Positions 1-64,000 of a stretch of DNA of 64,000 nt are shown one piece after another (the stretch's first letter is position 1; each line of letters starts with the position of its first letter). This DNA is from Desulfosudis oleivorans (GTDB lineage: Bacteria > Desulfobacterota > Desulfobacteria > Desulfobacterales > SURF-7). The stretch is taken from assembly GCA_020723325.1 (NCBI GenBank), contig DYJD01000010.1:124001-188000 (forward strand), given 5' to 3'. The position numbers and the translations under genes were made by a program. The notes below the pieces were generated by a model, which saw nothing but the letters and a program-made list of their open reading frames with translations, was not told where the DNA came from and ran no database searches.

Positions 1-1
1 T

Positions 2-1351
2 AATACGATTTCCCAGCAAATACTCAGTCGCACAAATCTTGAAAAAATCATTACTCAGTTCAATCTTTATTCTGACCATGCATCTAAAAAAATGTTTTTG
101 GAAGAAAAAATTGAAGATCTTCGTAAACGAATATCGGTTGCGGTGACCCAATCCAAAAGCAGAAATGATACTGGCGCTGAGTCCTTTACGATTTCTTTCA
201 AGTGGAAGGATGCTGAAGAGATTGTTAAAGTCGTCAACACATTGGCGAGCTATTTTATTGATGAAAATTTAAAGATTAGAGAAGAACAAGCGGTTGGGAC
301 CAGTGATTTTCTTGAAGGCGAGCTGATTTCTGAGCGCAAGAAGCTTGAAGAAGTTGAAGAAAAAATGAAAGAATATCGGCGAAATTACATGGGTGAGCTG
401 CCGGAACAGCTTGAAAGCAATTTGCGCCTTCTGGATCGGATAGAGCAGCAGCTCAGCGAGCGGAAACAACGCTTAAGCGAAGAAAAACAGAGGCTTATTG
501 TCTTTGAAAATCAGTTGGCAACCGGATCGCAACAGAATATTCCACCTGCACCGGTTGTCACAGACACCAATGCCAACCAGCCTACTAATTTAGCACAGTT
601 AAAAGAAAGACTCGCTGCTCTTAAAACCAAATACACTGATCGGCATCCGGATATTGTACGGCTTGCAAAGGCTGTTGAAGAATTAGAAAAGGCGGAAAAT
701 GATAAAAAGATAACGTCAGACAAAGATATGCTCTCAACTGCAAGCCAACGATTGAATGCAATGAATCAAAGGCAAATTGGAGACATGAAAAAACTGATCA
801 ATGACTTAGAAAGGGAGATAAACGAGCTTAATAGCCAAAAAGCCGAATATAAATTGCGTGTAGAAACTACTCCCAAACGCGAGCAGGAATTGATGTCTTT
901 GAAGCGGGATTATAAAAATATCCAAGACTCATATAATTCACTCTTAAAACGCAAGTTGGAAGCTGAAATCTCGGTAAACATGGAAAAGAAACAAAAGGGA
1001 GAAAGGTTCCGGGTGATTGATTCCGCCAAAAAGCCGGAGAAGCCGGTTGAGCCGAACATGAAAAAGCTCTTTTTACTGACGATAGTAGCCGGCTTAGGTC
1101 TCGGCGCAGTCATGATTACATTGCTTGAATTTGCCGATACTTCCTTCCGGCAGACCGAAGAAATAGAATCGTATTTGGACCTGCCGGTAGTTGCGACAAT
1201 TCCGTTGATCGTACATCCAAGAGATCTATACTTACGTAAACTTAATCAATTGGCATCCGGGTTTATGGCTATGATTTCAATCGGGCTTTTATCTGTTTTT
1301 GCCCTTATAATAATAATGGGACATGAACCCTTTCTGAAATTTTTTCGATAA
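2..1351 (+). CDS. Wzz/GumC-type polysaccharide chain-length determinant, PEP-CTERM/exosortase type (5' partial)
   Basis: The reading frame is open to the first base of the window, so the N-terminus (first membrane helix and start of the periplasmic Wzz domain) is missing; the first Met inside the window (92) is internal. What remains is a long, charged, Glu/Lys-rich periplasmic coiled coil, a C-terminal membrane helix (about residues 325-345 counted from the Met at 92) and the cytoplasmic tail motif FADTSFRQTEEIE followed by LDLPVVATIP, typical of GumC/Wzz-like co-polymerases. A further hydrophobic segment lies near the C-terminus (FMAMISIGLLSVFALIIIMG). The family sets polymer length together with a tyrosine autokinase and an outer-membrane export protein; both follow directly downstream. 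I infer the exosortase-associated subtype from the exosortase gene 5 kb away. Confidence 0.9.
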   Translation, partial: NTISQQILSRTNLEKIITQFNLYSDHASKKMFLEEKIEDLRKRISVAVTQSKSRNDTGAESFTISFKWKDAEEIVKVVNTLASYFIDENLKIREEQAVGTSDFLEGELISERKKLEEVEEKMKEYRRNYMGELPEQLESNLRLLDRIEQQLSERKQRLSEEKQRLIVFENQLATGSQQNIPPAPVVTDTNANQPTNLAQLKERLAALKTKYTDRHPDIVRLAKAVEELEKAENDKKITSDKDMLSTASQRLNAMNQRQIGDMKKLINDLEREINELNSQKAEYKLRVETTPKREQELMSLKRDYKNIQDSYNSLLKRKLEAEISVNMEKKQKGERFRVIDSAKKPEKPVEPNMKKLFLLTIVAGLGLGAVMITLLEFADTSFRQTEEIESYLDLPVVATIPLIVHPRDLYLRKLNQLASGFMAMISIGLLSVFALIIIMGHEPFLKFFR

Positions 1352-1407
1352 GTACTAAAATGAATAAGTGTTATTGAATTTCCGATGGAATTATATAGGC
1401 GAAATAT

Positions 1408-2253
1408 ATGGGCAAGATTTTTGATGCATTGAAAAAAGAGCATGCAAATCGAAAAATGATTTCCGCTGTATCAGAACAAAAAGATGATGAACACATCACC
1501 ATTCCCATCGATACTGAAACGACGGTTGCGAGCCCATCGCAGGTTGGAAGTTTTGCGCTTGATAAAAATCTCGTTTGTTTTCTCAACAACCAGTCTTTTG
1601 AGGCCGAACAATTCAAACTACTGAAGACCAACCTTCTTTTCCCTGCAAAAGGCGAGACGCCGCGCATCATTATGGTGACAAGTGCGGCCCCCAACGAAGG
1701 CAAGTCGTTTGTTGCGGCCAATTTAGCAATCAGTATTTCACAAAATATCGATGAGCATGTTTTGTTGTTAGATTGTGACTTGCGTTTGCCTACAATCCAT
1801 AAATTGTTCGGTCTAGGCGAAGGATCGGGGTTGAGTGATTATTTATCAAAGAATACCCCGATTAAAACCCTTTTGAGGAAAACGAATATCGGCAAATTAA
1901 GTATTTTAACAGCCGGCGCACCACCTAAAAATCCTGCTGAACTGCTGACTTCGGAGAAAATGGCTCAGTTGCTCACCGAAGTAAAAGAAAGATATTCCGA
2001 TCGATATGTGATACTGGATACAGCCCCGCCCCAATTAACTGCTGAATCAAATGCCCTTGCACGAAAAGTCGATGGGGTTTTAGTGGTGGTCAATTTCGGT
2101 TCAACCAAAAGAAAGGCTGTAGCGAATTTAGTGGAAATAATCGGTAAAGAAAAAATTCTTGGAATTATACTCAATCGGTTTGATATGCGGGCGTCAGCCT
2201 ATTATGGATATGGCAAGTACAGTGATTATTCAAAATATTATTCAGCGCGCTAA
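1408..2253 (+). CDS. CpsD/CapB-family tyrosine autokinase (BY-kinase), exosortase-associated type
   Basis: Cytoplasmic bacterial tyrosine kinase that partners the preceding chain-length protein. Visible motifs: Walker A SAAPNEGKSFVAANLA (about residues 90-105), Walker A' LLLDCDLRLPTIHKLFG, Walker B VILDTAPP, and a C-terminal tyrosine cluster (YYGYGKYSDYSKYY) that would be autophosphorylated. The length of 281 aa suits a free-standing CpsD rather than a Wzc fusion. It starts 56 bases after the chain-length gene, so the two are probably co-transcribed. In this family phosphorylation cycling of the Tyr tail controls polymerisation and export. Confidence 0.93.
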   Translation: MGKIFDALKKEHANRKMISAVSEQKDDEHITIPIDTETTVASPSQVGSFALDKNLVCFLNNQSFEAEQFKLLKTNLLFPAKGETPRIIMVTSAAPNEGKSFVAANLAISISQNIDEHVLLLDCDLRLPTIHKLFGLGEGSGLSDYLSKNTPIKTLLRKTNIGKLSILTAGAPPKNPAELLTSEKMAQLLTEVKERYSDRYVILDTAPPQLTAESNALARKVDGVLVVVNFGSTKRKAVANLVEIIGKEKILGIILNRFDMRASAYYGYGKYSDYSKYYSAR

Positions 2254-2270
2254 AAATTAGAAAAACAGGT

Positions 2271-2346
2271 CTTGATCATCGTTTCGGCCACTGTCCCTTG
2301 TGGGAGCGGCTTCCAGCCGCGATACTGCCGTTGCGATGACCAAGGC
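2271..2346. repeat. Dispersed palindromic element, copy A
   Basis: This lies in the 309-base gap between the kinase and export genes. The ends are imperfect inverted repeats (CTTGATCATCG at 2271, CGATGACCAAGG at 2334), and the middle carries a perfect palindrome GCGGCT-TCC-AGCCGC. Close copies, in the opposite orientation, occur at 42897-42976 and, more diverged, at 46513-46589. It resembles a REP/MITE-type intergenic element. Nothing else was recognised in 2347-2562 apart from the ribosome-binding site AAGGAG just before the next gene. Confidence 0.7.
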
Positions 2347-2562
2347 CAAAAAATAATTTAAATCCTAGTGATTGGGTTTTCAAGACCCGGCATACACAGA
2401 TGTTGGGAAAAAGCCTGGATCGCCAAATAAAAAATCTATAAAAACAGATAGATAACAATCAATTCTAAAATAATTCAAAGAGCGGAGCCATATTCATAGA
2501 TTCCTCTTTGGATCAATAAAAGGAATTATATTGATTATTACCGAATACAAGGAGCGATATTC

Positions 2563-3174
2563 ATGAGCGGAGTGATTATTTTAAGAAAAATTATTTGTTG
2601 GGGGATGGCACCCATTTATCTGATTTTTATTTCTTTTTTAACTATTTCGGTCTCTTCTGCAGAAAATGTGAGATCGATCGATTCCAATGATACGTACATT
2701 ATCGGAAAAGGTGATATCCTTGAAATCATTACTTGGAAAGAAGCTGATTTTTCAAAACAGGAGATCCTGGTCAGAATAGATGGAAAAATATCTTTTCCTT
2801 TACTGGATGATATTCAAGCCGCCGGCCGAACACCGATGCAATTAAAACAGGAAATAGCAGATAAACTGAAATCCTATGTTGAGTCACCGGAAGTGAATGT
2901 AAATGTGCGCAATCCCTTGAGTCAAAAAATCTATGTCCTAGGCGAAGTTACCAAGACAGGGGAATATAATATCACAAAAGAATTGAGAGTATTGCAGGCA
3001 TTTGCGTTGGCGGGTGGTTTTACAGAATGGGCCTCGAAAAATGAGATCATTCTTTTGCGGCAAGAAGGCAAAACAGAAAAAATCATCCGTATCGATTACA
3101 AAGACATTATCAAAGGTAAAAACATCGAGCAAAACATTTTACTTAAAGCCAATGACACCATCATTGTCCCTTAA
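2563..3174 (+). CDS. Wza-type polysaccharide export protein (Poly_export + SLBB)
   Basis: Predicted periplasmic/outer-membrane export protein. An N-terminal hydrophobic signal sequence (about residues 10-32, cleavage near SSAEN) is followed by the Poly_export domain (YIIGKGDILEIITWKEADFS..., about 45-120) and one SLBB domain (IYVLGEVTKTGEYNI..., about 125-190). At 203 aa it is the short, single-SLBB form found in exosortase-associated EPS loci, rather than the long Wza form. No lipobox Cys is seen at the signal cleavage site. AAGGAG at 2550-2555 supports this start. With the chain-length protein and kinase it completes the export machinery. Confidence 0.92.
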   Translation: MSGVIILRKIICWGMAPIYLIFISFLTISVSSAENVRSIDSNDTYIIGKGDILEIITWKEADFSKQEILVRIDGKISFPLLDDIQAAGRTPMQLKQEIADKLKSYVESPEVNVNVRNPLSQKIYVLGEVTKTGEYNITKELRVLQAFALAGGFTEWASKNEIILLRQEGKTEKIIRIDYKDIIKGKNIEQNILLKANDTIIVP

Positions 3175-3321
3175 TATTACCATTCAACTTTGCCCTTTGA
3201 GCTTTCACCTTTTCCCTTTGAACTTAGAGCTTTCATACTGCCGAGTGGGTTTGCGATGTCATTTATAGTATTTTGAATTAACAATCGATAATTGTTTTTT
3301 ACAAAATTGATAGGGGGCTAA

Positions 3322-4434
3322 ATGGAAATTCCTTTTCTTGATTTAAAAGTGCAATTCAAACAGATCGAAAACGAAGTCCTGCCGATGATTACGGAAGCCA
3401 TGGCGAACGGGATGTTTATCGGAGGACCGCAAGTTGCCGGCTTTGAAACCGAGTTCGCGCAGTTTTGCGAAAGCCCGTTTTGCGTCGGTGTCGGTTCCGG
3501 TACCGACGCCCTTCGTTTTGCATTGATGGCAGCAGGTGTTGGCAATGGAGATGAAGTGATCACCGTTTCAAACACGTTTATAGCCACAACAGAGGCCATT
3601 TCGCAAGTAGGAGCAAAACCGGTATTCGTTGATATTGATCCGCTGACATATAATATGGATGCCGGACAGATAGCGGCCAAAGTGAATACAAAAACCAAGG
3701 CGATCATACCGGTGCATCTATATGGACAGCCGGCGGATCTTGATCCGATAATCGAAATTGCCGGTAAATCTAAGCTGGTTGTTATTGAAGACGCTTGTCA
3801 GGCTCATGGGGCGTTGTACAAGAATAAAAAAGCGGGCAGTATAGGATTCGCGGGCTGCTTCAGCTTTTATCCCGGGAAAAATTTGGGCGCCTTTGGCGAG
3901 GCCGGAGCTGTAACGACCGCAAGCGAAGAGGTCGCAAAAAAAATTCGGATGATTCGTGATCACGGCCAGGCTCAGAAGTACTTTCACGATATAGAAGGTT
4001 ATAACGGCCGCCTGGACGCGATTCAAGCCGGCGTTTTGCGAATTAAATTAAAACGACTGGAGCAATGGAACCAGGCCAGGCGAAAAAATGCAGCCGAATA
4101 TTCGAGATTATTGTCCGACATTGAAGAAATTGCTGCCCCGAAGGAACATCAAGATGCCGAATCCGTCTATCATCTATACGTGATATTGGTAGATAAACGA
4201 GATGAATTGCAGAAATTTCTCAGTGAAAAAGGTGTTGCTACGGGATTGCATTATCCCATGCCGCTCCATCTTCAGAAAGCATATACCTATCTGGGATATC
4301 AACGGGGCGCATTACCGGTAACGGAAAAGATTTCAGAGCGACTGCTTTCCCTGCCTATGTTCCCTGAACTGACCAGCGAGCAGATACACTATGTCGTTTC
4401 GCAAATAAAGGCTTTTCTATCCAAGAAGAGATAA
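3322..4434 (+). CDS. DegT/DnrJ/EryC1/StrS-family sugar aminotransferase
   Basis: PLP-dependent transaminase acting on a nucleotide-linked keto-sugar. The PLP lysine sits in SFYPGKNLGAFGEAGA (about residue 190) and the domain start FLDLKVQFKQIENEV is characteristic; 370 aa is the usual length. AGGGGG ten bases upstream supports the ATG. The following dehydrogenase and acyltransferase make a trio like WlbA/WlbC/WlbB or WbpB/WbpE/WbpD, which oxidise, aminate and acetylate C3 of a UDP-sugar. The product here is therefore probably a 3-acetamido sugar nucleotide, though the exact sugar cannot be read from sequence. Confidence 0.92.
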   Translation: MEIPFLDLKVQFKQIENEVLPMITEAMANGMFIGGPQVAGFETEFAQFCESPFCVGVGSGTDALRFALMAAGVGNGDEVITVSNTFIATTEAISQVGAKPVFVDIDPLTYNMDAGQIAAKVNTKTKAIIPVHLYGQPADLDPIIEIAGKSKLVVIEDACQAHGALYKNKKAGSIGFAGCFSFYPGKNLGAFGEAGAVTTASEEVAKKIRMIRDHGQAQKYFHDIEGYNGRLDAIQAGVLRIKLKRLEQWNQARRKNAAEYSRLLSDIEEIAAPKEHQDAESVYHLYVILVDKRDELQKFLSEKGVATGLHYPMPLHLQKAYTYLGYQRGALPVTEKISERLLSLPMFPELTSEQIHYVVSQIKAFLSKKR

Positions 4435-4445
4435 GGAGAATATGA

Positions 4446-5456
4446 ATGATTAATATCGGGTTGATCGGTTACGGGTACTGGGGGCCGAATTTGGCAAGAA
4501 ATTTTAACAGCAACGATAGAGTTGATTTGTCGGTTATTTGCGATTTTTCTGAAGCAAGGTTGAAGGCTGCTGCGAAATTGTACCCTTCCGTCAGGTTGAC
4601 AAACAATGCCGAGGAGTTGTTTGAAAATAATTCCCTGGATGCCATCGCCATCGCAACTCCCGTTTCCACGCATTTCGAACTGGCAAAAAGGGCTTTGCTT
4701 TCAGGCAAAAATGTCTGGGTTGAAAAACCGATTACCGATAAGGTCGAGCAAGCCATAGAGCTGATCGAATTGTCGGAAAAGCTCAACAAGGTCATCATGG
4801 TCGATCACACGTTTATTTATACTGGAGCAGTGCGGAAGATTAAGGAGATCATCGATAAAGGGGATCTAGGAGACCTGATTTATTATGATTCGACCCGGAT
4901 CAATCTCGGACTTTTTCAGCAGGATGTAGACGTGATATGGGATTTGGCGTCCCATGACATCGCAATTATGGATTATTTCATGCCCTTTAAAAAAACAGCA
5001 GTATCAGCTACCGGGACGGACTATTACGGCAACGATATCGTGCCCAAGTCACTCCTGACTGTTTATATGGAAAACAATACGGTCGGGCATATCAATGTCA
5101 GTTGGCTCTCCCCGGTAAAGATCCGGCAAACCCTTATCGGCGGTACGGCGAAAATGATTTTATACGACGATAATGATCCCAGCGAAAAAATAAAGATCTA
5201 TGACAAAGGCGTAAAGCTGTCGCCGACGAGAGAAGAGCTCTATCATATAAAAGTGCAATATCGTGTCGGTGATATGTATGCACCTAGAATTGAAAACATC
5301 GAAGCGCTTGCCCTGGAAACCGATCATTTTGCGGATTGTATCCTTCATAACGAAACACCTATTACGAGCGCCAAATTCGGGTTGGAAGTCGTTAAAGTTC
5401 TTGTCGCGTCCAAGGAATCTTTGAAATTAAGAGGAGCCCCGATCGAGATCAATTAG
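4446..5456 (+). CDS. Gfo/Idh/MocA-family nucleotide-sugar oxidoreductase
   Basis: NAD(P)-dependent dehydrogenase with an N-terminal Rossmann fold (IGLIGYGYWGPNLARNF) and the family's EKP motif (VEKPITDKVEQAI, about residues 92-105), followed by the alpha/beta substrate domain. AAGGAG upstream of 4446 supports the start, 11 bases after the aminotransferase. It probably makes the 3-keto sugar that the aminotransferase uses. A WlbA/WbpB-like role is inferred from sequence style and neighbours; I did not check substrate residues against a structure. Confidence 0.9.
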   Translation: MINIGLIGYGYWGPNLARNFNSNDRVDLSVICDFSEARLKAAAKLYPSVRLTNNAEELFENNSLDAIAIATPVSTHFELAKRALLSGKNVWVEKPITDKVEQAIELIELSEKLNKVIMVDHTFIYTGAVRKIKEIIDKGDLGDLIYYDSTRINLGLFQQDVDVIWDLASHDIAIMDYFMPFKKTAVSATGTDYYGNDIVPKSLLTVYMENNTVGHINVSWLSPVKIRQTLIGGTAKMILYDDNDPSEKIKIYDKGVKLSPTREELYHIKVQYRVGDMYAPRIENIEALALETDHFADCILHNETPITSAKFGLEVVKVLVASKESLKLRGAPIEIN

Positions 5457-5506
5457 GTTGCACATGCCTGTAATTGTTTAATACATCTGCATGAGGGAAT
5501 CGAGCA

Positions 5507-5980
5507 ATGACCGAAATGAAAAAAATAGCCCGGAATGTGGTTCTGGGGAAAGATGTTGTGCTGAATGATTTCATCAATCTGTACGGCTGTAAAATCGGAG
5601 ATGGGACCAAGATCGGTCCGTTTGTCGAAATCCAGAAAAACGCCACCATCGGGAAAAACTGCAAAATATCCAGTCATAGCTTCATATGCGAGGGCGTTGT
5701 CATCGAGGATGAAGTCTTCATTGGGCACGGTGTAATGTTCATCAATGATAAATTCCCGCGCGCCACCACGGAAAGCGGAGAATTGCAGTCCGAGAAGGAT
5801 TGGCGCGTGATTCCCACCACCGTCAAAAAGCGGGCGTCCATCGGCACCAACGCCACCATTATGTGCGGGGTATCCATAGGCGCAAATGCAATCGTTGGTG
5901 CCGGCAGCGTTGTTCTCTCGGATGTGGCGGACGATGTTATCGTAGCGGGGAATCCGGCGAAAGTCATCAAGAGGCTGTAA
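5507..5980 (+). CDS. Hexapeptide-repeat (left-handed beta-helix) sugar N-acyltransferase
   Basis: A 157 aa protein with many imperfect [LIV]-G-x4 repeats (IGDGTKIGPFVEIQKNATIG, SIGTNATIMCGVSIGANAIV) and the C-terminal GNPAKVIKRL typical of LbetaH acetyltransferases such as WlbB/WbpD/PglD. GAGGGA upstream supports the start. As third member of the amino-sugar trio it probably acetylates the 3-amino group, using acetyl-CoA. Complete, nothing unusual. Confidence 0.92.
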   Translation: MTEMKKIARNVVLGKDVVLNDFINLYGCKIGDGTKIGPFVEIQKNATIGKNCKISSHSFICEGVVIEDEVFIGHGVMFINDKFPRATTESGELQSEKDWRVIPTTVKKRASIGTNATIMCGVSIGANAIVGAGSVVLSDVADDVIVAGNPAKVIKRL

Positions 5981-5993
5981 TCTTAAAACCGCA

Positions 5994-6854
5994 ATGGAGT
6001 GTTGCTTGGAAGGAATCATTCATCAAAAAAAAATCCGTTACTCGTTAATAGCCCTGTTTTCCATCATTGGCGCCTGGGCGCTCTTTGAAAACAGCGTCAC
6101 CCAGACGGCCATAGCCGTTTGGCACCGGGAGGGCAGTTCCCACGGACTTTTCATTCCCTTCATTGCCTTTTATTTTATCTGGCAAAAGCGGGAACGACTG
6201 CGTGAGATAGATATAGCAATTGACTGGCTGGGCATTCCCCTGATTCTTTGCGCCGTGGTATTTGGGCTGGCCGGCCGGCAGTTTTTTCAAATCGGGTTTT
6301 TCGGGTTTATATTATTTGTGGTCGGCCTTGCCTGTTTTCTTCTTGGTCGGAAGTTGTTGCGTGAAATCAGCTTTCCTCTGTTTTTCCTTCTGACCATGAT
6401 CCCGATACCAACGGATACCTATGTCTCAATGGCGGAGATGACAAGGGACATTACCCTGGAAGGTGCGGTATTTGTGATTACCAAGTGGGGCATTCCATTC
6501 TTCCGAAACGGCATTATGATCGAGTTGCCGAATGTAATGCTTAAGGTCAATCTCGGCTGCAGCGGCATACGTTATCTGGTTTCATATGTTATTTTCGGCC
6601 TGGCCTATGCGTATTTGTTCCGCAAGAATAATTTATCACGTGTATTAGTTGTTTTGGCTGTATTTCCCATATCCATAGGAGCTAGTATTTTTCGGCTAAG
6701 CCTGATTTTTTTGCTGACCTACTACATCGGTCCACAGATGGCTGAATACTGGCCCCATGTGATCATAAGCTGGGTCAATTTTTTCCTGGTGATGATGCTG
6801 ACGCTGTTCCTGGACCAATGGTATCTGAGAAGAAGAAGCATGATCAGAAAATGA
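5994..6854 (+). CDS. Exosortase (EpsH/Xrt family), no EpsI domain
   Basis: Multi-pass inner-membrane transpeptidase-like enzyme that processes PEP-CTERM proteins. Hallmarks: SHGLFIPFIAFYFIWQKR near residue 45, FLLTMIPIP near 135, the catalytic Cys in NLGCSGIRYL (Cys about 189), the conserved Arg in SIFRLSL (about 232) and His in WPHVIISW (about 255). It has about eight hydrophobic segments. At 286 aa it lacks the EpsI-like domain that many XrtA proteins carry, and no separate epsI gene is in the window. A VPEP-bearing probable substrate lies at 45329-46051. The ATG at 5994 has no clear ribosome-binding site, so the exact start is uncertain. Confidence 0.93.
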   Translation: MECCLEGIIHQKKIRYSLIALFSIIGAWALFENSVTQTAIAVWHREGSSHGLFIPFIAFYFIWQKRERLREIDIAIDWLGIPLILCAVVFGLAGRQFFQIGFFGFILFVVGLACFLLGRKLLREISFPLFFLLTMIPIPTDTYVSMAEMTRDITLEGAVFVITKWGIPFFRNGIMIELPNVMLKVNLGCSGIRYLVSYVIFGLAYAYLFRKNNLSRVLVVLAVFPISIGASIFRLSLIFLLTYYIGPQMAEYWPHVIISWVNFFLVMMLTLFLDQWYLRRRSMIRK

Positions 6855-7882
6855 TTGTGGAAACAGGAGACCCCAGCGCATTTCCGAACTGGAACGAAAT
6901 GATTGCTGCAACAGATTCATATTCTTTCTTCCATTCCGTGGAATGGGCCGACGTATTACAAAGCTCCTATGGTTACCAACCCACCTATTTTTTCTCGTTT
7001 GAGGAGGGCAAACCGCTGGCCTGCATTCCCATGATGGCCGTTTGCAGCCGTATTACCGGAAAAAGAGGTGTGTCCATGCCCTTCTCCGATTATTGCGACC
7101 CGCTCATCACCGGCAAGAACCAATTCAATGTTTTTTTCAAACGCATCGTGGCAACCGCGCGGTCCCTTGGCTGGAAATATATTGAAATACGCGGCGGACA
7201 GGATTGCTTATCAGATGCTCCAGTCTTCAGATTATCTTACCTGCACCACGTAAAACTGGGCGACCATCGGTTGCTCTTTAAAAATTTACGAGAGAGCACC
7301 AAAAGAAACATACGGAAAGCGGAAAAAGAGGGCGTTGTTATTGAACAAAGTAATTCGCTGGAGGCGGTAAAGGCTTTTTACCGGCTGAATTGCCGGACAC
7401 GGAAGGAGCATGGCATACCACCGCAGCCGTTTCTTTTTTTTGAGCGATTGCACGAAAAAGTTATTGCGCAAGACAAAGGCTTGGTCTTACTGGCACGGTA
7501 TGGGAATCGAACTGTCGCCGGGGCAATTTGTCTGCATATCGGAAAGCGCGCGATATACAAATATGGAGCATCGGATCGATTGTTTCGATTTTTAAGACCG
7601 AACAATGGTGTGATCTGGGAGGCCTTGAAATGGTATTCCGATAATGGCTTTGAGGATTTCAGCTTAGGGATTACCGAACCGCAGCATCAAGGCCTCATGC
7701 AATTTAAAAGAGGATGGGGCGCCCAAGAAAAGAGTATATGCTACTATCGATATATTGTTGATAAGCAAGCCTTTCAGGAAGGGCAACGGTATGCAAATAG
7801 TTTATGGAATAATATAGCTAAAAAAATACCAGGTCCATTTCTAAATGCATTGGGTTTTATTTTTTATAGGCATGTGGGATAA
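6851..7882 (+). CDS. FemAB-like GNAT-fold protein, exosortase/PEP-CTERM associated
   Basis: Member of the FemAB/acyl-aminoacyl transferase superfamily that is a regular companion of exosortase loci. Visible features: FFHSVEWADVLQSSYG near the N-terminus, RESTKRNIRKAEKEG in the middle, and a second GNAT half ending in HQGLMQFKRGWGAQE. FemAB relatives transfer amino acids or acyl groups; the substrate of the EPS-linked group is not known to me. I chose the ATG at 6851, which overlaps the exosortase stop (ATGA); an in-frame ATG at 6818 would overlap it by 37 bases. Neither has a strong ribosome-binding site. Confidence 0.85.
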   Translation: MIVETGDPSAFPNWNEMIAATDSYSFFHSVEWADVLQSSYGYQPTYFFSFEEGKPLACIPMMAVCSRITGKRGVSMPFSDYCDPLITGKNQFNVFFKRIVATARSLGWKYIEIRGGQDCLSDAPVFRLSYLHHVKLGDHRLLFKNLRESTKRNIRKAEKEGVVIEQSNSLEAVKAFYRLNCRTRKEHGIPPQPFLFFERLHEKVIAQDKGLVLLARYGNRTVAGAICLHIGKRAIYKYGASDRLFRFLRPNNGVIWEALKWYSDNGFEDFSLGITEPQHQGLMQFKRGWGAQEKSICYYRYIVDKQAFQEGQRYANSLWNNIAKKIPGPFLNALGFIFYRHVG

Positions 7883-7887
7883 TCGAT

Positions 7888-8856
7888 TTGGAAATCACTA
7901 CAAATATTTTTCGCAGCATGTTTTTATATCGGTATTATTACACGCTGAAACCAGTTATCCCGCGAGCAATGCAGTTGTTCATCCGACGCTTGATCGTGGC
8001 GCGCCTTCGGAAAGATATTACAGATCAATGGCCCATTGATCCGCAGGCTGGAAATCCACCGGAAAATTGGACTGGATGGCCAGGAGAAAATAAATTTGCT
8101 TTAATTCTCATGCATGATGTGGATACTCAATATGGCCATGATCACTCCCTGGATCTGGCGACTATTGAAGAAGGCTTGGGATTTCGTTCCGCTTTCAATT
8201 TTGTTCCCGAGCGGTACCACGTTTCACGGCAAATCCGCGAGGAGCTCAAGGCCAGGGGATTTGAAATCGGCGTGCACGGTCTTAAACATGATGGGAAATT
8301 GTTCAAATCCAAAAAAATATTCGAGAGCCGGGCGATTCGAATCAATCAGTACCTTAAAGACTGGGAGACAACCGGTTTCAGTTCGCCGGCAATGCACCAC
8401 CGTCTGGAATGGATGTCAGCCTTGGATTCAAAATATGCCACATCCACTTTTGATACGGATCCGTTCGAACCACAACCGGATGGTGTCAGAACAATCTTTC
8501 CTTTCTGGGTCAGAGATGATGTTAAAAACAAAGAATATTTGGAAATACCATACACCTTACCCCAGGATTTTACGCTCTATATCCTCATGCAGGAGAAAAC
8601 CATAGATATTTGGAAGAAAAAATTGGACTGGATTGCTGAAAAAGGCGGCATGGCCCTGGTGAACAGCCACCCTGACTACATGAATTTCAGCGGTGGTAGG
8701 CCCGGGAGGGAAAAATATCCGGCTGATTATTATATCGGATTGCTGGAATACGTAAAAACAAAATATGAAAATCAGTACTGGCATCCCTCCTTCAACGGCA
8801 TGTTGTCTTTCTGGACTGATGAATATTCAAACAAAATCAAAAAGAATCAAGCCTAG
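7888..8856 (+). CDS. Polysaccharide deacetylase-like (NodB-fold) protein
   Basis: The core ALILMHDVDTQYGHD (first Asp-containing motif) and FEIGVHGLKHDGKLF (H-x4-H type metal site) match carbohydrate esterase family 4. A later NSHPDYMNF may be the remaining catalytic motif. It follows the FemAB-like gene by five bases. The TTG at 7888 is the longest start; an ATG at 7918 is the alternative, and neither has a clear ribosome-binding site. Family members remove N- or O-acetyl groups from polysaccharides; activity here is inferred from motifs and the EPS context. No signal peptide is evident, so it may act on a cytoplasmic precursor. Confidence 0.75.
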   Translation: MEITTNIFRSMFLYRYYYTLKPVIPRAMQLFIRRLIVARLRKDITDQWPIDPQAGNPPENWTGWPGENKFALILMHDVDTQYGHDHSLDLATIEEGLGFRSAFNFVPERYHVSRQIREELKARGFEIGVHGLKHDGKLFKSKKIFESRAIRINQYLKDWETTGFSSPAMHHRLEWMSALDSKYATSTFDTDPFEPQPDGVRTIFPFWVRDDVKNKEYLEIPYTLPQDFTLYILMQEKTIDIWKKKLDWIAEKGGMALVNSHPDYMNFSGGRPGREKYPADYYIGLLEYVKTKYENQYWHPSFNGMLSFWTDEYSNKIKKNQA

Positions 8857-8914
8857 TTTTGTAAAATGTTGTTTTTTTGCCGGCGCATTGTTTTATCGAA
8901 AGCCGGGCTTATAA

Positions 8915-10195
8915 ATGGTAAGGTCTTATCAGAAAATAGATGAATTGCAGCACCGATCATATAAAATAAAAGAGTTTTCAACGACTACCGGAAGTGAGGT
9001 AAGACGCTTGAAAGCCCAGGTGGAGCTATTCTGGCCGAAAGAGATCAGGTGCTATCGATATCACGGCCTGAATGATGGAATGACCATTCTGGAATGCGGG
9101 AGCGGGCCTGGATTCCTGCTTGAAAAGTTCATGGAGGAGTTTCCAAATTCTGCTGTTACCGGGGTGGAAATCGATCCGTATCTGGTGGATATAGCCAAAA
9201 AGAACCTGACCGAAAAAGGGTATAAACATTTTCGTGTTGTGGAAGGCTCGATCATGGAGACAGGGTTTCCGGAAAACAGTTTTGACTTTGTATTCTCAAG
9301 GCTTGTTTTAGAGCATCTGCCGGACCCTGCCGGAGCGGTAGCGGAAATATTCAGGGTTTTAAAGCCGGGTGGAAAGGCGGTTGTCGTCGACAATGACTTT
9401 GAAATGCATCTCCATACCTATCCGGACATTCCGGAATTAAAGGACCTTTATGATGCCTATTGCACTTCCCGCAGGAAAGAAGGCGGAAATCCCAGAATTG
9501 GCCGGGAATTGCCCGGAATATTACAGAACACCGGGTTTTCGAATGTTGAACTGGAAATTGTTGGTGCCCACAGCAAGATTGTCGGAGATGAATTGTTTTT
9601 AAAATCCGAGGGTGTCGGAATATCCTCACAGCTTGTGAAGGATGGCTTCCTTAAAAGCGAAACGCTGGATACTCTGGCGATGAAATGGAATGAGCTTCTG
9701 AAGCTGAAAGATCACGCTTTTTACAGACAGCTTTTTGTCGCTGTCGGTGAAAAACAGCTACATCCTTCAAAACCGGTAACCATTACGGAAAGGCCCAGAT
9801 CCAAAAAATTGTCCTCGATCTTGACCGTTGAAACATTACTGCCATTGGAGGTGGCCGGCCGTAAAGAAATGATTCTCCAATATATATGCGAGCTTATTGC
9901 GGGGGCGCTGGATATTGAACTAGCCAAGATAAGCGGTGAAACTTCCGTCGACGAGCTGGGATTTGATTCTCTTGCCGCTGTTGATATCCAGGCGTGTATC
10001 CGGGATGATATCGGTGTGGCTATTTCAATTGCTGATATTTTTGAAAAACAGACGATCAACCGGATATCCGATTTTATACTGGAAAAATTCAAGAAGACGG
10101 TAAGTGTGGATACAACCACTATTGAAGGAAATACCGACAGAAGAAGGCATGAACGAGATAAAGAAGCCGTAATCTGGGAGGAGGGGGAAATTTGA
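8915..10195 (+). CDS. SAM-dependent methyltransferase fused to a C-terminal acyl/peptidyl carrier domain
   Basis: The N-terminal class I methyltransferase (about residues 50-200) shows motif I LECGSGPGFLLEKF, acidic motif II VTGVEIDP, and SFDFVFSRLVLEHLPDP then FRVLKPGG. After a linker, residues about 325-395 form a carrier domain with the phosphopantetheine site DELGFDSLAAV (Ser about 351). The fusion implies that the methyl acceptor, or a neighbouring intermediate, is held on the carrier. Its stop overlaps the start of the first NRPS gene. Methylation of a glyceryl thioester, as in methoxymalonyl-type pathways where an FkbH protein works with an O-methyltransferase, is a reasonable inference but not shown by the sequence. 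Confidence 0.88.
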   Translation: MVRSYQKIDELQHRSYKIKEFSTTTGSEVRRLKAQVELFWPKEIRCYRYHGLNDGMTILECGSGPGFLLEKFMEEFPNSAVTGVEIDPYLVDIAKKNLTEKGYKHFRVVEGSIMETGFPENSFDFVFSRLVLEHLPDPAGAVAEIFRVLKPGGKAVVVDNDFEMHLHTYPDIPELKDLYDAYCTSRRKEGGNPRIGRELPGILQNTGFSNVELEIVGAHSKIVGDELFLKSEGVGISSQLVKDGFLKSETLDTLAMKWNELLKLKDHAFYRQLFVAVGEKQLHPSKPVTITERPRSKKLSSILTVETLLPLEVAGRKEMILQYICELIAGALDIELAKISGETSVDELGFDSLAAVDIQACIRDDIGVAISIADIFEKQTINRISDFILEKFKKTVSVDTTTIEGNTDRRRHERDKEAVIWEEGEI

Positions 10196-13100
10196 ACATC
10201 TCAGATATTCTGTCAAAGATCAGCGAACAAAATATTCTTCTCTGGGTGCAAGACGGGCGGTTGAAATTTCGTGCCCTGAAAGATGCTTTCCCGGATGAGT
10301 TGAAAGAGTTAATTAGGGATAACCGGGATGAGATCATCCGAATTCTTCAGGAACGGAAAGGTCAGGATTTGGTGACCTACCCGTTATCCTTTAACCAGCA
10401 ATCGCTGTGGTTTCTGCATCAGATTACAGAACAGCTTCCCTCTTATAATGTGGCCACTGCCTGCAGGATTATATCAGATCTGGATATCGACGCGGTGCTT
10501 TATGCGCTGAATAACCTAGTGAAAAGGCATGAGGTTCTGAGAACAACATATTATCTCTCGGAAGAGACGCATTCACCGATGCAGAGAGTTCTCGCCCATG
10601 TTGATATCCCCTTTGAGCATATAGATGCGTCCAACTGGTTTGCGGCTGAAATAAAAGGACGGGTTGAGAATTACTATAAAAAGCCGTTTGATCTGGAAAA
10701 TGGTCCTGTTTTCAGGGTTTATATTTTTACCAGAGCTAAAAAGGATCATATCTTTCTTCTGACGATCCATCATATTGCATGCGACGCCTGGTCTTTGAAA
10801 ATCCTTCTCGACGAATTCGCCCAATTCTATGAAACCGGAGTCCGGAAAAAAGACCTGGATCTGCCTTTTCTTCCATTCCAATATAAAGATTTCGTTAGTT
10901 ACCAGAAGGAAATGCTTAAAAGCCCATTCGGCGAAAAAGCGCTCTTCTACTGGAAACAAACACTTCCTCATACTTCATCAGACCTGAACTCGCTTTCTGA
11001 TTTCAAAAGGCCGATGATTCAAACCTATTCGGGATCATCCTATTTTTTTAATATTGAAGGAGAATTGTATCAGGCGATCAAACAGTTCAAGAATGAAAAC
11101 AATGCAACCCTTTATTCCATGTTGCTTTCCGTCTATCAGCTTCTTTTGATGCGGCTTTCCGGCCAGAAAAATGTAATGGTCGGAACCCCCGCGGCATGCA
11201 GGAACAGAAAAGAGTACCGGGAGGTGTGCGGATATTTTATTAATCCGGTGGTTATCTCAGGCGATTATCGAGAATCAATGACATTCCGGGAATATCTTTC
11301 CGAGGTTTCCAAAAAAGTATTCGATGCTCTCGACTACCAGGAGTATCCGTTTCCCATGCTGGTTGAAAATCTTGTGCCCCAAAGAAGGTCGGATGTTTCT
11401 CCCATTTTCCAGGTGATGTTTAATTTGATAAACCGCAAGATGCTCGGAGTCGTGGCCGATTTTTTGTGTCCATCGGCCGATTCCGAACCAGTCCGCCTCG
11501 GTTCGCTAAACATCCTTCCCTTTCCAATCTCTCAACAGGAGGGTCAGTATGATCAGACCCTTGAGATTATTGATACCGATCAATTTTTATTCTGCGTTTT
11601 GAAATATAACACCGATCTTTTTAAAATGGAAACCATCAAGAAGATGGTTGAAGATTACCAATTGCTGCTGCGGCGTGTAATCAAAAACCAGGATTCTCCA
11701 CTCTCAGAGTGTCTGAACCAAATCGAGAGGAAAAAAGCGGTAGTAGAACAGACGGATCAGAAAAAACTTCAGCTAACGGTTACCGCGACGTTTACGATCG
11801 AGCTTTTAGGAGATACCCTTGAATTCTGGATGAAAAAGCTCGGCATCAGTTCAGATATTGCTTTCGCACCGTACAACCAGGTTTTCCAACAGCTCCTCGA
11901 TCCTTCAAGCCTGATTTCTAAAAATATTAACGGCATCAACCTTATTTTTATTCGGTTTGACGACTGGTCGAGGACAAACGATTCAAGCCTTAAAACGATT
12001 ACACAGGAGCACCTTGAAAACCTGAAGCGAAACGCAGATGAATTTTTTACAGCTATAGGCAATGTGTCAAGTAAGAATCCGACAACATTTCTGGCTTTTT
12101 TCTGCCCTCCTTCACCGCTGCTCATGGAACATTCCGGGTTTTCTTCCATGGTAAAAAGGATTCAAGGGGAGCTTATTCAGAAGCTGAACCAAATGAGCGG
12201 CGTCTACCCGATTCCTTTTGAAGAAATCCTGGCCGCTTATCCGGTGGAGCAGTATTATGAGTCGATGGGTGAAAAGATCGGACATATTCCCTACACCCAA
12301 CCGTTCTTTGTGGCTCTTTCGACTCTTGCGGCCAGAAAAATATATGGCGTCCTGAGCAAACCATACAAGGCGATCATTCTGGACTGCGATAATACTTTGT
12401 GGAACGGAATCATCGGAGAGGACGGTATTCTGGGAGTAAACGTCGCGAAAGATAAAAAATGGCTGCAGATGTTTGCCTTGGAGCAATATAATTCCGGGAT
12501 GCTTCTCTGCCTGTGCAGCAAGAATAATGAGAGAGATGTTCTTGAGGTTTTTGAAAAACATCCGGACATGATATTAAAAATGAGTCATCTGGCCGCCCAT
12601 AGGATCAACTGGAAACCAAAGAGCGAAAATCTGAAATCACTCGCACAGGAACTCCACATCGGACTCGATAGTTTTATTTTTATTGACGACAACCCGTTGG
12701 AATGCGCGGAAGTCCAGGGCGCCTGTCCGGAAGTTTTAACCATTCAATTTCCGGCAAATTGCACGGATGTATCCAATTTTTTTGAAAATATTTGGGCATT
12801 TGACCATCTGAAGGTCACCAGCGAGGATAAAAAAAGATCGCAGTACTATAAGGACGCTCGTGATCGAGAGCAATCCCTTAAAGAAGCAATGAACTTCTTG
12901 ACCTTTATCGAGGGCCTCAATCTGAATATCCAAATTTTGGAAATGCAGCCGTCTCAGATTCAGAGGGTTTCCCAGCTCACCCAGCGCACAAACCAGTTTA
13001 ATCTGACAACGATCCGGCGATCCGAAAGCGAAATCGAAAAGCTCATGAAGACCGGTCATCACAAATGCTATACGGTTACCGTCAGCGACCGTTTCGGTGA

Positions 13101-13941
13101 ATACGGTTTGGTAGGCGTGATGATTACAGAAGAAGGTTCAGAAACTCTTCACGTGGACACAATGCTGTTGAGCTGCCGCGCCCTTGGAAGAGGGGTTGAA
13201 TATCGAATGCTTTCCCATATCGGAAAACTCGCGGAAGAAGGACGATTCGGTCGGGTCACGCTGAACTACATTCCCACGCAAAAAAACATGCCGGTTCGGG
13301 ATTTTCTAAAGGCGGTAGCCGAAAAATATGGAAAAGAAAAAGGGGATGGCGTATTTTATGATCTGCCTCCGGCAATTGCCGCAAAAGTAAAATTTTTTCC
13401 CGACAAGCCGCCTGCAATACCAAACGATGATAAACAAAAAGATGAGAAATTTGAGAAAGAAGCAAATTCCGGAAAGCCAAGCAATTTGGATATAGGTACC
13501 TTATTGCTTGAAATTGCAACAGAACTTTCGGATGTCGATCGGATTCAGGGTATCGTGTTTCCGAAAAAGGCTGTTTCGGAAGGAGCGGCAGACCCTGTGA
13601 TGAATAAATTCGATGTGATTTCGCGGATCACTTCCGTATGGAGAGAAGTCCTCCGGATGGATTCAATCGATCCGAATGATAATTTTTTTGAAGTCGGTGG
13701 GAAATCCATCCTGATCCCTCTGATTGTTATTCAACTGAAAAAAGATTTCAATATTGAAATTAGTATTGTGCATATGCTTCAGTATCCCACCATAAAAGCG
13801 CTGGCGGATTTTATCACAAACAATTCGCTGATCTCCACCGATAATTTGAAAATACAGGCACAGAAGCAGAAAGATGCTTTAAGCAGGCAGAAGCAGCGTG
13901 CTATGATGGCAAAGAAGATGTCGATGAAAAATAGGCATTGA
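10192..13941 (+). CDS. NRPS protein: docking domain - condensation - FkbH-like HAD - PCP (no adenylation domain)
   Basis: 1249 aa. Residues 1-55 look like a TubC-type N-terminal docking domain (ILSKISEQNILLWVQDGRL). Residues about 60-500 are a condensation domain with HHIACDAW (about 193-200). Residues about 535-1100 are a full FkbH-like unit: an N-terminal FkbH region, HAD signature ILDCDNTLWNGIIGEDG (about 729-745), FIDDNPLECAEV, then a GNAT-like tail (QLTQRTNQFNLTT). Residues about 1140-1210 are a PCP with EVGGKSI (Ser about 1172), then a Lys/Gln-rich tail. FkbH enzymes load a glyceryl unit from 1,3-bisphosphoglycerate onto a carrier, so this module probably presents a glyceryl or derived hydroxy-acyl group. 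It starts with TTG after a strong GGGAGGAGGGGG and overlaps the previous gene. Confidence 0.9.
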   Translation: MNISDILSKISEQNILLWVQDGRLKFRALKDAFPDELKELIRDNRDEIIRILQERKGQDLVTYPLSFNQQSLWFLHQITEQLPSYNVATACRIISDLDIDAVLYALNNLVKRHEVLRTTYYLSEETHSPMQRVLAHVDIPFEHIDASNWFAAEIKGRVENYYKKPFDLENGPVFRVYIFTRAKKDHIFLLTIHHIACDAWSLKILLDEFAQFYETGVRKKDLDLPFLPFQYKDFVSYQKEMLKSPFGEKALFYWKQTLPHTSSDLNSLSDFKRPMIQTYSGSSYFFNIEGELYQAIKQFKNENNATLYSMLLSVYQLLLMRLSGQKNVMVGTPAACRNRKEYREVCGYFINPVVISGDYRESMTFREYLSEVSKKVFDALDYQEYPFPMLVENLVPQRRSDVSPIFQVMFNLINRKMLGVVADFLCPSADSEPVRLGSLNILPFPISQQEGQYDQTLEIIDTDQFLFCVLKYNTDLFKMETIKKMVEDYQLLLRRVIKNQDSPLSECLNQIERKKAVVEQTDQKKLQLTVTATFTIELLGDTLEFWMKKLGISSDIAFAPYNQVFQQLLDPSSLISKNINGINLIFIRFDDWSRTNDSSLKTITQEHLENLKRNADEFFTAIGNVSSKNPTTFLAFFCPPSPLLMEHSGFSSMVKRIQGELIQKLNQMSGVYPIPFEEILAAYPVEQYYESMGEKIGHIPYTQPFFVALSTLAARKIYGVLSKPYKAIILDCDNTLWNGIIGEDGILGVNVAKDKKWLQMFALEQYNSGMLLCLCSKNNERDVLEVFEKHPDMILKMSHLAAHRINWKPKSENLKSLAQELHIGLDSFIFIDDNPLECAEVQGACPEVLTIQFPANCTDVSNFFENIWAFDHLKVTSEDKKRSQYYKDARDREQSLKEAMNFLTFIEGLNLNIQILEMQPSQIQRVSQLTQRTNQFNLTTIRRSESEIEKLMKTGHHKCYTVTVSDRFGEYGLVGVMITEEGSETLHVDTMLLSCRALGRGVEYRMLSHIGKLAEEGRFGRVTLNYIPTQKNMPVRDFLKAVAEKYGKEKGDGVFYDLPPAIAAKVKFFPDKPPAIPNDDKQKDEKFEKEANSGKPSNLDIGTLLLEIATELSDVDRIQGIVFPKKAVSEGAADPVMNKFDVISRITSVWREVLRMDSIDPNDNFFEVGGKSILIPLIVIQLKKDFNIEISIVHMLQYPTIKALADFITNNSLISTDNLKIQAQKQKDALSRQKQRAMMAKKMSMKNRH

Positions 13942-13974
13942 GGCCAAGTTGTATTAAGATCATGAGAAAACGCC

Positions 13975-15960
13975 ATGTGCGGAATTGCCGGAATATTGTC
14001 AGAACATATGTCCCCTGAGGAACGAACCGATCAGGTCAAGCGGATGATTGCCGCATTGACTCATCGTGGTCCGGACGGTTGGGGATACTTTACTTCCTCG
14101 GATATCACGCTTGGCCATACCCGGTTGGCAATTGTTGATCTTAATTCGGGAGACCAGCCGATTACAGATGGACGATATGTAATTGTATACAATGGCGAGG
14201 TTTATAACCACCCTGAGCTTCGAGAGGAGCTTTTAGGAAAAGGGGCTCATTTTTATACACGCAGTGATACGGAAGTGGTTCTTAAGGCCTTTGAGCATTG
14301 GGGAAAAGATGCGTTTACAAAATTTAATGGGCAATTCGCACTGTTGATCTGGGACCGAAAAGAAAAAAGACTGACAGCAGCTCGAGATCGTTATGGCGTT
14401 CGACCTCTATATATTCTTGAGTATAACAGAGGCTGGTATTATGCCTCTGAGCTGAAGGCCTTTGATTTGATACCGGGTTTTAATAGAAGTTATGACATGC
14501 TGCGATTATGTGAGCATGGCCTGCTCTGGAACACAATCGGCGATGGTACAGTCTGGCGCAATATTCGTTGCTTGGCATCCGGTACAATTGAAACATTTTC
14601 AGCCGGATCAATTCCAGTGAGAACCAGATATTATTCTCTTGGTGAGACCCTTTTTAACTCGGCTCAGCCAATACCCGAAACGATGAATGAAGCTATTGAC
14701 GAATTTTCGGCCATGCTTACCGATTCAGTACTTTTACGCCTGCGTAGCGATGTGCCGGTCGGGGCTTATCTTAGCGGCGGGATCGATTCATCGGTTATTA
14801 CATATTTAGCCCACTGTCTTAATCGTGAAAGATTTAAAACCTTTTCGGTAGTTTTTGAGGATAAGGATTATGATGAAAGAACCTTTCAGGACGATATGGT
14901 TGCGGCTATAGGCTCTGATCATACGACGGTTAAAATTGATTATGACTCTATAAGTGATAATTTGCTGGATGCCGTATACCATATTGAACGTCCGGTCTTC
15001 AGAACAGCTCCGGTTCCTCTTTTTTTACTTGCACGCCGGGTTCGGGAGAGCGGCATAAAGGTGGTGCTGACAGGAGAAGCCGCTGATGAAGTTCTCTGGG
15101 GGTATGACTCCTACAAGGAACTTAAGCTGCTGCGGTTCTGGAATCGAAATCGCGCTTCGCTTTTCCGGCCTCATCTGCTTCGAGCTCTTTATCCGCATTT
15201 AAGACATTATGCCGATTCAAAGCAGTTCGGGCTGATAAAAATGTACTACGAAGAATTTTTATCCGACTATGATAATGATCTGGCGGGCTTGAATATCAGA
15301 GTGAATAACAATAAAAGCCTGGTAAATTTTTTTAACCGGGATGCCGGACTTGTTTTTGACAAAAATGGGCTTATTGAGCGCTTGCGGGAAATCCTGCCGC
15401 CCGATTATAAAAAATGGTCTTTATTACAGAAGAATCAATATCTTGAGATGTATACCCTGCTTTCAGGTTACCTCCTGTCCTCCCAAGGAGATCGGATGTC
15501 CCTAGCGCACGGCGTCGAGGGACGGTACCCATTCCTTGACCATCGCCTTGTGGAACGTGTCTTTGCTTATCCCGATAAATTCAAGCTCGCTGGCTTTTCA
15601 CAGAAGCATATTTTACGTCGTGCATTTGCCGATCGCATTCCTTCCAGTATCGTCAAGCGCAACAAGCAACCGTACCAGGCACCGGATCTCAAGTCATTTT
15701 TTCGTAGCGGCGCATTAAACGAAACAGCATCTACTTTTTTATCGCCCGAAAGTATAGAAAAATATGGTGTCTTTGACAAAAGGCAGGTTGAACGCTTTTT
15801 AAAGAAGTTTGAACGAGGTCAGACCGAAATAATTGGATACCGGGATAATATGACAATTATTTTTCTTCTGTCGGCTCACATGGCTCTCTATTGGGCGAAA
15901 AACCCGAAAATTGGTCAAGTGCACGACAGCTCCTGCACGGTGGCAATTATTGAGCCTTGA
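13975..15960 (+). CDS. asnB: Asparagine synthetase (glutamine-hydrolysing) family, complete
   Basis: 661 aa. The mature N-terminus would begin with the glutaminase Cys (MCGIAGILSE), followed by LTHRGPDGWGYF and the class II amidotransferase fold (residues 2-210). The synthetase half carries the PP-loop AYLSGGIDSSVITYL (about 262-276), LTGEAADEVLWGYD and SQGDRMSLAHGVEGRYPFLDH. All catalytic motifs look intact. The C-terminus runs about 60-100 aa beyond short AsnB enzymes, close to the exosortase-locus amidotransferase subtype. It sits between two NRPS genes with a carrier protein and a PP-loop ATPase, so it may amidate a carrier-bound or sugar-bound acid rather than free aspartate. Confidence 0.9.
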   Translation: MCGIAGILSEHMSPEERTDQVKRMIAALTHRGPDGWGYFTSSDITLGHTRLAIVDLNSGDQPITDGRYVIVYNGEVYNHPELREELLGKGAHFYTRSDTEVVLKAFEHWGKDAFTKFNGQFALLIWDRKEKRLTAARDRYGVRPLYILEYNRGWYYASELKAFDLIPGFNRSYDMLRLCEHGLLWNTIGDGTVWRNIRCLASGTIETFSAGSIPVRTRYYSLGETLFNSAQPIPETMNEAIDEFSAMLTDSVLLRLRSDVPVGAYLSGGIDSSVITYLAHCLNRERFKTFSVVFEDKDYDERTFQDDMVAAIGSDHTTVKIDYDSISDNLLDAVYHIERPVFRTAPVPLFLLARRVRESGIKVVLTGEAADEVLWGYDSYKELKLLRFWNRNRASLFRPHLLRALYPHLRHYADSKQFGLIKMYYEEFLSDYDNDLAGLNIRVNNNKSLVNFFNRDAGLVFDKNGLIERLREILPPDYKKWSLLQKNQYLEMYTLLSGYLLSSQGDRMSLAHGVEGRYPFLDHRLVERVFAYPDKFKLAGFSQKHILRRAFADRIPSSIVKRNKQPYQAPDLKSFFRSGALNETASTFLSPESIEKYGVFDKRQVERFLKKFERGQTEIIGYRDNMTIIFLLSAHMALYWAKNPKIGQVHDSSCTVAIIEP

Positions 15961-15976
15961 TTGATAGGAAATAATT

Positions 15977-16228
15977 ATGTCGGAACAGATTTGCGAAGAA
16001 GTACTGGTTTTTATTTGCCGAAATTTCATTGTTGAAAAAAGTGAAATAAATCTAGATGAGTCCCTGATTGACCAGGGGATAATCGACTCATTCGGTTTAG
16101 TTGAAATAAACGCTTTTATAAATCGTGAATATGGGATTACAGTTAAGGAAGAGGAAATGAATCGCGATAATTTCGGTTCAGTGAATAAGATAGTCGGCTT
16201 TATTGAAAGACGAAGGATATCGAAGTGA
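15977..16228 (+). CDS. Free-standing acyl carrier protein
   Basis: 83 aa, four-helix carrier protein with the phosphopantetheine attachment motif IIDSFGLVEI (Ser about 37-38). AGGAAA precedes the ATG. It starts 16 bases after the asparagine synthetase gene and overlaps the PP-loop gene, so the three form a tight operon unit. It may carry the acid that the neighbouring amidotransferase or ATPase modifies. The partner cannot be told from sequence alone. Confidence 0.92.
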   Translation: MSEQICEEVLVFICRNFIVEKSEINLDESLIDQGIIDSFGLVEINAFINREYGITVKEEEMNRDNFGSVNKIVGFIERRRISK

Positions 16229-17277
16229 TCGAAAGGAATGATCGATGTACTAGATGCGTGATTTCATCGAAGTTTCCAAAAGTTACTTTTGATGAAACCG
16301 GTGTCTGCAGCTTTTGTCGGGGACAAATGTTTTTCGCCATAGATAATACTGCAATTGAAAAGATGCGTACTTCAGTTGAAAAGCTTTTATCTTCGGAAAA
16401 GTCAGGCGGGGAATATGATGCAATTGTTTGCTACAGCGGTGGAAAAGACAGCACATATGCACTCCAGCTTGCCAAACAAAGGTACGGCCTAAATGTTCTC
16501 GCTTTTACTTTTGATAATGGATATTTATCCAGCATAGCGTTTAAAAATATCAGTCGTGTAACGGAATCTCTTGGCGTTGATCATTTAACCTTTCGATCAT
16601 CAAAAAAGAATATTCAATCCATCATCAGGGCCAGTTTCCTGCAACCTATTTACAATCCGAGGACATTGCTTCGGATTTCTTCCGGATGTAAATCCTGTAT
16701 TTCAATTGTTAATAATCTAACCCTAAAGCTTGCTTTGGAAAAAAATATTCCCTTCATTATTACCGGATTTACACTCGGCCAGGTCCCTGCAAACGGAATT
16801 GTTTTTCGCAATAATTATCGTTTTTTGGAAGAGAGCCGTGAAGAAAGCCTTAGGAAATTGATAGAAATTGCCGGGTCGGGAGTGGAAAGCTATTTTCGTA
16901 TTCCGGAAAGGCTTTTATCTTCGGTCGGCCCGTTACCTCATACCATTAATCTTTTATGCCTTGAAGACGTTACCGAACAGCATATTTTAGAAAAAATTGA
17001 GCCGCTTGGCTGGATGCAACCACATGATGTGGACGGATGTTCTTCTAACTGTCGACTCAATGCCTTTAACAACTATGTGCATCAGCGGATTTTTGGGTAT
17101 AGTCCATATGAACTAGAGCTCAGCCAGTTAATACTTAAAGGACTATTAACGCGAAAAGAAGCTTTACAGAAACTTAGTGTTGACCAGTGGCAAGAGTGCG
17201 ACACTATTAGGCGGGATTTGTCGATAACGGATGATGACATCGACAAGGTTGCAACAGTCTACAAAGACAAATGGTAA
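16225..17277 (+). CDS. PP-loop ATPase of the N-acetyl-sugar amidotransferase/adenine-nucleotide alpha-hydrolase type
   Basis: 350 aa. The N-terminal Cys pairs CTRC ... CSFC look like a zinc knuckle; the PP-loop is CYSGGKDSTYALQLA (about residues 72-86); a CKSC motif follows (about 155) and CSSNCR near residue 275. The PP-loop activates a substrate by AMP transfer, in relatives to add an amide, thiol or amino group (WbpG/PseA-like and ExsB-like). It starts with GTG overlapping the ACP stop (GTGA). Its tight pairing with the ACP and AsnB suggests one shared amide-forming or thiolating step; this is inference. Confidence 0.82.
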   Translation: MIERNDRCTRCVISSKFPKVTFDETGVCSFCRGQMFFAIDNTAIEKMRTSVEKLLSSEKSGGEYDAIVCYSGGKDSTYALQLAKQRYGLNVLAFTFDNGYLSSIAFKNISRVTESLGVDHLTFRSSKKNIQSIIRASFLQPIYNPRTLLRISSGCKSCISIVNNLTLKLALEKNIPFIITGFTLGQVPANGIVFRNNYRFLEESREESLRKLIEIAGSGVESYFRIPERLLSSVGPLPHTINLLCLEDVTEQHILEKIEPLGWMQPHDVDGCSSNCRLNAFNNYVHQRIFGYSPYELELSQLILKGLLTRKEALQKLSVDQWQECDTIRRDLSITDDDIDKVATVYKDKW

Positions 17278-17318
17278 CAAGGTTCGGAAATATGTATTGA
17301 AAATCAACCGGTAACAAA

Positions 17319-20300
17319 ATGATTTTGGATAACGAAATGAATTATATGGTATTATCTGATGGAAAGCTCCCGATTAATAAAATCCATGGGAAGAGCAGTA
17401 TCTCCGTACCGGCTTCATTGATACAGCGGCAGTTTTGGTTGCTGCACCAGATGTATCCTGAAAGTTCGGCATATAATATTTCTTCAATATTTCGCATTAC
17501 GGGGTTGTTTAATGTTGCAATATTGCAAAAAAGCTTAAATACCATCATTCGACGCCATGAGATTTTCCGCACAACATTCTCTGAGACTCATGATGGGCTT
17601 ATGCAGATTATAGCTCCGGAATGTGATAGCGACATTTCTGTAAAAGTTGCTGAGGGTGTTTTTGCCGATCGGGAAATCGATACGATGATAAAACAAGAAA
17701 TAAGCCGTCCATTCAAGCTTAACGAAGGGCCTCTAATCCGCAGTTTTGTTTTGAAAATTTCAGAAGAATTCCATTTGCTTATTATTACCTTTCATCATAT
17801 TGTCAGCGACTTGCAGACAAAGGATACTTTCGGAGAAGAACTGTCCTCCATCTATAATGCGTTGTCAATCAATGAAGATTCTTTATTGTCGATGCCTGAG
17901 TATCAATATCGTCATTTCAGCGAATGGCAGATAAAATGGTCTCAAGACGAGGATTGTCGAAAGACACTTGCTTTCTGGGAGCAAGAGCTTACCGAAGTTC
18001 ATTCCGTGATAGAACTTCCCATCAATTTTCAGCGGCCTGTAATCGCAACGTTTAATGGAGGTGCCGTAGAACTGGAACTAAACAGGGAACTCACCGAAAA
18101 ATTATCTTTGTTTTGCAGGCGAGAAACAACTACGGATTTTCTCATACTGTTTACCGCATGGGTGGCACTCCTACACCGTTACACCCAAAAAACATCTTTT
18201 GCCGTGGGGGTGCCCATGACCAACCGGCGAAAGGCAAATTATAAAAGCATTATGGGTTGTTTTGTGAATATTCTTCCCATTACTGTCGATCTCTCAGGGA
18301 ATCCGTCATTTTCAGAAGCAATGAAGCGATTGCGGATGAGAATGCTTGCCGCTCATCGCCACCAGGAAACCCCTCTGGAATTGATTTTCAAGCGGGCAGG
18401 AATACGTCGGGATCCGGCATATAATCCCTTATTTCAAACGGGTTTTACTTTTGAACATCCCATGCGTCTTTCATTTTCCGGTCTACAAGTCGAGTCTCTT
18501 TATTATCATCATGGAGGGTCGCAGCTTGATTTGTTTGCTACATTTTGGAAGAGTGGCGAGCGTTTGCGCGGAGTCTTTGAGTTCAATAGCGATCTTTTTG
18601 ATCGTACGACAGTGGAACGGATGACGGAGCATTTCCTTGTAATTGTTTCCGCTTCTCTTGATAATCCGGAATGGAAGATTTCAAACCTGCCTATCATGAA
18701 CGAGCTGGAGTTCCGGCGGATAACATCTGAATGGAACGATACCGCATGCGATATACCGGATGTTAAAGGCATACACCGATTCATTGAGCGCCAGGCACAA
18801 TTTACACCGACGCAAACAGCGGTGGTTTGTTCAAGTGAATCTTTAATTTATCAGGAATTAAATCAGCGTGCTAACCGTCTCGGCCGTTATTTTAGATCTT
18901 TAGGAATTCCCAGCAACAGTCCGATCGGTATTTGCATCGAAAGATCGTGCGATATGTTGGTGGCGGTGCTTGCCGTGCTCAAGGCAGGAGGAGCCTATGT
19001 GCCCCTAGATCCTGATTTTCCACCAGAGCGGATTTCATTTATGATCCGGCAAACCGCCATGCCGATTATTTGCACGAAAAGTAATCTTGCCGGGAAAATT
19101 ACTTCAGGGAATGCACGGCTTGTTGAATTGGATACAGAACATGATGCCATTGAAAAGATGGAGTCAGTCGATATCGCAGATTTTGATAGCTGTATGGACA
19201 GCCTTGCATATATTATTTTTACATCCGGTTCTACTGGCCAGCCAAAGGGAGTTGAAATTACGCATGGAGCACTGCTTAATTTTCTGCTAAGCATGCACCG
19301 GGAACCAGGCCTGACGAAAGACGATGTGCTTGCTGCTGTTACCACTCTTTCTTTCGATATCGCCGGTCTGGAGCTCTTTTTACCGCTATTTGTCGGCGCA
19401 CGAGTGATTATTGTTCCGAATGAAATCTTGTCCGATGGTGAGCAGCTATCCCGGTTAATCCAAGAGCATAATGTGACATGTATGCAAGCGACGCCGACAA
19501 CATGGCGGCTTATCATTGCCGCAGGATGGAAAGGATCAAAAGATTTCCGTGCATTATGTGGGGGCGAAACTTTTCCTCCGGATCTTGCCAGAGAACTTCT
19601 TTTGCGCACCGGTGGGCTATGGAATATGTATGGTCCTACAGAAACAACAGTCTGGTCGACCTGCTGCCGTATTACTGATGCAGACAGACAAATACCGATC
19701 GGACGCCCTATATCGAATACAAAGGCTTATGTTCTTGATACCATGCTCAATCCTGTCCCCATTGGAGTATGGGGAGAGCTATACATCGGCGGTAAAGGGC
19801 TAGCCAAAGGCTACCATAAGCAGCCAGACTTGACCCACGAGAAATTTATCGTTCATCACCTCGCTGAAGGGCGACTTTATAAAACAGGCGATCTTTGCCG
19901 TTACCGTGCGGATGGAATGCTTGAATTCGGTTGCCGAGTCGACAATCAGGTAAAAGTACGTGGATTTCGAATCGAGCCGGGTGAGATTGAAGCTTATTTG
20001 CGTACCCTTTCAACAATTAAAGATGCGCTGGTTATTGCCGTTGAAGACGCCCAGGGAACTCGCCATCTTGTCGCTTATGTTGTACTTAAAGAAGGCCGCT
20101 CACTTACCGTAGAAGAGCTTCGCAGCCATCTTGACAACCTTCTTCCCAAGTATATGGTTCCTTCCATATTTGTGCCCCTTGAACGGTTGCCTCTGACACC
20201 GAATAATAAAATAGATCGAAAAGCCCTGCCTGACCCTTGGTCGAATCGCCTTTCGGTAGGAACAGATTTTCTGCCTCCATCAAGCGATTTTGAAAAGGAA

Positions 20301-20612
20301 CTATCTGAAATATGGGCAGAAGTTTTGGGGCTTGACCGGGTCGGAGTAAAAGATAATTTTTTTGACATGGGCGGTACCTCAATGCTTGTCATGCAAGTTA
20401 AGATTTTGATTTATGGGCGGTTGAAAGTCGATGTCCCGGTTATAAGGCTTTTTCAATTCCCCACGATTAACACACTCGCGAATTTCATTAGAAACAATGC
20501 TGCGGTCTCCACGGAGCATGTGAAAATTCAGGCAAGGAAGCAGAAAGATGCCTTGAGCAGGCAGAAACAGCATGCGCTGATGGCAAGGAAGGTGAAGCGG
20601 AATTCAAAATGA
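17319..20612 (+). CDS. NRPS module C-A-PCP, predicted glycine-activating
   Basis: 1097 aa. The condensation domain spans about residues 25-460 with HHIVSDLQT. The adenylation domain spans about 490-980 with IIFTSGSTGQPKG, LSFDIAGLE, NMYGPTETT and NNKIDRKALP. The PCP (about 990-1060) has MGGTSML at its Ser (about 1018). Aligning by hand to GrsA gives the pocket code D-I-L-Q-L-G-M-V-W-K, close to the code known for glycine. No epimerase or methyltransferase domain is present. The Lys/Gln-rich C-terminal tail nearly repeats that of the upstream NRPS. It overlaps the PKS gene by four bases (ATGA). The ATG at 17319 has no strong ribosome-binding site; in-frame ATGs at 17337 and 17346 are alternatives. 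Confidence 0.92.
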   Translation: MILDNEMNYMVLSDGKLPINKIHGKSSISVPASLIQRQFWLLHQMYPESSAYNISSIFRITGLFNVAILQKSLNTIIRRHEIFRTTFSETHDGLMQIIAPECDSDISVKVAEGVFADREIDTMIKQEISRPFKLNEGPLIRSFVLKISEEFHLLIITFHHIVSDLQTKDTFGEELSSIYNALSINEDSLLSMPEYQYRHFSEWQIKWSQDEDCRKTLAFWEQELTEVHSVIELPINFQRPVIATFNGGAVELELNRELTEKLSLFCRRETTTDFLILFTAWVALLHRYTQKTSFAVGVPMTNRRKANYKSIMGCFVNILPITVDLSGNPSFSEAMKRLRMRMLAAHRHQETPLELIFKRAGIRRDPAYNPLFQTGFTFEHPMRLSFSGLQVESLYYHHGGSQLDLFATFWKSGERLRGVFEFNSDLFDRTTVERMTEHFLVIVSASLDNPEWKISNLPIMNELEFRRITSEWNDTACDIPDVKGIHRFIERQAQFTPTQTAVVCSSESLIYQELNQRANRLGRYFRSLGIPSNSPIGICIERSCDMLVAVLAVLKAGGAYVPLDPDFPPERISFMIRQTAMPIICTKSNLAGKITSGNARLVELDTEHDAIEKMESVDIADFDSCMDSLAYIIFTSGSTGQPKGVEITHGALLNFLLSMHREPGLTKDDVLAAVTTLSFDIAGLELFLPLFVGARVIIVPNEILSDGEQLSRLIQEHNVTCMQATPTTWRLIIAAGWKGSKDFRALCGGETFPPDLARELLLRTGGLWNMYGPTETTVWSTCCRITDADRQIPIGRPISNTKAYVLDTMLNPVPIGVWGELYIGGKGLAKGYHKQPDLTHEKFIVHHLAEGRLYKTGDLCRYRADGMLEFGCRVDNQVKVRGFRIEPGEIEAYLRTLSTIKDALVIAVEDAQGTRHLVAYVVLKEGRSLTVEELRSHLDNLLPKYMVPSIFVPLERLPLTPNNKIDRKALPDPWSNRLSVGTDFLPPSSDFEKELSEIWAEVLGLDRVGVKDNFFDMGGTSMLVMQVKILIYGRLKVDVPVIRLFQFPTINTLANFIRNNAAVSTEHVKIQARKQKDALSRQKQHALMARKVKRNSK

Positions 20613-23600
20613 GTGTCGAAAATTATCAATCAGAAGATTCCGTGGAAGGAGTCGCGATCATTGGAATGGCAGGCCGTTTTCCAGGAGCGGATAATGTGGA
20701 AGAATTCTGGCAAAAATTAGTCGACGGCGTATCCTCCATATCCACTTTTACCGATGAAGAGTGTATTCTTTCCGGAGTACCGAAATATTTACTTAAAAAT
20801 CAAAATTTTGTAAAAAGAGGAGCTGTTGTAAAGAGTCCCGACCTTTTCGATGCCCGTTTTTTCGGATACAGTCCCAGAGAAGCCCGCTATATGGACCCTC
20901 AGCAACGAATTTTTCTCGAGTGTTCATGGGAAGCACTTGAAAATGCAGGCTATGATTCGGAGGAATACGAAGGAACTATCGGCGTATATGCTGGGTGCGG
21001 CATCAACAATTATCTCCTGAAAAATCTTCTTTCTACGTCTCCGCAAATGGAATCGGTTGTGACGCCCATGACATTTTTCGGAAATGAAAAGGATTTTCTA
21101 ACCACCCGTGTTTCGTACCTCTTGAACTTAACCGGTCCCAGCATCGGCATTCAGACCGCCTGTTCCACTTCACTGGTTACCATTCAGCTCGCCTGTCAGG
21201 GACTCCTTACATATCAATGCGACATGGCTTTAAGCGGGGGCATATCGCTGCAGGCTCCCAGAATGAAGGGATATTTGTATACGGAAGGGCAGATATTGTC
21301 ATCCGACGGTTATTGCAGGGCTTTTGACAAGGAAGCGTCCGGAACCATTTTCGGTGAGGGTGTCGGAATTGTGGTTTTAAAAAGGCTTGAAGACGCGTTA
21401 AAAGACAGGGACACAATCTATGCCGTGATCAAGGGGGTTGCGGTTAATAACGACGGATCGGATAAGGTGGGATACACCGCGCCTAGCGTCAACGGACAGG
21501 CTGCGGTAATCGCAATGGCTCAGGCATTGGCAGGAGTCAATCCGGATGACATCAGCTATATTGAAGCGCACGGAACCGGAACGCAACTTGGTGATCCGAT
21601 GGAAGTGGCCGCGTTAACTCAAGTCTTTCGAGAATCAACCGATAGAAAAGGTTATTGCGCTATCGGTTCCGTCAAGCCGAATATCGGGCATTTGGATGTG
21701 GCGGCCGGTGTTGCGGGACTTATTAAAACCGCTCTCGCAATCAAACATAAAAAAATCCCCGCTTCGCTTTTTTTTCATGAAGCCAATCCTGAACTGAAGC
21801 TTGATACCAGTCCTTTTTATGTAAACGATAAGCTTGTCGAATGGAAGACCAACGGTAAGCCGCTCCTGGCCGGGCTGAGTTCTTTCGGTATCGGGGGAAC
21901 AAATTCCCATGCGATTCTTTCTGAAGCCCCTCCGGTGGATTCAACGATTTCCTCCAAGCCGTCATTTCTTCTTCTGCTTTCAGCTAAAACAGAAACGGCG
22001 CTGGCAAAAATGACGGAGAATTTAATCAATCATTTCAGGAAACAGCCGAATATCAATCTGTCCGACACAGCATATACCTTGCAGACAGGACGGCGTCATT
22101 TCAAGCACCGCCGCATGATTGTCTGTGGAAATACGGACAATGCGATAGCATTGTTTGAATCATCAAACTCAAAAAGGGCTCATACCGGAATCCTGCCGGA
22201 AAAAAAGAAAGACGTGGTTTTCATGTTTACCGGCCAGGGTTCCCAATATGTCGACATGACAAAGGAGTTATACCGAAAGCTCCCTGTCTTCAAGGAAGAA
22301 CTGGACCGCTGCGCCGATATCCTGATCCCCTTTCTGAACCTGGACCTGCGAAATCTCCTTTATCCGGAGGAGAGTAATATCAAGCGATCAGAGGAACTGC
22401 TTAAGGAAACTTCCATTACCCAGCCGGTCCTGTTTTCAATTGAATATTCCCTGGCAAAATTCTGGATAAGCTGTGGTGTGGTTCCACAGGCGATGATCGG
22501 TCACAGCATCGGTGAATATGTGGCTGCATGTATTTCCGGAGTTTTTTCGCTGAGCGAAGCCCTGGAGCTGGTTGCGATGCGGGGGCGTCTGATGCAGATT
22601 CAGGAGCGGGGTTCCATGCTGGCAATACTGCTTCCGGAAGAGGATGTAAAAACCTTGATACATGATCGGTTGTCGATTGCGGCCATCAACAGCCCTGCGC
22701 AATGTGTCGTGTCCGGAACAGAGTATGATATCGAAAAATTGCAGGAAACTCTATCTCAACCGTCTGCCGATGGAAAGAAAATGGTACGATGTCAGAAGTT
22801 GGAAACATCCCATGCTTTTCATTCCTGGATGATGGAACCCGTAATTAGACCATTAATGGATTTTTTGAAAAAAATTGAACTTCGGGCTCCTGAGATACCG
22901 TTTATTTCCAATGTCACCGGTACATGGATCACCAGGGGTCAGGTTACCGATCCTGCCTACTGGTCGACCCATCTCCGGCATACCGTGCGGTTTTCCGACG
23001 GGATCAAAGCCCTGATCGCAGAATCGGATAAGATCCTGCTTGAACTGGGGCCGGGAATGGTGCTGACATCGCTTGCTCGGCTTCATTTTAACCAGGATAC
23101 CACTTCCATCGCATTACCTTCCGTTCGCCGGAGTGTTGAAAAAGAAGCGGATTACGCTTTTTTACTGAAGACGCTCGGGCATGTATGGATCGAGGGCCAA
23201 AAAATAGACTGGAAAGGATTTTACCAGGATGAAAGCAGGATGCGTATTCCGCTTCCAACCTATCCATTTGAGCGTGAAAGTTATTGGATCGATGCTGCTG
23301 TAAAACCGACCGGGGATGAACGTATTGCCGGTTCATCGGTTTACCGGAGCATTCTATTTAAAGTGCTTTCCAAAGCGCCCGGTATAAAGAGATGGTTCCC
23401 AACAGATGTTTCTGATCCGTCGAAAGCGGCGGATACCGTAACTACATTGGATGGAATGGATGGGGGCGTACGAATCAACGCCGTTGATGATATTGAAAGG
23501 AAATTGGCTGGAATCTGGAAAAATGTACTTGGCGTAAAAACACTGTCCAGGGACGACGACTTTTATGATCTGGGAGGCCATTCCCTGATTGCTGCGCAAG

Positions 23601-24568
23601 TATTTGCGGAGATCGAGTCTGTTTTCGGAAAAAGCATACCATTATCAACATTGTTTCATTCGTCGACAATCGCCAGGTTGGCTGATGTTCTCCGGGAAGA
23701 GAATACGGACAAGTTATGGTCATCCCTGGTTCCAATACGATCAACCGGGTCCCGGCGTCCGATATATCTTGTTCACGGCGCGGAGGGAAATGTATTGTTA
23801 TATCGTTCACTGGCGCATTATCTGGGTGAGGAACAGCCGGTATACGGATTGCAGTCGGCCGGGCTGGACGGGAAAGAGGATTTTGATCCCAATTTTGAAA
23901 ACGTTGCCGCAAGATATATTCAGGAGATTAAAAAGGTGCAACCGGAAGGTCCGTATAATCTGGGGGGGTATTGCCTGGGCGGTACAATCGCACTGGAAAT
24001 GGCGCGGCAGCTCATTACTCTGGGAGATAAGGTGATTTTTTTGGGAATGATTGAAATATACAATATTCAGACGTTAAAGTGGCCGTTTTCTTTATATGTG
24101 AGAATCTTTAACTACTTCCTGAACATCTGGTACCATTTTCTGAACCTGGTCTCGTCTGAAAATGACATGAAGATGCAATTTTTTATGGAAAAATTTCAAG
24201 TGGAGATGAATCGGTTCAGGGTGCTGAGGCAGATTGGTTATGCCAAATTTTTAAGACTTATTGGAAAAGATTCGGGCAAGAAGTTTCACCACCTTCGAGT
24301 GGACAAGGAATATGACCGGGCGCTGGAATACTATATTCCGGAAAAATACCCAGGTAAAATCAACGTTTTTGGAACGAAAACCCTTCCTCTCGGTTTCACG
24401 GATACAGAGACATATGGATTTGGCGTGATAGCGGAAAAAGGTGTGGCGATGCATATTATCCCGGTTTATCCGCGCGGAACCCTTATCGAGCCATATGTTA
24501 AAATACTGGCGGAAAAAATTGGAAACTGCATGAAGGAGGCGGCGGAGGAATATTTAAAATCGCCATAA
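20609..24568 (+). CDS. Type I polyketide synthase KS-AT-ACP-TE, malonyl type
   Basis: 1319 aa, no reductive domains. KS about 13-440: active Cys in IQTACSTSLV (about 185), His in EAHGTGTQLGDP and KPNIGHLDVA. AT about 535-860: FTGQGSQY, GHSIGEYVA and HAFH (about 735), the last indicating malonyl-CoA. ACP about 955-1030: LGGHSLIAA (Ser about 990). TE about 1050-1310: GGYCLGG, with Cys instead of Ser as nucleophile. The TE position usually holding the catalytic His (GDH) reads VYP, and the acidic position reads IEIY, so its triad looks altered. It should extend the peptidyl intermediate by one two-carbon unit, keep the beta-ketone and release the product. Confidence 0.93.
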   Translation: MSVENYQSEDSVEGVAIIGMAGRFPGADNVEEFWQKLVDGVSSISTFTDEECILSGVPKYLLKNQNFVKRGAVVKSPDLFDARFFGYSPREARYMDPQQRIFLECSWEALENAGYDSEEYEGTIGVYAGCGINNYLLKNLLSTSPQMESVVTPMTFFGNEKDFLTTRVSYLLNLTGPSIGIQTACSTSLVTIQLACQGLLTYQCDMALSGGISLQAPRMKGYLYTEGQILSSDGYCRAFDKEASGTIFGEGVGIVVLKRLEDALKDRDTIYAVIKGVAVNNDGSDKVGYTAPSVNGQAAVIAMAQALAGVNPDDISYIEAHGTGTQLGDPMEVAALTQVFRESTDRKGYCAIGSVKPNIGHLDVAAGVAGLIKTALAIKHKKIPASLFFHEANPELKLDTSPFYVNDKLVEWKTNGKPLLAGLSSFGIGGTNSHAILSEAPPVDSTISSKPSFLLLLSAKTETALAKMTENLINHFRKQPNINLSDTAYTLQTGRRHFKHRRMIVCGNTDNAIALFESSNSKRAHTGILPEKKKDVVFMFTGQGSQYVDMTKELYRKLPVFKEELDRCADILIPFLNLDLRNLLYPEESNIKRSEELLKETSITQPVLFSIEYSLAKFWISCGVVPQAMIGHSIGEYVAACISGVFSLSEALELVAMRGRLMQIQERGSMLAILLPEEDVKTLIHDRLSIAAINSPAQCVVSGTEYDIEKLQETLSQPSADGKKMVRCQKLETSHAFHSWMMEPVIRPLMDFLKKIELRAPEIPFISNVTGTWITRGQVTDPAYWSTHLRHTVRFSDGIKALIAESDKILLELGPGMVLTSLARLHFNQDTTSIALPSVRRSVEKEADYAFLLKTLGHVWIEGQKIDWKGFYQDESRMRIPLPTYPFERESYWIDAAVKPTGDERIAGSSVYRSILFKVLSKAPGIKRWFPTDVSDPSKAADTVTTLDGMDGGVRINAVDDIERKLAGIWKNVLGVKTLSRDDDFYDLGGHSLIAAQVFAEIESVFGKSIPLSTLFHSSTIARLADVLREENTDKLWSSLVPIRSTGSRRPIYLVHGAEGNVLLYRSLAHYLGEEQPVYGLQSAGLDGKEDFDPNFENVAARYIQEIKKVQPEGPYNLGGYCLGGTIALEMARQLITLGDKVIFLGMIEIYNIQTLKWPFSLYVRIFNYFLNIWYHFLNLVSSENDMKMQFFMEKFQVEMNRFRVLRQIGYAKFLRLIGKDSGKKFHHLRVDKEYDRALEYYIPEKYPGKINVFGTKTLPLGFTDTETYGFGVIAEKGVAMHIIPVYPRGTLIEPYVKILAEKIGNCMKEAAEEYLKSP

Positions 24569-25219
24569 TAGTGCATAAATGTATCCTGCAAAATACCTGA
24601 GAGTGATTTGAATCCCTCTCCACGATGTCCACCAGTATACAGGATCGAAATGTTTGATTTTGCAGGAAATGACTCCAACTTTGATGGCTTCACCCAGCGC
24701 TTTTTGAAAAAGCAAAAGGGATTTTCGGGCATGAGGCCCACCGGTATAAACGTTGACTGCGCTTATGTTTCTTTCAGTCAACCAGGTTTTAATGGCGGAT
24801 GCGGTATGAAATGTTCGGTTTTTGCTCACCCCTACTGAGGATAATGCGTATATGGTTGATGGATCTATGCCGTGGATACTCAGTCGGGTCTTGCAATAAT
24901 CAGCCTGGCTTTCAAACCCGTAGTATCTTGAGTCTTTAGGGTATTTTTCCTTGATTCCGGTTGTTATAATATATTTGTAATTGCTCTTTTTTATTTCTTT
25001 TGCCGCTGAATCCAGCATGTATTCGAAAAGCCATCCCTCGACTATCAGGACATCGGCACTTACCGGTTTTGACAATGCCAGAAATGTATACAGCGAAATC
25101 AGGAGATATACTAAAATAGAATACAAAACATAACCGCCGAACACGATGATCGGTATAGGTAGAAGTGTTTGCGTGGAGAGCCGAATGGTTTTCATTTTAT
25201 AGCTATGCAGAACCTGCAT
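24554..25219 (-). CDS. YdcF/SanA/ElyC-like (DUF218) membrane-anchored protein
   Basis: 221 aa. One N-terminal membrane helix (about 18-48) is followed by a DUF218-like domain with ADVLIVEGWLFEYML, KNRTFHTASAIKTWL and NVYTGGPHARKSLLLF, the pattern seen in YdcF/SanA proteins, some of which occur in EPS/exosortase loci. The function of this group is poorly known; envelope polymer assembly is suspected. It faces the PKS and overlaps its 3' end by 15 bases, and is the only minus-strand gene between 1 and 45 kb. The ATG at 25219 or the one at 25195 could be the start. Confidence 0.75.
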   Translation of the reverse strand: MQVLHSYKMKTIRLSTQTLLPIPIIVFGGYVLYSILVYLLISLYTFLALSKPVSADVLIVEGWLFEYMLDSAAKEIKKSNYKYIITTGIKEKYPKDSRYYGFESQADYCKTRLSIHGIDPSTIYALSSVGVSKNRTFHTASAIKTWLTERNISAVNVYTGGPHARKSLLLFQKALGEAIKVGVISCKIKHFDPVYWWTSWRGIQITLRYFAGYIYALLWRF

Positions 25220-25344
25220 TTCTTGGTTTTAAATTTCGATCAAACAAATCAATGAAAAATCTCTAGCAGGTTAAGGGGGAATATTCAATTATAAAATAAA
25301 TTTTTATGACTTTATATGAAGGAATATCAACAGGAGGGAATACT

Positions 25345-26658
25345 TTGAATATCAGTATATTCGGTTTAGGATATGTAGGTTCTGTCGGTCTGGGATGCCT
25401 GGCCAAAAACGGGCACAGGGTAATTGGTGTTGATCTTAGTGAAGCAAAAGTCAATGCAATCAATAACGGCGAATCTCCGATAGTGGAAAAGGATATTGAC
25501 AAAATCATCGCGGAACAGCATAAAACTGGCAATATCGAAGCCACGCAAGACAGTAGATATGCGGTGCTCAATACCGATGTCTCTTTTATCTGTGTTGGAA
25601 CCCCTTCAACGCCAAACGGCCATCTCAATTTAAGTGCGATTTTTAAGGTCGCTGGGGAAATCGGCAAAAGTATAAAAGAGAAAAACCGCTTTCATACTGT
25701 TGTGATTCGATCAACTGTCCTGCCTGGAACAAATGAAACGGTCACAAAAATCATTGAAGAAGTTTCAGGAAAGGAAAGTGATAAAGATTTTGCTATTGTA
25801 TCCAATCCTGAGTTTTTACGAGAGGGAACAGCGGTCCATGACTATTTTAATCCACCCTATACGCTTATAGGTTCCAGCAGTACAAAAGCCGTTGAGATCA
25901 TGAAAGAGATTTACAGTGGATTGGAATCGCCGGTTATTGTTACAGAAATCAAGATTGCGGAATTAATGAAATATGTAAATAATTCCTTTCACGCGGTAAA
26001 AATAATTTTTGCAAATGAAATCGGAAATATATGTAAAAAGCTGGGGATTGATTCCCATAAGCTGATGGAGATATTCTGCCTGGATACAAAATTGAATATA
26101 TCTCCATACTATTTTAAACCCGGCTTTGCTTATGGCGGATCTTGCTTGCCAAAGGATTTAAAGGCATTGTGTACGGTCGCGCATGACAACTACCTGGATA
26201 GCCCTCTGCTGGACAGCATTGATAAAAGCAATGAAGGGCAGAAAAAAATCGTTCATGATCAGATACTTGCATTTAAGAAAGATAAGATCGGCTTTCTTGG
26301 GTTGAGCTTTAAAGCCGGTACGGATGATCTCCGGAATAGTCCCATACTGGATATTATTGAACGCTTATTGGGCAAAGGATTCAATCTGAAGATCTATGAC
26401 AGAAATGTTCGGTTTTCCCAACTCATGGGAGCCAACAGGGAATATATTTTGAAGAAAATTCCATATATATCGAAATTCTTGATCGATGATCCGGATGACC
26501 TGATCAGGAGTTCAGAGGTTATTGTGGTTGTGAACAACAGCAGCGAATTTAAGGATATTTTAAACCAAGCTCCGGCAAGTACCATTATTTATGACCTGGT
26601 GAACCTGGATTTCAAGAAAAAATCGGAAGCGGAAAATTACATCGGGGTGGCGTGGTAA
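25345..26658 (+). CDS. algD: GDP-mannose 6-dehydrogenase (AlgD-like nucleotide-sugar dehydrogenase)
   Basis: Oxidises GDP-mannose (or a close nucleotide sugar) to the uronate with two NAD+. Motifs: Rossmann SIFGLGYVGSVGLGCLAKNGH, GKSP-like NNGESPIVEKDI, and catalytic Cys in YGGSCLPKDL (about residue 270). The start is set at TTG 25345 because AGGAGG lies seven bases upstream and the fold begins at once; this gives 437 aa, the AlgD length. A longer reading from ATG 25306 would add 13 residues without a ribosome-binding site. The acidic sugar would enter the EPS. No alginate polymerase genes are seen, so this does not by itself mean alginate. Confidence 0.9.
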   Translation: MNISIFGLGYVGSVGLGCLAKNGHRVIGVDLSEAKVNAINNGESPIVEKDIDKIIAEQHKTGNIEATQDSRYAVLNTDVSFICVGTPSTPNGHLNLSAIFKVAGEIGKSIKEKNRFHTVVIRSTVLPGTNETVTKIIEEVSGKESDKDFAIVSNPEFLREGTAVHDYFNPPYTLIGSSSTKAVEIMKEIYSGLESPVIVTEIKIAELMKYVNNSFHAVKIIFANEIGNICKKLGIDSHKLMEIFCLDTKLNISPYYFKPGFAYGGSCLPKDLKALCTVAHDNYLDSPLLDSIDKSNEGQKKIVHDQILAFKKDKIGFLGLSFKAGTDDLRNSPILDIIERLLGKGFNLKIYDRNVRFSQLMGANREYILKKIPYISKFLIDDPDDLIRSSEVIVVVNNSSEFKDILNQAPASTIIYDLVNLDFKKKSEAENYIGVAW

Positions 26659-27848
26659 TGAAAAAACATATTTTATTTATCGTGGAAAATAACTCTGTTC
26701 CCCAGGATATCAGGGTATGGAATGAAGCCCAGGCGGCAAAGGAATTCGGGTATGAAGTTTCAGTAATATGCCCCAAGTGTGGTAAGAATTCGCCGTGGTA
26801 CGAGAAATTGGACGGGATATCCATTTACAGACATTTCAGGCCCGTAGAGGCGTCAGGAAAGCTAGTCTTTTTGATCGAATACGGAAATGCGATAATCTGG
26901 GAACTGCTGTTGAGCCTGTTCATTTTCATCAAAAAACCATTCCATATCATCCATTCTGCCAATCCGCCTGACCATGTTTTTATTATTGCGCTTTTCTATA
27001 GATTTCTAGGAGTGAAATATATTTTTGATCAACATGATATATGTCCTGAAAATTATTTGGCAAAATTTGCGCGAAAAGATATATTTTATAAACTGATGTT
27101 GCGCATGGAGAAATTGAATTTCAAAATCGCCGATATTGCGATCACAACCAATGAGAGCTATAGAAAAATTGCTATTACACGCGGTGGAAAAAATACGGCA
27201 GACGTTTTTGTTGTGAGAAACGGGCCGAATTTATCCAAAGTGATTTTTATGGAGCCGAATAAAAAATTAAAGGAAGGCTTCGATTACCTTATTGCTTATG
27301 TGGGTGTGATCGGAAACCAGGAAGGGATTGATAACCTGCTGAGGGCAATTCAGTACATCGTTTATCAAAAAAACCTTCACAATATCCGGTTTATTGTCAT
27401 CGGGACCGGACCACACTGGTGGAATATGGTTCAGCTTTCCAGGGAAATGAATCTGGAAAAATATGTTCATTTTACTGGGTATATTCCTTATAGGGATTTT
27501 TATGAGATACTTGCAACCGCTGATGTATGTGTCAATCCGGAGCACCAAAACGAATTCACGAACAGATCCACTATGTTGAAGATCATGGATTACATGGTTA
27601 TGGGAAAACCCATTGTCATGTTTGAAACCATTGAAGGGAAAGTAACCGCATGTGAGTCTGCTGTTTGCATCACCGATAATAATGATATTGATTTTGCGGA
27701 AGCCATCATTGCGCTTCTAAATGATTCGGAGCGCAGAAAGAAAATGGGCGAGATAGGGCGGAAAAGAGTTGATGAAAAATTGAACTGGGATAAACAAAAG
27801 GTAAATTTGAAACGGGCATATGATCATTTGGAGAATATGGAGAGATAA
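26658..27848 (+). CDS. Glycosyltransferase, GT4 family
   Basis: GT-B fold retaining glycosyltransferase. The N-terminal half begins HILFIVENNSVPQDIRVWNE, an opening typical of EPS/teichuronic-type GT4 enzymes. The nucleotide-sugar half shows YVGVIGNQEGIDNLL, FTGYIPYRDFYE and a C-terminal region with DYMVMGKPIVMFE. The ATG at 26658 overlaps the AlgD-like stop (TAATG) and follows GGGGTGG; a GTG two codons earlier is less likely. It probably adds one sugar to the lipid-linked EPS repeat unit in the cytoplasm. Confidence 0.9.
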   Translation: MKKHILFIVENNSVPQDIRVWNEAQAAKEFGYEVSVICPKCGKNSPWYEKLDGISIYRHFRPVEASGKLVFLIEYGNAIIWELLLSLFIFIKKPFHIIHSANPPDHVFIIALFYRFLGVKYIFDQHDICPENYLAKFARKDIFYKLMLRMEKLNFKIADIAITTNESYRKIAITRGGKNTADVFVVRNGPNLSKVIFMEPNKKLKEGFDYLIAYVGVIGNQEGIDNLLRAIQYIVYQKNLHNIRFIVIGTGPHWWNMVQLSREMNLEKYVHFTGYIPYRDFYEILATADVCVNPEHQNEFTNRSTMLKIMDYMVMGKPIVMFETIEGKVTACESAVCITDNNDIDFAEAIIALLNDSERRKKMGEIGRKRVDEKLNWDKQKVNLKRAYDHLENMER

Positions 27849-29014
27849 TGGGAGATGATGTAAAAGCAATACTGGCAAAAAGTATTGAAAAATTGCAGAA
27901 ATGGATCGAGGATCACAATTATAAAGGGTATGAAGCATTTGATGGTTTATCATCGTTTTTAAAACCTCTAACCTTTGGAAATCTTTTTTTAGAGCGGATT
28001 TTACAGCAGACAGTCCGCCAGAGTCCGATAAATCTAAGACCTCTCTTTGGTATAAAACCCCTGGAATCCACAAAGGGAAGGGGATATATTGCTTGGGGCT
28101 ATCTGAAAATGTATCGGCTCACCGGAAAAGAGGAATATAAGAAAAAGGCGATAGAATCACTTGAATGGCTAGATAAAAACAAGTCACCTTTTTACACTAA
28201 ACATAGCTGGGGTAATCATTTTGAATATTCTGCACGGGGAGGCCGAATACCGAAATATGAGCCGACCATAGTCTGGTCAAGCTTAATAGGCCAGGTATTC
28301 CTGGATGCATATGAATTGTTTGAAGACGAAAAATATCTGAAAATCGCGATTAGCATTTGTGGATGGATTCTCGACTTACCCCGGTTACAGGCAGATACAG
28401 GTTTATGTCTAGGTTATACTGCTCTTGGAGGGGAGTCAACAATTCATAACTCCAATATGCTTGGGGCAGCGATGTTGGCAAGAACAGCTAAAATTTCCGG
28501 GAATACAAAATCATTAGAAATTGCAAAAGAAGCCATGAAGTACAGTTGTGCCGACCAACTCCCGGACGGAGCATGGTATTATGGCGCTGCATCGATGTTT
28601 CATTGGATAGATAACTTTCATACCGGTTATAATTTGGATAGCCTCAAGTGTTATATGGAAAATACGGGGGACCAGGACTTTAAAGATAGCCTTGAACGTG
28701 GATATAGGTTTTTCAAGGATCATTTTTTTGAAGAATCCGGAAGGCCGAAGTATTATCACAATCGCGCCTATCCTATCGATATACAGTGCGCTTCACAGGC
28801 AATCGATACTCTTACAATGTTTTCCGATCAGGATGACTCTGCCCTAGAGCTGGCACAGAAGGTTGCAAAGTGGACCATTGATAACATGCAGGATCGGACA
28901 GGTTATTTTTATTATCGAATCTTACCCTTGAAAAAAGTGAAAATTCCAATGATCCACTGGGGTCAGGGTACTATGTACAAAGCGTTATCCAATTTGTTGC
29001 TCAAACTTAACTAG
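27848..29014 (+). CDS. Predicted (alpha/alpha)6-toroid protein, glycoside hydrolase/lyase-like
   Basis: 388 aa without a signal peptide. It consists of repeating helix hairpins with aromatic-rich loops (GYIAWGYLKMYRLTG, SWGNHFEYS, FHWIDNFHTGYNLDSLKCY, IHWGQGTMYKALS), which is the look of six-hairpin glycosidases and polysaccharide lyases. Genes like this in EPS clusters are often named after an unrelated porphyrin enzyme in databases; nothing here supports that name. It starts one base into the preceding GT stop (TAATG). Catalytic residues cannot be assigned. A role in trimming or modifying a polymer precursor is inferred from its place. Confidence 0.7.
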   Translation: MGDDVKAILAKSIEKLQKWIEDHNYKGYEAFDGLSSFLKPLTFGNLFLERILQQTVRQSPINLRPLFGIKPLESTKGRGYIAWGYLKMYRLTGKEEYKKKAIESLEWLDKNKSPFYTKHSWGNHFEYSARGGRIPKYEPTIVWSSLIGQVFLDAYELFEDEKYLKIAISICGWILDLPRLQADTGLCLGYTALGGESTIHNSNMLGAAMLARTAKISGNTKSLEIAKEAMKYSCADQLPDGAWYYGAASMFHWIDNFHTGYNLDSLKCYMENTGDQDFKDSLERGYRFFKDHFFEESGRPKYYHNRAYPIDIQCASQAIDTLTMFSDQDDSALELAQKVAKWTIDNMQDRTGYFYYRILPLKKVKIPMIHWGQGTMYKALSNLLLKLN

Positions 29015-29034
29015 ATAAAAGGGATTAGAAGACT

Positions 29035-29946
29035 TTGGCTAGTGATCATATCACTGTATGTATCTGTACCTTTAAAAGGCCTGAGCTGCTGTTACATCTA
29101 TTGAATGAACTTCAAAAACAGAAGACGGATCAGTTGTTTTCTTATTCAGTTATAGTGGTGGATAATGATCATGCACAATCTGCAAAAGAAAGCGTTCTGT
29201 CATTTAAAGAGCAATCTGAAATGCATGTTGAGTATTATTGCGAGCCGGAGCAGAATATCGCTCTTGCCAGGAATAAAGCTGTTGAAAATGCAAAAGGACC
29301 ATTTATCGCGTTCATCGATGACGATGAATTTCCCGTCGACGAATGGCTTTTAGGCCTTTATAAAGCACGCGTTGAGTTTGATGCGGATGGGGTTCTCGGC
29401 CCTGTAAAACCGTATTTTGAAATCAATCCTCCAAAATGGATTATCAAAGGAAAGATATGTGAGAGGGAGTCTTTTTCAACAGGAACCATTCTTAAGAGTT
29501 GTCGGCAAACGCGCACCGGAAATGTCTTATTGCTAAAAAATATTTTTAAAAATAAAAGCGACCTTTTTAATCCGGACTTCGGAAAAACTGGTGGAGAAGA
29601 TGTTGATTTTTTCAGAAGAAAGATTCATGAAGGCTTGATTTTTATTTGGTGCGAAGAAGCACCGGTGTATGAGACAGTTCCAGCGGAGCGCCTTACAAGA
29701 ACCTATCATCTGAAGAGGGCCCTGCTGCGTGGAAAAGTCGCCACCTTTCATACTCGATATTTTAAAGATAAACTTTTTTCAACTTCAAAATCGACCATTG
29801 CGTTTTTACTATACACATTGGCCATGCCGTTTTTTTTGATCATGGGGCAGCATGTTTTTATGAAATTCATGATCCGAAATTGTGACCATATCGGAAAGAT
29901 TTTAGCTGAGTTGGGTATCAATGTGGTTAAGGAGAAAAATTTTTAA
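29035..29946 (+). CDS. Glycosyltransferase, GT2 family
   Basis: 303 aa GT-A enzyme: DHITVCICTFKRPELLLHLL at the N-terminus, SVIVVDNDH, FIAFIDDDEFPVDEWL (DxD region, about residues 91-107) and GGEDVDFFRRKIHEG in the acceptor part. A hydrophobic stretch near the C-terminus may touch the membrane. The fold starts at residue 6 and no ATG lies upstream in frame, so the TTG at 29035 is the likely start. Part of the EPS repeat-unit assembly set. Confidence 0.9.
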   Translation: MASDHITVCICTFKRPELLLHLLNELQKQKTDQLFSYSVIVVDNDHAQSAKESVLSFKEQSEMHVEYYCEPEQNIALARNKAVENAKGPFIAFIDDDEFPVDEWLLGLYKARVEFDADGVLGPVKPYFEINPPKWIIKGKICERESFSTGTILKSCRQTRTGNVLLLKNIFKNKSDLFNPDFGKTGGEDVDFFRRKIHEGLIFIWCEEAPVYETVPAERLTRTYHLKRALLRGKVATFHTRYFKDKLFSTSKSTIAFLLYTLAMPFFLIMGQHVFMKFMIRNCDHIGKILAELGINVVKEKNF

Positions 29947-30058
29947 GATATTTTACGATCAGAATGCCAAGATCCCCACAAGAGATCCAGGTACGGCCCC
30001 CATTGGAAATGAACAGAATGAATCAGATATTCCGTAGAAAAACCAGAGTGACCAATGA

Positions 30059-31129
30059 ATGAAAAAAATACTACTCATATCAAATAGGGTGATGCATTAC
30101 AGGGTTTCCATCTATAACTATTTTTTCCGGCGTTTTAAAGAAAATGGTTATAATTTTATTGTGAGAAGCAATGAATTGCAGAAACAAAATACACATCGGC
30201 TGGAATTTGACTTTAAAGAAGTTGAATTCAAGTTTGCTAACTATAGAAAAGAGATAAATAATATCAAACCTGATGTGGTGATATTTTTTTTACATTTAAA
30301 GGAGTTAATATATTGGGAGCTGACCCATTGGCTGAAATTCAAGGGCATTCCGATCATTTATTGGAATAAGGCAATTAATTATGACGACCCGGATAATAAA
30401 ATGCGATATAGGCTGTTTAATTACATGCATACCATATCGGATGGCATCATTCTTTATTCTGGAGAGGAAATAAAGCATATTAAACAGAAGAACAGGCATA
30501 AAGTGTTTATCGCAAACAATACCATCAATTTTGAAGATTTTCCAAAAATCAGCGAATCCAGGGAAGAGATTAAATCAGAGCTCGGCATCCATTTTAAAAA
30601 GGTCGTTCTTTTTGTCGGTAGGATGGGTATTGGCGGTGGTCGAAAAAAGGCGCACCATCTGATTAATATATTCAAGGAAATCAATAATCCCGAAATCGGT
30701 TTGGTGCTGGTCGGGTCCGGAATGGACCAGAATTTGCTGGGGGAGGTCAACAAATCCAATACGATTTATCTTGGAGAAGTCCATGATCCGCGTCATATAC
30801 GGATCAGCAAAGTATTCAAGATGGCAGATGTGTTCTGCATACCCGGTCATATCGGGCTTGGGCTGAACCAGGCTTTATTTTGGGGGCTTCCGGCAGTTAC
30901 CGAATCGGGAGATCAGCCGCCTGAAATTCAATACCTGATTGATGGGAGAAACGGCTTCATCGTGCCGAATAACGATCAGGCCGAACTGAAGAATAAAATA
31001 TTGTATTTGCTGAATAATGACTCTATCAGACAAGTATTCTCACAGAATGCGAAACAAGATATCATGCAGCACGCATCGGTTGAAAATATGTTCAAGGGTT
31101 TTAAAGGCGCTGTTGATTCTTTGTTATAA
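30059..31129 (+). CDS. Glycosyltransferase, GT4 family
   Basis: 356 aa GT-B protein. N-terminal MKKILLISNRVMHYRVSIYN; C-terminal half KVVLFVGRMGIGGGRKKAHH, LVLVGSGMDQNLLGEV and the acidic-loop region NQALFWGLPAVTES with GRNGFIVPN, as in GT4 enzymes. It follows a 113-base gap in which I see no other element. Probably another step of EPS repeat-unit assembly; donor and linkage are unknown. Confidence 0.9.
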   Translation: MKKILLISNRVMHYRVSIYNYFFRRFKENGYNFIVRSNELQKQNTHRLEFDFKEVEFKFANYRKEINNIKPDVVIFFLHLKELIYWELTHWLKFKGIPIIYWNKAINYDDPDNKMRYRLFNYMHTISDGIILYSGEEIKHIKQKNRHKVFIANNTINFEDFPKISESREEIKSELGIHFKKVVLFVGRMGIGGGRKKAHHLINIFKEINNPEIGLVLVGSGMDQNLLGEVNKSNTIYLGEVHDPRHIRISKVFKMADVFCIPGHIGLGLNQALFWGLPAVTESGDQPPEIQYLIDGRNGFIVPNNDQAELKNKILYLLNNDSIRQVFSQNAKQDIMQHASVENMFKGFKGAVDSLL

Positions 31130-31225
31130 ATTGAAATTTCACTACTAAATAACGCTTGTACTGAATGCAGGAAAATAAAAAAATTATTTATAAGGATTAT
31201 TGGAATCGTTCTGGGAAAAATATAG

Positions 31226-32146
31226 ATGGATATCAAAAAAGAAGAATATATTTTGAAAGGCAAGCCGATCAGTATTGATGTGATGATAGTTGATGATAGG
31301 GAAATCATTATAACCGGTAACTATATAAAGATAGGGAAAATTAAGGAAGAATGGGATGAAGATATTGAAGATCCGAAATCATTTTTAGAAAAAATAAAGG
31401 ATTCAGGCATCAAGGCAGATATTTTTACTTTCATGCAAAGACTGCCTGAATCTAAACCAAAATTTAGTTACTACATGGAGTGGGATAATGTTGCGGCTTT
31501 GCCGATCACTACTTATGAAAATTGGTTTTATAACCAGATTCATAGAAATCATAGAAATAAAATAAAGCTTGCGGAAAAAAAAGGGATAACGGTGAAACAG
31601 GTACCGTTTAGCGATGAGCTAGTGAGAGGGATCACAGATATCTATAACGAGACATCTGTAAGACAAGGTAGACCATACTGGAATTATGGAATGGATTTCG
31701 ATCTGGCAAAGAAGGAAAATTCCTTTTTTATGGATCGATCTGATTTTATTGGCGCCTATTATAAGGACGAGTTGATAGGGTTCATTCGAATTGTTTATAC
31801 AGATAGATTTGCAAGAACAATGGGGATACTGTCAAAGGTCGCACATCGTGATAAGGCTCCCACAAATGCATTGTTTGCCAAAGCCGTAGAAATATGCGCC
31901 GAAAAAAAGATTCCCTATATTGTGTACGCAAAATTTGATTACGGCAAACTCGGCAGTGACACATTAATGGATTTTAAGCGCTATAACGGTTTTGAAAGCA
32001 TCATCCTTCCACGCTATTACATTCCATTATCCACCAAAGGAAAAATCGGATTGAAGCTCCATCTGCATCTCGGTGTTATTGGACTGCTCCCTGAAAAATT
32101 AGTGAGAATATTACGGCATTTTAGAAACAAATGGTATTCTAAGTAA
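31226..32146 (+). CDS. FemAB/GNAT-like protein, function unknown
   Basis: 306 aa. The region WFYNQIHRNHRNKIKLAEKKG followed by DELVRGITDIYNETSVRQG and DFIGAYYKDELIGFIRIVY has the layout of FemAB-like aminoacyl/acyltransferases (a basic helix, then a GNAT core). No signal peptide. It is the second such protein in the locus (compare 6851-7882) but is not a close copy. It may add an acyl or aminoacyl group to a sugar or lipid intermediate; the sequence does not show which. AT-rich like its neighbours. Confidence 0.65.
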   Translation: MDIKKEEYILKGKPISIDVMIVDDREIIITGNYIKIGKIKEEWDEDIEDPKSFLEKIKDSGIKADIFTFMQRLPESKPKFSYYMEWDNVAALPITTYENWFYNQIHRNHRNKIKLAEKKGITVKQVPFSDELVRGITDIYNETSVRQGRPYWNYGMDFDLAKKENSFFMDRSDFIGAYYKDELIGFIRIVYTDRFARTMGILSKVAHRDKAPTNALFAKAVEICAEKKIPYIVYAKFDYGKLGSDTLMDFKRYNGFESIILPRYYIPLSTKGKIGLKLHLHLGVIGLLPEKLVRILRHFRNKWYSK

Positions 32147-32177
32147 ACGCCGGCTTTAAGTTTCAAATTACAAATTA

Positions 32178-33233
32178 ATGAAAACGATATCTATTAAGCA
32201 GAAAGGCCTTTCCAGCTTTTTCTCAAAAATTCCAATGCCGGTATTAGCGCGATTAGCGCGTGTAAATTTCATTATTCCATACTATCATATGGTTAGTGAT
32301 GATGCGGTTCCGCACCTGACTTATTTGTATGACTATAAAAATGCCAAACAGTTTGAGGCCGATATTGATTTCCTTTTAAAAAATTATTTACCGATCAATA
32401 TTTTTGATACTCTTCATAGCTTAAAAAATGAAAGTCCACCTACTGAAAAATCTTTTTTATTAACTTTTGATGATGGCTTTCGGGAAATGTTTGAGATTGT
32501 TGCCCCAATCCTTTTAAAGAAAGGAGTTCCGGCAACTTTTTTCATTAGCAGCGGTTTTATCGATAATGAAAATTTATGCTATCAGCACAAAGCAAGTCTA
32601 TTGGCGCATCATTTTCCGGCAAATGATTTATTTTCAGACTCGTTGAAAAGAGTAAAAGAAATATTACTCGATAACAAGGTGAGTTCCGGAGATATCAAAT
32701 CATCTGTTTTGTCGATTAAGTACCGGAATAAGGAAATAATTGATGAAATAGCCAAAGAGGTACATATTGATTTCAATGATTATTTGAAAAAAAAGAAGCC
32801 GTATCTTACATCGCAACAAATTGAGGAAATGATAACGAAAGGATTTGCTTTTGGAGCTCATAGTATTGATCATCCACTATATGCATCGCTCTCATTGAAG
32901 GAGCAGATATACCAGACTACTGAGAGTGTTCGATTTGTAAAGGAGAGATTTAATTTGCACTATGGTGCATTTGCCTTTCCGCATAACGATTTCAATGTGT
33001 CGAGTGACTTTTTTGAAAGTATATACAACAATGGCCTCTTGGATATCTCTTTTGGTACAGGGGGTATGGCTACCGATAGTTGTTCGAATAATTTTCAGAG
33101 AATTAGTTTCGAAAAGCCCTTGATGCCTGCGGAAAAAATATTACCGGTACAATATGCAAAAAGAATTTATCAAATTGCTCGAAAAAAAGACAGGATTATA
33201 AGAAAAAATTACCATGCAGAAAAAAAAATTTAA
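32178..33233 (+). CDS. Polysaccharide deacetylase (CE4, NodB fold)
   Basis: 351 aa with the classical motifs: FLLTFDDGFREMFE (motif 1, TFDDG), FGAHSIDHPLYASL (motif 2, HS-x2-H metal ligands) and FAFPHNDFNVS (motif 3 region). No clear secretion signal. It would remove N-acetyl or O-acetyl groups from sugar units. It is the second NodB-like protein in the window and the more canonical of the two. Confidence 0.88.
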   Translation: MKTISIKQKGLSSFFSKIPMPVLARLARVNFIIPYYHMVSDDAVPHLTYLYDYKNAKQFEADIDFLLKNYLPINIFDTLHSLKNESPPTEKSFLLTFDDGFREMFEIVAPILLKKGVPATFFISSGFIDNENLCYQHKASLLAHHFPANDLFSDSLKRVKEILLDNKVSSGDIKSSVLSIKYRNKEIIDEIAKEVHIDFNDYLKKKKPYLTSQQIEEMITKGFAFGAHSIDHPLYASLSLKEQIYQTTESVRFVKERFNLHYGAFAFPHNDFNVSSDFFESIYNNGLLDISFGTGGMATDSCSNNFQRISFEKPLMPAEKILPVQYAKRIYQIARKKDRIIRKNYHAEKKI

Positions 33234-33252
33234 TTGGTATAGGAGAGTTTAG

Positions 33253-35076
33253 ATGCCGGGAATTTGCGGAATCATCAGCAAAGCGCCTGCTGAAGAAAAT
33301 AGAGAAAAATTAAACATCATGCACCGATGTATGCTGCATGAAAATTTTTATAACTCCGGGACCTTTGTTGATGAAAAAGTTGGTCTATATGTCGGATGGG
33401 TGTGTCATGAAGGATCATTTTCGGATTGCATGCCGGTAACGAACGAAAAAAAGGATCTTGTATTGATATTTTTCGGAGAGAATTTTGTTGATCTTGAGAT
33501 TTTTGATCAGCTTAAATCCAAGAACCATAAGTTTAATCGTACAAACGCAGATTATTTAATACATTTATATGAAGAACTGGGTGAAAACTTTTTCGCTTTT
33601 CTAAATGGATGGTTTAACGGAATTTTACTGGATTTGAAGGAAGAGAGAGCGACTTTATTTAATGATCGCTTTGGAATGCAAAGAATTTACTATCATGAAA
33701 GCAGGGATACTTTTTATTTTTCTTCTGAAGCAAAATCTCTGCTTAAGGCGCTTCCTCAGCTTCGAGAAATAGATATGAGAAGCCTTGGAGAATTTCTTTG
33801 CTGCAATGCTGTATTAAACCAAAATACCCTGTTTAAAAATATTTTTCTTCTGCCTGCCGCATCTGCATGGACTTTTAATAAAAACGGCATTCACAGAAAG
33901 CAATATTTCAAACCGGATACTTGGGAAAAGCAGCCTTTGCTGGAAAAAAAATTCTTCTACGACAAGCTTAGAGATACATTCACAAATATTTTACAGCGGT
34001 ATTTTCGTTCAGAACAAGGCATTGGAATTTCACTAACAGGCGGTTTAGACACACGTATGATAATGTCTTACATGGATGCACCACCAGATAAATTTCCCTG
34101 TTACACGTTTGGAAGTATTTATCGTGACTGCAATGATGTTAAGGTCGCTCGTATTGTATCTAAAGTCTGTAAGCAGACACATCATGTTATTCAACTGGGG
34201 AATGAATTTTTAACGGAATTTGAAAGATTTGCCGAGAAAACTGTCTACATCACAGATGGTTATCTTGATGTAAGCGGATCACCGGAAATATATGTGAATA
34301 AATTGGCTAGAGAAATAGCCCCAATCCGAATGACCGGTAACCATGGCAGCGAATTGTTTAGAAATGTAAGATGGCTTAAGGCGTTTTACCCAAATGATAA
34401 ACTTTTCCATCAAGATTTTAAATATCATCTATCAGAAGCTATTACCACTTATAATAATATTAAAATAAGCAATCCGCTGACTTTCACTCTTTTTATGGAA
34501 TCACCGTGGCATGAATATAACCGGCTTGCAAGTGAACAGTCACAGTTGACTCTTAGAACACCATATCATGATAAAGATCTAGTTGGACTGATGTATCGGG
34601 CACCCGGTGAACTGCGGAATAACAAAGAAATTTCTCTAAAACTCATCGCCGATGGTAATCCAGCATTACGAGAAATAATGACAGATCGGGGAGTTGGTGG
34701 AAAATTAAATCCTATCTTTTCGTTTATTCCGCGCTTATATCACGAATTTTTTTTTAAGGCAGAATATTATTATAACTACGGGATGCCGCAATGGCTTTCC
34801 ATTTTTGACTACATACTCAAACCTTTCCATATAGAAAAGTTTTTTTTAGGGCGGCATAAATTTTATCATTTCCGGGTATGGTACAGAGATCAGCTATCAA
34901 AATACGTTCGTGAGATTTTATTGGATGAAAGAACTTTAAAGCGCCCATATCTGAAAAGAGATTTCCTAGAACATATTGTAAATAGCCATACAGCAGGTTG
35001 CCGAAATTATACAACTGAAATTACTAAAATGTTGACAGTAGAACTTATACAAAGGCTTTTGATTGAGAACCGGTAA
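33253..35076 (+). CDS. Degenerate asparagine-synthetase-like protein
   Basis: 607 aa with the AsnB two-domain layout, but altered active sites. The N-terminus is MPGICGIISK, so the residue after Met is Pro and the catalytic Cys2 of the glutaminase is absent; AGGAGA at 33241-33246 fixes this start. The PP-loop reads ISLTGGLDTRMIMSY instead of SGGxDSS. Recognisable AsnB parts remain: FFGENFVDLEIFD, FNDRFGMQRIYYHES, FYFSSEAKSLL. Probably unable to hydrolyse glutamine; it may use free ammonia or another amine, or catalyse a different adenylation-type reaction. It sits between a deacetylase and an O-antigen ligase-like gene. Confidence 0.8.
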   Translation: MPGICGIISKAPAEENREKLNIMHRCMLHENFYNSGTFVDEKVGLYVGWVCHEGSFSDCMPVTNEKKDLVLIFFGENFVDLEIFDQLKSKNHKFNRTNADYLIHLYEELGENFFAFLNGWFNGILLDLKEERATLFNDRFGMQRIYYHESRDTFYFSSEAKSLLKALPQLREIDMRSLGEFLCCNAVLNQNTLFKNIFLLPAASAWTFNKNGIHRKQYFKPDTWEKQPLLEKKFFYDKLRDTFTNILQRYFRSEQGIGISLTGGLDTRMIMSYMDAPPDKFPCYTFGSIYRDCNDVKVARIVSKVCKQTHHVIQLGNEFLTEFERFAEKTVYITDGYLDVSGSPEIYVNKLAREIAPIRMTGNHGSELFRNVRWLKAFYPNDKLFHQDFKYHLSEAITTYNNIKISNPLTFTLFMESPWHEYNRLASEQSQLTLRTPYHDKDLVGLMYRAPGELRNNKEISLKLIADGNPALREIMTDRGVGGKLNPIFSFIPRLYHEFFFKAEYYYNYGMPQWLSIFDYILKPFHIEKFFLGRHKFYHFRVWYRDQLSKYVREILLDERTLKRPYLKRDFLEHIVNSHTAGCRNYTTEITKMLTVELIQRLLIENR

Positions 35077-35125
35077 GGCTTATACGCTGGAGTTTGATAA
35101 GATAATATAAAATGAATTTGAATTT

Positions 35126-36487
35126 ATGCCTCCTCAAATAGCATTTTTGCTGTGTATTATATTTATCATTTTCCTTTTCAGAAGTGATTTTAAGCGAAAG
35201 CCTTATGTGTCCTATGCCTTGTGGGTGCCTTTTATTTGGATACTGATTGCTGCATCAAAGCCTTTATCGATCTGGTTGAATTTTGGTGTCCCTGTGTATT
35301 TTGAAAATCAAGAGCAGTATTTGGAGGGTAGCCCAACCGACAGATCATTTTTATTGCTTCTTATATTGGTGGGTTTTACGATTCTTTTTAAAAGGCAATT
35401 GGAGTGGTCAAAAATTTTCAGAAATAATAAGTGGATATTTTTTTATTTCACCTATTGCGGAATCAGTACGCTTTGGTCTGATTATACGTTTGTATCTTTT
35501 AAAAGGTGGATAAAGGAGATCGGGAATTTTACAATGATTCTGATTATTCTTACCGAACATGATCCTATAGAAGCCTTTAAAACAACTTTTAGAAGATTGA
35601 CTTATATTGTTGTTCCTTTTTCAATTGTATTTATAAAGTATTTCCCGGCTGTCGGAAGAGCTTTCAGCCGAGCCGGAGAAACCATGTATACAGGTGTTAC
35701 AGATCATAAGAATTCTCTTGGTGTTTTATCTTTCATATGTTTTACAGTGTTCTTTTGGAATTTGCAGTCAATTCGGAAAAATAAAAATAGCCATAAATAT
35801 GAAATTTGGATTCATACTTTATTTTTATTCTTGATAGCCTGGTTGCTGATAAAAGCCCAGAGCGCAACCGCCTTATTATGTACTATTATCGGTGTTATTT
35901 TTCTTGTAGGATTTGATTGGTCGATTATAAGAAAAAATGTAAAATCAATAAGTATTTTTATAGTGATAACAATATGCATTTTTACTTTTCTGCAATATTC
36001 TATGGAGATTCTTCAATTTATTGTTGTTGATCTTTTAGATCGAAACCTCACATTAACAGGCAGAACGAATATTTGGGAAGAGCTTCTCTTGATAGGTACT
36101 GACCCATTAATTGGCTCCGGCTATGAGAGCTATTGGCTTGGAGACAGAGTTAATGCATTGAAAGCGAGATATGTTTTTAATCTCAATCAAGCGCACAATG
36201 GATATTTGGAAATTTATTTGAACCTTGGCGGGATTGGCCTTTGTTTCTTCATCATGTTCATTGTGGCTGCTTATAAAAGCATTTCGAATAAGCTGCCTTA
36301 TGATTTTCATTATCAAAAGATTCGAATAACCTTTCTGGTGATCATTCTGCTCATAAACATTACCGAAGCATATTTTAAAGGATTAAGTCTATCATGGGTT
36401 GTTTTACTCCTTATTGTCACAGAAACAACCGTGGCAGCTCCGGAAACAGAGAATATTCAAATTAAACACCGGAAACAATATTCATAA
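35126..36487 (+). CDS. O-antigen ligase/Wzy-like membrane protein (Wzy_C)
   Basis: 453 aa with about eleven hydrophobic segments. The large periplasmic loop carries the family motif region LTGRTNIWEELLLIGTDPLIGSG and LNQAHNGYLEIYLNLGGIG (about residues 305-375), with FSRAGETMYTGVTDHKNSLG earlier. In an EPS locus such a protein either polymerises repeat units (Wzy) or ligates them to a carrier (WaaL). The presence of a flippase, chain-length protein and initiating transferase suggests a Wzy role. Confidence 0.88.
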   Translation: MPPQIAFLLCIIFIIFLFRSDFKRKPYVSYALWVPFIWILIAASKPLSIWLNFGVPVYFENQEQYLEGSPTDRSFLLLLILVGFTILFKRQLEWSKIFRNNKWIFFYFTYCGISTLWSDYTFVSFKRWIKEIGNFTMILIILTEHDPIEAFKTTFRRLTYIVVPFSIVFIKYFPAVGRAFSRAGETMYTGVTDHKNSLGVLSFICFTVFFWNLQSIRKNKNSHKYEIWIHTLFLFLIAWLLIKAQSATALLCTIIGVIFLVGFDWSIIRKNVKSISIFIVITICIFTFLQYSMEILQFIVVDLLDRNLTLTGRTNIWEELLLIGTDPLIGSGYESYWLGDRVNALKARYVFNLNQAHNGYLEIYLNLGGIGLCFFIMFIVAAYKSISNKLPYDFHYQKIRITFLVIILLINITEAYFKGLSLSWVVLLLIVTETTVAAPETENIQIKHRKQYS

Positions 36488-36594
36488 TTTCTCAATCAAA
36501 TGCAAGAATAGTAAGAACAGATCTTTGTATTCATTTTGTCCATTAAATTTGAATAATAAGTTCATTTTTATCTCAGAGGAATTCGTAAAAGAAT

Positions 36595-38154
36595 ATGAAA
36601 AATTCAAGCGACAGGATAAAATCATATGAAAAATATTTCAATACAGAACCTTTAAAATACGGTTTGAAAAAGAAGGCGGCAGTAGGAGCCGGCCTGACTA
36701 TTTCTTCCAGGGTATTAGATTATATTATCTCTGTAGGCGGGACGATTATCCTCGCCAGGCTACTCACTCCTGATGATTTCGGACTTGTAACCATGGTGAT
36801 GACTGTCAGCCTTCTGTTACGCAATTTTGGTGTAAACGGTTTTCCGGAAGCGATTATTCAAGAGGAGACAATTAATCATAAGCAGTTAAGCACTCTATTC
36901 TGGATACATTTGGGGATAAGCGTAGCATTGGCAATTGTATTTGTTATCTCTGCACCGGCCATTATCTGGTTTTATAATGAACCCAGGCTTGAACCAATCA
37001 TCTATGTAATGTCTATTTCCATTATTTTTCCCTGTTTTTCTACACAACACACCGGTTTGCTAAAAAGGACCATGCAGTTCACAAAGTTTACTGTCAATGA
37101 AGTTGTTTCTACTCTTGTCAGCACAGTTGCAGGAGTTATCATGGCGCTGTATGGGTTTGGATATTGGGCAATTGTTGTGAGAAGAATGGCTATACCTGCA
37201 TCCTCCGTAGTCGGAGCGTGGATATTATGTAGATGGCGGCCCGGGTTACCTTCAAAAAAAGCAAATGTGATGAAAATGGTGAAGTTTGCATTTCATACAT
37301 ATGGGAATTTTATTACCTATTATTTTTCAAAAAACATTGATACTATCCTTATCGGAAAATTTTTCGGTTCCGCTCCTCTTGCAAATTATGACAGGGCTTA
37401 TCATCTTTTTGTCATGCCGGTTAACCAAGTCACTTCTCCTCTTTCTAGCGTAGCATTGCCGATTTTGAGCAGATTGCGTGATGATAAGGAAAGATTTGTA
37501 CGATATTATTTAAAATCATTATCTCTGATTTCATTCGTCGGTATGGCCATAAGTGCAATCATAACACTGATAGGTAAAGATCTTGTTCTTCTGCTGTTAG
37601 GGCCGAAATGGGATATTGCGGCACTTATATTTACGCTATTTGGTCCGGGTATCGGGATGATGCTTGTCTATGATACACATGGCTGGCTGCATCTTTCGCT
37701 GGGTACCGCAGACCGTTGGTTTCGATGGGGGATTTTATCGGTTATCATAACGATTTGCTGTATTGTCATCGGGTTGAAATTCGGAGCAACGGGTGTTGCA
37801 GCCGGAATGTCGGTATCTTTTTACATTCTGGTTTTTCCAGGATTGTGGTATGGGGGCAGGCCGATGAATATAAAGCTGTCAGACATTATAGGTTCAGTAT
37901 GGAAGTATTTTATTTCAGCGGTAGCCGCAGGGGGTTTATGTTGGTATCTATTATACTTTTTTAATCTAGTTTCTGAAATCTATCTATCATTAAACATTTT
38001 GATCAGAATGACTGTCTCCTCCATTTTTTTTATCATCCTGTATCTCTTAGCGGTCGTTGTTTTATATCAAAGTTTAGAGCCGATATCGCAGCTTTTATCT
38101 ATTATTAAAGATATGGTTCCCAAGTTTGCCAAAAACAAGCAGGAAAGATCATGA
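36595..38154 (+). CDS. Wzx-like oligosaccharide flippase (MOP superfamily)
   Basis: 519 aa, about 12-14 membrane helices. The start of the membrane part VGAGLTISSRVLDYIISVGG followed by LARLLTPDDFGLVTMVM is typical of polysaccharide flippases of the Wzx/PST group. It would move the undecaprenyl-linked repeat unit across the inner membrane. The gene follows the ligase-like gene by 107 bases. Confidence 0.93.
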   Translation: MKNSSDRIKSYEKYFNTEPLKYGLKKKAAVGAGLTISSRVLDYIISVGGTIILARLLTPDDFGLVTMVMTVSLLLRNFGVNGFPEAIIQEETINHKQLSTLFWIHLGISVALAIVFVISAPAIIWFYNEPRLEPIIYVMSISIIFPCFSTQHTGLLKRTMQFTKFTVNEVVSTLVSTVAGVIMALYGFGYWAIVVRRMAIPASSVVGAWILCRWRPGLPSKKANVMKMVKFAFHTYGNFITYYFSKNIDTILIGKFFGSAPLANYDRAYHLFVMPVNQVTSPLSSVALPILSRLRDDKERFVRYYLKSLSLISFVGMAISAIITLIGKDLVLLLLGPKWDIAALIFTLFGPGIGMMLVYDTHGWLHLSLGTADRWFRWGILSVIITICCIVIGLKFGATGVAAGMSVSFYILVFPGLWYGGRPMNIKLSDIIGSVWKYFISAVAAGGLCWYLLYFFNLVSEIYLSLNILIRMTVSSIFFIILYLLAVVVLYQSLEPISQLLSIIKDMVPKFAKNKQERS

Positions 38155-38246
38155 AATAAGTATCCAACTATATATAAAAAATAATAATAGAGAGTTGAAA
38201 ACGGTTCGAAGCTGTTCAAAAATGATTATTAAATGAGGAGCAACTT

Positions 38247-38981
38247 ATGGTCATTAGCAAAAAATATAAATACTGTTTTATTGAATATCCAAGAAGCGCT
38301 AGTTATGCAATTCGTCATGAACTTTTAGAATTTTACAGTGGAGAAGACTGGCTTCACAAACATGCACGGTATAAAGATTTCGTGAACTCTCTTCCAAATG
38401 AATATAAAGACTATTTTATTTTTTGCAGCATTCGCAATCCGATGAGAGATATTATTTCAATTTACAATATCAACCGAACGAATAGTTCTGGCAGAGCCAA
38501 ACCTGAATTCTGGAAAAATTACAAATGGTATATTCGAATACATGAGTTAAGAAGAGCTAGGTTTTTTGATAATAATCCAGATACAAGTTTTCAAACGTTT
38601 TTCAAACAACTTTTCATATTACCCTATATTAAGCCTAGAATAATAGCCGAATTGTCTATGGAAAGGTATAATTATATTATACGCGTAGAGAATTTACAGG
38701 AAGATTTTTCTGCTGTATTAAAGAAAATGGGCATACAACAGGTCCAACCGGTTCGCTCCTACAACGTATCAACCAGGCAAGAATTAGATTTGGATGAATA
38801 TTATCCTGAAGAGTTGCGTAAAAAAGCTGTAAGAATATTAGGTCCGATGATGAACTTTATGGGGTATAATTTTCCTGAAACCTGGAATGTAAAACGAATA
38901 CCGGCCAGCAGCAGATTGTATTTTAGCATTTTGAAACCTGCTGCAAAGTTTTTTTGGAATTATATTAGCTATGCAAAGTAA
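38247..38981 (+). CDS. Sulfotransferase-family protein
   Basis: 244 aa. The N-terminus YCFIEYPRSASYAIRHEL fits the 5'-phosphosulfate loop, and FIFCSIRNPMRDIISIYN fits the 3'-phosphate-binding motif (RxP...S) of PAPS-dependent sulfotransferases. YNYIIRVENLQEDF in the C-terminal half is also typical. It probably sulfates a sugar of the EPS. GAGGAG upstream supports the start. No signal peptide. Confidence 0.8.
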   Translation: MVISKKYKYCFIEYPRSASYAIRHELLEFYSGEDWLHKHARYKDFVNSLPNEYKDYFIFCSIRNPMRDIISIYNINRTNSSGRAKPEFWKNYKWYIRIHELRRARFFDNNPDTSFQTFFKQLFILPYIKPRIIAELSMERYNYIIRVENLQEDFSAVLKKMGIQQVQPVRSYNVSTRQELDLDEYYPEELRKKAVRILGPMMNFMGYNFPETWNVKRIPASSRLYFSILKPAAKFFWNYISYAK

Positions 38982-39089
38982 GGAGCTTGGAAAGGGGAAT
39001 GCTGTAGCGTTGTTCCGCTTTGATGCGGGACGCTGAATAAAAATTTATACGTTCGACTTTAAAATCAGTCTGAATCTGCTTTTTCAGGG

Positions 39090-39105
39090 CGGCAGATGAG
39101 TTGCA
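39090..39105 (+). promoter_or_regulatory. Sigma-54-type promoter candidate upstream of the SDR gene
   Basis: CGGCAGATGAGTTGCA: GG and GC elements are exactly 10 bases apart and the -12 half is a perfect TTGCA. It lies about 105 bases upstream of the 39222 start, in a 240-base gap without a gene. Read by eye against the consensus TGGCAC-N5-TTGCA. Confidence 0.5.
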
Positions 39106-39221
39106 AAAGGATTATTAAACGACTTGCTTATAGGCGATAACCCATAAGGATTAAGCTGACCTAAGGCACGAAGGTCAGAATCGGAATATGATTATGACAA
39201 ACAATATAAAAATGAGATGCC

Positions 39222-40133
39222 ATGAATCGGATGCAAAATAAAGTCTGCGTGGTGACGGGAGCGACTTCGGGTATTGGGAAAGCCGCAGCAATCGGACTGG
39301 GTAAGGCCGGTGCGGATGTTATCGTGATTGGAAGAAACCGTGCCAGGGGAAAACATGTTATAAACCACATTCGATCAAACCCATCTGGCGGAAAAGCAAG
39401 GTTCATGGAATGCGATCTCTCCAGCCAGCGACAGGTCAGGGAGCTTTCGGAAGCGATTCATATGGTTGTAGGACGGGTGGATGTTCTGGTGAATAATGCG
39501 GGCGCAAATTTTGATTCCTTTCAGACAAGCGAGGAAAACATCGAGATGACCTTTGCGACCAACCATCTGAGTCATTTCCTGCTGACGGCGCTGCTGATGG
39601 ATTTGCTGATGAAAGCCTCCGGGCAGGCATCCGAGGCACGTGTGATCTCAGTGGCCGGTGAAAGCCATCGAAATCTGAGCGGCGAGTATGAGCGGTATTT
39701 GACTTTGGAGGGCTTTGACCGCAGAATTGCAAAACGCAACTCAAAGCTGGCTAACCTGATGTTTACATATGAATTGTCGGAACGGATTCAGGGGACCGGA
39801 ATTACAGCGAATGCGCTTCATCCCGGGGCCGTTGCCACCCGGTTGGGAAGAAACAACGGCTTGCTGAGCTGGATGAGGCATATCGGGATACATGTATTAA
39901 AACGGAACCTGATTTCCCCCAAAAAAGGCGCGGATACAGCGATTTACCTGGCGGTTTCCCCGGATGTGAAGGGAGTCTCTGGCAAGTATTTCGACAAACG
40001 AAAACCGGTGGATTCCTCTCCGGAATCACGAAACAAAAAGGCTATGCAACACCTATGGGAATTGAGCCTCCAGATGACTTCTCTTACAGAAGCGGAAATG
40101 GAAGGTGGCTGGAGGTTTTTCAAGCCACGCTAA
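39222..40133 (+). CDS. Short-chain dehydrogenase/reductase, catalytic Tyr replaced
   Basis: 303 aa, retinol-dehydrogenase-like SDR. The cofactor site VCVVTGATSGIGKAAAIGL, NNAGANFDSF and VISVAGESHR (catalytic Ser region) are present. The usual YxxxK active site, normally AYGQSKLAN in this group, reads AKRNSKLAN: the Lys is kept but the Tyr position is Lys. The protein may therefore bind NAD(P) without normal SDR catalysis. It appears monocistronic behind a sigma-54-like site. The base composition is richer in G+C than the preceding 12 kb. Substrate unknown. Confidence 0.88.
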   Translation: MNRMQNKVCVVTGATSGIGKAAAIGLGKAGADVIVIGRNRARGKHVINHIRSNPSGGKARFMECDLSSQRQVRELSEAIHMVVGRVDVLVNNAGANFDSFQTSEENIEMTFATNHLSHFLLTALLMDLLMKASGQASEARVISVAGESHRNLSGEYERYLTLEGFDRRIAKRNSKLANLMFTYELSERIQGTGITANALHPGAVATRLGRNNGLLSWMRHIGIHVLKRNLISPKKGADTAIYLAVSPDVKGVSGKYFDKRKPVDSSPESRNKKAMQHLWELSLQMTSLTEAEMEGGWRFFKPR

Positions 40134-40460
40134 CCTGCTGACTTTGCGAATAGGAAATTCCGGAAGAATTCCATTTCTGAATAAACCCGGCCAGGATTGA
40201 TCAAGGTGTTTTCGCCTCGTAGGGCTGAGAAATGCCCAGGGATCGAAAAGTTCTAACTGTTTGTGATCTTTTATACGGATTATACTTTTACATTGTAAAT
40301 GATTGATATTATTTGATTACAGCTATCACAGCAGTAAGAAAAAAGTAAGCGGAAAATGCATTAAAATAAAATTATTTCATAATGTTATTTGATTGTTGCT
40401 TTTTACGATTCCATCAAAATTTAACATAAAAGATTTTCATTTCTGATATGGCCCTCTATG
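40134..40460. other. Intergenic region, no gene recognised
   Basis: AT-rich stretch between the SDR and the beta-helix gene. A short imperfect hairpin (GGAAATTCC/GGAAGAATTCC, about 40152-40171) has no T-tract. GGGCTGAGAAATGCCCAGGGAT near 40220 recalls part of a TPP-riboswitch core but lacks the rest. No coding signal seen. Confidence 0.4.
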
Positions 40461-40476
40461 TGGCGCAAAAAATGCA
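40461..40476 (+). promoter_or_regulatory. Sigma-54-type promoter candidate upstream of the beta-helix gene
   Basis: TGGCGCAAAAAATGCA, with TGGC at -24, GG-N10-GC spacing and TGCA at -12. About 150 bases upstream of the ATG at 40637. Together with the sites at 39090 and 46158 it suggests RpoN control of this part of the locus. Confidence 0.5.
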
Positions 40477-40636
40477 TATTTTTTTCTCAAAAGTATTGAT
40501 TTGAATGATGTGATATTTGAGTAATTTCTGTTACTGTACTATCTATAATGATAAATATGATTGAATATAGCAGATAATACAAAAGAAAGTAAAATGATGT
40601 GCTCTATTACAACTAATATTTATTTAGGAGGTTGAG

Positions 40637-41857
40637 ATGAAAGGGTTAAAAATAACAAGTTTTTCAACTTTCGTAATTATTTTTTTAACAATTGCGCATG
40701 CAGATGCTGTAACTATCACTGCAACGAGTTGCTCCCAGGTGGATGTACAGGCAGCTATTAATTCAGCAAATGAAGGTGATACCGTTTATGTTCCAGCGGG
40801 TAGCTGTACTTGGAAAACCAAGGTTACTATTAGTAAAGGAATCATATTGCAGGGAGCTGGAATAGATCAGACAACCATTGTAGACAATGTACCCACAGCA
40901 GTTGGACAATCCGGGAAAGAAGCTCTTCTGATAGCGGTAAATTCCGGAACTGCGCCAAGAGTTACCGGATTCACTTTTTCGGATACTGGGTCATATTATA
41001 ATTATCTTGGTACAGTATTAGTAACCGGAAGTGTTAATGGCTTCAGGATAGATCATTGCAAATTTTTAGGCTGTAATTCAAGGGGGGTATCGGTAACTAC
41101 TCCGGCATCCGGATTAATAGATAATTGTCAGTTTATTAATATTGCTGGCCAAGGCGTATTTATTCGACCGCTATCATCTCAGTCTGATAGCATATGGGCA
41201 ACTGAAACGCATCTTGGCGGGGGTGATGCCGTATATATTGAAGACTGTACATTTAATTATGAAAAGGTTGAACCCGCACTTGATGGGGAATATGGTGCAA
41301 AAATGGTTTTCCGCCATAATACCCTCATAAATTCCTGGATTCTTTGCCACGGCTATGAAAGCAACCGTTCAACCTTACGGTTCGAAGCATATGATAATAG
41401 CTTCAGTCAGACGACATCCCTTTCTTCAACTGCAACAATTGTTTTTCGCGGAGGGACAGGGGTTATTTTTAATAATGTTATAAAAGGGATATGGTTGTAT
41501 CCACTCATGTTCAGAGATTATTGTGCATGTGGGAATAATGATGTGTGCAAGCACTCTGAATGTACATCCTACCCTTGCCCTGATCAAGTCGGGCGGTCAT
41601 ATAACCAAAAACATGAACCTTTATATCAATGGAATAATAAGTATAATGATAATCAGGTAACAGGCCACGTATTTGACTCCTGCGCGGAGGAAGATTTTTC
41701 TGTGAATTCTACAATTCAAGTAAATAGAGATTTTTTTAATGCGGTGAAAACGGGATACACCCCTTATACTTATCCCCATCCATTGACTGAAGTGAAAGCA
41801 CCCTCTCCATCAACAAAACCAGATCCACCTGTATTAACAATAGGTTCAGGTAGTTGA
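40637..41857 (+). CDS. Secreted right-handed parallel beta-helix protein
   Basis: 406 aa. A signal peptide of about 24 residues (cleavage near AHADA) is followed by the pectin-lyase-type opening VQAAINSANEGDTVYVPAGSC, then IILQGAGIDQTTI and repeated beta-helix rungs (GFRIDHCKFLGCNSRGV, GLIDNCQFINIAGQGV, YIEDCTFNYE). It is Cys-rich, which fits the periplasm or outside. A Pro/Thr-rich tail ends in LTIGSGS; no membrane anchor or PEP-CTERM. GGAGG at 40629-40633 fixes the start. The fold occurs in polysaccharide lyases, epimerases and adhesins; catalytic residues cannot be assigned. Monocistronic between a sigma-54-like site and a strong terminator. Confidence 0.82.
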   Translation: MKGLKITSFSTFVIIFLTIAHADAVTITATSCSQVDVQAAINSANEGDTVYVPAGSCTWKTKVTISKGIILQGAGIDQTTIVDNVPTAVGQSGKEALLIAVNSGTAPRVTGFTFSDTGSYYNYLGTVLVTGSVNGFRIDHCKFLGCNSRGVSVTTPASGLIDNCQFINIAGQGVFIRPLSSQSDSIWATETHLGGGDAVYIEDCTFNYEKVEPALDGEYGAKMVFRHNTLINSWILCHGYESNRSTLRFEAYDNSFSQTTSLSSTATIVFRGGTGVIFNNVIKGIWLYPLMFRDYCACGNNDVCKHSECTSYPCPDQVGRSYNQKHEPLYQWNNKYNDNQVTGHVFDSCAEEDFSVNSTIQVNRDFFNAVKTGYTPYTYPHPLTEVKAPSPSTKPDPPVLTIGSGS

Positions 41858-41923
41858 TTTTAGAAAATCTGTTCTAAAGCTTTTGGTGTTAAGCCACTAA
41901 ATGGCATATTAATAGATTCACTT

Positions 41924-41961
41924 AGCCCTTTAAAGCATGTTTCGCTTTAAAGGGCTTTTTT
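41924..41961 (+). terminator. Rho-independent terminator after the beta-helix gene
   Basis: A 13-bp perfect stem AGCCCTTTAAAGC/GCTTTAAAGGGCT with a 7-base loop, followed by six T. It lies 66 bases past the stop codon. Nothing else is recognised between here and 42283. Confidence 0.88.
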
Positions 41962-42283
41962 CATGGTTCGAAACAGTATGAAAATTTTTCATTCTTGTGA
42001 ATTATGGAAAAAATAAGATAGAAGAATAATAATCCAGAGGCAATATCGCAATAAATTTAAAGCCGTATGCTTAAATATACTATTGATGATAGATTCGCAT
42101 ACAGTTATCGATCATACCTTATCTTTTATTCGACAACTATGTCCTTTGATCAAATGTAATCATTCCTTGACCTCCAGTATTAACATGATTTAATTAATAA
42201 TGATGTTGATTCTTAAGAAATCGGCATATCAATACAAAAAATTGGAACCGAGTTGAAATCTAATTATCAGCGAAATCGAATAA

Positions 42284-42886
42284 ATGGGCATTATTGAGCA
42301 TATATTGGTTAGGGTGCAATGGCGACCAGGTATAGGTGATCCAGATGTTATCGGTTGGGTCATCACCACCTTTTATTTCCTATCCGCGATTCTTTGTTGG
42401 TATGCAGGGCAGGGCAGGTCGGCGAGCCGTCGGCAATCAGGTGAGCCAATTAAATCGAAATTATGGATTTGTTTATTTATTGTGATGATTTTTTTGGGAA
42501 TCAACAAACAGCTCGACTTGCAAAAACTTCTTAGGGATCTTGGCAAAATTCTGGCCGAGGATGGTGGCTGGTATCATATGCGGCGGGAAGTTCAGTCGAT
42601 ATTCATTAGGGCTATGGCAGGTCTTGGTGCACTCTTTTTTGTAATCTTATGTTTGTATTTAAAAGGTTCCTGGCGTAACTATTGGATGGTTGCTTTGGGC
42701 GGGTTTTTATTAATCGCATTTATCGCAATAAGAGCGGCATCCTTTCATCATGTGGACTATATCTTCAGCAGATGGCGAATTATCGGCCCGTTCCGTATGA
42801 AATACGTATTGGAATTATCGGGTATTTTATGCATTGGGATGGGAGCCGCTCTGCGTCTTTTTCGCGAAAATCAGCAGGCAGGTTGA
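42284..42886 (+). CDS. Hypothetical membrane protein
   Basis: 200 aa with about five hydrophobic helices: VIGWVITTFYFLSAILCWYAG, LWICLFIVMIFLGI, AMAGLGALFFVILCLYL, WMVALGGFLLIAFIAIRA and VLELSGILCIGMGAALRLF. A conserved-looking loop contains GINKQLDLQKLLRDLG and GWYHMRREVQ. I do not recognise the family. No strong ribosome-binding site. It stands alone between a terminator and a palindromic repeat, near the PEP-CTERM part of the locus. Confidence 0.7.
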   Translation: MGIIEHILVRVQWRPGIGDPDVIGWVITTFYFLSAILCWYAGQGRSASRRQSGEPIKSKLWICLFIVMIFLGINKQLDLQKLLRDLGKILAEDGGWYHMRREVQSIFIRAMAGLGALFFVILCLYLKGSWRNYWMVALGGFLLIAFIAIRAASFHHVDYIFSRWRIIGPFRMKYVLELSGILCIGMGAALRLFRENQQAG

Positions 42887-42896
42887 GCAATTTCCG

Positions 42897-42976
42897 GCCT
42901 TGGTCATCGTTTTGGCCTTATCGCGGTTGGAAGTCGCTCCCACAATGGAGGATGGCCGAAACGATGATATCAAGGC
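42897..42976. repeat. Dispersed palindromic element, copy B (inverted relative to copy A)
   Basis: Reverse complement of the element at 2271-2346: same ends (GCCTTGGTCATCG ... CGATGATATCAAGGC) and same core (CGCGGTTGGAAGTCGCTCCCAC). It starts ten bases after the 42886 stop. The rest of 42977-43310 is AT-rich and holds no recognised gene. Confidence 0.7.
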
Positions 42977-43206
42977 CCAATTGCCGATAAAAATCATCAG
43001 ACTGAAGTCCGAAGGTTTTTTTGTTTGAATCATCCTGTATCGTTGCGAAAATAATTGACCATCTTTAGGGGGTAGTTTGGAATATATGTGTAATATATTT
43101 CATAATAGTTTGGTAAATCGTTTCTTGTCGATGCTGTGTAAATAACTCACTAAGCATAACTATATAAAATATCATAGAAAAAATATTTTAGTACGATTGT
43201 GTCTTT

Positions 43207-43222
43207 AGGTATATTAATTGCT
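43207..43222 (+). promoter_or_regulatory. Weak sigma-54-like site upstream of the sugar transferase
   Basis: AGGTATATTAATTGCT has GG-N10-GC spacing and TTGC, but little of the TGGCAC half. About 90 bases upstream of 43311. Listed only because stronger sites lie nearby; in AT-rich sequence it may be chance. Confidence 0.2.
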
Positions 43223-43310
43223 TATATATTTTAATCCATCAAGATGGCCTTTAAACTGAAACCAATTATTAAAAACTATCGCCGTGTATACAGGTATGGA
43301 AGAGGTTAAA

Positions 43311-44996
43311 ATGACAGAAGTAACTATCGGTGCAGAACCGCTGAATTTTTCGCATGCATTGAAAATTCAGGGAAAAGTATCGAACTATAAAATGTTGGGG
43401 AATCAATTTTCCCGATATCAACTTGCGCTATTCATATTAGATCTCGCCGTAGTGTGCGTCTCCTTTTACGGATGCATATTTCTTTCACGGCACAATTCGG
43501 ATATTTGGACTAATCCGTATCAAGCTTTGGCTGTTGCGGTGCTTGCGATAATTATCATTCCATTCCTGCAGACATTCAATCTATACAGCTACCATAATTT
43601 ATTTTCCAAATCACAGCATTTTGTATGTGTTGCGAAGTCATTTGTTTGGAATTCAATGGTTTATTGTATTATATGTTTTTTATATATGTGGCCCAGGCTG
43701 TTTGAATCCAGTTCCATTTTGCTGGGCGGGCCTTTAATGGCAATGGCAATTGGAATATTGCTATTGTCAAAATATCTTGGTGATTATTTGCTGCATTTCA
43801 TGAAATCGATGGGACTCGCCCTGATCGCCATCGGTTTCATCGGCTTCATTGTCGGAAAGGAAAAACCATTTATTCTTGAGCATGAAATGCTGCTTGTCGT
43901 TTGTATTTTGTCAGCCTATGCGTTGCTGCTGATGAATCGGTATTTTTGGATTTACATTATATTCAACAGAATAATGCGTTCTTCTTTCAGACGTCAACTG
44001 CTGATATTAGGCACAAACGAGCAAGCTGAAAAAATCGCCAACCATATCATTATGTATAATGCACCTTTCTGGGTAGCAGGAACCATTGGAATCGGGAACG
44101 ATGCCATAAACACCCAAATTCCAAAACACTGTTTGGGTACAATACATGAATTGCCAAGTATAATTGAAAAAAACAAGATCAGCGAAATCATTATTACCGA
44201 TGAGAAAATCGCCAAGCAAACTTTGATTGTGATACTGGATTATTGCGCCGCTATCGGTATGAATGTATGGTTCCCGCCAAATTTATTGAAAATTATTGAT
44301 ATCAAATTGTATATTGATCAATTCTGCGGAGTTCCAATGATTTGTATGTGCTCACAAAAAAATGTTTGGCTGTTTAACAAATTGAAGCATACGTTCGATG
44401 CGCTCATCACCCTGCCTATCTTTCTATTGCAACTCCCAATCTTTTTTGCGATTTCAATTGCAATCAAGATCGATTCAAAAGGTCCCGCCTTTTATAAGAC
44501 AAAAGCGATTGGAAAGAGCGGTTTGCCTTTTACCATGTATAAATTTCGATCCATGCGAGTCCATAACGACAGCGATATTCACAAAACATATGTGACAAAA
44601 TTGATCAAAGGCGAGATAGGCAATAGCGAAGATAAAACACAACCATTAAAAATCACTAATGACCCCCGTGTTACACGTGTCGGTAAATGGATCAGAAAAA
44701 CAAGCCTTGATGAATTGCCCCAATTGCTAAATGTATTGAAGGGGGATATGAGTTTGGTCGGACCGCGGCCTTGTCTGCCTTATGAATTTGAGATTTATAA
44801 AGATTGGCACAAGAAGCGAACGATGGTGCGGCCGGGAATCACCGGGCTGTGGCAAGTCACCGGAAGGAGTGAGGTTTCCTTCGAAGACATGATTCTTCTG
44901 GATTTATATTATGTTTATAATCGAAAATTTTTGTTGGATTTCAGTATATTGTTTGAAACTATTTTTGTCGTCTTCCGGAAACAAGGCGCATATTGA
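43311..44996 (+). CDS. Polyprenyl glycosylphosphotransferase (initiating EPS sugar transferase)
   Basis: Integral membrane enzyme that transfers a sugar-1-phosphate to undecaprenyl phosphate, the first step of repeat-unit synthesis. It has five N-terminal helices, a CoA-binding-like middle domain ([19 protein letters not shown]) and the C-terminal bacterial sugar-transferase domain: [66 protein letters not shown]. The start at ATG 43311 is chosen because GGAAGAGG lies six bases upstream; a GTG at 43284 and ATG at 43296 are in frame but lack such a site. About 561 aa. It is the only initiating transferase in the window. Confidence 0.93.
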
Positions 44997-45276
44997 AAAA
45001 AAATACAAGTAGTGGAAAGCAACGGCAGGCGAACAAGCAGTCAGTCTGGATGAAGAAAAAGCGATCCGGGACACGATATCAACAATGCGCATGAGTTTGC
45101 TTTGGAAGCGCCGGATTGAATTTTGTATCAATCTACAACAAGGTACACCCCGTCTCTGACGGGTGACTCGCAGAGTTTGACATTTACGGGAATAAAAAAA
45201 AGGAAGTCTCGATTCTAAATCAATTCAAGTTCAAGAAAAGGTGACTTTATATGTGACTCCGTTATACCATAAAAAA

Positions 45277-45308
45277 GCAGAGCCGATTTTTCGGCTCTGC
45301 TTTTTTTT
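45277..45308. terminator. Bidirectional intrinsic terminator between sugar transferase and PEP-CTERM gene
   Basis: A 10-bp perfect stem GCAGAGCCGA/TCGGCTCTGC with a four-T loop, flanked by AAAAAA and TTTTTTTT, so it can end transcripts from both sides. It is 20 bases past the stop of the minus-strand PEP-CTERM gene. The 44997-45276 stretch holds no recognised gene. Confidence 0.88.
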
Positions 45309-45328
45309 ACATGGATTTTTTCAAAATC

Positions 45329-46051
45329 TTATCTTTTCATTTTGTTGCGGCAGGCACTTGCAAGTCCTACTAAGCCACTGCCCAAAAGAAGAAGGATAGT
45401 GGCCGGTTCAGGCACATTGTGGGGTGGAGGCGCCTTCTCATCGATATAAAACATATCCATGCCAAAGCAATCGACTTTGTTGGCTGCGGTAATCAAGACA
45501 TATGCGACTGCATTAAAGTCTGAGCCCAGGAAGACCTGAGGATTCGTTCCGGTCCAACCCCAATCATCAGGAGGTAGTAAAACCGCTGATCCGATTGGGT
45601 TATTGGCTGCGTCATAACCGGCTATATAAGCCAGCTCATTGCCGGAAGCCAGCCAACCACCGACATCCGTGTTGGAGGTCAATTCAAAATAATTGATGTC
45701 GAACAAGGAATTGTCGGTTTTGTAGATTTTAATGGCCGTCAGATCGCCAAAATTGCCGGTGGCCCAATGGCCATGGATCACGTCGTTGTTTCCCCCGTAA
45801 TAGTTCCCGATAATGGAAGTGAATGAATTGTTGGGGTCTGGGACCGAAGCTTCAATGAAATCCAGAATAAAGCCGTCCTCTTCGTATTTATCCACATCAG
45901 AAAAGGTTTGAAAAGTATCCGTGGTGTAAGTCGTCGCGCTGTTATTGAGATATACAGTCCCGCCAGTAAAATCAATAATTACGGCATTCGCAGGACCGGT
46001 CAATAATAAAAAAAGCAAAACAGTGGTTAAAGCAACCATTTTTGACTTCAT
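45329..46051 (-). CDS. PEP-CTERM sorting-signal protein (probable exosortase substrate)
   Basis: 240 aa. A signal peptide of about 23 residues (cleavage after GPANA) and a C-terminal sorting signal VPEPATILLLLGSGLVGLA then ACRNKMKR: the VPEP motif, a hydrophobic helix and a basic tail. The middle is a single, Asn/Asp/Tyr-rich beta-type domain without catalytic motifs known to me. The exosortase at 5994-6854 would process it at the PEP motif. GAGGAGGAG precedes the ATG. A sigma-54-like site lies about 110 bases upstream and a terminator 20 bases downstream, so it is transcribed alone. Confidence 0.93.
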   Translation of the reverse strand: MKSKMVALTTVLLFLLLTGPANAVIIDFTGGTVYLNNSATTYTTDTFQTFSDVDKYEEDGFILDFIEASVPDPNNSFTSIIGNYYGGNNDVIHGHWATGNFGDLTAIKIYKTDNSLFDINYFELTSNTDVGGWLASGNELAYIAGYDAANNPIGSAVLLPPDDWGWTGTNPQVFLGSDFNAVAYVLITAANKVDCFGMDMFYIDEKAPPPHNVPEPATILLLLGSGLVGLASACRNKMKR

Positions 46052-46157
46052 AGCAATCTCCTCCTCTGTGAAAGATATTTATTTTAGGGTAATCTCCTCA
46101 GTTTAACACGCAATGTATGAGTAGCACCTCCTTTCATATATTAAGAAGTTGAAAATA

Positions 46158-46173
46158 TGCCAAAGCCCTGCCG
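46158..46173 (-). promoter_or_regulatory. Sigma-54-type promoter candidate for the PEP-CTERM gene
   Basis: On the minus strand CGGCAGGGCTTTGGCA: GG-N10-GC spacing, GGCA at -24 and GGCA at -12. It is about 107 bases from the start codon, in the 546-base gap 46052-46597. Sigma-54 promoters with the PrsK/PrsR system are known for PEP-CTERM genes in other bacteria. Confidence 0.5.
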
Positions 46174-46512
46174 ATAATAAAGAAACATCTTGTTATAAAA
46201 AAACAGATAATGAATACAAAATCATTATAATAGTTTTGATTGAATTTTTTATTGTGATTGTACTAAAGATGAAGCGTTAAGCAATTATTATGCCCAAAAG
46301 CTTTATTTGCTTTTTAAGGTAATTTATATTGTATTTTTAGATGGATATATTATTTTAACTTGGATCCGGCTTGTGATAATCTGTGGTATGTATGTATGCA
46401 ATTACATAATATTGGTACAATTATCCAATTTATTTCACACTTAGAATCCGCGCATATGGCTGCTCATTGGATATGATTGCACATGAAAAAATGCTATGTT
46501 TTGAAATGGGAT

Positions 46513-46589
46513 TCTTGGAAACTGTTTTACCCATATCGGGGTTTAAAGTCGTTCCTGCGTTTGAGGATGGCCAAAGTGATGATCAAGGC
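46513..46589. repeat. Dispersed palindromic element, copy C (diverged)
   Basis: Same orientation as copy B: TTGGAAACTGTTTTACCCATATCGGGG, then TTTAAAGTCGTTCCTGCG and the well-kept end GAGGATGGCCAAAGTGATGA-TCAAGGC. The central palindrome is largely lost, so it looks older. It ends eight bases before the stop of the minus-strand surface-protein gene. Confidence 0.55.
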
Positions 46590-46597
46590 TGAAATAA

Positions 46598-49500
46598 CTA
46601 CCAGTACCATCCAATGGTTCCCGTCGCCCCCCGAACATTGTCATAATCAGCCTGGATAACTATCGGCCATTTCAGATAATCAGGAAAGTAGCTGATCCCG
46701 CCGCCGAACAGAATGCCGATTTTGCTCTTGGAGGATTGCTCATAGTGGAGTCCGGTGGCCTGGGATCGCGCGAGTTCACTCTCGGTATAAACGGTGCAAC
46801 CGCCGATGGCTGTTAGATACAGGCTGGTTGAGCCAAGTTCAAGACCAAGCTTGCCCAGCAGTCCGACCTCGGTGCCCTTTCTTTTGTTTTCAAGCCGGAC
46901 AAAATCATTATTGGGGCATGGGGTTGAAATCGTTTGATCAGGGAGCTCTTTATCGCCATGGGGTATAAACGGGATACCCACACCGAACAATAAGTTCAGG
47001 TTCCCGGCATTGATTTCTTTGGCTCCGGTCTCCATAGTAACGTTATACGTGTCAGCATCGCCACCTGCGCCGCCGCCGACTACGAAATAGCCTGCAAAGG
47101 CGGGTGAACAGAATGAAATCGTTAATGTCATTGCCCAAACAACAAAAGAGATCCAGCGCCTTGATATTGAAACGAACAATAAAAATATCAATGCCAGGGC
47201 TGTATTAACTGGAATTGAGTTCAATCCGGAACCGGTCTTGCCGGATGGTGCCATGGTATGGAGGAAACAGCCGCCCACATCGATAACCTGAATGGGGGCA
47301 TCAGGCGCTACTGTTACGCTGGTTGTATCGCTGTGGGAAAAACCGGAACCGGTTGAAACCGTCAACTGGAATTGAAGGGTTGTGCCTTTTTCGCCGCCTA
47401 GGGGCGCTACGAAACTCGCTTTTGCCTGGTCTGTATTCTTTAAGGCTACAGTCGGGCCTTGAATTTGTTTCCATTCATATTGGGCTTTACCATCGGGATT
47501 GTAGGATTGACTGCCGTCCAACGTGACCGGTTGGTCGGCAGAGGTCTGGATGTCGGCCCCGGCGTCAGCAATAGAAGGATAGGTTTGAGTTGAACCTATA
47601 TCGGGGATGGGCTGTTCTGTAAAAGGTTGAAATTCAACACTGGGGAGGTTGTAATTGTTTTTATGGTCGAAAATTGAATTATTGATGGTCATGGAATCAT
47701 TTGTTCCCCAATAATTGCCCGGCATGGCGATAGTAGTCGATACTGCCGGCCAGGCGATCATATATACAAGATAGTTGGCATTAAATGTATCGATAATGTT
47801 ATTGCTGTTGATGTCCAGTTGAAAAGAAGCATTATCCGTGGCGCTCAGAGCCATAACTCCTGCCTTTAGTCCTTCCGTGTTTTGGTTTGGATCATAATCA
47901 ATGGTAAAAACATTGGCTTCCAAATCAACGTCGGCCCGGGCTTCATGGTTTACGGAACGGGTTCCGTCAAGGGTCACATCTTCGCTTGCTGAAACGGTTC
48001 GATCCGCACCAGGATCGGCAATCAATGAGCCTTTTACTTTAATGGAAATCGTATCTGTGGCCGGAAGGCCGCCTTTATCGACTATGGTCAATCGAAATGT
48101 CAGGGTTTCAGCAGCGGTCGCGCCGACCTGCGGAGCAATGAATGAAGCAATGGCTGTATTTGGATTTTCAATCGTTACGATCGGACCTTCGGTTTGTGTC
48201 CAGGTATAGGATGAAATCCCGTCATCCTGGCCGGATGATCCGGAACCATTCAGATTGACTGTTTGCCCTTGGACAACAGTTTGATCACTACCGGCTGCAG
48301 CCACCGGGTAGACATTATTTTGATAGAAAATAATATCCACGGTATCTGCGGAACTCAAACCTCCCTGATCCGTCACCGTTAGTTGGAAGGTCATGCGATC
48401 ACCGGCCACCACGGATTGGGAAACAAGGAAACGTGCATTGGCGCTATTGGAGTCTTGCAGATCAACGGTCATTCCGGAAGTCTGAGTCCATTGATACCCG
48501 GCAATGCCCTGGCTGTCGGCAGAGGCCGCACCATTGAGATTGACGGTTACTTGCTGAGCCACTGTCTGGGGGATGCGGACATTTTGGTCGGCCCCGGCCC
48601 GGGCCACTGGCGGGGCATTACTGCCGATGACGGTCAGTCTAACTGTTTCGCTTGCCTGGCGCCCGTTTTCATCAGTAACCGCTAAGCGAAAAACCAGGGA
48701 GGCCACATTGCCGCCTGGGTCAGGGGCATTAAAAGTCGGTTTGGCGCTTTGCGGGTTTTGAAGGACAACAGGTGTCCCTCCGGTTTGCTCCCAAAGATAG
48801 GACTTGATTCCGCTGGTGGGATCATCAAGCTGAACCTGAATACCGGTTCCGAATATTTCCGGAGCAGAACTGATGATGGTGTTGTTTTTGATCTGAATAT
48901 CATTTGACCGTACGAGGAGATCCACGGCCCTTGTGTTGTAGAGGAAATAATTGTCGAAAAGTCGACCGCCTTCGGCTGAGAGCTGAACGCCGGTGGAGTT
49001 TTTATAGATCAGGTTTGAAATGATTTGAATACTGCCGCTTAATGAATTTATTCCACCCTGATCTGTTGAGGCGGTTGCCAAGAGGCCGGTAGTAGAACTG
49101 AAACGAATAACATTATGGGTGATCAGGGGCATGGCATTCAGACAACTGATCATGGCAGCACTTTCCGGATTGTTGCCCCCGTATTCTATTACACAGTATT
49201 CCATTATACTCCCGGTCGCCGCTGCTTCATTCCAATCCGTGCTCATGTCGTTGAAAATGATTGTTCCCCATGGTTTGGTCCGATCCTGGGCGGTAAACAC
49301 AATGGGGTGCATTGGGTCGCCTTTGGCAATCATTTCACCTTCAATAGTAAGTGTATAGCCCCTGGCAGTGTCCGAACGCGACTGGAAAATGACTCCAACA
49401 CCCGGATCAATGGTCAGGGCGCTGTTTTGCGCCACAAGAATATCACCGGTGATCACAATGGGGCTATCTGCTGTTGTCCAATGGGTGTCCGAACTGATAA

Positions 49501-49600
49501 TGCCGCTGGCGTTCAAACCATGGGATGGGATTGGATGAAACAAGAAAATCAGCGCTATAAAAAAGAAAGACCGAAAAACAAGGCCTTTTTGTGTTTGCAT
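46598..49600 (-). CDS. Large PKD/REJ-type surface protein with sorting-like segment and beta-barrel-like C-terminus
   Basis: About 1000 aa. GGGAGG five bases before ATG 49600 sets the start, and a signal peptide follows at once (SFFFIALIFLFHPIPSHG). Residues about 25-280 are beta-helix-like with LTIDPGVGVIFQSRS. Then come at least five repeats of PKD/REJ type, each with the [DP]AGADQ...VxLxGxxS...YxWxQ pattern. Near residue 790 a GGCFLHTMAPSG box, a hydrophobic helix and SRR resemble a C-terminal sorting signal, but the frame continues with a second signal-like segment (VVWAMTLTISFCSPAFAG) and about 140 residues of barrel-like sequence ending in TGTIGWYW. It is probably exported and outer-membrane linked; an operon with the upstream 49706-50986 gene is likely. 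Confidence 0.8.
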   Translation of the reverse strand: MQTQKGLVFRSFFFIALIFLFHPIPSHGLNASGIISSDTHWTTADSPIVITGDILVAQNSALTIDPGVGVIFQSRSDTARGYTLTIEGEMIAKGDPMHPIVFTAQDRTKPWGTIIFNDMSTDWNEAAATGSIMEYCVIEYGGNNPESAAMISCLNAMPLITHNVIRFSSTTGLLATASTDQGGINSLSGSIQIISNLIYKNSTGVQLSAEGGRLFDNYFLYNTRAVDLLVRSNDIQIKNNTIISSAPEIFGTGIQVQLDDPTSGIKSYLWEQTGGTPVVLQNPQSAKPTFNAPDPGGNVASLVFRLAVTDENGRQASETVRLTVIGSNAPPVARAGADQNVRIPQTVAQQVTVNLNGAASADSQGIAGYQWTQTSGMTVDLQDSNSANARFLVSQSVVAGDRMTFQLTVTDQGGLSSADTVDIIFYQNNVYPVAAAGSDQTVVQGQTVNLNGSGSSGQDDGISSYTWTQTEGPIVTIENPNTAIASFIAPQVGATAAETLTFRLTIVDKGGLPATDTISIKVKGSLIADPGADRTVSASEDVTLDGTRSVNHEARADVDLEANVFTIDYDPNQNTEGLKAGVMALSATDNASFQLDINSNNIIDTFNANYLVYMIAWPAVSTTIAMPGNYWGTNDSMTINNSIFDHKNNYNLPSVEFQPFTEQPIPDIGSTQTYPSIADAGADIQTSADQPVTLDGSQSYNPDGKAQYEWKQIQGPTVALKNTDQAKASFVAPLGGEKGTTLQFQLTVSTGSGFSHSDTTSVTVAPDAPIQVIDVGGCFLHTMAPSGKTGSGLNSIPVNTALALIFLLFVSISRRWISFVVWAMTLTISFCSPAFAGYFVVGGGAGGDADTYNVTMETGAKEINAGNLNLLFGVGIPFIPHGDKELPDQTISTPCPNNDFVRLENKRKGTEVGLLGKLGLELGSTSLYLTAIGGCTVYTESELARSQATGLHYEQSSKSKIGILFGGGISYFPDYLKWPIVIQADYDNVRGATGTIGWYW

Positions 49601-49705
49601 GCAACCTCCCATATGCCTGGTTGTATTCTTTTTAAGGATCATCCGTCTGGCTAAATTGATCCGGTGCTGTTCATTAAATGTGTTAAGGTACATGTTTTGC
49701 TCGCA

Positions 49706-50986
49706 TTACCTGATCAATGATATCTCCTGTCGGGGCCTGAGAATTACCGAGATCATTCCTCGATTTTCAACATAGCTGTTTTCTTCAATTCCGGAATCCA
49801 ATTTCCGGAAAAGGTAATCCAGGCGAAATACCATCCAAGGTGCTGCCTGAAAGGCAAGTCCTGATCCCGCTTGCCAGTTTGTATTTTCACGTACCGGCTC
49901 TAGTTCATAATATATATCCCGGCGGTATCTGCCGGAAAGACCTCCGGCTAAAAGACGCGAAAATTGATAATTCAGGCTACAGGCCACATTGTAAAAGGAG
50001 CGAAATCCCAGATTTTCCGCATCAAAAGAAGTGCGCTCCTGGCCGGCATTGCCGGACAAGGAAAAGCTGTTCCCGATATCCCAGCGGTAAATGCTTTCCA
50101 CGGAACCGACGAAGCCGGAATCGTCTTCTGTGCTCATATTGTCTCGATAAAAATAACCGAAACTGGATGAAAAGCTGGAGATGATCATTTCGTCCCAGCG
50201 GAAGCCGATGCGGGGGCTGTGAATACGATAGTCTTCGCTTTCCTCGATATAATCCGTATTGCCGTAAAGGTATTCAAGATAGCCGTCCAGATGACGAGTA
50301 AAGCGCTTTATCGCTCTTAATCGGCCTGAAGCATCATTTACATTTTTCGTGATCTCAAAATCACTGTGTGAGTACTTGAGTTCGATTTCCGCGGCATATT
50401 CATTGGGGAATAGCCAGTAGGTGAGCAACAGACTTGGGCGTTGAAATTTTCTGTCCTCAATCGCCGGGTCCCGGTTATCGAGGATGGCGTATTCATAGCG
50501 AAGGGTGACTGAATCCTCTTGGCCGAACCGATTAACCACTCCTAAACCGGTTGTATTCGTAAAATATGGGGTCCGCCCGCGTCTGGCGGTCGCATCTGTG
50601 TCGGAAACCGGATCTTCTGTATAAAGGTAGGCATTGCTTAATTCTACAGTCGTCTTTTCAGCGATCTCGCTGCGGGCATTGAGCAGGGCATTGTGTCGGA
50701 AATTGTTGTTTTCCGGAAAATGGATATAAGCAGCATAGGTTGGATTGTAAGACAAAGTAAGGGTTGAATTCCGTCCGGTTAAAAGAAAATTAATCCCTGG
50801 ATTGGTAAGGGTGATGAAATCATATTTTTCATCTGTGGGACTTAGGTAAACATTATCCGTATACATACTGCCGACGGATATCTGGGGAAGGACATTTACG
50901 GCCGATAAAGCGTCGTCAGCAAGAAAGCATATAAGGACAATAAGCCGGATTGCATATCTTACTGGATGGTGAGAATAAATATTCAT
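49706..50986 (-). CDS. Outer-membrane beta-barrel protein, PEP-CTERM-system associated type
   Basis: 426 aa. A signal peptide (about residues 1-28) is followed by alternating amphipathic strands rich in Tyr, Asn and Arg (ISVGSMYTDNVYLSPTDEKYDF, TLSYNPTYAAYIHF, TLRYEYAILDNRDP, FRLDYLFRKLDSG), ending in RGMISVILRPRQEISLIR. This is the build of the uncharacterised outer-membrane proteins that travel with exosortase EPS loci. It may serve EPS secretion or anchoring; no enzyme motif is seen. It is the first gene of a minus-strand pair with the large surface protein. Confidence 0.85.
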   Translation of the reverse strand: MNIYSHHPVRYAIRLIVLICFLADDALSAVNVLPQISVGSMYTDNVYLSPTDEKYDFITLTNPGINFLLTGRNSTLTLSYNPTYAAYIHFPENNNFRHNALLNARSEIAEKTTVELSNAYLYTEDPVSDTDATARRGRTPYFTNTTGLGVVNRFGQEDSVTLRYEYAILDNRDPAIEDRKFQRPSLLLTYWLFPNEYAAEIELKYSHSDFEITKNVNDASGRLRAIKRFTRHLDGYLEYLYGNTDYIEESEDYRIHSPRIGFRWDEMIISSFSSSFGYFYRDNMSTEDDSGFVGSVESIYRWDIGNSFSLSGNAGQERTSFDAENLGFRSFYNVACSLNYQFSRLLAGGLSGRYRRDIYYELEPVRENTNWQAGSGLAFQAAPWMVFRLDYLFRKLDSGIEENSYVENRGMISVILRPRQEISLIR

Positions 50987-51256
50987 TGGGTGGAACAGGA
51001 TACCCTTTTTTCAATTTGGTTTGACGCAAGAAAAATGCTATTAACCGCTTAATTTGGGATTTTTGTTTTTTGTTGAAAAACACACAAACTCACCCGTGCG
51101 GAATGGGATGATGAGAAGTCGCTTTTCAAGTAACTTTTTATATTTAAGAAATGATTGTATGTCAAGTTGATATGCTGGATGGCCGGATAAATATCAACCG
51201 GCCGGCAGCATTGTAACCCGTTTTACGCATCGGAAACGCAAAGGAGCCCCCCCTCT
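50987..51256. other. Divergent intergenic region with hairpin
   Basis: Separates the minus-strand envelope pair from the plus-strand catabolic locus, so promoters for both sides should lie here, but no clear -35/-10 pair or sigma-54 site was found. A hairpin GGCCGG/CCGGCC (51181-51203) sits in the probable leader of the 51257 gene. AAGGAG at 51240 is that gene's ribosome-binding site. Confidence 0.4.
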
Positions 51257-52279
51257 ATGCCGATTCCTGGAAATTTGCTGACCACTGCCATGGCGGTTAT
51301 GCCCCATACGGACATCGGCCGCGCTCTGGAAGTCGCCCTTTCTTTGGATATTCCTTTCTGGCCGCAATTGCCCAATTACAGTTACTATGAAGACATGTAT
51401 GTTCAGGCTGCCGAACATTTTCCAGGGATTTTATTGGATGTGGAAAAAAGAAGCTTGCGGTTTTCGCTGGAAAAATTTGTGGAAGAGCTTGAAGCGACAA
51501 TGGCGCGTTTTGACGAGCCGGCCTATTTCGATATCAGTGCGACCTATTCCCAGGTGTATCACCGTTTTTTGGCCATGGATCTGTCGGACCGGCCGGCCAT
51601 TCGCGGACAACTTGAGGGGCCGATCAGTTTTGGCTTCAATATCCTGGATCAGGATGAGCGGCCCATTTTATTCGATGATACGGTTCGTCCTTTTATGATG
51701 GAATTCATGGCCAAAAGAATAAATGCCCAGTTGGATCGACTCAAGCAGATCAATCCCAATGCTTTTATGTTTGTGGATGAGCCCGGGCTTCAATTTCTGT
51801 TTTCAGCGCTTTCAGGTTATGATGATCAGAAGGCCAAAACCGACCTGGATGCTTTTTTCGCCATGATCCAGCGTCCCAGGGGCATCCACCTGTGCGGCAA
51901 TCCGGACTGGGATTTCCTGCTCAATCGGGACCTGGACATCCTGTCCATGGATATCTATACCAATGCCCGGGTTTTTTCATCCTATGCCAAGTCCATCCGA
52001 CGATTCTTGGAAAAAGGCGGCGTGATTGTGTGGGGCATTGTGCCGACCAATTTCGAACCTTTTGAAAAGGAGAATATAGAAAGTTTGAGTACTCAATTGG
52101 ACCATGTTTTTCAAACCCTTGCAAGGAATGGAATTGATCGGGAACTGCTGCTCGCAAAAAGCCTGCTGTCGCCGGCCACCTGCTGTCTGGTGAATCCGGA
52201 CAAGGAGAAGACAGTCGAGAAGGCGTTTCAGATGATTCAGAAGCTGTCCCTATACCTGATTGACAATTGGCTGAAATAA
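51257..52279 (+). CDS. UROD/MetE-superfamily protein, methyltransferase-like
   Basis: 340 aa TIM-barrel protein related to uroporphyrinogen decarboxylase-like methyltransferases and the C-terminal half of cobalamin-independent methionine synthase. It begins TTAMAVMPHTDIGRALE; a zinc-type H-x-C occurs in GIHLCGNPDWD (about residues 213-223) and a distal Cys pair in SPATCCLVN (about 310). FMFVDEPGLQF is also family-like. Substrate unknown. Its place before the dehydratase subunits suggests a role in the same catabolic pathway, perhaps methyl transfer; this is inference. Confidence 0.75.
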   Translation: MPIPGNLLTTAMAVMPHTDIGRALEVALSLDIPFWPQLPNYSYYEDMYVQAAEHFPGILLDVEKRSLRFSLEKFVEELEATMARFDEPAYFDISATYSQVYHRFLAMDLSDRPAIRGQLEGPISFGFNILDQDERPILFDDTVRPFMMEFMAKRINAQLDRLKQINPNAFMFVDEPGLQFLFSALSGYDDQKAKTDLDAFFAMIQRPRGIHLCGNPDWDFLLNRDLDILSMDIYTNARVFSSYAKSIRRFLEKGGVIVWGIVPTNFEPFEKENIESLSTQLDHVFQTLARNGIDRELLLAKSLLSPATCCLVNPDKEKTVEKAFQMIQKLSLYLIDNWLK

Positions 52280-52296
52280 ATTCTTTGGGATAAATA

Positions 52297-53409
52297 ATGT
52301 GTTCTGAAATTGTTAATTCATTTGTCCAAGCCTGGCATGATCACCCGGCGCGGTTACGACGGCTGACGGCTGCCGGCCGGAAATGCATCGGCTATTTTTG
52401 TACTTACACACCAGTGGAAATCCTGTATGCGGCCGGTTTCATTCCCGTGCGCATCACCGGCGGGCGCGGAACGGTGGAGAAAGCCTATTCCCTTGCCCCG
52501 GATTTTATCTGCCCTTTCATGAAGCGCAGTCTGGAAAAGGCCCTCGCAGGCGAATATGACTATTTATGCGGTGTGATTCAAAGCTACACCTGCGACGCCG
52601 CCTGCGGCATGTTGAATATCTGGAAGGAAAATCTCAAAGGAACACATTATCATCTGCTATCCTTGCCGTATAATGATAATGATGGGGCGCGTACCTATCT
52701 GCGCCTTGAATTGAAGGCCCTTATGGAAAGGCTGGTTGTAGATACTGCAAGGATTTCAGCAAATGCCCTTGGGCAGGTAGTGGACCTTTATGACGGCATT
52801 CGGCAGCGCATCAGCCTGTTGTATGCTGGGAGGTTCAAGGGGCGCTTGCCGATTTCAGCCCAGGAGCTGGCCTATGTCGTGCTGGCCGGGCAGGTGCTGC
52901 CGCCCCAGGACTACCATGAACAACTGGAACGACTGATTCATTCCATCGACGATAAGGATGTGGAGCAAACAGGTGTACCTGTATTGCTCTCCGGCAGTCT
53001 GGTGGAAGAACCGGAGATATTGGGGGCTGTGGAAGCAGCGGGCCTGCGTATCGTTGCCGACGACCTTTGCACCGGCCTGCGACCTTATTCTCCGGCGTTT
53101 GGCAGGGGTGAAGATCCGGTTGATCGGATTGTTGATCGACTCATGGCACGAAGCCCCTGCCCGAGCAGGTCCAAGGCAATTCAAAGGGCGGCCCATTTGC
53201 GCACCCTGGTCATGAAGTCCGGGGCAAAGGCGGTTATTTTTCTGGTGCAAAAATTCTGCACGCCACACCTTGCAGATATTCCCATTCTAGCAGAAGAGTT
53301 GAAGAAGATGGACATTCCGATACTCGTACTTGAAATGGATGAGCATTGGCAAAGCTCCGGTCAATTCCAGGGCCGCTTGCAAAGTTTTCTGGAAATGATT
53401 GTTTTGTGA
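52297..53409 (+). CDS. 2-hydroxyacyl-CoA dehydratase/benzoyl-CoA reductase family subunit (HGD-D)
   Basis: 370 aa. CIGYFCTYTPVEILYAAGFIPVRITGG opens the fold, followed by FICPFMKRSLEKAL and QSYTCDAACGMLNIW; the Cys residues in these segments are the usual [4Fe-4S] ligands. Related enzymes (HgdA/B, FldB/C, BcrB/C, BadD/E) use a low-potential electron from an ATP-dependent activator to remove water from 2-hydroxyacyl-CoA or to reduce an aromatic ring. It pairs with the next gene. No activator ATPase (HgdC/BadF-like) is in the window. Confidence 0.9.
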   Translation: MCSEIVNSFVQAWHDHPARLRRLTAAGRKCIGYFCTYTPVEILYAAGFIPVRITGGRGTVEKAYSLAPDFICPFMKRSLEKALAGEYDYLCGVIQSYTCDAACGMLNIWKENLKGTHYHLLSLPYNDNDGARTYLRLELKALMERLVVDTARISANALGQVVDLYDGIRQRISLLYAGRFKGRLPISAQELAYVVLAGQVLPPQDYHEQLERLIHSIDDKDVEQTGVPVLLSGSLVEEPEILGAVEAAGLRIVADDLCTGLRPYSPAFGRGEDPVDRIVDRLMARSPCPSRSKAIQRAAHLRTLVMKSGAKAVIFLVQKFCTPHLADIPILAEELKKMDIPILVLEMDEHWQSSGQFQGRLQSFLEMIVL

Positions 53410-53436
53410 AGTAGGGCGATTGTTTTTTTCCTTTGA

Positions 53437-54708
53437 ATGGATGGGAGCATGGAAAAAACACAAAAATCGATAAAGCGTCTCAAGTCGGGCAAAGCTTTAA
53501 ATCAGGTGGTGGCCGAATATTATCTGGAATGCATGCAGGCGCCCCGGGAAGGCAGACCGGTGGTTTGGATGCCGCCCATGAACGGCGCCATTGAAATGTG
53601 CTATGCCATGGATCTGCAACCGGTATTTCCGGAAAACTGGTCGCCGGTTTGCGCCGCTTTCGGGCTGACGCCCAGGAATTTCGAAGTTGCCGAAGGTATG
53701 GGCTATTCAAGGGATCTGTGCGGTTATTTGCGCAACATCATCGGTTATGTCAACGGCCCCATGCAGGCGGAAGCGGCCATGCCCTTGGGCCGTCTGCCGG
53801 AGCCGGATATCCTGCTTTCTCCCAACGGCGGCTGCGTACCGGTGATGAAAATTTTTCATGCCCTGGAGCGGCGCTTCCCCAGTGCCAAAGTATTTGCCGG
53901 GGATTTGCCCCAGGTGGCGGTGGAGGAAATCAAGCAACATCATATGGATTATGCTGTACAAGAAGGGGCGCGGCTGATCGAATTTTTGGAACATGCCGGC
54001 AAAAGGAAATTAAATGAAGAACGTTTAAGAGAAGTAGTGGCCCTATCGGATCAGGCCTGTGCCCTCTGGGATGAGATCATGACCTATAGACGTGTGATTC
54101 CGGCCCCTTTTTCAGCAGCCGAAATCGGCATCATGTTCGTCATGGTCACGCGCCAGGGGACCGCAAAGGCCGTGGATTTTTTAACCCTGGTCCGGGATGA
54201 GATACAGGAAAGAGCGCATCAACACCAGGGCGTCATTGCCGATGAGAAGCTCCGCCTGTTTTGGGATAATATCCCCCTTTGGTATAACATGGGACTGTTC
54301 AACTATTTTGAAAAAATGGGCGGCGTGGTGGTGGCGGAAACCTATTCAGCCGCCTGGTCCCTGCGGCTTGACCCCAGTCGCCCTTTCGAGTCTTTGGCCT
54401 TGAAAAGTCTGCGCTCCTATCCCATGGTATCCTGTGTGTCCGTTGAGCGCCGCAAGCAGATGCTGCTGAATGCCTGTCGGGAATACCATATAGACGGTGT
54501 GATCATGCATCGCAATAAATCCTGTTTGCCGATCACATTGGGCCAGATGGACATCAAACGCGCGCTGGAGACGGAACTTGGTATTCCCACTGTATTCATC
54601 GATGCTGATCATATGGATGCCCGCAATTTTTCCGTGGCCCAGTTTCAGGCCCGGGCGGATGCCTTTATGGAAATGCTGCTCGCGCGCAAGGGATATGCCC
54701 ATGGTTAA
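53437..54708 (+). CDS. 2-hydroxyacyl-CoA dehydratase/benzoyl-CoA reductase family subunit (partner)
   Basis: 423 aa. Family features: WMPPMNGAIEMCYAMDLQPVFPENW, PVCAAFG, GYSRDLCGYLRNIIGYV and LLSPNGGCVPVMKIFHALE, which carry the probable cluster-binding Cys residues, and GVIMHRNKSCLPITLGQMD near the C-terminus. With the preceding subunit it should form the heterodimeric catalytic component. The start could be ATG 53437 or 53449; neither has well-spaced ribosome-binding sequence. The substrate cannot be read from sequence. Confidence 0.9.
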   Translation: MDGSMEKTQKSIKRLKSGKALNQVVAEYYLECMQAPREGRPVVWMPPMNGAIEMCYAMDLQPVFPENWSPVCAAFGLTPRNFEVAEGMGYSRDLCGYLRNIIGYVNGPMQAEAAMPLGRLPEPDILLSPNGGCVPVMKIFHALERRFPSAKVFAGDLPQVAVEEIKQHHMDYAVQEGARLIEFLEHAGKRKLNEERLREVVALSDQACALWDEIMTYRRVIPAPFSAAEIGIMFVMVTRQGTAKAVDFLTLVRDEIQERAHQHQGVIADEKLRLFWDNIPLWYNMGLFNYFEKMGGVVVAETYSAAWSLRLDPSRPFESLALKSLRSYPMVSCVSVERRKQMLLNACREYHIDGVIMHRNKSCLPITLGQMDIKRALETELGIPTVFIDADHMDARNFSVAQFQARADAFMEMLLARKGYAHG

Positions 54709-55168
54709 AACCGATCATTCCCAAGAAATGCTGGCCCTGCTGAAAGAACTTTTTGAAGAACGGATTCCCTTTAATAAGGTGCTCGGGATCAGATTCCGAT
54801 CCTTGGATCTGGAACAGGTTTGTCTGGAGATCCGGATGAAGGAAGAGCTCATCGGCAATTTTGCCAAGGGGGTACTGCATGGCGGCGTCATTTCAGCCAT
54901 ACTGGATGTGACCGGCGGCGTGGTGGCCATGGTGGATCTGATCCAGCGCATGAAGGAGCATTCCATTGAGGAGCTTTCCAAAAAGCTGATCAATGTCGGC
55001 ACCATCGACCTGCGCGTGGATTACCTGCGGCCGGGCAAAGGCGCATATTTTTCAGCCACCGGCGTCACCATGCGCACCGGCCACAAAGTCGCCGTGATCC
55101 GCTCGGAGCTGCATAATGACCAAGGGCTGCTCATTGCCGCCGGAACAGGAACTTATATCGTGGGCTGA
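54701..55168 (+). CDS. Hotdog-fold thioesterase (PaaI-like)
   Basis: About 155 aa. Hotdog signature LHGGVISAILDVTGGVVAMV (about residues 60-80), TIDLRVDYLRPGKGAYFSAT and LIAAGTGTYIVG. The start at 54701 overlaps the dehydratase stop and has AAGGGA eight bases upstream; a longer in-frame reading from 54578 lies inside the preceding gene and is rejected. It would hydrolyse an acyl- or aryl-CoA, possibly clearing dead-end CoA esters of the pathway. Confidence 0.9.
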   Translation: MVKTDHSQEMLALLKELFEERIPFNKVLGIRFRSLDLEQVCLEIRMKEELIGNFAKGVLHGGVISAILDVTGGVVAMVDLIQRMKEHSIEELSKKLINVGTIDLRVDYLRPGKGAYFSATGVTMRTGHKVAVIRSELHNDQGLLIAAGTGTYIVG

Positions 55169-55296
55169 GCAGGGTTGCAATGAAGCGGTTGTGGGTTTTT
55201 TGAAAATATTGTATGCAGAATAAAATCGTAAAAGATATTCAGGTAATGATCATCAAAGAAGCGTCCGCATTGATTTTCCGGTTGGAGGGGTGACTG

Positions 55297-56250
55297 ATGA
55301 AATACAAGCATTGGGTGGGTATGATAATGATAATGCTGATATCTTTTTTATGCTCCTGCTCCTATCGGAAAATCATGATCAATGATGTTGTGGATATGGC
55401 TGAATTCGCCATGGACCGGTTCGAAAACGAATACGATGATATAGAATTGCTGGAACAGGCGGCACCCGCGAATCTGGTCAACCTCGAAGCCCTGCTGGCA
55501 AATGATCCTAAAAATTATCGCATGCTGGTCTTCCTTTCCAAGGTCTATTTCAGCTATGCCTATGCCTTGGGAGAAGTGGAATGGGAGTCGGCCCTTTTTC
55601 AGATTCAAAAAAACAAGGTGAACGGCAAGTGCCCGTCCCTGCGGGATACGGAGGAATTGCGTCTGCGGGTCAGCCGCCATTATTCAAAAGGGATTTATTA
55701 CGCGCTCAAGGCCATGGCCGTGAACCATCCGGATTGTGACGAAAGCCTGCAAAATGTAAATACCGCCGCTGATTTTATTAAAAGCCTGGGTAAGGGCGAT
55801 GTGCCGGCGCTCTTCTGGTACGGTATGAATTTAAGCGCCTATATCAACATCAATCAAGACTCGGTCAAGGCCGTGTCTAAATTGAATCTGGCCATCAAAG
55901 CCATGGATCAGGTGCTTAAATTGGACCCGACTTATTATTACGGCTGCGCCCATTTGACCCTGATGACGGTATATTCTTCCATTCCGGTCATGTTGGGCGG
56001 GAATCCAGAGCGGTCACAGTATCATTACCAGGAGCAAAAAAAAATAACCGGGGACGATTTTTTATTAGTCGATTTGCATTATGCCCGCTATTATTTATAT
56101 CAGAAGCAGGATCTTGCTGAATATCACCGGGTTTTAAACCGGATCATCCAGCAATCCCGCCAAAACACCGGGCGATACATGTTGTTTAATCAGATTGCCG
56201 CCAATCGGGCGGCTATTTATCTGGACGCTGCCGACAGATTGTTCAACTGA
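55297..56250 (+). CDS. TRAP-associated TatT-type periplasmic lipoprotein
   Basis: 317 aa. Lipoprotein signal with lipobox LISFLCSC (Cys about 20-22). The rest is helical and TPR-like: LLEQAAPANLVNLEALLANDPKNYRMLVFLS, YYALKAMAVNHPDC, LDPTYYYGCAHLTLMTVYSSIP. TatT proteins form trimers that dock the TRAP binding protein (TatP) in some bacteria, and the TRAP genes follow directly. GGAGGGG precedes the ATG. Confidence 0.88.
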   Translation: MKYKHWVGMIMIMLISFLCSCSYRKIMINDVVDMAEFAMDRFENEYDDIELLEQAAPANLVNLEALLANDPKNYRMLVFLSKVYFSYAYALGEVEWESALFQIQKNKVNGKCPSLRDTEELRLRVSRHYSKGIYYALKAMAVNHPDCDESLQNVNTAADFIKSLGKGDVPALFWYGMNLSAYININQDSVKAVSKLNLAIKAMDQVLKLDPTYYYGCAHLTLMTVYSSIPVMLGGNPERSQYHYQEQKKITGDDFLLVDLHYARYYLYQKQDLAEYHRVLNRIIQQSRQNTGRYMLFNQIAANRAAIYLDAADRLFN

Positions 56251-56267
56251 AAGAGTAAAGGGGAAAT

Positions 56268-57299
56268 ATGAAGCCTATCAAAAAAAGTAAAGCGATCTTT
56301 GCGATTTCGGTTTTTTTTGTTTTCCTGCTTGGCGTTGGAACACCCGCTCTTTCACAAACCATTATCAAGGTGGCTTCGGTCATGCCGGAGGGCAGCCCCT
56401 GGACCAAGGTCCTGCGGGAGATGGCAGCGGAAATCCAAAAGCAGACCAATGGGGAGGTCGCCATGGTGATTTATGCCGGCGGGGTCAGTGGTGATGAAGC
56501 TGATGTGATTCGCAAAATGCGCGTCAATCGCATTCATGCGGCCGGATTCACCGGAGTGGGCCTGGGCATGATCGTCCCGCAAATGCGCATTCTGGAGTCG
56601 CCGCTGTTGTTTGAAAGCCAGCAGGAAGTCGATTTTGTAAAGGAAGCGGTTTTTGATGAATTCAGCGCCGCCTTTGCCAAAGAGGGCTATATTTTTTTGG
56701 GGTATGTGGATGGCGGGTTTGTATATTTTTTTTCCAAGACCGGCATGGCTGAGCCCGATGATCTGAAAAAGGTGAAAATGTGGCTATGGACCCAGGACCG
56801 GATCGCGGAAACCTTTTTAGATGTGTTCGGTATCAAAGCTTATCCCCTGCATGTGGCGGATGTGAATACCGGTCTTGAAACCGGAATGATCGATGCCTTT
56901 TATTCCGTGCCGGTGGCGGCGGTTTCCTTCCAATGGTACTGGCGGGTCCAGTACATGCTGGATTATCCCATGGTCAGTTCCACCGGCGGCTTTCTGATCA
57001 ATAGGGACATTTTCGGGCAGTTGTCGGAACAGAACCGGACTGTCCTGAAAACCCTTACCAAAAAATATTGCGGCGAGCTCGTGCAGATCACCCGGGATGC
57101 CAATGTTGAGGCCATAAAAGTATTGACCGAGGCCGGCATCAAGTTGACCAAACCCAGTCACGCCCAGATCGAGTTTTTCAGGCAGAAAGCCCGGGAAACC
57201 TATGAACGCAATATCCCGGGCCTGTATTCAAGGGCCCTTTTTGAAAAGATCCAAGGGTTGATCAAGAGCTATCGTGAAAAGGCGGCAAAGCCGCAATGA
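56268..57299 (+). CDS. dctP: TRAP transporter solute-binding protein
   Basis: 343 aa periplasmic binding protein: signal peptide (about 1-27, cleavage near ALSQT), then IKVASVMPEGSPWTKVLREMAAEIQKQTNGEV, IRKMRVNRIHAAGFTGVG and LKKVKMWLWTQDRIAETFLD, the DctP ligand region; in that last motif the usual conserved ligand Arg position reads W (MWLW), so the carboxylate contact may differ. It presents an organic acid to the DctQM permease. AAGGGG upstream; it overlaps dctQ by four bases. Confidence 0.9.
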   Translation: MKPIKKSKAIFAISVFFVFLLGVGTPALSQTIIKVASVMPEGSPWTKVLREMAAEIQKQTNGEVAMVIYAGGVSGDEADVIRKMRVNRIHAAGFTGVGLGMIVPQMRILESPLLFESQQEVDFVKEAVFDEFSAAFAKEGYIFLGYVDGGFVYFFSKTGMAEPDDLKKVKMWLWTQDRIAETFLDVFGIKAYPLHVADVNTGLETGMIDAFYSVPVAAVSFQWYWRVQYMLDYPMVSSTGGFLINRDIFGQLSEQNRTVLKTLTKKYCGELVQITRDANVEAIKVLTEAGIKLTKPSHAQIEFFRQKARETYERNIPGLYSRALFEKIQGLIKSYREKAAKPQ

Positions 57300-57865
57300 C
57301 AGCCACATCCACACCTTGCGGTCAACCAGAAGGGCCCGGCCTCTGGAAAAAATCCTTGGTTATTCTAAAAAAAATTGATAACGGGTGCGCCTTCTGCGAA
57401 AAAGCCTTGGCCCTGCTGCTGTTCAGCAGCCTGGTGGGGATGATTTGTTTTAATGTGGCTGCCCGTAATTTTTTTCAGGTATCCTATGAAAGTATCCTCG
57501 AATTGGCACCTACCTTGGTGGTCTGGATGATGTGCGTGGGCGCGACCCTTGCGCTTCGAAAAGACCGTCACATCAAGATGGAGCTTTTTCTGAAATATTG
57601 TTCCGATTCAGTGCGCAAGTATGCCCGTATTCTGGTTGATATTTTCAGTGCCGGGATCATGGTGCTGCTTTTTTTTGCGGCAGTGGAGTTTGTCAAAAAC
57701 GAAACCACCATTTTTGGCGCCCGCGGATGGCTGACCATCATCTTTCCGGTATTTTTCGCCCTGGCCGGTTTTCGTTTTTTCGTGGATATTTTTTTTCATA
57801 CCAGGCCGGAGGCTGGAACGGATATTGATCCGGCAGCAGATCCATCAGGGGGAAAAACAACGTGA
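57296..57865 (+). CDS. dctQ: TRAP transporter small permease subunit
   Basis: 189 aa, four membrane helices: ALALLLFSSLVGMICFNVAAR, ILELAPTLVVWMMCVGATLALRKDRHIKMELF (the conserved DctQ core with RKDRHIKME), FSAGIMVLLFFAAVEFV and LTIIFPVFFALAGFRFFVDIFF. ATGA overlap with dctP and GTGA overlap with dctM, so all three are translationally coupled. Confidence 0.93.
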   Translation: MTATSTPCGQPEGPGLWKKSLVILKKIDNGCAFCEKALALLLFSSLVGMICFNVAARNFFQVSYESILELAPTLVVWMMCVGATLALRKDRHIKMELFLKYCSDSVRKYARILVDIFSAGIMVLLFFAAVEFVKNETTIFGARGWLTIIFPVFFALAGFRFFVDIFFHTRPEAGTDIDPAADPSGGKTT

Positions 57866-59151
57866 CTTTTTTCCTGATTGCCGTCATCCTGTTTTTTCTC
57901 ATATTGGAAACCCCTCTGTTTACCATCATCGCCGCGCTATCCATAGTTTGTTTATATTTTGTGGATCATGACTGGCTTTCCTTACAGATGATCTTGATTG
58001 AATTGAACCGGCTGGCCACCGTGCAGGTCATGGTGGCTTTGCCGCTATTTACTTTTGTCGGCTGCTTATTGACCGAAACAGACAGCCCGCGGCGGATCAT
58101 GAACTGCATGCAGGCCCTGGTGGGCCGGCTGCCGGGCGGTTTGGCCATGGCGGCAGTGGGCGCCTGCGTTTTTTTCGGCGCACTGACCGGTGCAAGCGGG
58201 GTGACCATCATGGCCTTGGGGGGAATTCTGTACCCGCTCCTGTTGCAAAACCGCTATGCGCAGCGGTTTTCCCTGGGGCTCCTGACCACCTCCGGCAGCC
58301 TGGGGCTTTTATTCCCGCCGAGCCTGCCCATCATCCTATATGGGGTGGTCGCCCGCATTTCCATCCAGGATATTTTCAGAGCCGCCCTGATTCCTGGCAT
58401 TCTTTCAGGAACCGTGATCGCCGGCTATGCATTTTTACAAAGCTTTTTCAGCAGCCGAAGAAGATCATCCGCTGCATTTGAAACAGGATTTTCCATTGAA
58501 AACATCCGCAAATCCCTGGTGGAGGCGGCCTGGGATTGGCCGATCATCATCATCATTGTTGTGGGGCTCTACGGCGGATTCGTGACCATTGCGGAAGTGG
58601 CGGCCGTGGTGGTGTTGTATGTGGTCGTTGTGGCCTGCTTCATTAAAAAAGAAGTGGATTTTTGGAAAAAGCTGCCCGCTGTTGTCATTGAAAGTGTCGT
58701 ATTATCCGGAGCCATCATCGTGATTCTGGGAATTGCCCTTGGATTCACCGGCTTTCTGGTGGAGGAGCAGGTTCCCAATCGGATTCTTTCGGTTTTGACC
58801 CGTCTGTCCGCCGACCGCTATCTGTTCTTGGCCGGCCTGAATGTGTTTTTATTGATCGTGGGCTGCATCATGGATGTTTTTTCCGCCATCATCATTGTCG
58901 TACCCATTATTGCGCCCATTGCAATTACCTATGGCGTGGATCCCCTGCATCTTTGCATCATCTTTCTGTTGAATCTTGAAATCGGTTTTTCCACTCCACC
59001 CATCGGCATGAATTTGTTTATCGCCGGTCTGCGCTTTGAAAAACCCATGGGGGAGATTTACCGTGCAACCCTGCCTTTTTTGTTGCTGCTTTTGTCTTTG
59101 TTGGCCTTGATTACCTATCTGCCTATCATCAGCCTGGGGCTGATCAAGTAA
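57862..59151 (+). CDS. dctM: TRAP transporter large permease subunit
   Basis: 429 aa, about twelve hydrophobic helices. DctM features: MVALPLFTFVGCLLTETDSPRRI, FFGALTGASGVTIMALGGILYP, SGSLGLLFPPSLPIILYGVV, and a C-terminal LNLEIGFSTPPIGMNLFIA. GTG start overlapping dctQ. Secondary Na+-driven uptake with DctP and DctQ; the substrate is probably a carboxylate activated by the CoA ligase downstream. Confidence 0.95.
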   Translation: MTFFLIAVILFFLILETPLFTIIAALSIVCLYFVDHDWLSLQMILIELNRLATVQVMVALPLFTFVGCLLTETDSPRRIMNCMQALVGRLPGGLAMAAVGACVFFGALTGASGVTIMALGGILYPLLLQNRYAQRFSLGLLTTSGSLGLLFPPSLPIILYGVVARISIQDIFRAALIPGILSGTVIAGYAFLQSFFSSRRRSSAAFETGFSIENIRKSLVEAAWDWPIIIIIVVGLYGGFVTIAEVAAVVVLYVVVVACFIKKEVDFWKKLPAVVIESVVLSGAIIVILGIALGFTGFLVEEQVPNRILSVLTRLSADRYLFLAGLNVFLLIVGCIMDVFSAIIIVVPIIAPIAITYGVDPLHLCIIFLLNLEIGFSTPPIGMNLFIAGLRFEKPMGEIYRATLPFLLLLLSLLALITYLPIISLGLIK

Positions 59152-59170
59152 TCATGGTTGCGCTTGGGTC

Positions 59171-59199
59171 TTGACAAGCTTCATGGAATGCAATAAACC
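59171..59199 (+). promoter_or_regulatory. Possible sigma-70 promoter before the acyl-CoA synthetase
   Basis: TTGACA, 17-base spacer, TAAACC in the 135-base gap after dctM. The -35 is perfect, the -10 weak (three of six). It would let the ligase gene be expressed apart from the transporter. Confidence 0.3.
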
Positions 59200-59286
59200 G
59201 CGTTTATCTCACCAAATAATGTTACGCTGCAACCCAATATCATAATGATACATTTAGGCAAGGCTTCCACAGGAAGGAGGGGGAAC

Positions 59287-61074
59287 ATGAAGGATTACCG
59301 GAATTTTCATGAAATGCTGAAGGAGACGGTGGATAAGAGCGCGGTAAGGACCGCCTATAGTTGGTACAATGAAAAAGGGGAGAGGGAGTCGGTGATTTGG
59401 TCCCAGTATTACGACCAGGTGCGCCAGGTATCCAAAAGTCTCATGGCCCTGGGCGTAAACAAGGGGGATAAGGTCAATATCCTGAGCTATACCTGCTATA
59501 AATGGGTGCTTACGGATGCGGGCATCACCACGGCAGGCGCCATTTCCGTGGGTATTTATCAGTCCTTGTTGGCCAAGGATGTTCAGTATATTGTGGATCA
59601 TTCCGATGCTGTGGTGCTTTTTGTGGAAGACAAGAATCAGTTGAACAAGATTCTTTCTATCCGTGATCAGATTCCCAAGATCCGCAAGGTGATTCTTTTT
59701 AAGGGCGATCATGCGGGGGATGACTGGATCCTGAGTTATGATCAATTCCTTTTGCTGGGGAAGAACGTCACGGATCAGGAATTGCAAGCCCGCATCAATC
59801 AAACTGCTCCCCAGGACGAGGCTGCCATTGTATACACCTCCGGCACCACCGGCGTGCCCAAGGGGGCGGTTTTGACCCATGACAACATCATCTTCACTTC
59901 CAAGGCCCTGCTGGAGTGCGGTGATGTGTGCGAAGACGATCAGACCTTTCTGTTTCTACCCCTTGCCCATGTTTTTGCGCGGTTGTGTGTCTTCGGCGCC
60001 CTTATCAGCGGTGCGGCCACAACCTTTGCAACCAGCATGGATACCCTGGTGGATGAATTGAAAAAGACCCAACCCCATTGGTTCGCCAGTGTTCCGCGGA
60101 TTTATGAGAAAGTCTATTCCAAAGTGGTCAGCGGCGCCGAGGCCAAAGGCGGGGCCGCTCTGAAAATTTTCAATTGGGCCTGCGCTGTGGGAAATGAGGT
60201 CAGCGACTGCAAGTTGAATAAACAACCCATACCCTTGATGACCGGTTTGAAATACAAAATCGCCACCAAGCTCGTTTTCAGCAAGCTCCAGGCAGCCCTG
60301 GGCGGCCGGGTCAGATGGGCTGCCAGCGGCGCCGCACCGCTGAATCCCACCATTGCCAAGTTTTTTCATGCCGCCGGAATTCTGATTGCCGAAGGTATCG
60401 GTATGACCGAAAACACTTCCTTTACCAATGTGAACCGCATTGACAATTATCGTTTCGGCTGGGTCGGCCTGCCGGCTCCCGGGGTTGAACAAAAAATCGA
60501 CAGTGACGGCGAAGTGCTGTTCCGGGGGCGGAATGTCATGAAGGAATACTACAAGATGCCCAAGGAAACCGCCGAGACCATTTCGGCTGATGGCTGGCTG
60601 CGCACCGGCGACTTGGGGGAAATCGACGATCAGGGTTTTTTAAAAATCACCGGACGCAAAAAGGACTTGATCATCACCGCCGGCGGGAAGAACATCGCCC
60701 CATCCGCCATTGAAGGGACCATCGCCACATCAAAATATATTGCCCAGGTTTGTGTCATCGGCGATAAGCGCAATTATCTCTCCGCCCTGGTGACCCTGGA
60801 TCAGGAAAATGTGAAGGCTTATGCGGCCGACAACAATATTGCCTATAACAGTTTTGACGATTTGATGACGAATGAAAAAATCGTTCAATTGATCGAGGGG
60901 GAAGTCGCCCGGAAAAACAAGGAATTCGCCTCGTTTGAAACCATAAAAAAGATTTCCATTGTTCCGGAATTCACCATTGATAACGGCCTGCTGACTCCGA
61001 CCCTCAAACTAAAGAGAAATGTGGCGGTCAAGAAGTATGAAAAGGAAATCGAGGCCATGTATCCCAGCAAATAA
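59287..61074 (+). CDS. Long-chain-type acyl-CoA synthetase (AMP-binding, FadD15-like)
   Basis: 595 aa ANL-family ligase: A3 core AIVYTSGTTGVPKGAVLTHDN (about residues 178-198), FLPLAHVFARLC, AAPLNPTIAKFFHAAGI, IAEGIGMTENTSFTNVN, GWLRTGDLGEIDDQG and ITGRKKDLIITAGGKNIAPS; the catalytic Lys is in the C-terminal LTPTLKLKRN. The ATG at 59287 follows AGGAGGGGG closely; a longer reading from 59245 lacks a ribosome-binding site. It forms an acyl-CoA from a carboxylate, CoA and ATP, and probably activates the acid imported by the TRAP system. Confidence 0.93.
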   Translation: MKDYRNFHEMLKETVDKSAVRTAYSWYNEKGERESVIWSQYYDQVRQVSKSLMALGVNKGDKVNILSYTCYKWVLTDAGITTAGAISVGIYQSLLAKDVQYIVDHSDAVVLFVEDKNQLNKILSIRDQIPKIRKVILFKGDHAGDDWILSYDQFLLLGKNVTDQELQARINQTAPQDEAAIVYTSGTTGVPKGAVLTHDNIIFTSKALLECGDVCEDDQTFLFLPLAHVFARLCVFGALISGAATTFATSMDTLVDELKKTQPHWFASVPRIYEKVYSKVVSGAEAKGGAALKIFNWACAVGNEVSDCKLNKQPIPLMTGLKYKIATKLVFSKLQAALGGRVRWAASGAAPLNPTIAKFFHAAGILIAEGIGMTENTSFTNVNRIDNYRFGWVGLPAPGVEQKIDSDGEVLFRGRNVMKEYYKMPKETAETISADGWLRTGDLGEIDDQGFLKITGRKKDLIITAGGKNIAPSAIEGTIATSKYIAQVCVIGDKRNYLSALVTLDQENVKAYAADNNIAYNSFDDLMTNEKIVQLIEGEVARKNKEFASFETIKKISIVPEFTIDNGLLTPTLKLKRNVAVKKYEKEIEAMYPSK

Positions 61075-61100
61075 AGGCCCTGATCATCGTTTCATAGATT

Positions 61101-61264
61101 AAATACGAATATCAAAATACGAAATGCGAAACAAATTCAAAATTTAAATAACCAAATCACCAAAACAAGAAGCAGGCATTCAATGGCCGGACCTCTTATC
61201 ATGGCTGTTTTGAATTTTGGCAATTCGAATTTGTTTCGTATTTCGATATTCGAATTTCGTATTT
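61101..61264. repeat. Imperfect inverted repeat, about 50-base arms
   Basis: The left arm (61101-61150, AAATACGAATATCAAAATAC...) and right arm (61213-61264) are reverse complements with few mismatches, separated by about 60 bases. The arms are built from ATACGAA/TTCGTAT words. It fills the gap between two convergent genes and could act as a two-way transcription barrier or be a non-autonomous mobile repeat. Confidence 0.7.
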
Positions 61265-61312
61265 TATTGACCGGTCGAAGTGAAGGCCTCTACCGGCGCA
61301 ACATTTACGCCC

Positions 61313-64000
61313 CTACACTCCGCCCTGGCCGGGCTGCTCGCCGCCGGTGCCGGGAGTTTTCTTTTTCATTTTCGAATCAATGGTGGCAATCATTTTCTGG
61401 TAGGTGTTGTTTTCCGGATCAAGACTCAAGGCCTTTTTAATGTCAGCCAATGCTTGGGTCATATCCCCTTTGTTGTACCAGGCGATCCCTTTATAAAAAT
61501 AAGCTGAAGCATAATTCGGGCTGATCTCCAGGGCCTTGGTGTAGTCGGCAATCGCTTTGTCATAATCACCCTTTTTATCCCAAGCCAAGCCTTTATCCAA
61601 AAGATCTTTGGCATCCGGATTGACCTTAATCTTGGCAACAGCTTCTTTCTTATCCTGATCATCCTGGTCATAGTTAAGATCTTCAAATTTGGGATTGATG
61701 GATCGTGCTTTGCGGTTATCGGCAAGGGCTTTTTCAACCTGGCCGATATGATCCCAGGCAATGCCGCGATGATAGTAGGCCTCTCCGAAATTGGAGTCGA
61801 TTTCAATGGCCTCGGTAAAATCCTTGATGGCCTGGCCGTATTCGTTTTTCATTATATAAGCCAGACCGCGATTCAGATAGGCTTCGGCGGACATGGGGTC
61901 CGCCACCAAGGCCTTGTTGAAATCTTCAATGGCTTTGTCCGGATCATTTTTCTTCGTCCAGATGATTCCCCGCTGAACATTGGACAGGGCATGATTTGGA
62001 AAGCTCTGCAGCGCGCTGGAAAAATCGGCAATGGCTTTGTCATATTCATTTTTTTTGCCGTAAGCCAGCCCGCGGTTGAAATATGCCGCTCCGTAGTCCG
62101 GTTCCAGTTCCAGGGCCTTTTCATAGTCGATGATGGCCTGGTCCATGTTGTCCTTGTTGTTCCAGGCGATTCCTCGCTGGTTGTAAGCCTTGGCAAAGCG
62201 CGGGTTGATCTTAAGGGCCTTGTTGTAATCAGCAATGGCCTGATAATAATGCCCGGCGGCGTTGGACAGCATGCCCCGTTGATAATAGGCCATGGCCGAT
62301 TCTGAATTGATTTCTATGGCTTTATTTAAATCATTCATGGCCTTTTCCGAGTCGCCTTTTTTGCTCCAGGCAACACCACGATTGCAATAGGCATCCGACG
62401 AATCCGGCTTGAGTTCGATGGCACGGTTGAAATCCCGCAGGGCATTATCAAAATCTCCCTTTTCAAGCCAGATCTCGCCGCGATGACCATACGCTTCCGA
62501 ATAATCCGGATTGATCTTGAGGGCCGCATTCAAGTCCTTTAAAGCCTGGGGCAGGTTTTTTTTCTGGAGCCAGGCTGCACTCCTTTGTAAATATGCCTCT
62601 GGATTCTTGGGGGCAAGCTCCGCGGCTTTTGAAAAATCCTTGATCGCCTGGTCGTGATTGTTTTCCTTGATCCAAGCCAAACCCCGTTGGATATAAGACT
62701 GGGCATGATCCGGGGCTATCTTGAGGGCGTTGTTGAAGTCGGCAATGGCTTGGCGATTGTCGTGCATATTATAGGAAATGAGGCCGCGGTTGAAAAAGAA
62801 GCTGGCATTTTGGGGATCGATCTCAAGGGCCATGTTGAAATCGGACAAGGCCCGATTGTTGTCCCCTCTTTTTGCCCACAGCATTCCCCTGCGATTGAGG
62901 GAATCCGCATGCCGGGGGCTGATCATAATGACTTTGTCAAAGTCACTGATGGCGCGGTCAACTTCACCTTTTTTTGACCAAGTTATGCCTCTGTAATAGT
63001 ATGCTTCGGCAAAGCGCGGATCGATTTCCATGGCCTTATTGAAGTCCTCAATGGCTTGATCATAATCCGAAGCTCTATCCCAGGCGATTCCCCTTTGGAG
63101 ATATGCTTTGGAATAGCGCGGAGTGATCTCAATGGCGGCATTGAAATCGGCAATGGCCTGTTCATTGTCGTTTTTGTTGCTCCAGGCCAGGCCGCGGTTG
63201 AAATAGGCTTTGGCAAAGCGGGGGTTGGACTTGATGGCCTTGGTGAACTGTTCGATGGCGCGGTCATAATCGCCTTTTTTTCCCCAGGTAAGACCGATAT
63301 TGAAATTGTCTTTGGCCGTGGCGGCGGCTTCCGAATCAACCTCCACGGCGGCCTTAGCGGATTGGGCCGGTGCGGCTGCGGTTGCCTTTTTGGGTTCACT
63401 GCCTTGTCCAATGGAAATGGATTTGTTGTAATCCGCAATGGCTTTTTGGAGATCGCCCTTTTTCCCCCACACCACTCCGCGTTGTTTGTACGCATCGGCA
63501 TAATTGGGATTGAACGCAATGGCCTGGGTGTAATCGGCAATGGCCTGATCAAGATTGTTTTTTTGATCCCAGGAATTGCCTCTCAGGGTGTAGATCTCGG
63601 CTGATTTGGGAAGGGTTTTTAATGCTTGATTATAAGATTCTATGGCTTTATCCGGATCACCCTTGCGGTCCCACGCAAGGCCGATCTCTTTCAAGGCCTC
63701 GGGATTGCCCGGATCGATTGTGATAACCTGGCTCAGATCGGATAAGGCGTTGTTGTATTCGCCCAGATGATTCATGGCGATCCCGCGCTGAAGCAGGGCC
63801 GGCGCAAAGCCGGGCATAATTTCAATGGCTTTGGAAAAATCGGCAACAGCCTGATCATAGTTTTTGTTTTTGATTTTGGCAATTCCGATATTCAGCAAAT
63901 CTTCTGCGCTGAGATTCTGGGTCGGACGGCTGCTGATTTGTTCGTCGGCCGGAGCTGCGGTGGCGGTTGTCAGATTCAGTTGTTTTTGTTTTTCGGCGGC
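61313..64000 (-). CDS. TPR-repeat protein, about 22 repeats (N-terminus beyond window)
   Basis: The frame is open to the window end, so the N-terminus is missing; about 896 residues are visible. An Ala/Thr/Gln-rich stretch (LNLTTATAAPADEQISSRP) is followed by four TPRs, an Ala-rich linker (about 40 residues), sixteen TPRs, a second charged linker and two last TPRs. Repeats follow W/GxxYDQAIADFxKAIEIxPxxAxAYxxRGIAW, ending GTGGEQPGQGGV. Such proteins are scaffolds for protein complexes, often in the periplasm or outer membrane; export cannot be judged without the N-terminus. No partner gene is evident nearby. Confidence 0.9.
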   Translation of the reverse strand, partial: AAEKQKQLNLTTATAAPADEQISSRPTQNLSAEDLLNIGIAKIKNKNYDQAVADFSKAIEIMPGFAPALLQRGIAMNHLGEYNNALSDLSQVITIDPGNPEALKEIGLAWDRKGDPDKAIESYNQALKTLPKSAEIYTLRGNSWDQKNNLDQAIADYTQAIAFNPNYADAYKQRGVVWGKKGDLQKAIADYNKSISIGQGSEPKKATAAAPAQSAKAAVEVDSEAAATAKDNFNIGLTWGKKGDYDRAIEQFTKAIKSNPRFAKAYFNRGLAWSNKNDNEQAIADFNAAIEITPRYSKAYLQRGIAWDRASDYDQAIEDFNKAMEIDPRFAEAYYYRGITWSKKGEVDRAISDFDKVIMISPRHADSLNRRGMLWAKRGDNNRALSDFNMALEIDPQNASFFFNRGLISYNMHDNRQAIADFNNALKIAPDHAQSYIQRGLAWIKENNHDQAIKDFSKAAELAPKNPEAYLQRSAAWLQKKNLPQALKDLNAALKINPDYSEAYGHRGEIWLEKGDFDNALRDFNRAIELKPDSSDAYCNRGVAWSKKGDSEKAMNDLNKAIEINSESAMAYYQRGMLSNAAGHYYQAIADYNKALKINPRFAKAYNQRGIAWNNKDNMDQAIIDYEKALELEPDYGAAYFNRGLAYGKKNEYDKAIADFSSALQSFPNHALSNVQRGIIWTKKNDPDKAIEDFNKALVADPMSAEAYLNRGLAYIMKNEYGQAIKDFTEAIEIDSNFGEAYYHRGIAWDHIGQVEKALADNRKARSINPKFEDLNYDQDDQDKKEAVAKIKVNPDAKDLLDKGLAWDKKGDYDKAIADYTKALEISPNYASAYFYKGIAWYNKGDMTQALADIKKALSLDPENNTYQKMIATIDSKMKKKTPGTGGEQPGQGGV

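Follow-up and report, generated by a model that had tools for sequence, protein, structure and literature searches.

A predicted glutaminase-dead asparagine-synthetase-like class found with a FemAB/VimA-like partner family in an exosortase-type polysaccharide locus

AsnB-like genes are frequent in surface-polysaccharide loci. In Porphyromonas gingivalis, one report assigns VimE (a putative deacetylase), VimA (FemAB-like) and WbpS (AsnB-like) to the making of 2-N-seryl, 3-N-acetylglucuronamide, which bears a seryl substituent at C-2 and is amidated at C-6, and describes VimA-related genes elsewhere that adjoin exosortases and TIGR03108-type AsnB genes (PMC7468200). A deacetylase, a FemAB-like transferase and an AsnB-like protein are likewise encoded together in the window analysed here, a stretch of 64,000 nucleotides from Desulfosudis oleivorans in which the features given below, those of the closing paragraph aside, lie on the forward strand. 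The AsnB-like enzyme of the Wbp/Vim pathway is a glutamine amidotransferase, whereas the protein encoded at 33253–35076, judged by its residues, cannot use glutamine by the known mechanism and so cannot be one. More generally, WbpS (TIGR03108) and AsnB (TIGR01536) share with the window protein a two-domain architecture, an exopolysaccharide (EPS) or O-antigen setting and nearby FemAB and exosortase genes, but they keep the Cys nucleophile, whereas the window protein has none and also has a changed glutamine pocket, a changed Asp351 position and an arginine in its PP-loop. We argue from these positions that the protein belongs to a deep, predicted glutaminase-dead class of the asparagine-synthetase fold.

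Start codon and active-site positions of the AsnB-like protein

The gene at 33253–35076 encodes an asparagine-synthetase-like protein of 607 amino acids, assigned by translation, Pfam and tree, in which Pro2 replaces Cys2. Its translation begins MPGICG at an ATG (33253) that lies 5 bases behind a ribosome-binding site, GGAGAG, at 33242–33247, and the codon immediately before the ATG is an in-frame TAG (33250–33252), so there is no upstream start. This agrees with the earlier note, which had read the same N-terminus with Cys5 as the nearest cysteine and had named a different start that exposes a cysteine as what would overturn its reading. We rejected that alternative start on account of the TAG and because Cys5 is not conserved: most relatives carry T, I, V, A, L or F at this position, and within the core family (the ten loci described below) Cys occurs only in the window protein and L038, so a start exposing Cys5 is not a family feature. 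Pro2 occurs in every core-family member found and is therefore not a chance substitution. An ordinary glutamine-dependent AsnB with a misread N-terminus, or one that uses Cys5, could point to that cysteine in two proteins, but it faces the adjoining stop codon, the variable residue 5 and changes at the Asn74 and Asp98 positions as well, and we consider it very improbable.

Both Pfam domains of the asparagine-synthetase fold superfamily lie above their cut-offs in the window protein (PF00733, 4.8e-17, 63.1 bits against a cut-off of 21; PF13537, 1.2e-16, 61.3 bits against 25), and PF13522 also matches. The protein falls below every NCBIfam cut-off, including those of TIGR01536 (117.2 against 267.1 bits) and TIGR03108 (125.7 against 816.9 bits). 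The top Foldseek match is AsnB (1ct9, E 2e-13), obtained with a poor model (pLDDT 49.6) that rules out residue-level reading and served for the fold search only. The PP-loop reads TGGLDTR (residues 262–268; 34036–34056) in the translation and the alignment, as had been noticed before. In alignments with E. coli AsnB and with profiles, the segment TGNHGSE (residues 361–367; 34333–34353) occupies the positions of Ser346-Gly347-Glu348-x-x-Asp351-Glu352, with Asn at Glu348 and Ser at Asp351. At the positions of E. coli Arg49, Asn74 and Asp98, which we take to be glutamine-pocket residues, the window protein has W, F and N.

For human ASNS, one study models Asp367 and Glu364, here taken as the equivalents of E. 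coli Asp351 and Glu348, as the residues that hold the aspartyl group in place; the variants E364A, E364Q and D367A show no activity, D367N retains reduced activity, and Glu364 is needed for activity with ammonium (PMC6748925). By this analogy aspartate is an unlikely substrate of the window protein, because the two positions carry Asn and Ser.

Beta-lactam synthetase forms an amide without glutamine, and its Asp351 equivalent is a Mg ligand. The earlier note had proposed an alignment with relatives of this type; beta-lactam synthetase (1jgt) and the carbapenam synthetase CarA (1q15) are both in the Foldseek list obtained with the poor model. The likeness holds at the N-terminus, where beta-lactam synthetase starts MGAP and likewise has no Cys, but not at the loop and the aspartate: in beta-lactam synthetase and CarA the loop is still SGGIDSS or SGGLDSS, and the Asp of GYGAD or GYGSD and the Lys of PK or KK are retained, whereas the class of the window protein has GGLDTR or GGLDSR and mostly lacks the GYGxD Asp. 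The window protein itself has TGGLDTR and TGNHGSE in place of SGGxDSS and GYGxD. Because the two synthetases keep the ordinary loop and Asp, the class to which the window protein belongs is, by its motifs, not of their kind.

A class lacking Cys2 and carrying a PP-loop arginine

We use the label PP-loop-Arg class, coined here, for AsnB-like proteins that lack Cys2 and have Arg as the last PP-loop residue; the window protein has both traits. Among 87 unique AsnB-like frames, counted by pattern matching (which missed L103, read by eye), Cys2 is present in 68, none of which has the PP-loop Arg (0/68), and absent from 19 (16 Pro, 1 Ser, 1 Thr and 1 Val), all of which have it (19/19). The two residues thus split the AsnB-like proteins examined into two deep classes, in only one of which a glutamine amidotransferase would be possible by the known mechanism.

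A MAFFT-based survey, in which 13 bacterial class members were compared with 69 other rows (among them E. coli AsnB), extended the loss beyond the nucleophile noted earlier to further glutamine-pocket positions and to AsnB Asp351 across the class; 16 fragments of less than 540 aa or duplicates were left out, the short ones including L042 and the Pro2 fragment L050. Cys2 is found in 0/13 class members and in 68/69 other rows (the start of the remaining one is masked), Asn74 in 0/13 against 69/69, Asp98 in 3/13 against 69/69, Asp351 in 2/13 (4 of the 11 others are gaps) against 69/69, and the PP-loop Arg in 13/13 against 0/69. The Arg49 position is Trp in eight core members and Gly in one, with Arg kept in four of the 13; in the 69 other rows Arg49, Asn74, Asp98 and Asp351 are kept apart from a single exception, an Arg49. 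Class members have N, H, D or F at the Glu348 position. At the position of the catalytic Lys449, the MAFFT alignment places K in 1/13 class members, and a profile alignment places there the Lys of the core family's GRHKF motif, so that retention of this residue in the core family depends on the alignment. Because Asp351 is mostly absent and the retention of Lys449 is alignment-dependent, adenylation itself may be lost in the class.

Pro, Ser, Thr and Val at residue 2 all permit Met removal under the general Met aminopeptidase rule. Since every residue-2 type seen would allow it, the N-terminal amine, if left exposed within the Ntn pocket, could conceivably still act as a base or take part in binding, a speculation to which we give little credence.

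A species-genome scan found seven loci with identities of 47–60%, titled Terriglobia, Omnitrophota, Phycisphaerae or KSB1, and Deltaproteobacteria MAGs; each of the proteins begins with MPGI and has TGGLDTR or TGGLDSR as the PP-loop. Two of the handles, L040 and L041, are one contig filed under two MAGs, and its taxon is unsure. Searches of whole genomes also found G082, where one of two copies has TSGLDIR, as well as G451, G708 and, carrying the L036 sequence, G524; this brings the core loci to ten. A remote Pro2 member used as query found itself or relatives in 5/389 genomes, two of them already known, and the three remote members added start MPGI (L095), MTGI (L096) and MSGI (L097), each with GGLDSR. 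Four haloarchaeal plasmid proteins, titled 'asparagine synthase-related protein' in RefSeq (L101, L102, L103 and L105), lack Cys2 and start MPGI, MPGV or MVGL with a GGLDSR, SGLDSR or GGSDSR loop; they are remote, on long inner branches, and have other gene neighbours than the window class. The PP-loop core (G/S)GxD and the Arg are thus kept from bacteria to haloarchaea. A Streptomyces match examined with the haloarchaeal set is an ordinary MCGI, SGGLDSS protein. The 7.2-Mb window genome holds five further AsnB relatives, four with MCGI and SGGxDSS and a fifth (L005) with SGGIDSS and an unclear start.

In a quick tree of 84 rows, built with the trait columns retained and without L005 and L015 (start unclear or masked), one branch with SH-aLRT 98 separates 17 class members from 67 Cys2 rows; several rows, L097 and the archaeal ones, are long-branched or unusual in composition, so that their precise placement is uncertain. 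Because a single branch separates the two sets, the traits are best described as co-inherited and not as repeatedly covarying, and we read the perfect Cys2/Arg split as one ancient event followed by retention. We do not claim that Pro2 and the PP-loop Arg covary independently, since both lie on this one deep branch. The sequences sampled are weighted towards relatives of the window protein from a single order.

The AsnB-like genes are not decaying: the members tested are under constraint. For the near pair L098/L014, dN is 0.036 and dS 0.319, a ratio of 0.11 (0.18 in the Ntn part and 0.09 in the rest). Across six core members (15 pairs), mean identity is 54% in the Ntn part (residues 61–195) and 50% in the synthetase core (230–378), as compared with 52% in each for 336 Cys2 pairs of like overall identity. 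The predicted dead glutaminase domain therefore seems still to be needed for something.

Relatives of P0001 occur in 258 plasmid records, all below 60% identity, and most of the annotated ones among the matches listed are named 'asparagine synthase (glutamine-hydrolyzing)'. Searches of viral_contigs gave no confirmed relatives of either the AsnB-like (A1) or the partner (A2) family, and the plasmids searched held no match to the partner. In the open PubMed Central literature, we found no title or abstract opening naming a Cys-less AsnB class with a PP-loop Arg.

One of the two G082 copies (L043:10001–11842) combines the degenerate PP-loop TSGLDIR with GYHEY where other members have GRHKF; it may be a pseudo-synthetase that accompanies a better-preserved paralogue.

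The FemAB/VimA-like partner gene

Upstream of the AsnB-like gene, 31226–32146 encodes a 306-aa FemAB/VimA-like tandem-GNAT protein, assigned by profile, fold and synteny as a probable aminoacyl or acyl transferase. Its family (A2) is present in nine of the ten core loci: in eight it immediately precedes the AsnB-like gene, and in the window one gene intervenes; the remaining locus, L042, lacks A2 and has a different FemAB-type gene three genes upstream of its AsnB-like gene. With cut-offs of 1e-60 for the AsnB-like family and 1e-20 for the partner family, both occur in the same 2/389 genomes of an order sample and the same 4/360 genomes of a phylum sample, and never one alone; the best few candidates per genome were scored, and the samples overlap, so the counts are not additive.

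The partner matches no Pfam or NCBIfam family at 0.001, PF02388 scoring 14.6 bits against a cut-off of 24, and of five A2 members scanned with Pfam only L038 rises above a cut-off (PF13480, 30.5 against 22 bits). A profile–profile comparison of the family with eight FemAB/VimA-type proteins gave 96.6% (E 5.1e-10, 160 columns). In structure comparison, a partner model with pLDDT 59 best matched Sba18/Sbb17, peptide synthases that depend on aminoacyl-tRNA (VIA Z 14.0–13.4, rmsd about 9 (8.9 for Sba18), 200–203 residues aligned), followed by FemA/FemX (13.2, rmsd about 10) and MprF (13.0), which share the tandem-GNAT fold at 8–13% identity; Foldseek ranks FemX first. These comparisons support a predicted tandem-GNAT fold. 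Plain tandem acetyltransferases follow closely at Z 12.4, within 1 of FemA/FemX for this same model, so a FemX-type function stays putative.

The link to such a partner is weak outside the core family. A PF13480/PF02388 gene adjoins the Pro2 AsnB gene of L098, one of the five remote bacterial loci, and the stretches examined of L095, L096, L097 and the short contig L099 contain no FemAB-type neighbour. One of the four archaeal loci has such a neighbour (in L103, a PF13480 gene two genes on), and no FemAB-type gene is named among the neighbours in L101, L102 and L105. In the flanks of 40 Cys2 loci, the scan covered 128 of 133 proteins (all but four long proteins and an AsnB, the 133 being frames free of masked stretches); PF13480 and PF02388 were outside the 25 most-matched families, the last of which had 2 members, so each matches at most 2/128 proteins at 1e-5. 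A five-query search found FemAB-type genes in three Cys2 loci (L059, L068 and L071), so a FemAB gene near an AsnB gene is not unique to the class. No A2-type partner was seen outside the PP-loop-Arg class, the A2 profile scoring 18.9 bits against the L068 gene.

The window protein could also be a catalytically inactive subunit of the AsnB fold, a pseudo-synthetase whose binding of a nucleotide or nucleotide sugar would let it act as a scaffold or regulator of the FemAB-like transferase. The joint loss of Cys1, Asn74 and mostly Asp351, a dead Ntn part as conserved as elsewhere, its strict association, across the genomes searched, with a single partner family and the altered motifs of one G082 copy would all suit such a role, but the maintenance of (G/S)GxD and Arg from bacteria to haloarchaea is more than a scaffold would seem to need, and the core family keeps the Lys in GRHKF. 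We regard this inactive-subunit explanation as rather unlikely, although it is the strongest competitor to the amide-forming role set out below.

Polysaccharide locus and proposed role

The AsnB-like gene lies, as the earlier note had placed it, among EPS genes, and the locus is of the exosortase type. A polysaccharide deacetylase of the NodB/CE4 type (32178–33233; PF01522, 1.5e-15) separates the partner and AsnB-like genes in the window only and does not lie between them in the other loci. Downstream are an O-antigen ligase/polymerase-type (Wzy_C) gene (35126–36487; PF04932, 2e-10), with relatives downstream of the AsnB-like gene in 6/7 other loci compared (the L042 stretch ends inside the AsnB-like gene), and a Wzx/MOP polysaccharide flippase (36595–38154; PF13440, 1.6e-77). 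The window also encodes an exosortase (5994–6854; TIGR02602 above cut-off and 157.5 of 208 bits with the XrtA model), a FemAB protein of the XrtA/VimA kind (6818–7882; PF13480 and PF02388 above cut-off, TIGR03019 at 99.5 bits below its cut-off of 260), an ordinary Cys2 AsnB that is WbpS/TIGR03108-like (13975–15960; MCGI, SGGIDSS, TIGR01536 above cut-off, TIGR03108 at 356 of 816.9 bits) and a UDP-sugar 6-dehydrogenase (25306–26658; TIGR03026 above cut-off), a possible source of uronic acid. The window carries a canonical FemAB and Cys2 AsnB (6818–7882 and 13975–15960) plus a second, divergent set (31226–32146, 32178–33233 and 33253–35076), and on the best reading this second set, by analogy, is a divergent copy of the VimE/VimA/WbpS-like arrangement.

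This setting could also accommodate an ammonia-dependent uronamide synthase, which would carry out the WbpS reaction from uronic acid to uronamide with free ammonium replacing glutamine. The UDP-sugar dehydrogenase fits such an enzyme, as does the making of uronamides by AsnB-like WbpS (PMC7468200), but the locus already has an intact Cys2 WbpS-like AsnB, and the Glu348 position is N, H, D or F in the class, whereas the human equivalent, Glu364, is necessary for activity with ammonium (PMC6748925). We think this reading improbable.

The explanation we favour, tentatively and at somewhat less than an even chance, is that the window protein is a glutamine-independent, ATP-dependent amide-forming partner of the FemAB-like transferase in the tailoring of an EPS sugar. 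Its Ntn domain would be kept as a scaffold beside the nucleotide-binding PP-loop domain, and it would act in one pathway with its FemAB/VimA-like neighbour, probably in amino-acid tailoring of an EPS sugar or of a sugar linking exosortase-sorted proteins to EPS. The transferase (31226–32146) would transfer an aminoacyl (or acyl) group to the amine of a sugar, which the window deacetylase (32178–33233) could free, and the AsnB-like protein would activate a carboxylate, a sugar carboxylate being favoured, with ATP and join it to an amine other than that of glutamine; candidate sources are free ammonia, an amino sugar and an amino acid. The use of ATP, the activation of a carboxylate, the sugar, the amine, the product, the partner's donor and any contact between the two proteins are inferred. 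The earlier suggestion that the enzyme may modify a sugar or acyl group with a different nucleophile donor is consistent with the EPS context and the conserved FemAB-like partner, and the activity itself stays putative.

A broader version would have the class, spread over several bacterial phyla and haloarchaea, swap its glutaminase for a dedicated FemAB-type partner, the two enzymes together working as an amide ligase that links surface sugars to amino acids and the PP-loop Arg assuming the charge role of the lost Asp351 and Lys449; we give this version little credence. Should the paired transferase aminoacylate a sugar, the arrangement would show how glycans that bear amino acids can be made, and perhaps also how the sugar that receives exosortase-sorted proteins arises.

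Several other features of the window and related loci were recorded. The stretch 2563–17277 contains a group of genes similar to the exosortase and Wbp/Vim sets, encoding an EPS export protein, an aminotransferase, a Gfo/Idh-type dehydrogenase, the exosortase, the FemAB protein, the Cys2 AsnB and a WbuX-like amidotransferase. Large ORFs of 1249, 1097 and 1319 aa and a methyltransferase with a phosphopantetheine carrier domain at 8915–24568 suggest a polyketide- or peptide-synthase block in the EPS locus. The 322-aa product of 7888–8856, which has no Pfam match, is 55% identical to part of a 684-aa G082 protein (L043:681–2735) that also carries a FemAB-type domain and is possibly a gene fusion. 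A 388-aa protein (27848–29014) has sub-threshold GH88/GH76/LANC-like matches, and four other loci encode relatives of it close to their AsnB-like gene (36–79% identity among them). Downstream of the flippase, 38247–38981 has a weak sulfotransferase match (PF03567, 1.3e-4). PcRGLX-like (rhamnogalacturonan-lyase-type) proteins are encoded near the remote class members in L095 (725–3385) and L096 (4916–7558).

Follow-up and report, generated by a model that had tools for sequence, protein, structure and literature searches.

A surface-type PKD-domain protein and a predicted outer-membrane beta-barrel are fused in one gene across a second signal peptide in Desulfosudis oleivorans and related Desulfobacterales

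The DNA analysed here (the window), from a bacterium with sulfate-reducing relatives, is a 64,000-nucleotide stretch of the Desulfosudis oleivorans assembly GCA_020723325.1 (contig DYJD01000010.1, positions 124,001 to 188,000). On its minus strand the frame from 49693 to 46598 is uninterrupted by stop codons, and the original prediction of one open frame at 46598-49600 joining a surface-type protein to a barrel-like protein agrees with this reading (Table 1). An in-frame ATG further upstream at 49693 would give a product of 1031 residues but has no Shine-Dalgarno sequence; the start at 49600 was preferred because it is preceded by GGGAGG at 4 nt and because homologues start at the equivalent place.

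Table 1. Features of the fused gene and of the gene directly upstream (window coordinates)
Feature	Position	Strand	Evidence or remark
Whole fused gene	46598..49600	-	ATG at 49600, stop at 46598; 1000 aa + stop
Shine-Dalgarno sequence GGGAGG	49605..49610	-	Sequence; 4 nt ahead of ATG 49600
N-terminal signal peptide (SP1)	49517..49600	-	Hydrophobic segment; 27% mean pairwise identity among relatives
Right-handed beta-helix-like domain (NosD-like)	48839..49516	-	NosD E 0.0013; family profile A3
PKD domains 1-3 (K319L-like PKD)	48026..48838	-	PF22352 E 1.4e-61
Beta-helix-like segment between PKD domains	47624..48025	-	47% mean pairwise identity in relatives; fold predicted from sequence
PKD domain 4	47309..47623	-	PF22352 match and AlphaFold2 model
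GGCFLHTM, CFI-box-like motif (residues 776-783)	47252..47275	-	Cys-Phe invariant in 13/13 fused proteins
Hydrophobic helix 1 ("sorting" helix)	47165..47215	-	Hydropathy; AlphaFold2 helix
Arg-Arg of SRR, predicted cytoplasmic hairpin turn	47156..47161	-	Basic loop in 13/13 fused proteins; AlphaFold2 helix break
Internal signal peptide (SP2) ending A-F-A (SPAFA)	47093..47155	-	Ala at -1 in 12/13; coincides with signal peptide of stand-alone barrels
Predicted outer-membrane beta-barrel, 8 strands, 164 aa, ends WYW	46601..47092	-	AlphaFold2 pLDDT 90.4; OmpX/Ail Z 12.8
Upstream gene, another predicted outer-membrane beta-barrel	49706..50986	-	BBP2_2; TIGR03016-like below cut-off

The low identity of SP1 among relatives is what a signal peptide would show. 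The beta-helix that follows is weakly seen in the window protein, with a Pfam NosD match below the cut-off, and Beta_helix scores over the cut-off in a homologue whose halves lie in separate genes (L088). The PKD profile PF22352 covers four stretches of the protein in total. GGCFLHTM, the hydrophobic helix and SRR are all present as first described, with the motif lying somewhat ahead of the proposed position near residue 790, and the second signal peptide ends in SPAFA with the predicted cut before the next Gly. The aromatic end of the barrel was also recognised correctly, but its length had been underestimated at about 140 residues. Hydropathy analysis of the full-length fused proteins placed hydrophobic segments at the N-terminal signal and at the junction pair and nowhere else; in one homologue (L089) the N-terminal segment falls under the hydropathy threshold.

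A homologue of the upstream barrel gene immediately precedes the fused gene in eight relatives (L079-L086), within the window's clade only. In L083, a small exported protein ending GGGGCFFDELVRIIVMD is encoded next to this upstream barrel gene (10863-11330, minus strand) and is possibly a CFI-box-like protein of the same operon. Elsewhere in the window, an exosortase gene (5994-6854, plus strand; TIGR02602 over cut-off, XrtA-like and below the XrtA cut-off) sits in an exopolysaccharide locus that also encodes export proteins and sugar transferases. Within that locus, the plus strand at 10192-24568 carries NRPS/FkbH-domain, NRPS and type I PKS genes, between which asparagine-synthase-like genes were recognised by eye. 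A PEP-CTERM protein gene was found at 45329-46051 (minus strand), and two 2-hydroxyacyl-CoA dehydratase/benzoyl-CoA-reductase-like subunits (below cut-offs) are encoded adjoining the locus at 52297-54708 (plus strand).

AlphaFold2 (22 sequences) modelled the barrel with eight strands (pLDDT 90.4, pTM 0.75), strand 1 beginning one or two residues beyond the SP2 site. Foldseek matches to this model were marginal (best E 1.2e-3, to OmpA), and a second structural aligner returned OmpX and Ail (1qj9, 3qra) with Z 12.8 over ~133 residues. The barrel is thus modelled as an eight-stranded OmpX/OmpA-type fold. It is like OmpX, Ail and OmpA in size, in the fold predicted for it and in having an aromatic C terminus, but shares only ~12% identity with them, matches no Pfam family at E <= 10 and, unlike them, in this order nearly always shares its genome with a beta-helix/PKD partner.

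With the barrel alone as query, 24 of 389 genomes of the class were matched (own genome, 22 clear and one marginal), all belonging to one order, Desulfobacterales according to its named relatives, with other records labelled more broadly as Deltaproteobacteria or Proteobacteria. A single-sequence scan of genome contigs gave no match, where an alignment-based search did. The loci of the 22 clear genomes were examined. Counting the window, 13 genomes from several families carry the fused form in one frame (window, L079-L087, L089, L093, L100), with an identical order of parts in the 12 others. Among them are Desulfonema magnum 4be13 (L100/L153), whose genome is complete, and a draft homologue (L093) whose frame is broken elsewhere than at the junction. 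Seven genomes (L088, L092, L095, L096, L098, L099 and, from outside the 22 loci, L125) encode the halves as separate neighbouring genes, in which the barrel gene encodes its own signal peptide and the PKD protein terminates at or after the Cys-Phe box. Only 12 nt separate the stop of the PKD gene from the start of the barrel gene in L088, and one gene intervenes in L092. The PKD protein ends at most about a dozen residues past the box in L088, L095, L098 and L099 (GCFITSIQ, GCFISTVGRY, GCFIGTGMGEWSF and GCFIGTML, respectively, each followed by a stop), in box, helix and basic residues in L092 and L096, and in a longer tail beyond the box in the fragmentary L125. At the four remaining loci (L090, L091, L094, L097) no PKD gene adjoins the barrel, and for three of these the beta-helix/PKD partner was found on another contig. 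Other lineages of the phylum yielded stand-alone barrels that are more distant, three of them full-length, plus a partial match; no PKD gene adjoins the stand-alone barrels. In genomes of the same family no barrel was found, only other PKD proteins, and those of them that were read and are complete end in a bare CFI box. The proposal that two exported proteins had become joined, to be checked by comparing split and fused homologues, is strongly supported by these neighbouring genes, and the fusion of two proteins in one gene is established.

Across the C-terminal alignments of the 13 fused proteins, the stretch from the last PKD domain to the barrel has no invariant residues other than Cys-Phe. 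Every one of them has a loop with two to six Lys/Arg and zero or one Asp/Glu between the two hydrophobic segments, and all but one have Ala directly ahead of the barrel; the junctions vary in length, yet are always in frame. Within the window's clade, pairwise identity is 20-26% at the junction and 27% in SP1, compared to 56-65% in the PKD domains and the barrel, and conservation across the junction is highest at the second codon position, as expected if hydrophobicity and not sequence is kept. SP2, whose cleavage site was judged from hydropathy, Ala at -1/-3 and position, aligns with the signal peptide at the N terminus of the stand-alone barrels, and the signal-peptidase-like site is conserved at the exact position of theirs. 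The AlphaFold2 model of the last 345 residues (mean pLDDT 77, moderate) has an ordered PKD domain, then the box and a linker, both disordered, a pair of helices interrupted at Arg-Arg, and finally the barrel. No globular domain spans the junction in this model; a continuous one had been named as counting against the original prediction.

In a tree of 27 barrels (unrooted, with several inner branches poorly supported) the fused rows occupy three positions. One is the window's clade with families f5, f6 and f16, beside the split L088; another is family f36; and the third comprises two rows interspersed with split and stand-alone ones. A single clade of all fused rows was rejected (p-AU 2e-6), with a minimum of three changes, and a smaller grouping of the window's clade with f36 was rejected weakly (p 0.039). 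Three separate fusions would be the simplest count of events, though the direction, fusion or splitting, is not provable from an unrooted tree. In Desulfonema magnum, a AAAAGGAAAAAAAAATATG start is found in front of SP2 within the fused frame, where a ribosome-binding-site-like sequence and an ATG precede the internal signal (L153, ~5915-5935), and judging by these retained elements this fusion looks young.

The beta-helix/PKD and barrel families co-occur almost without exception. A profile of the beta-helix domain gave strong matches (E < 1e-59) in 21 of the 389 genomes, each of them one of the 24 barrel genomes, and the best match outside the barrel genomes was 4e-33. The two genes are non-adjacent in three of the 21. 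As for the three barrel genomes without a strong match, the PKD gene runs off the contig end in two and one genome is 53% complete. The corresponding Fisher value (7e-32) ignores shared ancestry and is not readable as a probability.

The box of the fused proteins resembles the CFI-box motif NF041763 in that a Cys-Phe-(Ile/Leu) box follows a PKD array, with the Cys-Phe of the Cys-Phe-(Ile/Leu/Val) core invariant. However, the window's GGCFL box lies below the model's score (no match to NF041763 at E <= 10) and is internal, being followed by helix, SRR, second signal peptide and barrel; the C-terminal or near-C-terminal location of the motif is seen in the split L088, L095, L098 and L099 and not in the fused form. 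Five proteins of the own genome score over the NF041763 cut-off, most of them ending about six residues past CFI, and since own-genome proteins end in a bare CFI box, the box would work without a helix there. Surface-type proteins of the own genome ending in this way, about six residues past CFI and without a transmembrane helix, are L101, L102, L104, L105, L106 and L110. A DNA pattern for Gly-Cys-Phe was found 169 times against 88 in the control, about twice as often, and is too unspecific for use.

The order of motif, transmembrane helix and basic residues known from MYXO-CTERM and GlyGly-CTERM signals is present in the fused protein. It shares the Cys-containing motif, helix and Arg-rich end with MYXO-CTERM/myxosortase (PMC11980579), and the motif followed by a helix and an Arg-rich end with GlyGly-CTERM/rhombosortase (PMC3237569), but unlike both of these its signal is not at the C terminus. 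The conserved Cys of MYXO-CTERM proteins is required for cleavage and proposed to be lipidated (PMC11980579), and by analogy the Cys of the window box may be handled in the same manner. Rhombosortase is not supported as the cognate enzyme, with none over the cut-off in the own genome (2 of 16 genomes had one over the cut-off), nor is exosortase, which was not found in the fused genomes G218 and G070, both over 90% complete. The own genome does have an exosortase, but the fused protein contains no PEP motif. The literature searched contained no paper about the CFI box or about precursors of the FbcH kind.

We consider it probable that the gene encodes a bacterial envelope polyprotein whose paired hydrophobic segments make a hairpin, with the barrel being released by signal peptidase and the PKD half being handled via the Cys-Phe box. 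We infer the membrane topology, the signal peptidase cleavage, the processing of the box and the functional partnership as follows. A single chain would be exported by Sec through SP1, the beta-helix/PKD part passing to the periplasm and the helix after the Cys-Phe box stopping in the inner membrane. The Arg-Arg would remain cytoplasmic and SP2 would re-enter the membrane, so that the two hydrophobic segments form the hairpin. In this topology, predicted from the positive-inside rule, the PKD part and the barrel lie outside and Arg-Arg inside, the chain crossing the membrane inwards in helix 1 and outwards in SP2. A signal peptidase cut after SPAFA would free the barrel, to be inserted in the outer membrane by Bam, while the PKD half would be left on the hairpin and then be released or anchored via the box by a putative sorting enzyme, like its unfused homologues; its partner would probably be the barrel. 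Because strand 1 begins so near the AFA site, an uncleaved SP2 helix in the inner membrane would be incompatible with a barrel in the outer membrane, which the barrel could reach only if the chain were cut there. Judged from sequence and models, cleavage after export is very likely, and the separate encoding of the halves in relatives makes one chain cut in two very probable.

Processing might stop at the first of these cuts, with the barrel freed by signal peptidase, the box unprocessed and the PKD half staying in the inner membrane on the hairpin. The searches for rhombosortase and exosortase, in which no cognate enzyme was found, the window box scoring below the NF041763 cut-off and the several split homologues that likewise end in a helix and basic residues are consistent with this, and we regard it as unlikely though far from negligible, because none of the 13 fused proteins departs from Cys-Phe while the remaining junction has diverged so far in the window's clade, and because split homologues and own-genome proteins that end at the box without a helix indicate that the box does something on its own. 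Production of the barrel as a separate product of the same gene, from an internal translation start near SP2, fits the start retained in Desulfonema magnum; it is improbable given that the window's clade lacks a conserved start codon with a Shine-Dalgarno sequence at SP2 and that the window's only ATG there would yield a signal of 13 residues that lacks a basic end.

That the protein stays uncut, with the barrel as outer-membrane anchor of the PKD part, would suit the single open frame and the joint inheritance of its parts, but we find it very unlikely, as strand 1 following SP2 so closely leaves no linker from the inner to the outer membrane and the halves are made separately in related species. 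The original prediction had let the barrel anchor or display the PKD part covalently. Eight-stranded barrels have both termini on the periplasmic side, so that the PKD part would not be displayed, and the junction separates the halves; covalent display is unlikely, and a non-covalent partnership of the two halves following cleavage is possible. An artefact, either a missing stop codon or a frame error joining two neighbouring genes, could draw on the adjoining halves of other species and on the broken frame of L093, and has next to no probability given that 12 other genomes, including a complete one, have the same fusion, with junctions of differing length all in frame. The lost stop codon that had been named as a possible refutation is thus not the case, and sequencing error is ruled out by the fused homologues.

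The polyprotein reading was compared to two known kinds of architecture. Type V autotransporters likewise have a large passenger-like exported part and then a C-terminal barrel, but in them the passenger leads straight into a translocating barrel of about 12 strands, whereas the fused protein has eight strands, a second signal peptide between passenger and barrel, and relatives with split genes; the strand number and the internal signal peptide rule out an autotransporter. FbcH of Bradyrhizobium is a precursor of cytochrome b and c1 that is cut at an internal signal peptide. As in FbcH, a single chain containing an internal signal peptide comprises two exported proteins that relatives encode separately, but here a PKD surface-type protein that bears a sorting-like box is combined with an outer-membrane barrel, and the hairpin would be built from a sorting helix and a signal peptide.

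The arrangement originally noticed is real, conserved and unusual. To our knowledge, bacterial polyproteins split at an internal signal peptide are rare, and this fusion of a surface protein bearing a sorting-like signal with an outer-membrane barrel seems to have arisen more than once. A more specific proposal, that the barrel serves the Cys-Phe-box surface protein as its dedicated partner or receptor in the outer membrane, the polyprotein giving a 1:1 ratio in some lineages and the sorting helix being reused as half of the inner-membrane hairpin, is tentative and on balance doubtful; if true, it would add a previously undescribed surface-display system and provide the first candidate receptor for the CFI box. 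The fusion, the gene neighbourhood and the co-occurrence together indicate a working pair, which would offer a way into the role of the CFI box: what cuts the box, what holds the protein, and whether the small barrel is its receptor.
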